34,227 bases of DNA, from assembly GCF_015207035.1 (NCBI RefSeq), contig NZ_JADEXQ010000067.1:1-34227 (forward strand), in the 5' to 3' direction. The notes under the pieces are model-generated. The model was given only the letters and a program-made list of their open reading frames with translations. It was not told the origin of the DNA and did no database searches. The DNA is from Romeriopsis navalis LEGE 11480 (GTDB lineage: Bacteria > Cyanobacteriota > Cyanobacteriia > Leptolyngbyales > Leptolyngbyaceae). Shown here piece by piece: positions 1-34,227 of the stretch (its first letter is position 1; each line of letters starts with the position of its first letter). The position numbers and the translations under genes are program-made.

Positions 1-1
1 T

Positions 2-1042
2 TCCTGGACCGTCGAAATGTGCAAATGGGCCTTGCGTTCGAGGCAGCGGAATGTCCCCGACGCACCGTGGAAAACTGAACGTCATCGACGACTACGCTGC
101 GAAGATGAGCATGGCCATCGGCAACGCCCCCGCGCAAAGCGCAATCGCCGCAATCGTGAATACCGCTGGGAATTTGTCTCAACCATCGATTATGAGCGCT
201 ACTACGCCTATCCTGGCGACGATGGCCAAATGGGGCAAGCCGGCAACAATGGCGCAGCCGGCCGCTACGGCAGCGTTTTTCTGATTCCGGGCGATCGCGT
301 CCCCGCCGAGAAACTAAGCTACAGCAACGATATTGCCAACAGTCTCAAGCAGCCCATTAATTTCATTAAGAATAACTGGCTGACCAAGCCCGGACTAGCC
401 AAATATCTCGCCCCTGGTTCCGATGCCCCAAATCAGTATCGCCAGCTCCAAACCGTGCGCAACCAATTACAACTTAATTGGGAAACACCACAGTCATTGC
501 GCGAATTAGGTAATCCAACCGTCCAAGCAACAATCGACGATCGCGGTGAATTAAGCGTCAAGCTCCCAGGACATCTCGAATACAGTCGGAAAAATCAGCG
601 CGACAGTACTCAAGTGAGCATTATCCGAGGCATTAATCCCGATCGGCTGCAGCAATTCAAATTCCGGGGATTCGATCGCTTCCGTGATGCTCGGAATTTT
701 GCCCTAGTCGATGAAGGCAAACTCCTGCGAGACTTGCGAGGCATGATCATTCGCGTCAGCGTCAGTAACGGGACAAAGACCGTTAAACAAATTTATCGGA
801 TGGGCAGCAGCCAGCCACAACCAGCCGGTCTGGCAATTTTGGGAAATATCTACAAAATCCGTCTGGATCAATCCTTCGATCCATTACTAGTCAAAGGCGA
901 GGCCCTCACCTATGACATCAAAGTTGATCAAATTGCCCGATCTGGTGCCGTTTATTCATCCGGAATGCAACTCAAACAAGTTGTTGATCAAGTTACTTTA
1001 CCCAAGGTGACTTATTCCAAAGCGGAAAATACACAACGGTAA
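2..1042 (+). CDS. Collagen-like cyanobacterial protein, C-terminal part (5' end outside window)
   Basis: The frame is open to the left edge, so the true start lies upstream; the first in-window Met (at 17) is unlikely to be the start. The visible product begins with SWTVE and a very Arg-rich stretch, followed by a short run of Gly-X-Y triplets near residues 70-85 (GDDGQMGQAGNNGAAG). About 250 residues of non-repetitive, probably beta-rich sequence follow. From memory, this arrangement (Gly-X-Y segment, then a conserved domain containing a KNNWLTKPGLAKYLAPGS-like motif) occurs in large secreted or surface-associated cyanobacterial proteins annotated as collagen-like. No enzymatic motif is seen and the role is unknown. 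It converges on the ABC transporter gene across a 96-nt spacer that contains a hairpin. Confidence 0.6.
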   Translation, partial: SWTVEMCKWALRSRQRNVPDAPWKTERHRRLRCEDEHGHRQRPRAKRNRRNREYRWEFVSTIDYERYYAYPGDDGQMGQAGNNGAAGRYGSVFLIPGDRVPAEKLSYSNDIANSLKQPINFIKNNWLTKPGLAKYLAPGSDAPNQYRQLQTVRNQLQLNWETPQSLRELGNPTVQATIDDRGELSVKLPGHLEYSRKNQRDSTQVSIIRGINPDRLQQFKFRGFDRFRDARNFALVDEGKLLRDLRGMIIRVSVSNGTKTVKQIYRMGSSQPQPAGLAILGNIYKIRLDQSFDPLLVKGEALTYDIKVDQIARSGAVYSSGMQLKQVVDQVTLPKVTYSKAENTQR

Positions 1043-1082
1043 TTGCGGAGCACCCCATATTTCAGGGAACGATCCAAACGAT

Positions 1083-1122
1083 CCGGCTGAAGCCTACCCG
1101 TACAATCCTCCAGATCAGCCGG
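1083..1122. terminator. Inverted repeat between convergent genes, possible bidirectional terminator
   Basis: The arms CCGGCTGA (1083-1090) and TCAGCCGG (1115-1122) are perfectly complementary over 8 bp. They can extend two bases further out with one mismatch, and the loop is 24 nt. The element sits between the stop codons of two convergent genes, the usual place for a shared terminator. No T-tract follows on either strand, so Rho-independent termination is only a suggestion. Confidence 0.35.
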
Positions 1123-1138
1123 TTCCCACAACCTACCA

Positions 1139-3043
1139 TTAACTGACCGAATAACCCCGCTGCTGCTGCCGCTCACGAATATGGTCAAGGTTGCCGACCG
1201 GAATGGAAGCGATCAATTTCTTCGTATATTCCTGTTGCGGTTGGCGATAGATCATTTCCGCAGAATTAATCTCTTCCAAGCGCCCCTGATTCATCACCAT
1301 AATCCGGTCACTCATAAATTTGACGACGCTCAAATCATGGGAGATAAAAATATAAGTTAAGTCAAACTCTGACTGCAATTCCTTCAGCAGGTTCAACACT
1401 TGGGCCTGCACTGACACGTCTAAAGCCGATACCGATTCATCGCAAATAATAAATTTCGGATTTAGGGCCAAGGCTCGCGCAATGCAAACGCGCTGACGCT
1501 GGCCACCCGAAAACTCGTGGGGAAAACGCTTGCGCCAATCCGGATTAAGACCAACCCGCTCAAGCAAGTAAGCCACACGATCGTTGCTCGATTTCCGGTC
1601 TGACTTACCAAAGATTTTCAGCGGCTCCATCACCGCATCACCAATCGCAATGCGGGGATCAAGGGAACTAAAGGGATTCTGAAATACGATTTGGAGCTCG
1701 CGGCGCAAGTTCCGCAATTCCGTCGTGGACAGTGAGAAAATGTCTTTGCCATTGAAGATTGCTTGTCCTTGCTGAGGCTCAATCAATCGCAGGAGGGTGC
1801 GCGACAGTGTCGTTTTACCACAGCCCGATTCACCGACTAATCCTAAGGTTTCGCCTGGGAAGACATCAAAGGAGACTCGATTCACCGCCATCGTATAGCG
1901 CTTAACGCGGCCGAGCACCCCCTTAATCGGAAACGCCACAGACAAATCTCGGACCGAAAGGAGCGGCTGTTTCGCCTGCAATTCCACATTGCGCTGCGCC
2001 AGTTCTGACGCCGTCACCACCGGTAAAGCATCTAAGACCTGCTGCACATCACCGCCAACGGATTCGATCAACACCTCCCCCGAATCCAACTCCGTCACGT
2101 CCATAAAGTCAGAGACGATCGGCAAGACCTTCAGCTGCAAATCTGGTTGCGGTCGGCAGGTGAGCAGACCCTTCGTATAGGGATGTTGGGGCTGGGCAAA
2201 GATTTGCCAAAGGGAACCTTGTTCCACGATCTCACCGCGATACATCACAGCGACTTCATCGGCAATCTCAGCAATTAAGCCCAGATCATGGGTGATGAAG
2301 ACAATACTCATACCGCGCCGATCACGCAGTTCTCGCAACAAATCAATAATCGCGGCCTGCACCGTCACATCCAACGCCGTAGTTGGTTCATCCGCAATCA
2401 ATAACTGGGGATTACAGGAAATTGCGATGGCAATCATTACCCGCTGCAACTGCCCGCCCGATAGCTGATGGGGATAGCGCTCAAGCAACGCCATTTTGCG
2501 ACGATTGACTTCCTGATCAAGCTGGGAATCGCGGGTGAGCTTCGGGCTATCCTGCTGAATTTGTGCGCGGAGAACGTCATCTTCCGGCAATACCTGCACT
2601 TCTTGGAGTAGATCTAAGGCCCGCCGCCGCGCCGCCGCTTCCGGCATCTGCTCATGCTGTGCAATCGCCTCAACCATTTGAAAACCGATCGTATAGACCG
2701 GATTCAAAGAACTCATGGGCTCCTGGAAAATCATCGCCATACGCAAACCGCGCAACCGCTGCAACTCCTGACGAGACAGCGCCAGCAAATTTACCGGCGG
2801 ATGCTCAACATCGGGCTGAAACCAAATCTCCCCAGCGGTGACTTGGCCCGGTGGATTGGGGATCAATCCCATCACCGCCAAGGAGGTGACCGACTTGCCC
2901 GAACCCGACTCACCCACAATCCCCAGAGTCTGACCGGGACGCACTTGGAAAGAAATATCTCTGACTGCTTCCGTCACCCGATCGCCGGTCTTAAATTGCA
3001 CCCGGAGATTGCGCACGTCCAGCATCGGTTCAGTCATAGTCAT
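1139..3043 (-). CDS. Peptide-type ABC transporter ATP-binding protein with two fused ATPase domains
   Basis: This is a cytoplasmic energising subunit of an oligopeptide/dipeptide-class importer. Two complete ABC domains are fused in one chain (DppD-DppF or GsiA/YejF-like layout, about 634 aa). Domain 1 has Walker A GESGSGKS (about residue 44), signature LSGGQLQR and Walker [13 protein letters not shown]. Domain 2 has [16 protein letters not shown] and [12 protein letters not shown]; the Ser after DE replaces the usual Pro but the catalytic Glu is kept. The sequence continues past the ABC cores in the peptide-transporter manner ([23 protein letters not shown]). No permease or binding protein is adjacent, so its partners must be encoded elsewhere. 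I chose ATG at 3043; ATG at 3037 (MTEPML) is equally possible. The open frame begins at a TTG (3061), which I consider unlikely. Confidence 0.9.
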
Positions 3044-3170
3044 TCGGGTATAGCGTTCCAAACGGGTGATCGCACCATCGTTATATCATCGCGATGTGCC
3101 GACAGTTAAATGGATTGTAACCCGCCAGCTCCCGATCGACGCAGTCACGCTGGCGAAGCCCGCGCGGCAA

Positions 3171-4127
3171 TTAGCTCCGGCACATCACCATCTCACCATG
3201 GACATCCAGGCGCGTAAACTCACTCAGCTGAATAAATTGTTCGGCCAATGTATCCGCAATATCCGAACTAATCCAGCCCATCTGTTTCAACGCGTGGATT
3301 GTCGCAGCAAATTTGGCGCGTTTCGTCCCATCGGCTACTTTAATGGCTAAGCCCATCGATTCCCCCACACGTCCCACACATTGCACCCCTTCAGCGCCGG
3401 TTTTGCTGACCAGTTCACCGGCAGTTAAACGCATCAATTCTGTATCAAATTGTCCGACATCAGCAATGAGTGGCGCATGATGTGTCATCGCCCGCATCGT
3501 CCGCTCTAATTCCACCCGCTGGCCCGCCGCTAAATGCGCATAGAGATAAGCCATATGACTCAGTTGCATCAAATACGTGGGGGCCCCACAATCATCCCGT
3601 GCGCCAATAAACTCAACCGCAGGGACGCGAAGGAGTTCCGCAACTTTCCCCAAAATCAACTGCTGCAATGGATGTTTACGGCTGAGGTACGTGGCGGTCG
3701 GCAAGCTCAATTGGCGACAAGCCGCCAACATCCCGGCATGCTTACCCGAGCAATTATGCTGCAAGTTACTTCTGGCATTCGCCGGTATCGGACATTGCAA
3801 CGCCGTTGGCTCAATGTCAGCCCGCCACAAAATGTTAAAGGCCTGTCGCGCTTGGGCCGGAGTTCCCCGGTGGGAAGCACACATGATCGCTAAATCTCGA
3901 TCGGTCAGATTGAATTTTTCTAACGTCCCCGTTGTCGTCACACACATGGCTTGAAACGGCTTGAGTGCGGATCGAATAAATGTGTTGTAATTCGGATTGC
4001 CAGCGGCAAACAATATCCGACCTTGATCATCAGAAACCACCGCATGAGCATAGTGAATCGACTCAACAATGCCTTCACGTAGAAGTTGAATTTTGAGTTC
4101 TGGTGCCTGCGATTTGCGTAGTGTCAT
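3171..4127 (-). CDS. Asparaginase II family protein
   Basis: The product (318 aa) is a full-length member of the Asparaginase_II family (the thermolabile-type amidohydrolase first described in Rhizobium), which is unrelated to the AnsA/AnsB fold. Family-typical segments are visible in order: REGIVESIHYAHAVV near the N-terminus, FIRSALKPFQA, MCASHRGTPAQ, CSGKHAGMLAACR, DDCGAPTYLMQLS, and KTGAEGVQCVG near the C-terminus. The expected reaction is hydrolysis of L-asparagine to aspartate and ammonia, although many family members have not been tested biochemically. There is no signal peptide. It lies between the ABC transporter and the Ycf36-like gene on the same strand, but the gaps on both sides suggest separate transcription. 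The start is an ATG at 4127. Confidence 0.87.
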   Translation of the reverse strand: MTLRKSQAPELKIQLLREGIVESIHYAHAVVSDDQGRILFAAGNPNYNTFIRSALKPFQAMCVTTTGTLEKFNLTDRDLAIMCASHRGTPAQARQAFNILWRADIEPTALQCPIPANARSNLQHNCSGKHAGMLAACRQLSLPTATYLSRKHPLQQLILGKVAELLRVPAVEFIGARDDCGAPTYLMQLSHMAYLYAHLAAGQRVELERTMRAMTHHAPLIADVGQFDTELMRLTAGELVSKTGAEGVQCVGRVGESMGLAIKVADGTKRAKFAATIHALKQMGWISSDIADTLAEQFIQLSEFTRLDVHGEMVMCRS

Positions 4128-4216
4128 AGTTGCTGCCGTACATCATCTCAATCAGTCTTTAAAATCGCATCAATCCTGATGCCCTAAATCATCTGCCATC
4201 CATGGCCATCACTGGC

Positions 4217-4729
4217 TTAATGCCAGGCATGCCAAGCAATTGCACCACTTACACTGATGGCGCACAAGACCACACATGCGCCAATCGTCACTTGCATGCG
4301 TTGCAGTAATGGCTGCACTTCATACAGGGCAATCAAACGATCTTGATCAAGCATCTCGGGCTGCTTTTCCCAAACCTGGCCATCATACCAACCGGACTCT
4401 TCATACAGAATCTTGGTCGAAAACAGGCGCTTTTGAATGTAGGACCAACCCAAATACAATCGAATTACGGCTAGCACAGGAATAATGCAGGCCCCCCCCA
4501 TCGCCCAACCCGCAAACTCAATGGGATACTTCTGCGGCACAAAACTCGCCGCCGATACGGGCCCGGAAATCAGCCAACTGCTCAGCCACATTAAACCGAT
4601 CGGCTTGAAATACTCAAATGGCTCCAGCGTTCCCCACCGAAAATACCAAGAGTCCGCCAATGCCCGATATTCATTAATCGGCCGCTGTTCATCAGGCACA
4701 GGGCAAGGAGAGGAAGAGGAAGATTTCAT
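4217..4729 (-). CDS. CGLD27/Ycf36-like (DUF1230) membrane protein
   Basis: This 170-aa protein belongs to the CGLD27 family (DUF1230; plastid-encoded ycf36 in some algae), found in cyanobacteria and photosynthetic eukaryotes. The recognisable core runs CPVPDEQRPINEYRALADSW, then hydrophobic segments around SSWLISGPVSAASF and GGACIIPVLAVIRLYLGW. The conserved FYEESGWYDG-like motif follows (here YEESGWYDGQVWEK), then a C-terminal membrane helix. The family is membrane-associated and has been connected to iron and photosynthetic acclimation in plants; its molecular function is not established. I chose ATG 4729 because the family starts just before PVP-EQ-P-NEY. The open frame continues upstream to 4837, but that extension has no family resemblance. 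Confidence 0.82.
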   Translation of the reverse strand: MKSSSSSPCPVPDEQRPINEYRALADSWYFRWGTLEPFEYFKPIGLMWLSSWLISGPVSAASFVPQKYPIEFAGWAMGGACIIPVLAVIRLYLGWSYIQKRLFSTKILYEESGWYDGQVWEKQPEMLDQDRLIALYEVQPLLQRMQVTIGACVVLCAISVSGAIAWHAWH

Positions 4730-4872
4730 GCTATTTAACTCAGGGTTCCGCGTCGCACAATGACGACCGTTCCTCAGTATAACGGGATCAGCACAATAAG
4801 TTTTATGCGCCAAGCTTTGCTCAAGGATTAGGCTCAAACCAACATCGATCTACCGCTACACCAATCTCCCGG

Positions 4873-6420
4873 CTAAATATCGTCACCCGTGGATAGTCCC
4901 TTGGCAATCCGCGAGAGATCCGATCGTTCATCCACACCAACCCGTGTCGGCGAACCACTAATAATCCGCTCAAAGTTATGGAAGGAATCTTTAATCTCAG
5001 GGCCACTCGCGCTGATGCTGTATTCTCGGATGCCCTTATCATGCCAAGAACCACGCATTTTGAACACATTCAAGGCGCGGGACATCTCACCGCGAATCTC
5101 AACGTATTGCAGCATCAAAATCGTGTCCGTAATCGTTGAGATATGCGAGTCTGTGATCGAATGTGACCCCATAAACTGATCCGTGGTGTTGGTGAAAAAG
5201 CCGGTGATTTCTTCTTGCTTCGCAAAACCGGTTGCACCAATGACAAACTGACGGAAGGCATTATTACTGACACCGCGGGCCAAGGCCGACAGCGAGTCGA
5301 TCGCGATCCGCGCCGGTTTGAAATCCGCAATTTCGGATTTAATAATCTGCAAGTGATCCTCAAGCCCCGCCGACTCAGGATAAGCGCAAATGATTTTCAA
5401 CAAACCCTGCTGCTCCAGTCCCTCAAAATCAATGCCCCAGGAAGAAGCGTTCCGCGACAACTGCGCCCGCGACTCCTCGTAAGCAAATAGGATAGCCCGC
5501 TCTCCCGCGACACAGGCTTCCTCAAGAAACTTACTGACGAGCATAGTTTTACCCGTACCAGTTGCGCCCGTTGCAAGAATGATTGAATCCTTGAAGAATC
5601 CACCGCCACACATGTCATCTAATCGATCGATCCCAGAAGATACACGTGTATTGGACGATCTCTGAGTGAGACGCATTGCCCCCAGCGGGAAGATATTGAC
5701 GCCCTGGGCCGAAGTAATCGTGAAGGGGTATTCCCCTTTCATATGGGTGGTGCCACGCAACTTGAGGATTTCGATCGTCCGCCGCCGGCGCTCACCCTCG
5801 AGCACATTCCGCACAATCACGACATTATCCGCCACAAATTCTTCGACGCCAAACCGCGCCACTGGACCATATTCATCCAGCCGCTCGGTTGTGATCACAG
5901 TGGTGACCCCAATCAACTTCAAACGCGCCGTTAAACGCAGAATTTCACGCCGCACCAGTGACGCTGAATCATATTGCTGAAACAGCGCAGTCACCGAATC
6001 CACTGAAACCCGCTTTGCCTTATACTTCCCGATTGCGTACTGGATCCGCTCAATCAAAGCCGAAAAATCAAAGTTACCTACAACTTCCTGTCCCTCGGGA
6101 TCAGGCGAAGCATCGAGGATAAATAACTGACCATCGTCGATCAGCTGCTGCAAGTCCCAACCGAAACTAACAGCATTCTTGATGATATCGGCGGAAGTTT
6201 CTTCAAACGTGATGAAGATACCCGGCTCGTCAAAATGTTGAATACCGTTATACAAGAATTGGATTGCGAGGAGCGTTTTACCCGTACCGGACGTTCCACT
6301 GACCAAAGTTGTTCGACCGGCTGGTAAGCCACCATGACTAATGTCATCGAAGCCTTCGATTACAGTCCGAACTTTCTGTACGCCGATAGCGCGTGATTCT
6401 GCGTTACTCTTCGATTCCAT
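4873..6420 (-). CDS. kaiC: Circadian clock ATPase/kinase KaiC
   Basis: KaiC is the core of the cyanobacterial oscillator, a hexameric double-RecA ATPase that autophosphorylates and autodephosphorylates over about 24 h. Both halves are complete. CI has Walker A GTSGTGKT at residues 42-49 and the catalytic glutamate pair in ITFEET (73-74). CII has Walker A GATGTGKT near 284-291. The phosphorylation motif ITDSHIST is intact, placing the Ser/Thr pair near 427/428, homologous to S431/T432 of the Synechococcus protein. The length of 515 aa against 519 is explained by a four-residue shorter N-terminus. The C-terminal tail, used by KaiA, is present. The gene is last in kaiA-kaiB-kaiC order, 344 nt after kaiB, so it may have its own promoter. 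The start is an ATG at 6420. Confidence 0.98.
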   Translation of the reverse strand: MESKSNAESRAIGVQKVRTVIEGFDDISHGGLPAGRTTLVSGTSGTGKTLLAIQFLYNGIQHFDEPGIFITFEETSADIIKNAVSFGWDLQQLIDDGQLFILDASPDPEGQEVVGNFDFSALIERIQYAIGKYKAKRVSVDSVTALFQQYDSASLVRREILRLTARLKLIGVTTVITTERLDEYGPVARFGVEEFVADNVVIVRNVLEGERRRRTIEILKLRGTTHMKGEYPFTITSAQGVNIFPLGAMRLTQRSSNTRVSSGIDRLDDMCGGGFFKDSIILATGATGTGKTMLVSKFLEEACVAGERAILFAYEESRAQLSRNASSWGIDFEGLEQQGLLKIICAYPESAGLEDHLQIIKSEIADFKPARIAIDSLSALARGVSNNAFRQFVIGATGFAKQEEITGFFTNTTDQFMGSHSITDSHISTITDTILMLQYVEIRGEMSRALNVFKMRGSWHDKGIREYSISASGPEIKDSFHNFERIISGSPTRVGVDERSDLSRIAKGLSTGDDI

Positions 6421-6764
6421 ATCAAGCTTTTTTCAAAAGATAGAGCACGAGGCTCAAGTAAAAAGATTTAAAAGCGATCCTGATAAAGATTTGTAACACA
6501 AACCACCGCACTTACGGTTATCGGTTTGGGCCAAAAATCTTAAGAAAATCGTAAATCTCGGACGATTGATTAGCCGGGATCGCCCGACTGATAAGGGTTA
6601 TTAATCAATTGTGCGGGGACAACGAACGTCCCATCCCACTCTCCTCGTCCAAGTAAAAGCCAACAGGAACACACCAGTCAGGATGTCACAAAAGCTGCAA
6701 CATCGAATTACTTTGGATCGATTTTGACGATTCTTTACCTCACAATCAGTGTCATTTGAGGTGC
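6421..6764. other. Unusually long kaiB-kaiC spacer
   Basis: No gene was found in these 344 nt. They include an inverted repeat with arms ATTGATTA (6565-6572) and TAATCAAT (6602-6609), which encloses a small CGGG-ATCG-CCCG hairpin. The minus-strand side nearest kaiC is AT-rich (about 6421-6500), as expected of a promoter, but I could not define convincing -35 and -10 boxes. In Synechococcus elongatus kaiB and kaiC are close together and cotranscribed. The length here leaves room for an independent kaiC promoter or an RNA attenuation element. Confidence 0.5.
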
Positions 6765-7085
6765 TTATTCCGGCGATGTCAGGCGATTATCCTGGAGTTC
6801 TTCGTAAAGTAAGTCGAGGCCGACCAATACACGCTCGCGATCGGACAGATCACCGATAATTTTCCGCACCGGTGGTGGCAAAATTTTGGACAGCGTTGGG
6901 GTCGCCAAAATTTTATCTTCTTCGGCCAACTGTGGATTTTTCAAGACATCAATCACCTTCAGCGCATAAACGCCGTGGAATTCCTCTTCCAGGATCGTAT
7001 TTAAGGTTCTCAATGCACGAACTGAGTTCGGCGTATTCCCAGCCACGTAAAGCTTGAGAATATAGGTTTTTTTCGCGGTTTTCAT
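6765..7085 (-). CDS. kaiB: Circadian clock protein KaiB
   Basis: KaiB (106 aa) is the small fold-switching thioredoxin-like protein. It binds phosphorylated KaiC in the evening and sequesters KaiA. Its sequence is canonical: [20 protein letters not shown] at the N-terminus, the strictly conserved [19 protein letters not shown] in the middle and [20 protein letters not shown] towards the C-terminus, followed by an acidic tail. It is not one of the longer divergent KaiB2/KaiB3 paralogues. It lies 242 nt after kaiA and 344 nt before kaiC on the same strand. The start is the ATG at 7085. Confidence 0.98.
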
Positions 7086-7196
7086 AACGGCTCACCATCA
7101 AGATGAGGCGGCCAACAGATAGGAGATGAGTCAACCTCTCCCTTGTTCGTTAGCACGACCTAGGACTAATTCAGGACTGAACTTGAAACGGATAAT

Positions 7197-7298
7197 TGTC
7201 ATGTGACAGGTGCTAAATCAAAAAAATATAATGAGAAACAACATGGCTGCATGGTAACCAACGCCTTATATACGCGTTGTAAGCCGTGACACAATGTC
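7197..7298. promoter_or_regulatory. Cluster of inverted repeats upstream of kaiB
   Basis: The kaiA-kaiB spacer holds three short inverted repeats. They are TGTCA-TG-TGACA at 7197-7208, CAACGC with GCGTTG at 7259-7264 and 7274-7279 around an AT core, and GACA-CAA-TGTC at 7288-7298. Further TGACA words lie nearby. The distance to the kaiB start is 110-210 bp on the upstream side, compatible with regulatory sites for the kaiB promoter. No protein can be assigned to them and individual 5-6 bp repeats can occur by chance. Confidence 0.3.
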
Positions 7299-7327
7299 GC
7301 TTATTGACATTTTGATGGGTGATCAAG

Positions 7328-8239
7328 TTACTGATTTTCAGGGGCTTCCCGAGGAATCGAACGACGATACATCTCGCAGAGATGCGCCAGCGTATCAATC
7401 AGGGTTAAACGATAATCCAATAGGATGTCCTCACCCCTGCCCTCTAATTTTAATTGTTTGGCGAACTGATCAATTAAATCCATATGAATTTCTACAACTT
7501 TCGCCACCGACAGGTCAGCGAAAAAGACGGTATTCACGAAGGCGTCGAGCTTATCGTTATTGGTCGGGTCATCCAGAAAGTAGGTAACGATAATGTCACG
7601 GTAAGAAGCCTTTAGTTCTTTTAAGAATTGCGCCCGCTCCGCCGCATCCATTTCGCGGGCAAAATTGTTCGGATCTCGTTTGTAATACACGCCTAAGTAG
7701 CCAAGTCGTTCTTTCAGTTTACTGGCTAGACGCTGTTGTTGTTGACGCAAAAGATTCTGGGCCGCGGCTTTTTCATTATCTGTGGATCCGGCAGCTTGGG
7801 GTGAGCGATGCCCCTCAACCGCACAGAGCGGGGATAGCTCTAAAAAGTCTTGCATGGCTTGATCAATCGCCGCGCCGATCGAATCGATCGGCGCAATCGG
7901 CAAGTAAACTTCAGCGGCATGGTAGCGCAGAGGCGAAATTGGCTGCTCATCGAGATCGCGCTGAGGGTGCAAAACCAGTGCCGGCAAGAGAATTGCCTGC
8001 TCCTGTAAAAAACTAATCATTGTTGGCAAGCGCGCTTCTTCATACAAAATCAGACAATCAATTTGCTGATGTTCGCGCTGAATTGCTGCCAAAAAATCGG
8101 ACTGTGATCGAAACAGTCGGACATCATAACGCTGCCGCTCTAAATATTGCTGCAATACCTGCGCAACATCATCTGTACTGGTGAATACGCAAATCAACAA
8201 ACGTTCATTGGCTGGCGTAACAGAGGATTGAACAAGCAC
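7328..8239 (-). CDS. kaiA: Circadian clock protein KaiA
   Basis: KaiA stimulates KaiC autophosphorylation by binding its C-terminal peptide. The C-terminal four-helix KaiC-binding domain is unmistakable: KERLGYLGVYYKRDP, FFADLSVAKVVEIHMDLIDQFAKQL, then GRGEDILLDYRLTLID and AHLCEMYRRSIPRE. The N-terminal half is the divergent pseudo-receiver domain (from LLICVFTSTDD onward). The open frame extends to a TTG at 8302, but a perfect TATAAT -10 box on the minus strand (8312-8317) ends only nine bases before that TTG. A transcript starting there would be almost leaderless. I therefore prefer the GTG at 8239 (about 303 aa); a TTG at 8200 would give a length closer to known KaiA (about 284 aa). Divergent from the hybrid kinase gene. 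Confidence 0.93.
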   Translation of the reverse strand: MLVQSSVTPANERLLICVFTSTDDVAQVLQQYLERQRYDVRLFRSQSDFLAAIQREHQQIDCLILYEEARLPTMISFLQEQAILLPALVLHPQRDLDEQPISPLRYHAAEVYLPIAPIDSIGAAIDQAMQDFLELSPLCAVEGHRSPQAAGSTDNEKAAAQNLLRQQQQRLASKLKERLGYLGVYYKRDPNNFAREMDAAERAQFLKELKASYRDIIVTYFLDDPTNNDKLDAFVNTVFFADLSVAKVVEIHMDLIDQFAKQLKLEGRGEDILLDYRLTLIDTLAHLCEMYRRSIPREAPENQ

Positions 8240-8311
8240 AACGTATGGGGAATTTGCAAGGGGATAAATCGACAATTGAGGATTACACGTTTGTGTAATC
8301 AAGCTGAAGTC

Positions 8312-8317
8312 ATTATA
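8312..8317 (-). promoter_or_regulatory. Predicted -10 box of kaiA promoter
   Basis: The minus strand reads TATAAT, an exact -10 consensus, about 73 bp upstream of the preferred GTG start. The -35 region at the usual distance is weak (around CTGTTG). Transcription would start near 8304-8306. No other exact TATAAT facing kaiA was noticed in this 91-bp divergent spacer. Confidence 0.45.
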
Positions 8318-8340
8318 ACGAGTTACCGGCTGCTCAACAG

Positions 8341-8369
8341 TTGACCACCATAATAGGTAGAGCGATAAC
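8341..8369 (+). promoter_or_regulatory. Predicted promoter of the hybrid histidine kinase gene
   Basis: TTGACC (8341-8346) and GATAAC (8364-8369) are separated by 17 bp, matching the -35 consensus at 5 of 6 and the -10 consensus at 4 of 6. The resulting 5' UTR would be roughly 18 nt. The site lies back to back with the predicted kaiA promoter, so one bound regulator could affect both genes. Confidence 0.4.
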
Positions 8370-8393
8370 CACCGATGGCAGCGAGGCTCTTCA

Positions 8394-10796
8394 ATGGCTG
8401 CATCTACAGTCTATCTTCAGGCATTTCAAGAAATGGTGGCGATCGGTCAACTCACCGATACGGTTGAAACGATCGCCCAGAAGTTTTGCGAAACCTTAAG
8501 CCATCGTCTACTCGTATTGAATGACAACCAACCGACGGGCGTCATTTATCTACCCAAATTGTTGCCCTATCTGCTGAGTAATCACCCACAACAGGTGCCA
8601 ATTAGCAGCATTCAGCCCAGCCTGATTGACCCCTTACCACTTGGGATCGATCACCCCACGGAGATCACTTCAACGATGTCCCAAGACTTAGCCGCCCGGA
8701 ATGCTGATCTGACTCAGCTTAATCGACTCAAAGATGAATTTCTCGCCTGCGTCACCCATGAACTCCGGAGTCCCCTGACCGCAGTCTTAGGATTGTCCAC
8801 CTTACTTAAGGATCAATCCCTGGGTCCGCTCAACGATCGCCAACTGCGGTATGCCCGACTGATTTATAACAGTGGCCGGCATTTGATCAGCATTACCAAC
8901 GACATGCTGGATTTGACCCGGATTGAGACCAACCAACTTGACATGAACTTTGGGACGGTCAATATTTCACAAGTTTGTCGCAATGCCTTTGAACAAGCGC
9001 GACAGTTACGACGGCTCGAAGATAATCATGTACCCCACCAAACGCCCAGCAATGACTTAGTCAAACCCCTAAATCCCAACTTGAATAGCGAGGACCTTGA
9101 TTTACCGCCATTTAACTTGGAAGTTGCACCGGATTTAGTCAATATCACGGCCGACGAAACACGATTGCGGCAGATGTTGGTGAATCTGCTATCGAATGCC
9201 ATGAAGTTCACCGAGAACGACGGGAGCCTCGGTCTCCGGGTGAATCGCTGGGAAGGCTGGATTGCATTTACGGTATGGGATACTGGCATCGGCATCCCAC
9301 CGGATAAACAACATCTGATTTTTCAAAAATTTCAGCAATTAGAAAGCACGATGACCCGTCAGTTTGAAGGCACGGGCTTAGGCTTGGTTTTGACCATGCG
9401 CCTGGCCCACTTACATGGTGGCGACATTACATTTACATCGCAAGAGCATCACGGTAGCCAATTCACCTTACTCCTGCCCCCAGAGCCACCCCAATCAATT
9501 TCCCAAAACCATCCGCCGCACCCCACGACAACCAGCAGTCGGGCCAATAGTAATAACAATCCGGCATTGGCCTCACGCTTAGCCTTAGTAATCGATGCCA
9601 GTTCCCACAACTTAGAAGACTTACGCGCCCATTTGACGGAATTAGGTTATCGGATTGCGGTCGCCCGCTCCGGCCCTGATGCCTTAACGAAAGTCCGCCA
9701 ACTGCAACCCAGCGTCGTGTTCTTAAATCCCGTCTTACCAATCCTGTCGGGTTGGGATGTGCTCACACTGCTGAAAGCCAACAGCCAAACCAAATCAATT
9801 CCCGTGATCGTCACCGGGTCGAATAACGATCGATCGACGGCCCAACAGCTACAGGCAGACGATTTTCTTAATTTTCCGATCTTGCACCATCGGCTGGAAG
9901 CCTTACTCGAAAAACTCCACAGCGCGATCGCGACAGAGCGTATCCATGCGCATAAGCCCCATGTGATCATCTACCTGAGTCCCGCTGAAGCCGATGCGGA
10001 CAGTACACGCACGCTGAAAATTAATCATCTCCTGCATCAATATAATTTCCGGGTATTAGAGTCTCATAACTTAGAGCAGGCCGAACTATTAGCGAAAGTC
10101 TGGAAAGCGCAAGTTGTTGTCTTAAATCAAATCCCTGCCTGCCCCTCCAGTTATTTAAGCCAATTTATTGAACAGCCGTATCTTGCTTCCTTACCGCTGA
10201 TTACGCTGGATGAAGCTACGACTCAAGTCGCGAATCAAATGCCCGATTTGGCCGTATTCCCCTGCCTTGTGGAATGGGATAATCCGACCCAGCGCGAGCG
10301 CACGATTCGGATTGCGCCAGAAGCCTTTACCGAAAATTTGTTGAAGGCGGTTGAAGTGGCGATCGGGTTTGCGGGCCGTCCTTTAATTCTGGCAACGGAT
10401 GTTGACCAATGGCAAGCATCCCCGCCCAACACTCGCCATGATTGGCTTAATGCCTTGGCACAGTACGTTCAAGCGGCCGGATTGCGCTGTAGCGTGGGTC
10501 GATCACTGACGGATATTTTGCATACCTTGGAAACACAGAGTGTTGATTTATTGCTCCTCCATTGGAATCAGGATCAAACGGCGCTCCAACAAACCATTAA
10601 GAGTTTGAAGTCGCTGCAAGCCGAACAACAAAGATTGCCCGCCACAATTCTGATTAACTCCGAGGAAAACCCCAATGAAATTCCGACGGCTTTACGGCGC
10701 ACACTTGACCAACTGCAAATCACGATCGTCAACTCCAGTGAATCAATGGATGATTTGCTCAGCCAAATTCGCCAAGTTCTGGGGATCGCCAATTAA
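8394..10796 (+). CDS. Soluble hybrid histidine kinase with degenerate C-terminal receiver domains
   Basis: The 800-aa protein has no membrane segment. Residues 1-100 match nothing I recognise. The HisKA motif FLACVTHELRSPL carries the phospho-acceptor His at about 122. The HATPase_c domain has its N-box (LLSNAMKF, about 265-272), DTGIG (296-300) and GTGLG (326-330), so kinase activity is expected. A roughly 35-residue hydrophilic insertion (about 208-243) separates the two. After a Pro/Ser/Asn-rich linker comes a receiver-like domain (about 395-508) whose phospho-acceptor Asp is Asn 445 (FLNPVLP) and whose conserved Lys is Phe 494 (NFPI). Two further alpha/beta segments, about 523-630 and 672-800, look like still more diverged receivers. 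The gene is divergent from kaiA with a 91-bp gap, suggesting but not proving a clock link. The start ATG has only a weak ribosome site. Confidence 0.85.
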   Translation: MAASTVYLQAFQEMVAIGQLTDTVETIAQKFCETLSHRLLVLNDNQPTGVIYLPKLLPYLLSNHPQQVPISSIQPSLIDPLPLGIDHPTEITSTMSQDLAARNADLTQLNRLKDEFLACVTHELRSPLTAVLGLSTLLKDQSLGPLNDRQLRYARLIYNSGRHLISITNDMLDLTRIETNQLDMNFGTVNISQVCRNAFEQARQLRRLEDNHVPHQTPSNDLVKPLNPNLNSEDLDLPPFNLEVAPDLVNITADETRLRQMLVNLLSNAMKFTENDGSLGLRVNRWEGWIAFTVWDTGIGIPPDKQHLIFQKFQQLESTMTRQFEGTGLGLVLTMRLAHLHGGDITFTSQEHHGSQFTLLLPPEPPQSISQNHPPHPTTTSSRANSNNNPALASRLALVIDASSHNLEDLRAHLTELGYRIAVARSGPDALTKVRQLQPSVVFLNPVLPILSGWDVLTLLKANSQTKSIPVIVTGSNNDRSTAQQLQADDFLNFPILHHRLEALLEKLHSAIATERIHAHKPHVIIYLSPAEADADSTRTLKINHLLHQYNFRVLESHNLEQAELLAKVWKAQVVVLNQIPACPSSYLSQFIEQPYLASLPLITLDEATTQVANQMPDLAVFPCLVEWDNPTQRERTIRIAPEAFTENLLKAVEVAIGFAGRPLILATDVDQWQASPPNTRHDWLNALAQYVQAAGLRCSVGRSLTDILHTLETQSVDLLLLHWNQDQTALQQTIKSLKSLQAEQQRLPATILINSEENPNEIPTALRRTLDQLQITIVNSSESMDDLLSQIRQVLGIAN

Positions 10797-10805
10797 ATAC
10801 TGAAT

Positions 10806-11267
10806 TCAATCACCCCGCTTCGTTGTACCGCCTCCACAGGTTTGGGCATCAATTGGTGCCGTTGGCTTGTATGTCCCCTTTGTGTCAGCCAGACAATACA
10901 CCACAGTAGTAGTCGGCCCATCCGGCGACAATTCCGCCGATTTAATTTTGAAGACACCCGCAACATAACCCTGTTTATTGGGTCGTAGGGACTGGCCATA
11001 AACGATGACGCGATCAAGCTGCACATCCATCAAATAACGATTCCTTTCAGACTGCCCTGAGATCGGATTGCCAAGCTCGGCAATCGTCGCCGCGAATTTG
11101 CCCTGTTCTAGAAAATACGCTTGCTGTGAACGAGCCAACGTACCAACATGTGCTACAACTTCCGAACTACAGCCACAGGCAGGTTTTGGGGCATGAAGGG
11201 CCAAGATCGCACTACCCACCGTGCCAAACGCCACCACAGCCACCAAGCCTTTCACAATAAGTTTCAT
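10806..11267 (-). CDS. Type IV pilin-like protein lacking a prepilin leader
   Basis: The product (153 aa) starts with one hydrophobic helix (MKLIVKGLVAVVAFGTVGSAILAL). It continues with the globular pattern of cyanobacterial PilA/GspH-type pilins: ARSQQAYFLEQGKFAATIAELG, a central beta region with GYVAGVFKIKS, then VVYCLAD and a C-terminal TCGG that resembles the pilin disulfide loop. The GFTLIE-type cleavage motif is absent, so it would be an N-terminally anchored periplasmic protein rather than an assembled pilin. I chose ATG 11267; the frame runs on to a TTG at 11438, but the extra 57 residues show no pilin similarity. The gene ends 10 nt from the convergent histidine kinase gene. Its partners are unknown. 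Confidence 0.6.
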   Translation of the reverse strand: MKLIVKGLVAVVAFGTVGSAILALHAPKPACGCSSEVVAHVGTLARSQQAYFLEQGKFAATIAELGNPISGQSERNRYLMDVQLDRVIVYGQSLRPNKQGYVAGVFKIKSAELSPDGPTTTVVYCLADTKGTYKPTAPIDAQTCGGGTTKRGD

Positions 11268-11522
11268 TGAGCGTCTATTTGCCTCATCACCAATATATTT
11301 AGCCGCAATCAACTGCCTAGAATTGGGAAATTGAGGAGTTTCTCCTGGCTTAAACTGACCCGCCCACGATCCAACATAGCAATTCTGATAAACGTAATCA
11401 AATCCATATCCATCAGAGCGATCGCCCAACTCCAGCAAAAAAATCCCATCCGTATTTTGGCTCGTTAGAGTTGAAGTATATTAAATAGCCCCTTTTCGCA
11501 GACCTGCTTCTCATCTTGTGCC

Positions 11523-12818
11523 ATGCCCGAACCCACTAGCACCGCCAAAAATCCCTTTACCGTTGGTCGCCCGGTCAGTTCTGATCGATTCATCGGCCGC
11601 GCGAGCGAAATCGCCACCGCCCTCGACCAAATTATCAGCCGGGGACATTTGGCCCTCTGGGGCGGTCCCGGCGTTGGCAAAACCTCACTACTCAACCTCT
11701 TGAGCCAACCGCATCAATGGCAAGTTCGCGGCTATGACCCAACGGGTGCGGTCTTTATTCAGCTAAGCTGCCTCGGGATCAGCCCATTTCGAGCAAGTGA
11801 ATTCTGGCGCGAAATCCTGCAACAGCTACACGACTTAGTCGATCCGCAAATTCAAGCAACGATCGCGCCCAAGCTGATGGAAGCGCATCCCGGCAAGGAA
11901 GATTTACGATCGGTGCTGCGACTGCTCGGACGGAAAAAGCAATATCTTGTCTTAATGATTGACGATTACGATGCCGCATTACAGACTTCGCCGCACTACA
12001 GTGCCGCCGAGATGGCAACACTCGTCAGTGATTGTCGGAATCTTTGCTCCCATTCCGTCGAGCGGGCTTACTTATCGATGGTGATTACCTCGTTGCGCCG
12101 CTTGAACGAGCTTGGTCCGAAACTCCAACCCGGCAGCTCACCTTGGTACAACCACTATTTATTTCTACCGCTCAAACCCTTTAGTGATAGTGATGTCATG
12201 GCTTTGATGGCCGGACTGCCGATCACCCCTGCCCTGCGCGATGGGATTCGGGAAATGTCCGATGGTCACCCTGCCCTCTTACAAAATGCCGGACATCTGC
12301 TCTACCGCGAACTGCGATCAGGCAATGTACCGGACCTCATTTCCTTTGCTCAGGATTTCCAAACGGCCACGACACATCTGTTTGAAGCCCAGTGGAATAT
12401 TGCCAATGAAATTGAACAAACACTGATGATGCTAATTGCCCTGATGAATCTTCAGGGGCGACTACAAGGGAAAGTCTATGACATGGGCGATTTACCCGTG
12501 GTGTTTAGCCAAAAGGAACGGGAACTCTTGAACTTAGTTGACCAAGGTGTGCTGGTGCAACGCGGTCGATCGGGGGAACTCAACTTTGCCTTTGCCTCTT
12601 CCATGCTGGAATGGTGGGTTGTCGAGGAACTCGAAAACAGTAGCGAAACCTGGCTGACCGAAAGACAACGCATCTTTCTCAACCTCATGAGCCATCGCCA
12701 AGCGCAAATCGTTACCACCGCCATCCACTGGCTATGGCAAAACAAAGACGAATTGCCCTCCATCATTGAATGGTTAGCGAAGGTTTCTTCCGCCTTCCCA
12801 AAGGGTCTGATACCCTGA
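11523..12818 (+). CDS. STAND/AAA-type ATPase, first of a tandem pair
   Basis: This is a cytoplasmic P-loop ATPase of 431 aa. The N-terminus carries the motif NPFTVGRPVSSDRFIGR, a header seen before the P-loop of many cyanobacterial STAND-like ATPases. Walker A GGPGVGKT is at 47-54, Walker B LMIDDYD at 144-150, and sensor-like VITSLRRL follows. The C-terminal third looks like winged-helix sequence (QKERELLNLVDQGVLVQRG) ending in a short helical region. No separate effector domain is seen. The downstream neighbour has the same header and the same P-loop position, so the two are tandem paralogues 76 nt apart and probably cotranscribed. Such ATPases act as signalling switches or defence regulators in characterised cases, but this one's job is unknown. 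Confidence 0.75.
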   Translation: MPEPTSTAKNPFTVGRPVSSDRFIGRASEIATALDQIISRGHLALWGGPGVGKTSLLNLLSQPHQWQVRGYDPTGAVFIQLSCLGISPFRASEFWREILQQLHDLVDPQIQATIAPKLMEAHPGKEDLRSVLRLLGRKKQYLVLMIDDYDAALQTSPHYSAAEMATLVSDCRNLCSHSVERAYLSMVITSLRRLNELGPKLQPGSSPWYNHYLFLPLKPFSDSDVMALMAGLPITPALRDGIREMSDGHPALLQNAGHLLYRELRSGNVPDLISFAQDFQTATTHLFEAQWNIANEIEQTLMMLIALMNLQGRLQGKVYDMGDLPVVFSQKERELLNLVDQGVLVQRGRSGELNFAFASSMLEWWVVEELENSSETWLTERQRIFLNLMSHRQAQIVTTAIHWLWQNKDELPSIIEWLAKVSSAFPKGLIP

Positions 12819-12894
12819 GAATAGTTGGCAATCAGTCTGAGCAAAAGCGTCAGGGTATCCCCGGTATCCTACGTGTCTGGGAGCCTCACTGGTT

Positions 12895-14580
12895 ATGGTG
12901 ATGATCGCGAGTCGCAAAAATCCTTATATCATTGGTCGTCCGGTCAGTGAATCCGATCGGTTTTTCGATCGGGAGAATTTGTTTGGGTTTCTGACGGACA
13001 CCTTACCCCAAGCACAAGTCATCTTGCTCCACGGCCAGCGACGCATTGGCAAATCGTCTGTCCTCACGCAAATCCCCCATCAGCTGGCCGAGGAACCCTA
13101 CCAGTTTGTGGTGCTTTCGCTCGAAGGTAAAAGCCAAGATCCATTGGCCAAAGTCCTGCATGACTTAGCAATCGATATCCAAGCTGACCTGAACTTTCCC
13201 GTTAATGTTCCAAGCGTTGCAACATTGTCAGCAAACCCGGACGAGTTTGCCGATCACTTTCTGGTCGAAGTCCAAAATCATATTCAGGCACTGCACGCGG
13301 AGCATCGGTTAGTGCTGCTATTTGACGAGTTCGACACGTTAGGAAACTATCATCCCGATGCCGCTGCGACACATCTGTTTCCCTACTTAAATCGCGTGAT
13401 TGAACGCCATCGATTTCTCCATGTAATTCCAGTAATTGGCCGACGCCTCAAGGATCTACCCACCTTACTTGGTCTGTTTCGCAACGCACCGACGTTCGAA
13501 ATTGGGCTAATTAATCAGCGCGACACCTACGAACTGATTATGCAGCCGAGTCGCGAAGTGATTTTCTATGAAGACAGTGCCCTTGAAGCGATTTGGCAAC
13601 TCACCGCCGGACACCCTTATTTCACCCAAGTCATCTGTTTCGCAATTTTTTCCCAAGCCCGTGAAGATGACTGGTGGCAAATCACGGACATCGACGTCGA
13701 ACGAGCTGTCGAACGGGCGATCGAGCTGGGCGAAGGGGGCTTAGCCTGGTTCTGGGATGGCTTGCCAATTGCCGAGCGGGTCTTTTTCTCTGCCACCGCC
13801 GAAGTCGCAGAAATGCGACTTAAGGAAGGGCAAACCGTCGAGGTCAAAGAAGGCGATCCCCTCGCACTGCTCGAAGACTCCGGCGTGATGCTGACCGATT
13901 GCCTTCATAATGCCCAACGCAACTTGCTGGAATGGCGCTATCTCACCCAAATTAAACGGGTCACTGCCGCGGAAACCGTGGCCCGCAGTACGTATCAAAT
14001 CACGATCGAGCTCGTCCGCCGCTGGCTGATCCGGCGACATGGGATCAAGCAGGAAATTTGGGAATTACAAGAGCTGGAACCCGACGTCAAACCCGACTAC
14101 GAAAATGGCCGGGAATTGCGGCAGCAACGCTCGTTCTATCAAGCTATCCTCGCGTATGAAAAAGTGCTGCTGAGTAATCCGAACCACATCAGCGCCCTGT
14201 TTGAGCTCGCCGAATGTTTACTCGCGACTCAGGCCTACAGCCGGGCGATCGAGCTATTTGAACGCGCCTACCAAGTGGATCTACTCCGCGCCCTCGACGG
14301 CTTGGTCCGAGCACACCTCGGCTATGCCAAAATCCTCATCGATCGCGACCAACTCGTCGAAGCCGAGCAATCCCTCGACACGGTCGAAAACCTCAATTCA
14401 CAGCCCGAGGTCACGGCAAAATTACGCCAGACAATTCAAGCCAAACGGGCGACGCCAAAACGCCATGAGAAATCCTGGGGAAGATTTATCACCGATTTAC
14501 GCTGGAATCTGCTTGGCGGGAATCCCAAATCGACAGAAAACCCCGATCAAGAGTCCCGCGATTCTGATCACCCCAGCTAA
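12895..14580 (+). CDS. STAND/AAA-type ATPase with C-terminal TPR-like region, second of a tandem pair
   Basis: The 561-aa protein opens with NPYIIGRPVSESDRFFDRE, matching the header of the gene before it. Walker A is GQRRIGKS at 47-54, the same residues as in its neighbour, and Walker B LLFDEFD is at 141-147. The middle (AIWQLTAGHPYFTQVICF onward) resembles the winged-helix part of orc1/cdc6-like bacterial ATPases. From about residue 390, TPR-like helices appear (REQ-rich SFYQAILAYEKVLLSNPNHISALFE, then AIELFERAYQVD), which suits protein binding. The last 40 residues are polar. A GGGAG ribosome site (12879-12883) lies 11 nt before ATG 12895; ATG 12901 is an alternative. Tandem duplicates that diverged in their C-termini suggest a two-component ATPase switch, which is my inference. 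Confidence 0.75.
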   Translation: MVMIASRKNPYIIGRPVSESDRFFDRENLFGFLTDTLPQAQVILLHGQRRIGKSSVLTQIPHQLAEEPYQFVVLSLEGKSQDPLAKVLHDLAIDIQADLNFPVNVPSVATLSANPDEFADHFLVEVQNHIQALHAEHRLVLLFDEFDTLGNYHPDAAATHLFPYLNRVIERHRFLHVIPVIGRRLKDLPTLLGLFRNAPTFEIGLINQRDTYELIMQPSREVIFYEDSALEAIWQLTAGHPYFTQVICFAIFSQAREDDWWQITDIDVERAVERAIELGEGGLAWFWDGLPIAERVFFSATAEVAEMRLKEGQTVEVKEGDPLALLEDSGVMLTDCLHNAQRNLLEWRYLTQIKRVTAAETVARSTYQITIELVRRWLIRRHGIKQEIWELQELEPDVKPDYENGRELRQQRSFYQAILAYEKVLLSNPNHISALFELAECLLATQAYSRAIELFERAYQVDLLRALDGLVRAHLGYAKILIDRDQLVEAEQSLDTVENLNSQPEVTAKLRQTIQAKRATPKRHEKSWGRFITDLRWNLLGGNPKSTENPDQESRDSDHPS

Positions 14581-14879
14581 AGCACGGCAGCATTCCCCAA
14601 CACCTCCACCCCACAAAGCCCGACACAGCAGGGGGCACAGGGGTAATTCGCCACCCGGAAAATTGCCAAACCGACCAATAAACACACTAAGTATTTATAC
14701 TGGTATTAATACTTACGCAAATTGGAATTTTGCTTGCCAAAGCTGGCTCAGATGGATTATTCTGGGTACTGTTGTTAAGTCGGTTCGAAGCTTTCTGTTG
14801 CCCAATCTGAGTTTTTTTGATTTTGTGATAGGCGCTCCGAGATTGACTTGTTTCTCGTTTTTTGATTTTGGAGCGGTCT
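14581..14879. promoter_or_regulatory. Upstream region and leader of the RNA-binding protein gene
   Basis: No gene was found in these 299 nt. An 8-bp inverted repeat TAAGTATT/AATACTTA (14688-14695, 14708-14715) lies downstream of the ATPase pair. Closer to rbp, the 13-mer TTTTTTGATTTTG occurs twice (14813-14825 and 14858-14870). CGCTCC (14833-14838) is complementary to GGAGCG (14870-14875), which contains the rbp ribosome-binding site. A hairpin hiding the ribosome site is therefore possible. Cyanobacterial rbp genes are known to be cold-induced with regulation through the 5' leader, so this region deserves attention. Confidence 0.4.
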
Positions 14880-15179
14880 ATGTCGATTTATGTGGGTAAT
14901 CTTGCTTACTCCATTGCAGAAGCAGATTTGTCGGACACTTTCGGTGAATATGGCACGGTGAAGCGTGTTCAGGTACCTACCGATCGTGAAACCGGAAAAC
15001 CCCGCGGATTTGCCTTTGTGGAAATGAGCAGCGACGCAGAAGAGGATGCTGCAATTGAAGCCTTGAATGGCGCTGAGTGGATGGGTCGCGACATGCGTGT
15101 GAACAAAGCGCGTCCCAAGGAAGATCGCGGCGGTCGTAGTGGCGGTGGCGGTGGCTGGGGTAACCGGAACCGTTACTAA
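14880..15179 (+). CDS. rbp: Single-RRM glycine-rich RNA-binding protein
   Basis: The 99-aa product is a cyanobacterial Rbp-type protein with one RRM. RNP2 is IYVGNLAY at residues 3-10, RNP1 is RGFAFVEM near 43-50, and the tail after RPKEDRGG is Gly/Arg rich. Such proteins bind RNA. Several are induced by cold in Anabaena and Synechocystis, and some direct photosystem mRNAs to thylakoids. The start ATG 14880 is chosen because MSIYVGNL is the family N-terminus and GGAG sits at 14870-14873; an in-frame upstream start at 14862 is rejected. rpsU follows after 115 nt, an arrangement known from Anabaena rbpA1-rpsU. Confidence 0.93.
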   Translation: MSIYVGNLAYSIAEADLSDTFGEYGTVKRVQVPTDRETGKPRGFAFVEMSSDAEEDAAIEALNGAEWMGRDMRVNKARPKEDRGGRSGGGGGWGNRNRY

Positions 15180-15197
15180 TTGAAATTTGTTTGATTA

Positions 15198-15225
15198 CCC
15201 CTAGGCTGAAAATTCAGCGTAGGGG
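15198..15225. terminator. Hairpin between rbp and rpsU
   Basis: The 13-nt arms at 15198-15210 and 15213-15225 pair with a single mismatch (CCCCTAGGCTGAA against TTCAGCGTAGGGG), an energetically strong stem. The following sequence (TTCGCCGTCTTTATTG) is only moderately T-rich. It may be a partial terminator, or a processing or stabilising element that sets the ratio of rbp to rpsU message. Confidence 0.55.
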
Positions 15226-15294
15226 TTCGCCGTCTTTATTGTTTAATGTATTGGACGGCATTTTGATGTGTTTAACTTTAGGAGGTAGAGCTAA

Positions 15295-15468
15295 GTGGCT
15301 CAAGTAGTTATTCGTGAGAATGAAGGAATCGAATCGGCAATTCGTCGATTTAAGCGTGAAGTTTCTCGCGCCGGCATTCTTCAGGACGTGCGTAAAAATC
15401 GGCATTTCGAAACCCCCTTGGAGAAGGCACGCCGTAAAGCCAGCAACCGCCGCCGCATGCGTCGCTAA
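15295..15468 (+). CDS. rpsU: 30S ribosomal protein S21
   Basis: This small gene encodes 57 residues: a start GTG, then [39 protein letters not shown] and an Arg-rich tail ending [12 protein letters not shown]. That is the complete bacterial S21 pattern. S21 binds the 30S platform and assists initiation. The near-perfect ribosome site AGGAGGT (15280-15286) precedes the GTG at an 8-nt spacing, which decides the start. It follows rbp as in other cyanobacteria and converges on the MATE gene, whose stop codon is 35 nt away. Confidence 0.95.
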
Positions 15469-15503
15469 GTGCAAACCGTATCGCTGGGCCAAAACGATCG
15501 AAT

Positions 15504-16814
15504 TTACGATTGGCTCTGCATTGATCTCTTGAGTTGCAGTGACAGTGTTATCGCTCGTGTTGCCATAAACATTGTCATTGCGAACCAGAGAATTTGGACA
15601 TTTTGAAGTTTCCAGCCCAGCAGCGCCATTGGCATAAAACCCAAGAACGCCGCAATCAGGGTCGAATTCCGCAAGACACGGCCCGCTGAACGGCCGAGGA
15701 AATAGCCATCCAACACGTAGGCAATGGCCCCAAATCCCAGAATCGGGAACAGCCAAAGTGCATAGTCTGATGATTGCTCAATCAAAGATTGGTGACTTGT
15801 GAGCAGTCGGAATAGATATCCGGATTGCAGATTGAACAGACCGGCGCAGACTAAGCCTGTGGTTACTCCCAGCATCAGAGCACCTCGCAACAGACGTTTT
15901 AGCTGCGGTTCATCGTTCCGACCATACAATTGGCCGGAACAGGTTTCTGTAGCGTAGGCAAAGCCATCAATGAAGTAAGCCGTCACTGCGATCACTTGCA
16001 AGAGCAATGTGTTCAGGGCCAAGGCTTCCGCACTAATCGCTGAGCTGATGTTAGAAAACATCGCAAACGCTGACAGTAAAGCGAACGTTCGGACGAAGAT
16101 GTCACGATTTAGCACAAAGATGGCACGCAGTTTTTGGGGTTGCCAGAGTTGGCCGATGAGGGCACGCCAATTTGCCCCCTGAAATTGTGCAATTAACATT
16201 GCCATCCCCAACAAGAGCATCAGATATTGACTCGCAGCCGTCGCGTATCCGGCGCCAGCACTCGCCCAACCCAACCGCACAATCAGCCAATAGTTCAGTG
16301 CGACATTGGTTCCATTGCTGACGATCGACAACAGCAATACCCGGGCACTCTCCCCCTTCCCCAACAACCAACCCAGAACAACATAATTTAGTAGGGTTGC
16401 CGGTGCCCCCCAGACCATCGCTTGAAAATATGCGAGGCCAGCGGCTTTCACTGGCGCTGTCGCACTTAACAGCGAAAATCCCAGCCATTGCAGCGGCTGC
16501 TGGAAACCTAGAATCAGTAAGCCCAAAGTCAACGCAATTGCCAGGTTCCGCCACAAAATCAGCGACACTTCTGCTTGATCTTGCTGACCAACCGCTTGGG
16601 CCGTCATCCCAGTTGTCCCCATGCGCAGAAAGCCCAAAGACCAATACAGGTAATTGAAAACGATCGTCGCTAATGCCACCCCGGCCAAATGCTGAATCTG
16701 GGCTAGATGTCCCAGGAATGCCACATCAAGTAAACCCGCTAACGGCACCATCAAATTCGATAAGGCGTTAACTGCCGCTAACCGCAGAAAGTAACTGAAT
16801 GAGTTTTGGGGCAT
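15504..16814 (-). CDS. MATE family efflux transporter (DinF-like)
   Basis: This inner-membrane exporter of 436 aa has about twelve hydrophobic segments arranged as two bundles, the usual MATE topology and length. Family-typical pieces include the N-terminal ALSNLMVPLAGLLDVAFLGHL, FGFLRMGTTGMTAQA-like sequence in the first half (SLGFLRMGTTGMTAQAVGQ), GWLLGKGESARVLLL, and FIDGFAYATETCSGQLYG in the second half. The last resembles the DinF subgroup. MATE proteins exchange H+ or Na+ for organic cations or other toxic compounds, and the substrate here cannot be told. The start is ATG 16814 (MPQNSFSYFLRLAAVNALSN). The gene appears monocistronic. Confidence 0.9.
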   Translation of the reverse strand: MPQNSFSYFLRLAAVNALSNLMVPLAGLLDVAFLGHLAQIQHLAGVALATIVFNYLYWSLGFLRMGTTGMTAQAVGQQDQAEVSLILWRNLAIALTLGLLILGFQQPLQWLGFSLLSATAPVKAAGLAYFQAMVWGAPATLLNYVVLGWLLGKGESARVLLLSIVSNGTNVALNYWLIVRLGWASAGAGYATAASQYLMLLLGMAMLIAQFQGANWRALIGQLWQPQKLRAIFVLNRDIFVRTFALLSAFAMFSNISSAISAEALALNTLLLQVIAVTAYFIDGFAYATETCSGQLYGRNDEPQLKRLLRGALMLGVTTGLVCAGLFNLQSGYLFRLLTSHQSLIEQSSDYALWLFPILGFGAIAYVLDGYFLGRSAGRVLRNSTLIAAFLGFMPMALLGWKLQNVQILWFAMTMFMATRAITLSLQLKRSMQSQS

Positions 16815-17133
16815 GGTGCTTGCTCAACTAACCTCAGCCAACTCAAAACGCCATCGGCACCAACCGCCAAAAAACGGATGCAACATGGTCAAGTGGCACG
16901 ATCGGATCACGGGGAAGTCGCCATATTTTTTTAATGCACTCGTTTGAGGAAAATTAATTTTTGTGATCTAATTTCATCGCAAAAATATCGATCATTTCAC
17001 TCAACCCAATACAGGCTAGGGTTTTAGCAATCTCATAATCCGCAGTGGATAAACACCGTAGCGTAATTTTCCTCTCACCAGCCTAGACAAGCACCCAAGG
17101 GACTTAGTTAGAATAGTTACACCGAAAACGTTT
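16815..17133. other. Divergent intergenic region between MATE and zinc-ribbon genes
   Basis: No gene was seen in these 319 nt. The centre (16930-17000) is AT-rich. On the plus strand, TAGACA (17084-17089) and TAGAAT (17109-17114) are separated by 19 bp and could drive the gene at 17134, with a transcript start about 12 nt before its ATG. The longer spacing makes this a weak prediction. Confidence 0.3.
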
Positions 17134-17514
17134 ATGGATGTTCTTCCCGGAATGAGCGCTGAAGCCTTTTACCAATCTTCATCCTGTCCATTGTGCTGCA
17201 ACGTCGCCCAAACAGCACTCGATCGGATCAATGGGCGGCTAGTCTGCCCCTGCTGCAATGCCAGCTTAGTCGTCAGCGGCAATGGCCAGTTTGTGCGCGA
17301 CCCCTTTACCCGGGAACAGTTAATTAGCATCCAACAACTGCGACGCCAGAGTCGACCACTCGCACGCCTATTGCGCGATATGCAGACACCGCTCCGAACA
17401 TTATTGGGGGGCGTCGCAATTGTGGCAATCGGGGGCCTCGCTTGGGCGAATTTTGTGGGTGAACCACCAACGTTTAACCCCGGTGGCGAGCCAAAGATCG
17501 AACGGTCCAACTAA
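17134..17514 (+). CDS. Small zinc-ribbon protein with one membrane helix
   Basis: The 126-aa product has two Cys pairs (CPLC at 18-21, CPCC at 38-41) separated by 16 residues, a likely zinc ribbon. A conserved-looking VVSGNGQFVRDPFTREQL segment follows, then a basic stretch and one transmembrane helix near residues 88-107. The orientation would place the zinc ribbon in the cytoplasm if the basic residues before the helix obey the positive-inside rule. I recall similar short proteins as conserved hypotheticals in cyanobacteria but know no function. ATG 17152 is an alternative start. The next gene is chlH, after 453 nt. Confidence 0.65.
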   Translation: MDVLPGMSAEAFYQSSSCPLCCNVAQTALDRINGRLVCPCCNASLVVSGNGQFVRDPFTREQLISIQQLRRQSRPLARLLRDMQTPLRTLLGGVAIVAIGGLAWANFVGEPPTFNPGGEPKIERSN

Positions 17515-17967
17515 AACCAAACCGCTCGAATGATCGATTGGGCCATCCGGTACCACTTTTCAGACAGGGCCCGAACCGAGTCAATTACGGCGAAAAAATC
17601 CGCGATCGACTGGAAAATTTGGTCAACTTCTTTGTAAAATTCTGAAACAAGGATTTGAGCATTCACTCTCACTATTGTTTCGTTTTCGTTACAAAATCCT
17701 TGTTTGAGTTATCAAATTGTTTCAGGTTGCATTGATCTAGTATTACAGCGACCGGCAATCTGATAGAAATCTAACGTATGAGCATAAAAGCCTACGATCG
17801 CGCGACACCCAATCAGATTTCGGTTTCAGAGCATTAATTCATAACCGCATTTGAATTTGGATTCGTTACTGCACAACGAATCTTTTTTGGTTTGTCCGCA
17901 TCTAGCTAGAGTCTCATCGGATTTTCTGCCGACCAAGAGAGCACGCATTGATAGGAGTCTTGACCGC
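17515..17967. promoter_or_regulatory. chlH upstream region with nested inverted repeats
   Basis: No gene was found in these 453 nt. The main repeat is AAACAAGGATTT (17645-17656) with AAATCCTTGTTT (17694-17705), a perfect 12-bp inverted repeat around a 37-nt loop. Overlapping it are CTGAAACAA (17642-17650) with TTGTTTCAG (17717-17725), TTTGTAA (17631-17637) with TTACAAA (17689-17695), and an inner TTGTTTC (17675-17681). Possible promoter elements are TTGTTT (17717) and TAGTAT (17738) with a short 15-bp spacer, so the right arm overlaps the -35. This arrangement suggests an operator or alternative RNA structures controlling chlH. Confidence 0.5.
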
Positions 17968-20900
17968 ATGTTCACTTATACCAAGCCATCGATCCGCCAC
18001 ATTCAGCCCGATGATTTAAATGGGCGCTCCCTTGTGAAGGTGGTGTACGTGGTTCTGGAACCGCAATATCAGAGTGCGCTTTCGGCTGCCGTCCGTAAAA
18101 TCAACCGGCAACACCCCAAAATCGCGGTGGAAGTAAGCGGCTACCTCATTGAGGAGTTGCGCGACAACACCAACTATGAAGAATTTAAGCGCGATGTGGC
18201 CGAAGCCAATATCTTCATTGCCTCACTCATCTTCTTAGAAGACTTGGCCGACAAAATTGTTGAGGCCGTGGCTCCAGTCAAGGATAAGCTCGATGTTTCC
18301 GTCGTTTTCCCATCCATGCCACAGGTGATGCGCCTGAATAAGATGGGCAGCTTTTCTCTGGCGCAGATCGGCCAATCCAAGAGCGTGATTGGCAACTTCA
18401 TGAAGAAGCGCAAGCAGAAGTCCGGCGCTGGCTTTGAAGATGCCATGTTGAAGCTATTGCGCACGTTGCCCACGGTGCTGAAGTATTTGCCCGTTGAGAA
18501 AGCCCAGGATGCCCGCAACTTCATGCTGAGCTTCCAATATTGGTTAGGTGGCAACGAGGACAACCTGGAAAATTTCATCCTGATGTTGGCCGATAAGTAT
18601 GTTTTTGCGACGGAGAAGGGCGAAGAGAAAGATGCGGATGCGCCGATCTTTGAATATGTTGAGCCGGTGACTTATCCCGATATCGGCATCTGGCACCCGA
18701 TGGCACCTTGCATGTATGAGGATGCCAAGGAGTATTTCAACTGGTATGCCTCCCGGAAAGACCTACCCGAGCCGATGCGCCAAGGCAATTGTCCAACGAT
18801 CGGGCTGGTCATGCAGCGGACACACGTCGTCACTGGTGATGATGCCCACTACGTTTCAGTGGTGTCAGAATTTGAGGCCCGTGGAGCCCGCGTCATCCCC
18901 GTATTTGCGGGCGGTTTGGACTTCTCCCGACCGGTCAACGAATACTTCTATGAGCCGATCGAGAAGCAAGAAGCGATCGTCGATGCGGTTGTATCCCTGA
19001 CGGGCTTCGCCCTGGTCGGTGGCCCCGCCAAGCAAGACCATCCGAAAGCCGTCGATTCACTGAAGCGCTTGAATCGGCCTTACATGGTGGCGCTACCGCT
19101 CGTGTTCCAAACCACTGAAGAATGGCAAGAAAGTGACTTGGGTCTACACCCCGTACAAGTCGCTTTGCAAATTGCGCTGCCAGAATTGGATGGGGCGATC
19201 GAGCCAATCATCATGTCCGGTCGCGATGGCTCCACGGGTAAATCCATTACCCTGCAAGACCGAGTTGAAACGTTGGCCGAGCGCGCGCTCAAGTGGGCCA
19301 ATCTGCGCCGCAAGCCTAAGGCTGAGAAAAAAGTTGCGATTACCGTCTTCAGCTTCCCACCGGATAAAGGCAATGTCGGAACAGCTGCATACCTCGATGT
19401 GTTTGGCTCCATCTACAAAGCCCTCGAAGGGTTGCGTGAAGATGGCTACAGCATCGGTGATCTACCCGAAGATTCCCACGCTTTGATGCTGGAAGTGCTG
19501 CATGATGCTGAAGCCCAGTACAACAGCCCTGAGCTGAATATTGCCTACCGGATGCCGGTGCCAGAGTATGAAAAGCTCACGCCCTACCATGAGCGCCTAC
19601 ATGAATCCTGGGGTCCCGCACCGGGCAACTTGAATACTGACGGTCAGAATATGCTGATCTTTGGTAAGCATTTCGGCAATGTCTTTATCGGCGTACAGCC
19701 GACCTTTGGCTATGAAGGCGACCCCATGCGGTTGTTGTTTAGCCGCAGCGCGAGCCCACACCACGGGTTTGCAGCTTACTACACTTACCTGGAGCGGGTA
19801 TGGGGCGCAGATGCCGTCCTGCACTTCGGTACCCACGGGTCCCTGGAATTTATGCCTGGTAAGCAAATGGGCATGTCCGACACCTGCTATCCCGATAGCT
19901 TGATCGGCTCGATTCCGAACCTCTACTACTACGCGGCGAACAATCCTTCGGAAGCCACCATCGCCAAGCGCCGTAGCTATGCCGAAACGATTTCTTATCT
20001 GACACCACCTGCGGAGAACGCCGGTCTGTACAAAGGGCTGAAGGAACTGGGCGAATTGATCGCGTCCTACCAAAGCATGAAAGATACTGCTCGGGGTATC
20101 CAGATCGTTGACTCGATCATGGACCAAGCGCGGATTTGCAATCTGGATAAGGACGTTGTGCTACCGGAAACGGGTGCTGCTGAACTGAGCCAAGATGAGC
20201 GTGACAATATCGTCGGCAAGATCTACATCAAGATTATGGAGATCGAGTCGCGTTTGCTGCCTTGCGGTCTCCATACGATCGGCAAGCCCCCAACCGCCGA
20301 AGAAGCGATCGCCACACTGGTGAATATCGCTAGTTTGGACCGCGAAGAAGAAGAAATCATGAGCTTGAACCGCGTGATCGCCGATAGCGTGGGCCGTGAC
20401 ATCGACGAAATCTTCCAAAATAGCGATCGGGGTGTCTTAGATGATGTCCAGTTGCTCAATGATGTCCAACAGGCAACACGGGAAGCCGTGACCGCCATGG
20501 TACGGGCGCAGCAAGATGAAGAAGGCCGCGTCTCCAGCACATCAATGTTAGGCAACTTGTTTGACCGCTTTACGGGTCCCAAGCAAGAGCCTTGGATTAA
20601 GGCACTGCATGACTTGGGCTACACGAATGTGGAAGCCGAAACCGTCCAACCGCTGTTCGAGTTCTTGCAGTTCTGCCTGAAGCAGGTGGTTGCGGATAAC
20701 GAATTGGGCGGTCTGCTGACGGGGCTGAACGGTGAGTATATCAATCCCGGCCCCGGTGGCGACCCGATCCGGAACCCGGATGTCTTGCCCACTGGGAAAA
20801 ACATCCATGCCCTTGACCCGCAGTCGATTCCGACAACGGCCGCAGTCCAATCAGCAAAAGTTGTGGTCGATCGTCTCATCGCCCGTCAGCAAGCGGATAA

Positions 20901-21981
20901 CGATGGCGCCTACCCAGAAACCATCGCCTGCGTACTATGGGGCACCGACAACATCAAGACCTACGGCGAATCCTTGGCTCAAATTCTTTGGATGGTGGGT
21001 GTGAAGCCACTACCGGATACCTTTGGCCGGGTAAATAAGCTGGAGCTGATTCCCCTCGAGGAACTCGGTCGTCCGCGCATCGACGTTGTTGTCAACTGTT
21101 CCGGGGTCTTCCGTGACCTATTTATTAACCAAATGGCCCTACTGGACCGCGCGGTGAAGATGGCAGCGGAAGCGGATGAGCCGGTGGAAATGAACTATGT
21201 TCGGAAGCATGCGATCGCCCAAGCAGAAGAACTCGGCGTGAATATCCGCGAAGCCGCCACCCGGATCTTCTCAAATGCTTCTGGTTCGTACTCTTCCAAC
21301 ATCAACTTGGCGGTTGAGAATGGCACATGGGAGAACGAAGCCGAGCTACAGGATATGTACCTGGCACGCAAGGGCTTTGCCTTTGACGCCGACAATCCAG
21401 GCACAATGCAGCAGAATGAGAAGCTGTTCCGGGCTTCCCTCAAGACCGCCGATGTGACCTTCCAGAATTTGGATTCTTCCGAGATTTCCTTAACGGATGT
21501 GTCGCACTACTACGACTCTGACCCGACCAAGATTGTGTCGCGCCTGCGAGATGACGGCAAAGCGCCGACGTCCTTTATGGCCGATACCACCACGGCCAAT
21601 GCACAGATTCGTACCCTATCGGAAACCGTTCGCTTGGATTCCCGCACCAAGATGCTGAATCCGAAGTGGTACGAAGGTATGTTGTCCCACGGCTACGAAG
21701 GGGTGCGGGAGCTATCGAAGCGCCTGGTCAACACCATGGGCTGGTCGGCAACAGCCGATGCCGTGGATAACTGGGTCTACGAAGATGCAAACAGCACCTT
21801 CATCAAGGACAAGGAAATGCAGCAACGCCTGCTGGACCTCAACCCCAACTCCTTCCGCAAGATGGTGACGACATTACTCGAAGCCAACGGTCGAGGCTAC
21901 TGGGATACAGATGAAGAGAACCTCGATCGGCTGCGTGAGCTGTATCAAGAAGTAGAAGACAAGATTGAAGGCGTTGAATAA
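17968..21981 (+). CDS. chlH: Magnesium chelatase subunit H
   Basis: ChlH (1337 aa) is the large catalytic, porphyrin-binding subunit of Mg-chelatase. With ChlI and ChlD it inserts Mg2+ into protoporphyrin IX using ATP, the first committed step of chlorophyll synthesis. The sequence is full length for the cyanobacterial protein. It starts [20 protein letters not shown], continues [20 protein letters not shown], and carries the CobN-type domain with [19 protein letters not shown] and the C-terminal [17 protein letters not shown] segment. ATG 17968 matches the family N-terminus and has AGGAG at 17953-17957. The frame extends 39 codons upstream to a TTG (17851), which is rejected. A strong terminator follows. 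Confidence 0.97.
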
Positions 21982-22001
21982 ATCGCCCAATTAAGTCACG
22001 C

Positions 22002-22033
22002 AAAAAACGCGCCGATTGATCGGCGCGTTTTTT
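22002..22033. terminator. Strong bidirectional Rho-independent terminator after chlH
   Basis: The arms AAAAAACGCGCCGAT (22002-22016) and ATCGGCGCGTTTTTT (22019-22033) are perfectly complementary. They give a GC-rich stem flanked by an A-tract on one side and a T-tract on the other, so it can work for chlH and for the convergent GST gene whose stop lies at 22087. Confidence 0.92.
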
Positions 22034-22086
22034 ATGTCATTCAGGTACTGATAAAAAATCGAAAGCGCATCAGCACTTAAAAATTT

Positions 22087-22641
22087 CTAACGATTGGCCA
22101 TCGCCTTCTGAAATGCCGGGCGCGAGGCACAGCGCTGCATATATTCCATCACCTTGGGATAGTCACTCAGATCAAGCTTCAGCATCATCGGAATATAGTT
22201 CAGCATGGAGCCAAGGGCGACATCCGCCACCGAAAATGCGCCACCGTGAATATATTCCTGAGTCGCAAAAATCTTCTCCAAACCGCCCATCAGAATCGGC
22301 GTTTCTTTTTCGCGACTGGCTTCAATAAATACACCAGTCGCCAGGGTCGAGTTAGCAAATAAGACCCACTGATTCGCGATCGCCCGATCGACATCATTGG
22401 CAAAAGCCTTGGCATACTTATCGGCCAAATACATCAAGATCGCCCCCGACTCAAACAGGGTGACATCACCATCCACGATCGTCGGCACTTTGCCAAAGGG
22501 ATTAATCGCCAGAAAGTCAGCTTGACGATGCTCCCCCGCTTCCATATCCAGTCGAATAAACTCATAGGGAATCTGGGCTTCTTCGAGATACCAATGCACG
22601 ATCGAAGCACGACTGAACCGACCACCGTAGAGTTTAATCAT
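22087..22641 (-). CDS. Glutathione S-transferase family protein
   Basis: This cytosolic-type GST of 184 aa is somewhat short for the family. The N-terminal thioredoxin fold shows MIKLYGGRFSRASIVHWYLEE, the cis-Pro region INPFGKVPTIVDGD and the glutathione-contacting LFESGAILMYLADKY. The all-helical C-terminal domain contains FSVADVALGSMLNYIPM. The Ser in the FSRAS segment could be the catalytic hydroxyl. Members conjugate glutathione to electrophiles or act as reductases or isomerases; the substrate is unknown. The start is ATG 22641, and the gene shares the downstream terminator with chlH. Confidence 0.9.
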   Translation of the reverse strand: MIKLYGGRFSRASIVHWYLEEAQIPYEFIRLDMEAGEHRQADFLAINPFGKVPTIVDGDVTLFESGAILMYLADKYAKAFANDVDRAIANQWVLFANSTLATGVFIEASREKETPILMGGLEKIFATQEYIHGGAFSVADVALGSMLNYIPMMLKLDLSDYPKVMEYMQRCASRPAFQKAMANR

Positions 22642-22692
22642 GAATTCTTGGAATAATACAGCAGTACCGATTATACCAGTTGGTTTAACTAA

Positions 22693-23532
22693 TCAGTGGC
22701 AGTCAGTCAATGGTGTTAACAACGGGAAAAAGTGACCGACGGGGCCTTGCCCACCCCCTAAATTCAGCGCATATTGCAACGCTTCAGTTAAATAGTCTTT
22801 GGCATTGGCAGTCGCCGTTAGCGGTGGATAGCCCAAGGCCAGATTCGCCGCGATCGCCGCTGACAACGTACAGCCCGTGCCATGGGTATTGGGGGTATCG
22901 ATCGTTTGAGTTCGCAGGGTCTCCAAGCGAGTCCCGTCAAACCAAACATCTACACCCCGCAATTCACCCGTCATGCCGCCCCCTTTGACGAGGACGGCCT
23001 TGGGGCCTAATGCGTATATCTTTTTTGCCGCTTGCTGCATATGCGCTAACGATTCAATCGCCAAACCACTGAGCAATTGGGCTTCATAGCGATTGGGGGT
23101 AACGATCGATGCTTGGGGGATAAGTCGATCTCGCAGCATTGCTACTGCATCATCATCAATCAGTTGCGCGCCAGCCCGGGAAACCATGACTGGGTCAACC
23201 ACTAAATTTTGGATCGGGCGACGAGTAAGGTGGTCAGCTACTGCCGCAATAATTTCGCAGTTCAGTAACATCCCGGTCTTGGCCGCCTGAATGCCAATAT
23301 CATCAATCACCGTTTGGATTTGAGCCGTCACTGCGTCGGGGGACAACGCATCAACGCGCGTTACACCCAGCGTATTTTGCGCTGTAATGCAGGTCAACGC
23401 AGTCGTACCATGCACACGATGGAAAGCAAATGTCTTGAGATCAGCTTGAATACCGGCACCGCCGCCGCTGTCAGAACCAGCTATGGTCATCGCAACGGGG
23501 ACTTGAAACTTTGGAACGGAAGAAGCAGCCAC
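22693..23532 (-). CDS. thiD: Hydroxymethylpyrimidine/phosphomethylpyrimidine kinase
   Basis: ThiD phosphorylates HMP and HMP-P to HMP-PP for thiamine synthesis. The ribokinase-like fold is complete: AMTIAGSDSGGGAGIQADLK at the N-terminus, HGTTALTCITAQNT, AKTGMLL, the DPVMVSRAGAQL block, TPNRYEAQLL, VLVKGGG and the catalytic glycine loop NTHGTGCTLSAAIAANL. There is no fused ThiE domain. The open frame reaches a TTG at 23553. I prefer the GTG at 23532 (about 279 aa), with ATG 23490 as a shorter option that would cut close to the first strand. None has a clear ribosome site. It lies 51 nt upstream of the GST gene on the same strand, so cotranscription is possible. Confidence 0.92.
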   Translation of the reverse strand: MAASSVPKFQVPVAMTIAGSDSGGGAGIQADLKTFAFHRVHGTTALTCITAQNTLGVTRVDALSPDAVTAQIQTVIDDIGIQAAKTGMLLNCEIIAAVADHLTRRPIQNLVVDPVMVSRAGAQLIDDDAVAMLRDRLIPQASIVTPNRYEAQLLSGLAIESLAHMQQAAKKIYALGPKAVLVKGGGMTGELRGVDVWFDGTRLETLRTQTIDTPNTHGTGCTLSAAIAANLALGYPPLTATANAKDYLTEALQYALNLGGGQGPVGHFFPLLTPLTDCH

Positions 23533-23767
23533 GATAGGAAAAAACGACGTCAAAATTACATCAATTAATCGTAATCGCTAATCGCACTGGCTTATAGAAA
23601 TACTTAAAATGGTGGCAGACCCTAACAATCGGGAATCTTGGAGAACTGGGAAATGCATTAACCCAGATTGTCCAACGGTAGATCATCACTGGCTTGAGAC
23701 AACTTGTCAGTTCCAGGAATTGCAGGCGGATAGCGTTCTAAAACAATAGACAACGAAAGTTGCGTTC

Positions 23768-24067
23768 TTAGGAGGCATAACGCTCTTCTTGAACTTCCAT
23801 CGTGCGCGTGCGGTAAATCTCTTCACCCACAAAGCAAATCGACAGTGACTGGGCACCCACAACCACCTTGGCAGCATTGATCAACTGAGGCAAGTCGCTC
23901 ATCAGTTCATCCACCACCCAGGGCTCAGGACAGTGCACAACGAGACGATCGCGGCGCGTCATTTGCAGACGGCACAAACCCAATGGCTTGATAAATACCT
24001 TACGTAAACGGTCGAGGCGACCCTTGCGTAATGTTTGTAGATCTTCGAGTGTTAATTGCAATGACAT
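23768..24067 (-). CDS. Conserved small protein of unknown function
   Basis: The 99-aa product (MSLQLTLEDLQTLRKGRLDR at its start) is soluble, rich in Arg and Leu, and has one Cys in CRLQMTRRDRLVVHCPEPW and another near the C-terminus in SICFVGEEIYRT. Its alternating pattern suggests a small alpha/beta fold. I think it is a conserved cyanobacterial hypothetical but cannot assign a role. The start is ATG 24067. The gene is flanked by non-coding stretches of 235 and 492 nt, apart from the small ORFs noted at 24224-24396, and appears monocistronic. Confidence 0.6.
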   Translation of the reverse strand: MSLQLTLEDLQTLRKGRLDRLRKVFIKPLGLCRLQMTRRDRLVVHCPEPWVVDELMSDLPQLINAAKVVVGAQSLSICFVGEEIYRTRTMEVQEERYAS

Positions 24068-24223
24068 TTTCAGAAACAGAATGACTAAATGGCCTTGACG
24101 TTATTCAACCGAATTTCACTCGAAAACTGCACTGTACATTCCGGGATTTTCAGTGAAGGTTTCGCAAACATCTCCGTACTACTACGGATTTACTCCTTCA
24201 GTAATTTTCGGTAGAGGAGATAT

Positions 24224-24247
24224 ATGCGCTGTCCCACAGGCGGTTGA
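24224..24247 (+). CDS. Seven-codon ORF with strong ribosome site, possible leader peptide
   Basis: The sequence encodes MRCPTGG then TGA. An excellent ribosome site (GAGGAG, 24214-24219) lies just before the ATG at 4-nt spacing. The stop codon overlaps the ATG of the next short ORF as TGATG. Short peptides with such good translation signals are often leaders that sense translation. There is no homologue I recognise, and it may still be chance. Confidence 0.3.
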   Translation: MRCPTGG

Positions 24248-24396
24248 TGCTTTCCTTAGCTACAGAGACAGCCATCCTTTTTCCTGAAAAAGTTCGCTTG
24301 GGCAGTACAAAATCGGAAAAAATTACAGCGGAATTACGATTTTCAACGATCACTAGGGGTGGTGATCCACCAAAAAATCGCCCTACATCTAGTTAA
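24247..24396 (+). CDS. Putative 49-aa ORF coupled to the seven-codon ORF
   Basis: The ATG overlaps the stop of the preceding mini-ORF (TGATG), so translation by reinitiation is plausible. The product starts MLSLATETAILFPEKVRLGS, is soluble and polar and ends PPKNRPTSS. It shows no motif that I recognise. It ends 163 nt before the metallochaperone gene. Without conservation data I cannot say it is a real protein. Confidence 0.2.
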   Translation: MLSLATETAILFPEKVRLGSTKSEKITAELRFSTITRGGDPPKNRPTSS

Positions 24397-24559
24397 TTCA
24401 ACTGAGGAAAGCGCCGATCGAGTCACAGAATGCTGGACTAAATTGCCCGACTCGAACATCACGGCTGATCGTGGATCAGGCGACACCATAGACATTTGCG
24501 GAATTTCGATAGAATAAGCAGCAACGCTTATCCGCTCAAATAAGAGCCTCCGTATTCCT

Positions 24560-24754
24560 ATGACACTGCAATTTACTGTTCCCGATATGGCCTGTGGGGC
24601 CTGCGCTAGCACGATCGAGCAAGCGGTGAAGGCAATCGACCCTGGGGCAGAGTTTGAGGCCGATACCACCCGTAAAATTGTGAAGATTTCGACTATGACT
24701 CCCGCAGCGCAAATGCAGCAAGCCATCCAAAAAGCGGGCTACAACCCGCAATAG
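24560..24754 (+). CDS. Heavy-metal-associated domain metallochaperone (Atx1-like)
   Basis: This 64-aa protein is a complete HMA domain, the length of the cyanobacterial copper chaperone Atx1. The metal site CGAC (MACGACAST) sits near residues 11-17. The fold pattern continues with IEQAVKAIDPG, VKIST and the terminal AIQKAGYNP. Known homologues carry Cu(I) in the cytoplasm to the P-type ATPases CtaA and PacS. Its specificity here is inferred from family. The methyltransferase gene begins 10 nt after its stop, so the two are almost certainly cotranscribed. The ribosome site before ATG 24560 is poor. Confidence 0.88.
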   Translation: MTLQFTVPDMACGACASTIEQAVKAIDPGAEFEADTTRKIVKISTMTPAAQMQQAIQKAGYNPQ

Positions 24755-24764
24755 GAGCAATTGC

Positions 24765-25382
24765 ATGAATCTTTACTCAAAACTGATTTTTCCACGGCTG
24801 ATGGACATCACAATGTCCGGAGAAAGCATGTCGGCCCATCGGCGATCGTTACTCGCCGATGTTAGCGGCGACATTCTAGAAATTGGTTTTGGCACCGGCT
24901 TAAATCTGCCGCACTATCCCGACAGTGTGAAACATCTGACCACCGTTGATATCAACCCTGGAATGAGTCAAATCGCCGCCAAACGAGCGGCACAGTCCGG
25001 CCGGCGTATCACGCAGCACGTCCTGAGTGGTGAACAACTGCCCATGCCCAATCAAAGTTTTGATTGCGTTGTCAGTACTTGGACCTTATGCAGTATCCCC
25101 GACGTTGAACAAGCCATTCGCGAGGTGCATCGAGTACTGAAACCCCAGGGCAAGTTTTTTCTGATCGAACATGGCTTAAGTGACCAGCCCAAGGTGCAGA
25201 CCTGGCAAGCCCGAATTAACCCCATGCAAAAAGTGTTTGGGGACGGCTGCCACCTCGATCGCGACATGCAGCAACTCGTCAGCCAAGTTTTTCCAGCGGT
25301 TGAGTTAGAACAATTCCCAGAACCCAGCCTGCCCCAGTTCATCGGCTACTTCTACAAAGGGATTGCCACGAAAGCGGCGTAA
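24765..25382 (+). CDS. Class I SAM-dependent methyltransferase (Methyltransf_11, METTL7-like)
   Basis: The 205-aa protein contains motif I ILEIGFGTGLNLPHY (around 38-52), motif II LTTVDINPGM, and the later DCVVSTWTLCSIPDVEQAIREVHRVLKPQGKF block with FLIEHG. These are the complete SAM-binding core of the UbiE/METTL7-like group. It has no membrane segment. The substrate is unknown; related proteins methylate thiols, lipids or small molecules. GGAG eight nt before ATG 24765 is a good ribosome site, and the gene follows the metallochaperone by 10 nt, which hints at a metal- or thiol-related role. Confidence 0.88.
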   Translation: MNLYSKLIFPRLMDITMSGESMSAHRRSLLADVSGDILEIGFGTGLNLPHYPDSVKHLTTVDINPGMSQIAAKRAAQSGRRITQHVLSGEQLPMPNQSFDCVVSTWTLCSIPDVEQAIREVHRVLKPQGKFFLIEHGLSDQPKVQTWQARINPMQKVFGDGCHLDRDMQQLVSQVFPAVELEQFPEPSLPQFIGYFYKGIATKAA

Positions 25383-25424
25383 CGTGAAACCGTTGGAAAG
25401 CGCCAAAGTGAAGTGTATAGCGCG

Positions 25425-26786
25425 TTACACAATTTTGCGGAGCGCCGCCATCACATCGGCCACATTACTCAGGCGATCGTCGATCTGTGGTTGCGTCAAC
25501 TTGTAAATTAGATCAGCCAGCTCCGACTGAATCCCAGGAATTGACTGCGGATCAAACCGCACCCCTTCCGGCTGCTGTTTATAAAAATATTTCGGCGACT
25601 TGCCGGTGAGGAGGAACGCTAAAGTGATGCCAATCGCATAGAGATCAGCCGCCGCGCTCACTTTCCCTTGCTGCTGTTCTGGCGCGAGATAGCTGGTTGG
25701 ATTAAATCCACCGGACTGCTGCCAATTCCAGACCCGCACTGTGCCAAAATCCGTTAGCACTAAAGATTGACCGGAACGCAGTATCGATCGCTTGATCACA
25801 TGATTCGGGGTGATGTGGCCATGCACCAGCCCTTGCGGATGCATCACCGCTAACGTCTCACACAGCTCTAGCATCCAAGCAACGGCTTCACGTTGGGGCA
25901 AAGGCCCCGACTGGGCAACATACTGCGATAAGGTCTGGCCATAGACCATTTCCATCGCCATATAGGTCTTGCCATCTTGCTCAATCACTTCCAAGACCCG
26001 TGGGATGCCCGGATGATTCAGCTGCTGAAGCTGCTCTGCCAGTTGACGAAAACGCTCAGCCGCCACAATTTCCGAAGCCATTTGGGCATTGAGGTTTTTC
26101 AATACCATTGTTCGTCCGAGCCGCCAGGCCAACGACGTCACTGCCGTTTCACCTTGGCCGAGCAACTTAACGACCTGGTAATCGCCCAAACTACTCAGCA
26201 CCTTCAGTGGCTGACCGGTTTGCGTGGAAAATAGCAACTCTGAATTTTGCCCCGCCGGTTCATCCGGCACATCATCGCCCATTGCCGTTTTCGACAGCGC
26301 TAACTTCGTCGGTGGCGCAATAATCCCTGGATCCGCACCAGGCAATCCCAGGGTCTGGGGCATATCATCATCCACCGCCATAGGAATCCGATTCGTCGGC
26401 TTCGGGGTTGATTTGATCGTGGCCGCCACACCTTCTACCACGCCCAAATGCACCTGCAAATTTGGGCCGGATCGCGCCAACCGGAAAATCAGGCCATCAT
26501 GCAAGGGCATCCGCACCACTCGTTTGCCATCGATATAGGTGCCATTGGCGCCAAGACTCACCACTTCCCACTGCCCATCATCACAGCGCAGCTCAACGTG
26601 ATTCCGAGAAACCACAGCACTGTAGAGCACGACATGATTATCAGTGGAGCGACCCACACGAATCACTTCACCATCATCAAACGTCCAGCTTTGCACGGGC
26701 GTTGACTGAATTGGATGTAGCAGGGTGAGAGTAATCACAGAAGTAGAGGCGGCCGATGAGGGTGGCTGAGAGGATTGAAGGAGCAT
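25425..26786 (-). CDS. FHA domain protein with catalytically degenerate protein kinase domain
   Basis: The 453-aa protein has an N-terminal FHA domain (about 40-115) with VGRSTDNHV, VVSRNHVEL and GANGTYIDGKRV, so phospho-threonine binding is expected. A Pro/Asp-rich linker leads to a Ser/Thr-kinase-like fold from about 203. The glycine loop (LLGQGETAV) and the Lys in TMVLKNL (K230) are present. The catalytic loop reads HGHITPNH at 322-329 instead of HRDIKPSN, so Arg, Asp, Lys and Asn are all replaced, while DFG (346-348) and APE (368-370) remain. It should bind nucleotide but probably not phosphorylate. It lies 202 nt downstream of the FHA zinc-ribbon gene on the same strand. Confidence 0.85.
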   Translation of the reverse strand: MLLQSSQPPSSAASTSVITLTLLHPIQSTPVQSWTFDDGEVIRVGRSTDNHVVLYSAVVSRNHVELRCDDGQWEVVSLGANGTYIDGKRVVRMPLHDGLIFRLARSGPNLQVHLGVVEGVAATIKSTPKPTNRIPMAVDDDMPQTLGLPGADPGIIAPPTKLALSKTAMGDDVPDEPAGQNSELLFSTQTGQPLKVLSSLGDYQVVKLLGQGETAVTSLAWRLGRTMVLKNLNAQMASEIVAAERFRQLAEQLQQLNHPGIPRVLEVIEQDGKTYMAMEMVYGQTLSQYVAQSGPLPQREAVAWMLELCETLAVMHPQGLVHGHITPNHVIKRSILRSGQSLVLTDFGTVRVWNWQQSGGFNPTSYLAPEQQQGKVSAAADLYAIGITLAFLLTGKSPKYFYKQQPEGVRFDPQSIPGIQSELADLIYKLTQPQIDDRLSNVADVMAALRKIV

Positions 26787-26988
26787 CCTAAAACGCGAGT
26801 AAGGAATAAAGAATATACAAGCTAGCCTGGCAATTGACTGCCCTTATCTATATAAGAAGCCCCATTCTGGGATGAAAGTGACTATATTTAAGGAAAATTA
26901 CCATGACTTTGAGTTTGATACACAAAGCACTGACATTAATGCAAATTCCGCCCTTAGCATCCTCACATTTCAAACGAATGCAGCAGAA

Positions 26989-27672
26989 TTAGCACTGAAA
27001 CAAAAACGAGACCTTATCACCTTTACCAAAGGCAATCCGGTCGCCCGGACGGAGTCGATGCCGACTCCCCACGGCAAGGGGTGCGTTATTCACATACGTA
27101 CCATTGGAACTCCCGACATCTTCAATATAATAGGCATCGCCTTCAACCCGAATATCGGCGTGAATTCGCGACACAATTTCGGAATTGGGATAACCCGCTA
27201 AATCAATATCCGGCGGAATCCGATCGTTCGGTTTGCCCATGTGAATGACATCCAAACCCGGGGTCAACTCGATCGTCGTCTTAGTCTGCACATGCAACAG
27301 CTTTGCGGTGGGCACCTGTAACTGCGTCGAACCCACGGGCTGACCGACTGCGGCTGGCTGCGTAGCGGCTTTTGGCGCACTGGTCGGAGTCAGTCCTAAG
27401 GTCGCACCTGCCGGGGGACGGGCCTCGGGGACCGGCACCACCGGTGGCGGAATTTCAACCGGGTCGAAGGATTCGAGCGGCTCAAGTTCTACCGGCGTCA
27501 CCGATTCACTGACTTGTAAATTGAATCCACATTGACCGCAAAACACGGCGTCAGACTGATTATTCGCGCCGCAGTTAGGACATTGAGTCATGGCTGGTAG
27601 TGGGGTGTAACAGGCTTCACATTGCACCGCACCAAGTGGATTTTGGTGCTCGCAGTTCGGACAGACAATCAT
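26989..27672 (-). CDS. Double zinc-ribbon protein with C-terminal FHA domain
   Basis: The 227-aa protein begins with two Cys4 zinc ribbons (C4, C7, C18, C21 and C31, C34, C45, C48). A roughly 85-residue Pro/Ala/Val-rich linker follows, then an FHA domain (about 140-225) with HMGKPNDRI, IVSRIHADI and DVGSSNGTYVNN, all key phosphopeptide residues kept. It probably binds phosphorylated Ser/Thr-kinase substrates and a second partner through the ribbons. Its ATG overlaps the stop of the upstream 6-phosphogluconolactonase gene in ATGA, so the two are translationally coupled. Confidence 0.85.
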   Translation of the reverse strand: MIVCPNCEHQNPLGAVQCEACYTPLPAMTQCPNCGANNQSDAVFCGQCGFNLQVSESVTPVELEPLESFDPVEIPPPVVPVPEARPPAGATLGLTPTSAPKAATQPAAVGQPVGSTQLQVPTAKLLHVQTKTTIELTPGLDVIHMGKPNDRIPPDIDLAGYPNSEIVSRIHADIRVEGDAYYIEDVGSSNGTYVNNAPLAVGSRHRLRPGDRIAFGKGDKVSFLFQC

Positions 27673-28442
27673 GATGGACGATATGGATAAAGCAGCTCTA
27701 TATTGTTTGGTATTCCCCCAGCAGCAGCTTGATCAAGCAACCAAATTAAATTATTTGCCGGTGATCGAATCAATCGTGATGGGTAAGCCAAGTCATCCGC
27801 CACCGGGGCAAATATTTGACTCAGTGCCGTTTGCTTGTTCGCACCGGCCACCATAAATAGAATTAATCGAGCGTGGTTAATCACGGGCACTGTCAGCGTA
27901 ATCCGGGGTTCACCGGCCTTTTCGCCCACTGTCACTAGACGATCGGAAACTTTCAGCGCCGCTGTACCGGGAAATAAAGAAGCCGTATGACCATCATCTC
28001 CCATGCCTAATAGCATCACATCAAATTGCGGAAATTCCTGGGGAGAACACTGAAAGAATTGTTGCAATTCTTGTGCGTATTGTTGCGCTGACACTACTGG
28101 ATCCGTGTCAGCAGTTGGGATGGGATGGATATTCGCCGCAGGGAAATCGACGCGATCGAGCCAGGCTAACCGCGACATCAAATAGTTACTGTCGGGATGA
28201 TCGGGGGCGACGTAGCGCTCATCGCCCCAAAATATATGCACTTTGTCCCAAGGTAAGTCGGCTTGTGCTAAACGCTCATATAAGGGTTTCGGAGTACTGC
28301 CACCCGATAAGGCGATGGTGGCCTGGCCCCGATCGGTAATGGCCTGCTGCAACATTTGCAATACATGCTCATAGGCGCGATCGACCAGCGATGATTTATC
28401 CGATAAGACTTCGATGATGGGCGGGGCAGCTTCCACAGTCAT
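27669..28442 (-). CDS. pgl: 6-phosphogluconolactonase
   Basis: Pgl hydrolyses 6-phosphogluconolactone in the oxidative pentose phosphate pathway, which supplies NADPH in the dark in cyanobacteria. The 257-aa protein is a full-length DevB-type enzyme with IALSGGSTPKPLYERLA, the VHIFWGDERYVAPDHPDSNY block, LLGMGDDGHTASLFPG and LTVPVINHARLILFMVAG. It is cytoplasmic. A CRP-like palindrome lies 64-79 bp upstream of the ATG. The gene ends by overlapping the start of the FHA zinc-ribbon gene by 4 nt, an unusual partner for a central metabolic enzyme. Confidence 0.95.
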   Translation of the reverse strand: MTVEAAPPIIEVLSDKSSLVDRAYEHVLQMLQQAITDRGQATIALSGGSTPKPLYERLAQADLPWDKVHIFWGDERYVAPDHPDSNYLMSRLAWLDRVDFPAANIHPIPTADTDPVVSAQQYAQELQQFFQCSPQEFPQFDVMLLGMGDDGHTASLFPGTAALKVSDRLVTVGEKAGEPRITLTVPVINHARLILFMVAGANKQTALSQIFAPVADDLAYPSRLIRSPANNLIWLLDQAAAGGIPNNIELLYPYRPS

Positions 28443-28505
28443 GCTGATCTTGGCTCATACTTGTAAGTTACATTTGTCAGGATAATCGAGCCAGCTGAAT
28501 TTAGT

Positions 28506-28521
28506 TGAGATGTACATCACA
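28506..28521 (-). promoter_or_regulatory. CRP-family (SYCRP1-like) binding site candidate upstream of pgl
   Basis: Read on the minus strand the site is TGTGATGTACATCTCA. It matches the CRP/SYCRP1 half sites TGTGA and TCACA at 9 of 10 positions with the standard 6-bp spacer, and the inner 10 bp GATGTACATC is a perfect palindrome. It is centred about 71 bp upstream of the pgl ATG, suitable for a cAMP-responsive activator. This is sequence resemblance only. Confidence 0.5.
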
Positions 28522-28624
28522 ACTTCAGGATTCCCTTGGGATCAAGCAAATGCCGCCAGCTAGACGCACGCCCAGGCCCATCAATCGGCGATTCGCAGGT
28601 CGTCAAGCGGTGCGCCAAAGGGCG

Positions 28625-28795
28625 TTAATCATGCTCTGAGGTTTCTTCTTCGCGCTGACTTTCGGCCATCCCTTCTTTGAACCCACGCAGGGTTTTGCCG
28701 AAGGTACCGCCCAATTCCGGAAACTTCTTCGGGCCGAAGATAAGAACGGCGACGCCCAAGATAATTAAGACTTCTGGCCAACCTAGATTAAACAT
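28625..28795 (-). CDS. tatA: Sec-independent (Tat) translocase subunit TatA/E
   Basis: The 56-aa protein starts MFNLGWPEVLIILGVAVLIF, the membrane helix, followed by the family hinge GPKKFPELG and an amphipathic helix GTFGKTLRGFKEGM. A short acidic tail (REEETSEHD) completes the TatA/Hcf106 pattern. TatA forms the protein-conducting part of the twin-arginine pathway in the thylakoid and plasma membrane, exporting folded proteins. It is short compared with most cyanobacterial TatA proteins (roughly 55-115 aa). The start is ATG 28795. tatC is not in the window. Confidence 0.92.
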   Translation of the reverse strand: MFNLGWPEVLIILGVAVLIFGPKKFPELGGTFGKTLRGFKEGMAESQREEETSEHD

Positions 28796-28972
28796 GCCTG
28801 ATTCTTGATCTCCCGATTGCCTGTCTGTGTCTACAACCGATCGCTACAAGGCAACCGGATGGCTGACTCAATCATAAAGCGAGACTCGCGTTCAGCGGGG
28901 CAATTCTCTCGATCAGCGGCGCAAATTGATGATTAATTGCTGACGTGAGCCTGACCGTTAGGCGCATACGGC

Positions 28973-29028
28973 GCTAAGAGAACACAGCACTAAGACCATG
29001 CAGCACTAAGACCATACGCCACTAAGAC
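28973..29028. repeat. Four-copy 16-bp tandem repeat over the kinase stop codon
   Basis: The motif CTAAGA recurs with an exact 16-bp period: the copies of (A/G)CTAAG start at 28973, 28989, 29005 and 29021. The middle two units read ACTAAGACCATGCAGC and ACTAAGACCATACGCC; the first is diverged. The last copy supplies the TAG stop of the minus-strand kinase gene (29022-29024). A 16-bp period is not a multiple of three, so changes in copy number at the coding edge alter the reading frame. Confidence 0.75.
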
Positions 29029-29834
29029 AGGGCACCACGCGCCACTTCTGATTCCAACGCTTTGAGGGCTTCGGTGGCGGACTGGAGGCGGCGACCAACG
29101 CTAATCTCCGTCATCCAGTAGAGCCAGTCGGCAAAGGCCGGGCTGAGATCGGCTATCGCGTCGAGATCAAAGCGGGTGCCTTTGCGGGGAATGGTCGAAG
29201 GTTCTTGCCCGGTCACGAGGGTCATCAGGGTGGTGCCGAGGCTATAGAGATCCGATGAAATAATCGCCCGACCGCCAAATTGTTCGGGGGGCATGTAGCC
29301 GTAGGTCCCAACCATTGTGTAGGCGGAATTCTCTTGGTTCACCATCGTTTTGACGGAGCCAAAGTCGATGAGGTAGGGGCGCTTATCTAAGCCAATCACG
29401 ACATTGCTAGGTTTGATATCACGATGGATCACCGGGGTCATTTGGCTATGCAAATGCTCCAGAATTTTGAGCAGGACTTTGGCAATCTGCTTGGTTTCAT
29501 GTTCAGAGAAGGTGCGGCCCTGCTGGACGATCTCTTGCAAGGATTTGCCGGGCACGTATGCATGCACGAGGGCTAAGGCCTTCGCCGTGGGCAATTCTTG
29601 CTCAAAATAATCGACGTAGCGCGGAATGCAAGGATGATTCAAACTCTGAAGAATTTTAACTTCTCGCTCAAATAACCGTAGATCTTCCGCGGTCAGCAAA
29701 TCATCTTTAAATAACAGCTTAATTACGACTTGTTCCGCATTTTGTGTATCTCGGGCCAACAAAGTCCAGCGTCCAGCTTGTTTGCCAAGCTGTTTCTCGA
29801 CTTCATAGCGATTACCTAAAATTTGACCAGACAT
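29022..29834 (-). CDS. Eukaryotic-type serine/threonine protein kinase
   Basis: The 270-aa protein is a stand-alone kinase domain with no membrane anchor or sensor. The lysine in VVIKLL (K39), HRDIKPSN (137-144), LIDFGSVK (about 156-163) and the MPPEQFGGRA activation-segment end are all intact. Catalysis is therefore expected, unlike the FHA pseudokinase nearby. The sequence before the glycine loop (LGKQAGRWTLLARDT) is that of the bacterial Pkn2/Spk group. The gene ends inside a tandem repeat. Its start is ATG 29834, with pcyA divergent after 200 nt. Substrates are unknown, but the FHA proteins encoded 1.3 kb away are natural candidates for phospho-dependent partners. Confidence 0.92.
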   Translation of the reverse strand: MSGQILGNRYEVEKQLGKQAGRWTLLARDTQNAEQVVIKLLFKDDLLTAEDLRLFEREVKILQSLNHPCIPRYVDYFEQELPTAKALALVHAYVPGKSLQEIVQQGRTFSEHETKQIAKVLLKILEHLHSQMTPVIHRDIKPSNVVIGLDKRPYLIDFGSVKTMVNQENSAYTMVGTYGYMPPEQFGGRAIISSDLYSLGTTLMTLVTGQEPSTIPRKGTRFDLDAIADLSPAFADWLYWMTEISVGRRLQSATEALKALESEVARGALS

Positions 29835-30034
29835 AGGAGTATGTACGTATCGTTACAGTGGTTATACATCGACCATCGAGAATCATCAACCTGTTATTCT
29901 AAGCTTTGGACTGGAATTCCAGGGAGTGCTTCAAATCATCGGAACTGATTGAAGTTAGGACTAACGGATATTTAAGTTCATTTTGCTGATTGCGCCTCCT
30001 GACTTTCATTTAGTTTCACTGCCTCGCTGTAATA

Positions 30035-30802
30035 ATGCCCATTTCTAACCCATCAATTCGCGACCAGCAGCATCCATTAATTCGGCAGTTGGCCGATCGA
30101 GTGGAACAAATTTGGCATCATCACCTTGATCTAGAGCCTTACAGCCTGCCAGATGATTTGGGTTATGTGGAAGGCAAGATGGAGGGTGAAAAGCTGGTAA
30201 TTGAGAATCATTGCTACCAAACGCCGCAGTTTCGCAAGCTGCATATGGAGTTGGCGAAGGTGGGCAATGCCTTGGATATTTTGCATTGTGTGATGTTTCC
30301 GCGGACGGAATATGCGCTGCCGATGTTTGGAGCGGATATTGTCGGGGGTCGGGGGCGGATCAGTATGGCGATTACGGATCTCTCGCCGACGAGTGAGGAT
30401 CGGATTTTGCCGCAGGAGTACGATCGGTTGCTGGCGCAGTTGCCGGATGTGAAGTTTAGTCAGGAGCGGCGGTTTCCGGGGTGGGGGGATATTTTTTCGC
30501 CTTATTGTTTGTTTATTCAGCCCCAGGCGGCGGAAGAGGAACAGCAGTTTGTCGATCGGGTAGCGCAGTATTTGGAGCTGCATTGTCAGCAGGCGGTGGC
30601 GACGCAGCCGACGCCGGAGCGCGGTGAGGAAATTTTGGAAGGGCAACGCAATTATTGCAGCCGTCAGCAGGAAAATGATAAGACGCGGCGGGTGTTGGAG
30701 AAGGCGTTTGGGTCGGAGTGGGCTGATCGGTATATGACGACGGTGCTATTTGATGTGGAAGATGGCGAGAATTCGGATGAGCCGGAGCAGATCGCGCAGT
30801 AG
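30035..30802 (+). CDS. pcyA: Phycocyanobilin:ferredoxin oxidoreductase
   Basis: PcyA reduces biliverdin IX-alpha by four electrons to phycocyanobilin, the chromophore of phycobilisomes and phytochromes, using ferredoxin. The 255-aa length is normal. Residues equivalent to Synechocystis PcyA H74, E76, H88 and D105 are present as H70, E72, H84 and D101 (in FRKLHMELA, DILHCVMFPR and FGADIVGGR), so it should be active. The start is ATG 30035 (MPISNPSIRDQQHPLIRQL), with no strong ribosome site. The 3' two thirds are markedly G-rich on the coding strand, as is the first part of the following NACHT gene. Confidence 0.96.
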   Translation: MPISNPSIRDQQHPLIRQLADRVEQIWHHHLDLEPYSLPDDLGYVEGKMEGEKLVIENHCYQTPQFRKLHMELAKVGNALDILHCVMFPRTEYALPMFGADIVGGRGRISMAITDLSPTSEDRILPQEYDRLLAQLPDVKFSQERRFPGWGDIFSPYCLFIQPQAAEEEQQFVDRVAQYLELHCQQAVATQPTPERGEEILEGQRNYCSRQQENDKTRRVLEKAFGSEWADRYMTTVLFDVEDGENSDEPEQIAQ

Positions 30803-30958
30803 TGCCGCAAAGCAAAATTAATTGAATCGGGTAAATTCGGCTGATTTTTGCGAGTTTGCTTAGTATGGGATTTTACCCCGCGAATAAATTTCGGGCGCAT
30901 GGCGTAAGTCCAGTCAAAGTGGACTGATTACCCCCCATATAGCTTCTGAGATATCGAT

Positions 30959-33900
30959 ATGTTCTTTGAAAGTTTGATGACGCTGACTGGAGTTGAGCTG
31001 GGAAAGTTTGTGCTGACGCAAATCCTGAAGCTAGGAACGGCGGCGTTAGAAGATTATGTCAAGGATTTCTTTAAGGATTCAATTAAAGGCAGCATCCCAA
31101 AAGCCAAAATTGATGTCATCGCCAAGCCAATGGCGGAGGCGATCGGTTATTTCATTAAGGAATTTATCGCTGAACTCAAGGCGAATGATGTTGAGCAACC
31201 CAGTATTAATCATCAGTATCAACCGGCACTGAAAAAGCTGGTGAAGGATAAGCGCATTGCCGCCATCTTGGGTACGGCGTTTGAGCGGGATTGCGAGGTG
31301 ATCGACTACCAGCAGATACGACAACTTTGGAAAACTGAATATGAGCCGGATGGGGCAATGTTCCCAGAAGATTTTCGGTGGCGACGATTATCGACGAAAT
31401 ATATTGCGGGGGTCGTTGCGATTGTTCAGGCGGATGCCACACTGCGAGGGATTCTGAATTTAGAGATTCAGACGAATATTGAAGCGGCAGCACAGCAAAT
31501 TGCTGGACCAAAGGTCACGTTCAATCTGGACAGTTATCGGGAGTCGGTGCTGAAGCAGTATGGGTATTTGCAGTTGGAGAGTTTGGGGAGTGCCAAGTAT
31601 GAGCAGGGCGGGGCGAATTATCGCAATGTCTCGCTGTGGCAGATTTTTGTGGGGCAGAGTGTACGGGAATGCCAGGAGTATATGCCGCCGCAGTCCTATG
31701 AGATCCCCAAGGAACAACTGAAGCTGCTACAGGCGGCGGGGGAGATTGAAAAAATTGAGGAGCTGGAGGCGGAGCAGCAGCGGGGACGGTATTTTCAGCA
31801 GCCGATTCGATCCGTGCTGGAAGTGCTGGGGGTGCGGGAAGCAACGACGGTGGTGCAGCCGTTGCAGCAGTATTCGGTGATTCTGGGTGATCCGGGGGCG
31901 GGGAAATCGACGTTGTTACGGTATCTAGCGGTGCGCTGGGCGGCAGGGGACGAGCTGACGCAGATGCCGCTGATTATTGAGCTGCGGAGCTATATCCAGA
32001 GTAAGCAGGCGGGAGAATGTCAGGATTTTCTGGAGTTTGTGCATCGGGGATGCAACTGGGTCGGGCATCTGGACCAGCTTGAGCTTGAGCGGTGGCTGGA
32101 TGCGGGGAAGGTGCTGGTGATGTTTGATGGGTTGGATGAGGTGGTGGATCGTCAGCAACGGGGCACGGTGCTGAAGCAGATTCATAGCTTTACGCAGCGG
32201 TATAGTCGGGTGCCGGTGATTGTGACTTCGCGGGTGATTGGGTATCAGGCGCAGGCACTGCGGGATGCAGGGTTTCAGCATTTTATGTTGCAGGATCTGG
32301 ACGGAGAACAGATTCAGGATTTTGTGGAGCGGTGGCATGGGCTGACTTACTCGAATGCGTCAGATCGAGAGCATAAGCAGGCAAGGCTGGAGCGGGCGAT
32401 TCGGGACTCGAAGGCGATTCAGGAGTTGGCGGGGAATCCGCTGCTGCTGACTTTGATGGCAATTTTGAATCGAGGGGAGGAGCTGCCGAGGGATCGGGCA
32501 CGGCTGTATGAGAAAGCGGGGGAGGTGCTGCTGTATCAGTGGGATGTGGAGGCGAAGCTGCTGGAGTCGCCGAGGCTGGAGAAGTATCAGGTGGAGATCG
32601 ACTACCAGGATAAGAAGGCCATGCTGCAACGGGTGGCTTACTTTATGCAGGCAAATGCGAAGGGGCTGGCGGGGAATTTTATCCAGCGGGAGGATCTAGA
32701 GCAGTGTCTAGTGGATTATCTGAAGACGCAGAGGGATGCGCAGAATGCGCCGAGCATTGCGAAGCTGATGATTGAGCAGTTGCGGGAACGGAATTTTGTG
32801 CTGTGTCACTTGGGGGCGGATGCCTATGCGTTTGTGCATCGGACATTTCTGGAGTATTTCTGTGCGACGGAGATTGTGCGGCGGTTTGGCAAGCGGGGGA
32901 CGGCGGATAAAGGGCGGATTGAGTTTGAGCAGTTGCGAGATGAGGTGTTTGGGGAGCATTGGCAAGATGAAACTTGGCATGAGGTGCTGCGGTTGATCTG
33001 TGGGATGGTGGATGCGAATTTTGTGGGGCAGCTAGTGGAATTGTTGATGGAGCAGGAAATCAATGTCTATGAGCACCTAGATGAGAATGATCGATTAGAA
33101 AAGGAATTTCTTACTCACCTGTGTTTATCTGCTGACTTTATAGTAGAGGTGCGAGAGTCAAGTGGATTACAGCAGACCAGATTTAAGCTACTTCGCCAAC
33201 TTAAGGAGTTTGCAGAACAGGAATATCCATTTCGGTTTGACCGAGCTACTGCTGCTGCTGCACTTCAGGCCATCACAAAAATATGGCTAGCGGACCATGA
33301 ACTAATTAACTGGCTAGAAAAGTGCACCGATTTTGGTCCAGCATCTTATTTACCAGAAGGCGCAATCACTACAATCACTGATATTGAGCAACCAAACTTG
33401 CACCGCAATCAATGGCTCAAAGACCGCACTCAAAATAATTATAATTGGGCGGTTCGCCAAGTCGCCGTTCAAACACTCGCGCGCGGTTGGAAAGATGAAC
33501 CAGACACACTCAGCTGGCTCAAAAATCGCGCTCAAAACGATGACAATTACATGGTCAGACTGACCGCCGTTCGAGAACTTGTGCGCGGCTGGAAAAATGA
33601 ACCAGACACATTCAGCTGGCTCAAAAATCGCGCTCAAAACGATGATGATGACGTGGTCAAACTGACCGCCGTTCGAGAACTCGCGCGCGGTTGGAAAGAT
33701 GAACCAGATACACTAAGCATTCTCAAAGACCGCGCTCAAAACGATGATAATTACACGGTCAGACTTACCGCCATTCAAGAACTTGCGCGCGGCTGGAAAG
33801 ACCATCCTAGTTTATTGATTTTTTTTCTCAATCGTGGCGTCCAAGATCAATTCGAGTCGAAGCTTGGTTTTAAGATGATCTGTGATGGAACTGATAATCC

Positions 33901-34045
33901 CCGTCAGCTAGCCCTTCAGTTTCTCCTCAAGCAATATCCAACAGAACCGGACGTGGCCAGCTTGCTACAAGATCGTGCCCAAAACGATCCCGACGAACAA
34001 TTCCGCAAATGGGCCCAAAAGCAACTCCAGAAGCTGAATCAGTAG
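30959..34045 (+). CDS. NACHT NTPase with C-terminal HEAT-like repeats (NLR-like protein)
   Basis: The 1028-aa protein has a helical N-terminal domain (about 1-260) typical of cyanobacterial NACHT proteins but of unknown activity. A NACHT domain follows: Walker A GDPGAGKS at 310-317, Walker B VLVMFDGLDEV at 385-395 and sensor-like PVIVTSRVIGY. Then come winged-helix and helical regions ending in a FVHRTFLEYFCATEIV motif. The C-terminus has four tandem 34-residue repeats (819-954, bases 33413-33820) of the type WLK-RAQNDD-VR-TAVREL-RGWK-EPDT, plus degenerate copies. Bacterial NACHT proteins of this kind can defend against phage, with the C-terminus as sensor. Coding-strand base usage changes sharply near base 33060. 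The start ATG has only a weak ribosome site. Confidence 0.9.
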   Translation: MFFESLMTLTGVELGKFVLTQILKLGTAALEDYVKDFFKDSIKGSIPKAKIDVIAKPMAEAIGYFIKEFIAELKANDVEQPSINHQYQPALKKLVKDKRIAAILGTAFERDCEVIDYQQIRQLWKTEYEPDGAMFPEDFRWRRLSTKYIAGVVAIVQADATLRGILNLEIQTNIEAAAQQIAGPKVTFNLDSYRESVLKQYGYLQLESLGSAKYEQGGANYRNVSLWQIFVGQSVRECQEYMPPQSYEIPKEQLKLLQAAGEIEKIEELEAEQQRGRYFQQPIRSVLEVLGVREATTVVQPLQQYSVILGDPGAGKSTLLRYLAVRWAAGDELTQMPLIIELRSYIQSKQAGECQDFLEFVHRGCNWVGHLDQLELERWLDAGKVLVMFDGLDEVVDRQQRGTVLKQIHSFTQRYSRVPVIVTSRVIGYQAQALRDAGFQHFMLQDLDGEQIQDFVERWHGLTYSNASDREHKQARLERAIRDSKAIQELAGNPLLLTLMAILNRGEELPRDRARLYEKAGEVLLYQWDVEAKLLESPRLEKYQVEIDYQDKKAMLQRVAYFMQANAKGLAGNFIQREDLEQCLVDYLKTQRDAQNAPSIAKLMIEQLRERNFVLCHLGADAYAFVHRTFLEYFCATEIVRRFGKRGTADKGRIEFEQLRDEVFGEHWQDETWHEVLRLICGMVDANFVGQLVELLMEQEINVYEHLDENDRLEKEFLTHLCLSADFIVEVRESSGLQQTRFKLLRQLKEFAEQEYPFRFDRATAAAALQAITKIWLADHELINWLEKCTDFGPASYLPEGAITTITDIEQPNLHRNQWLKDRTQNNYNWAVRQVAVQTLARGWKDEPDTLSWLKNRAQNDDNYMVRLTAVRELVRGWKNEPDTFSWLKNRAQNDDDDVVKLTAVRELARGWKDEPDTLSILKDRAQNDDNYTVRLTAIQELARGWKDHPSLLIFFLNRGVQDQFESKLGFKMICDGTDNPRQLALQFLLKQYPTEPDVASLLQDRAQNDPDEQFRKWAQKQLQKLNQ
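33413..33820 (+). repeat. Four tandem 102-bp HEAT-like coding repeats
   Basis: Units begin at 33413, 33515, 33617 and 33719, each exactly 34 codons. Units 2-4 share long stretches of identical DNA (for example around CGCGCTCAAAACGATGA), implying recent duplication or gene conversion. The repeats make up part of the presumed sensor region of the NACHT protein. Confidence 0.9.
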
Positions 34046-34096
34046 ACCCACAAATATTTAACGCATCTGCGGCTGAAGCGCTTGCAATTGCTCAAT

Positions 34097-34227
34097 TTAA
34101 ACGTCCATGAGTTCAGAGATTCCCACCAAAGAATGTTTCGGATTCTGAAAAATCTTCTGCAAAAGCCCATTGCAGCCTTCCTGACGCACCCTCGCCAGAA
34201 TTTCTGGCTCTAACTTTTCGTCAATAG
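34097..34227 (-). CDS. C-terminal end of an unidentified protein (5' end outside window)
   Basis: An open minus-strand frame enters from the right edge and ends with a TAA at 34097-34099. The 42 visible residues begin IDEKLEPEILARVRQEGCNG, continue with LLQKIFQNPKHSLVG and end ISELMDV. It reads like the helical end of a soluble protein, and I do not recognise the family. It converges on the NACHT gene across a 51-nt gap. The real length is unknown. Confidence 0.5.
   Translation of the reverse strand, partial: IDEKLEPEILARVRQEGCNGLLQKIFQNPKHSLVGISELMDV

Follow-up and report, generated by a model that had tools for sequence, protein, structure and literature searches.

A hybrid histidine kinase with a conserved pseudo-receiver encoded beside kaiA, a candidate part of the cyanobacterial circadian clock

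INTRODUCTION

The clock-associated kinase SasA has a KaiB-like N-terminal domain. The input of light, energy and redox state to the clock is known mainly from S. elongatus, where it involves KaiA, CikA and LdpA, according to the accessible part of PMC13421787. The pseudo-receivers of CikA and KaiA were reported to dock or bind ligand, and that of ShkA from Caulobacter to control its own kinase part (PMC12632262, accessible part). In a Cyanothece model Pex was missing and unknown alternatives were inferred (PMC3549803), a Crocosphaera preprint stated that a sensor with the role of CikA was yet to be identified (PMC12265555), and in a Nostoc punctiforme study alternatives were sought among 12 GAF-plus-kinase genes (PMC12691664), in each case as far as the accessible text goes.

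Here, a stretch of 34,227 nucleotides from Romeriopsis navalis LEGE 11480 (contig NZ_JADEXQ010000067.1, positions 1 to 34,227 of the forward strand; hereafter the window) was analysed, in which a hybrid histidine kinase gene lies beside kaiA. This KaiA-linked kinase is a strong candidate component of the bacterial circadian clock that seems not to have been studied. The initial annotation of the window had suggested that an undescribed clock kinase may be encoded here, which agrees with the literature searched, where no functional paper was found; most subscription journals lay outside the search. In Anabaena PCC 7120, the gene next to kaiA (alr2884) is presumably all2883. In the accessible parts of the papers concerned, alr2884 is given as kaiA (PMC8064755) and all2883 appears among the kinases with a predicted CRP site (PMC2633013, the only paper with this tag in the literature searched). 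A kaiA-linked kinase is not named in the accessible text of PMC8113500, PMC5520375, PMC3549803, PMC13421787, PMC12265555 or PMC12691664.

RESULTS

Organization of the locus

The kinase gene in the window is divergent from kaiA, and kaiB and then kaiC lie beyond kaiA:

8394..10796, + strand: KaiA-linked hybrid histidine kinase gene, 800 aa (ATG start; GAGG 7 nt before the ATG)
8303..8393, no strand: 91-bp gap separating the start codons of the divergent kaiA and kinase genes
7328..8302, − strand: kaiA, 324-aa frame from TTG (Pfam KaiA 2.5e-59, KaiA_N 1.7e-34)
6765..7085, − strand: kaiB (profile matches)
4873..6420, − strand: kaiC (profile matches)

It had been suggested initially that the two divergent genes share a 91-bp promoter region. 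The gap has this length if kaiA starts at the first in-frame TTG (8302), but a scan of 8150-8460 returned no sigma-70-like promoter, so that a promoter shared with kaiA is at most putative.

Several other genes were noted in the window. A CGLD27-like gene (4217-4837, − strand) follows directly after kaiC; no such gene was seen beside kai in the loci of 29 relatives or in the best 80 of 519 named loci. Two STAND-like ATPase genes (11523-12818 and 12895-14580, both + strand) have an N-terminal stretch in common (35% over 83 aa), the second one with TPR repeats, and the gene at 30959-34045 (+ strand) encodes an NNH2-NACHT-HEAT protein of 1028 aa, an architecture found among defence or signalling proteins. 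The cluster at 25425-29834 (− strand) holds an FHA protein kinase, a zinc-ribbon FHA protein, a second protein kinase and a protein of the glucosamine isomerase or 6-phosphogluconolactonase type.

The kinase is kept beside kaiA

In a first survey, which comprised the genome itself and 38 others, the best matches of 29 other genomes were obtained with flanks, and 26 of them adjoined kaiA-kaiB-kaiC. The exceptions were two copies away from kai (L043 and L058) and one cut by a contig end (L045); only weaker matches were found in 9 of the 38, outside the 29.

Among the 292 phylum genomes sampled, 79 were matched by a profile of the kinase C-terminus (E ≤ 1e-15) and 121 had a KaiA match, with 78 of the 79 kinase-bearing genomes having both. 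The two genes were divergent and within 8 kb in 70 of these 78, with 2.1-5.7 kb between the matched stretches, and the 70 pairs span 20 families, 31 of the pairs being in family f22. In the other 8 the kinase and kaiA lay on different contigs, and in none were they apart on one contig; the fetched DNA upstream of kaiA, read for 6 of the 8, did not contain the kinase. Of the 43 kaiA genomes that the profile did not match, 34 were inspected in the DNA preceding kaiA, which revealed 2 more kinase neighbours. The distance from the kinase start to the first matched KaiA residue was 62-724 bases in 23 relatives and 115-3248 bases in 20 further loci. Inserted frames were looked for in the fetched pairs among the 70, and in the widest pair (L211, genome G100) an ORF of 570 aa lies between the two genes.

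In a survey anchored on kai, the kinase was found upstream in 69 of the best 80 of 519 confirmed named kaiA loci, a sample which leans towards the relatives of the window since it is the best of the 519. The kinase was seen upstream of kaiA in, for example, a Trichodesmium erythraeum MAG, Microcoleus vaginatus HSN003 and Oscillatoria sp. PCC 10802. Among the 11 loci without it, 7 break off about 3.3 kb or less upstream of kaiA, unlike the other 4. As a control, window neighbours were searched for in the same best 80 of 519 loci at E ≤ 1e-10, a threshold that may miss short diverged genes. The kinase C-terminus was found in 68 loci, whereas six other neighbours were found in 0, 0, 0, 0, 0 and 6, the last being an ABC transporter ATPase of a common family. 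That the kinase is kept while the six others are not indicates that the pair is kept as a pair and not within a long conserved stretch. The neighbourhood is therefore conserved by both counts, 70 of 78 two-gene genomes and 69 of the best 80 of 519 kaiA loci, and a chance neighbourhood was rejected in view of the divergent pair in 70 of 78 genomes and the control neighbours that are not kept.

An intact kinase core followed by a pseudo-receiver

Alignments, Pfam and structural models divided the 800-aa protein of the window as follows:

8394..8579, + strand: CBS1-like half, aa 1-62, sensor remnant (alignment with orthologs)
8616..8678, + strand: gap site of the CBS2, coiled-coil and PAS-like domain, aa 75-95 (alignment with orthologs)
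8730..8930, + strand: HisKA, aa 113-179, with phospho-His122 (Pfam 7.6e-16)
9153..9485, + strand: HATPase_c, aa 254-364 (Pfam 3e-28)
9585..9902, + strand: REC1 pseudo-receiver, aa 398-503 (Pfam Response_reg 5.8e-15)
9726-9728 and 9873-9875, + strand: REC1 key residues Asn445 and Phe494
9960..10373, + strand: REC2, receiver-like, aa 523-660 (model topology, weak profile matches)
10383..10781, + strand: REC3, receiver-like, aa 664-796 (model, fold match to solved receivers)

All three Pfam domains (HisKA, HATPase_c and Response_reg) scored above their cut-offs. His122 and the N and G boxes were all in place, in line with the intact motifs of the initial annotation, and the protein has the phospho-histidine and the ATPase boxes that define a HisKA-type histidine kinase. 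In the alignment, both His122 and Asn268 of HATPase_c were kept in 69 of 69 named orthologs, which are the kinases adjoining kaiA among the best 80 of 519 confirmed kaiA loci. No Pfam family was over its cut-off in aa 510-800, and no DNA-binding domain was found by Pfam in the kinase.

The assignment of Asn445 and Phe494 to the places of the phospho-acceptor Asp and the invariant Lys of REC1 in the initial annotation was correct for both residues. Among the 69 named orthologs, the aligned acceptor site was Asn in 66, Ser in 2 and a gap in 1, and the Lys site was Leu in 62, Phe in 2, Val in 2, Gln in 1, Met in 1 and a gap in 1. With Asp in 0/69 and Lys in 0/69, these proteins are not hybrid kinases with a phosphorylatable first receiver. 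Of the acid pair, the first place was Glu in 66 and Asp in 3, and the second was Ala, Thr, Ser, Val or Gly. The mean column identity of REC1 was 72% in a 34-row alignment (the alignments for the REC profiles used 33 of the 69 named orthologs), and Asn was also present in 18 of 20 further kinase loci fetched from 12 families. The near-invariant Asn, with Lys never observed in the orthologs, indicates that REC1 is a pseudo-receiver by long-term selection, not by decay. Judged from these alignments, the first receiver-like domain is conserved in a non-phosphorylatable form. A decaying pseudogene was rejected, as the kinase motifs are intact and the REC1 Asn is preserved in relatives.

Two further receiver-like domains

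It had been proposed that two further diverged receivers follow REC1. The predicted structure of residues 512-800, for which the input alignment contained 48 of the 69 named orthologs, showed two successive (beta-alpha)5 domains with a pLDDT of 86 and a pTM of 0.79, and the fold was receiver-like, clearly for REC3 and less surely for REC2. REC3 (model residues 151-287) matched receivers such as KdpE in VIA-align with Z 14.0 at 2.4-2.5 Å over 117-118 residues; the matches listed cover REC3, and the structures of the CikA and KaiA pseudo-receivers are not among them, which is uninformative either way. For REC2, the evidence was weaker and came from topology and faint profile similarity: a profile of 34 sequences retrieved response regulators first from the structure bank, but with E 0.007 and worse. 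The acceptor position of REC2 is Asn578 in the window, and Asp (49) or Glu (17) in the 69 named orthologs, and REC2 has neither an acid pair nor a Lys of the usual kind. Comparison of the REC2 and REC3 profiles with that of REC1 gave E values of 0.0008 and 0.002, with probabilities of only 24% and 13%. The kinase classifies as a pseudo-receiver protein: REC1 scores above the Pfam cut-off but has neither the Asp nor the Lys, REC3 has a receiver fold, and REC2 is receiver-like in topology, with faint profile matches. According to Pfam and the model, the kinase carries three receiver-like domains, REC2 being less sure than REC3. Comparison of the REC1 and REC2 profiles with KaiA, with 17 of 24 KaiA rows used, revealed no special kinship.

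The sensor part is shortened in the window copy

The window copy is without the second CBS and the PAS-like domain of most relatives, and the alignment indicated that the loss was in frame. The N-terminal comparison used 26 of the 29 relatives, the split genes L046, L055 and L057 being left out, and one further alignment of relatives (A1) took in 23 of the 29. The frames are of 857-1281 aa in 66 of the 69 named orthologs versus 800 aa in the window. An N-terminal model of the Phormidesmis priestleyi ULC007 protein (L061) displayed a CBS pair (residues 17-140) followed by a helix and a PAS-like domain, and 24 of the 50 Foldseek matches listed for it name CBS domains in their titles. The remaining listed matches are proteins with CBS pairs (OpuCA, DarB, MgtE, CNNM, AMPK, AcuB etc.) or uncharacterised ones. 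Pfam CBS gave weak matches in 12 of 27 members, and also in 5 of 7 members from family f22; Pfam PAS was found in 1 of 27 members, the PAS-like assignment otherwise coming from the model topology.

In L061:7412-8644 and other named loci, the PAS-like domain has a C-x-C-x-C pattern and one Cys upstream. The four places were Cys in 40, 24, 37 and 44 of 51 sequences, none being invariant (51 of the 67 orthologs with a long N-terminus were aligned). As a guess from this pattern, the cysteines might form an iron-sulphur site or a thiol switch, a possible redox or metal site.

One orthologous family apart from SasA and CikA

In a tree of 64 kinase cores, which took in 12 of the 69 named orthologs, 48 orthologs, whether linked to kaiA or unlinked, formed one group (100/99), with 16 other kinases outside. 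The window kinase grouped with another shortened copy, L040, at 96/70, below the tree's mark of firm support. As far as can be told from sequence, the window gene is a member of a single family of orthologous hybrid histidine kinases in cyanobacteria. It has the features by which we delimit KaiA-linked kinases, i.e. divergence from kaiA, the REC1 Asn and a place in this tree group; exceptions are the 8 of 78 genomes with the genes on different contigs and 2 of 20 further loci without the REC1 Asn.

SasA is present separately in the genome (511 bits versus a cut-off of 342), and its model cut-off was passed in 139 of 292 phylum genomes. The window kinase reached 122 bits against the same model (NF006800, cut-off 342), best in the ATPase part, and KaiB itself matches the KaiB-like N-terminal part of this model. 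HrmK was the best NCBIfam model, an equivalog, and the score of 297 bits was below its cut-off of 725. A CikA-like kinase of the genome (L183; GAF-HisKA-HATPase, 741 aa) matched chains 5jyu and 2j48 with its C-terminus (E 3e-5 and 1.4e-4), PhoB receivers being slightly better; both chains are the CikA pseudo-receiver. GAF was not among the 14 families matched by 27 KaiA-linked members (E ≤ 0.1), nor was it found in 9 further members (E ≤ 0.01; 7 from f22), which are those scanned among the 20 additional loci. By this lack of GAF, and by a tree group of its own (100/99) that leaves the CikA-like L183, which represents CikA in the tree, outside, the kinase is set apart from CikA. A copy of CikA or SasA was rejected, given the failed SasA cut-off, the separate tree group and the separate presence of both in the genome. 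Because SasA and a CikA-like kinase are separate in the genome, the KaiA-linked kinase is an addition and not a substitute.

Genomes without the kinase and genomes with short KaiA

No such kinase was found in 41 of the 121 kaiA genomes (of the 43 lacking a profile match, 34 were covered by their upstream DNA). These include the small-genome family f2 and a genome of 2.8 Mb (G034) that we take to be S. elongatus-like. G286, a highly complete genome, had the kinase (L201, G286:C1:1391000-1398000) but gave no match to KaiA; in G191 and G293, of the same genus, the kinase and kaiA are on different contigs. Two of the kinases beside kaiA in the 20 further loci appeared degenerate, with HATPase_c weak or absent. 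L220 (G124) has Arg at the REC1 acceptor place and no Pfam receiver, in a poor alignment at 28% identity, and L221 (G106) has Asp there, in a poor alignment at 27% identity, and neither Pfam HATPase_c nor a Pfam receiver. The absence of a Pfam receiver from both indicates that the kinase family degenerates in places. In three genomes (G007, G009 and G030; L046, L057 and L055), the kinase beside kai was split over two frames, by pseudogene formation or assembly error. The gene is accessory to the clock at most.

All 31 sampled KaiA-bearing genomes of family f22, presumably Nostocaceae, had a short KaiA frame (111-205 aa), and the kinase was near kaiA in 31 of 31, e.g. in G068, G136 and G309 (L203, L205 and L206). 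Overall, the kinase was present in 32 of 34 genomes with short KaiA versus 48 of 83 with longer frames (Fisher 6e-5; 4 fragments left out), an association that cannot be separated from ancestry, as one family contributes 31 of the 34.

DISCUSSION

The best reading is that the gene encodes a clock-associated kinase whose pseudo-receivers serve as docking or ligand modules, to which we give a rough probability of 0.58. The KaiA-linked kinase would belong to the signalling layer of the clock, CikA-like in its working without being CikA. Its sensor part, with the CBS pair and the PAS-like domain, may read the intracellular state, probably adenylates and/or redox, and set kinase or phosphatase activity at His122. 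As REC1 is without an acceptor, the phosphoryl group would pass to a separate response regulator and not to REC1 itself, RpaA being the obvious candidate. By analogy, the pseudo-receivers might dock partners or bind ligands, a Kai protein being a plausible partner. The window copy, without most of the sensor, might be driven mainly through its pseudo-receivers or be constitutive; it is a poor member for tests of sensing and a good one for the pseudo-receivers alone. In the initial annotation, it was proposed that this may be a clock input or output kinase which binds KaiA, KaiB or KaiC, or a quinone, through its pseudo-receivers. This interpretation is partly supported: it withstood both conditions named there as refuting it, given the conserved kaiA neighbourhood and the receiver-like segments, and found no backing in profile kinship of REC1 or REC2 with KaiA.

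Other explanations of the linkage were weighed against this reading. The kinase might act at the output, as kinase or phosphatase on RpaA beside SasA and CikA, with its pseudo-receivers reading the oscillator, instead of serving as an input sensor. In the accessible parts of PMC12632262 and PMC13421787, RpaA was reported as a target of CikA and the CikA pseudo-receiver as its contact with KaiB, and the intact HisKA-HATPase core is compatible with such a role; but the large N-terminal sensor part of most relatives fits an input role, and the phosphotransfer helices differ by eye from those of the genome's own SasA and CikA-like kinase, so we consider an output function conceivable and unlikely. 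The divergent layout, with its short gap here and its linkage in many families, would also suit a sensor kinase that regulates kaiA or kaiBC transcription from the intergenic region through a response regulator, without contact with Kai proteins. Such a role appears distinctly improbable, as Pfam found no DNA-binding domain in the kinase and the gap varies widely in the distances given above. Lastly, gene order can persist by descent, and copies away from kaiA do exist (8 of 78 on different contigs; L043 and L058), as expected if the linkage were an inherited gene order functionally unrelated to the clock. This we hold to be very improbable, since the kinase is kept in 20 families while six other neighbours are not kept in the best 80 of 519 loci, and since just 1 of the 79 kinase-bearing genomes gave no kaiA match.

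A more specific form of the docking-module reading is that a further clock kinase feeds energy (CBS) and redox (the Cys-bearing PAS-like domain) into the Kai oscillator via Kai-binding pseudo-receivers and, in f22, supplies the KaiA pseudo-receiver function in trans. On the in-trans reading, the short f22 frame would leave no room for KaiA's own pseudo-receiver. This proposal is tentative and, in our estimation, doubtful; if it were true, a widespread clock kinase would exist beside SasA and CikA, although lacking in the single S. elongatus-like genome surveyed.

With its place beside kaiA in 20 families, the kinase offers a direct, testable candidate for the other clock factors that have been expected, and a threefold receiver-like array would be, as far as we know, a new layout for a clock protein. 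Because GAF was absent in all members scanned, KaiA-linked kinases would probably fail the GAF-plus-kinase filter described in the accessible text of PMC12691664.

Among known systems, SasA resembles the kinase as a clock-associated HisKA kinase of the same genome, and HrmK resembles it in the hybrid kinase layout. ShkA of Caulobacter is likewise a hybrid kinase with a pseudo-receiver, but its ligand is c-di-GMP, and we know of no tie of ShkA to a clock. The N-terminal pseudo-receiver of KaiA shares the receiver-like fold without an acceptor (PMC12632262, accessible part) and belongs to the same divergent gene pair, whereas KaiA has no kinase core and its profile kinship is not detectable. CikA and the KaiA-linked kinase both have a HisKA-HATPase core with a pseudo-receiver C-terminal to it, and by eye the acceptor position seems to be Asn in the genome's CikA-like kinase as well. 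In contrast, that kinase has a GAF domain and one C-terminal domain, whereas the KaiA-linked kinases carry as many as three receiver-like domains and, in the majority, a CBS pair and a PAS-like part, and lie beside kaiA.
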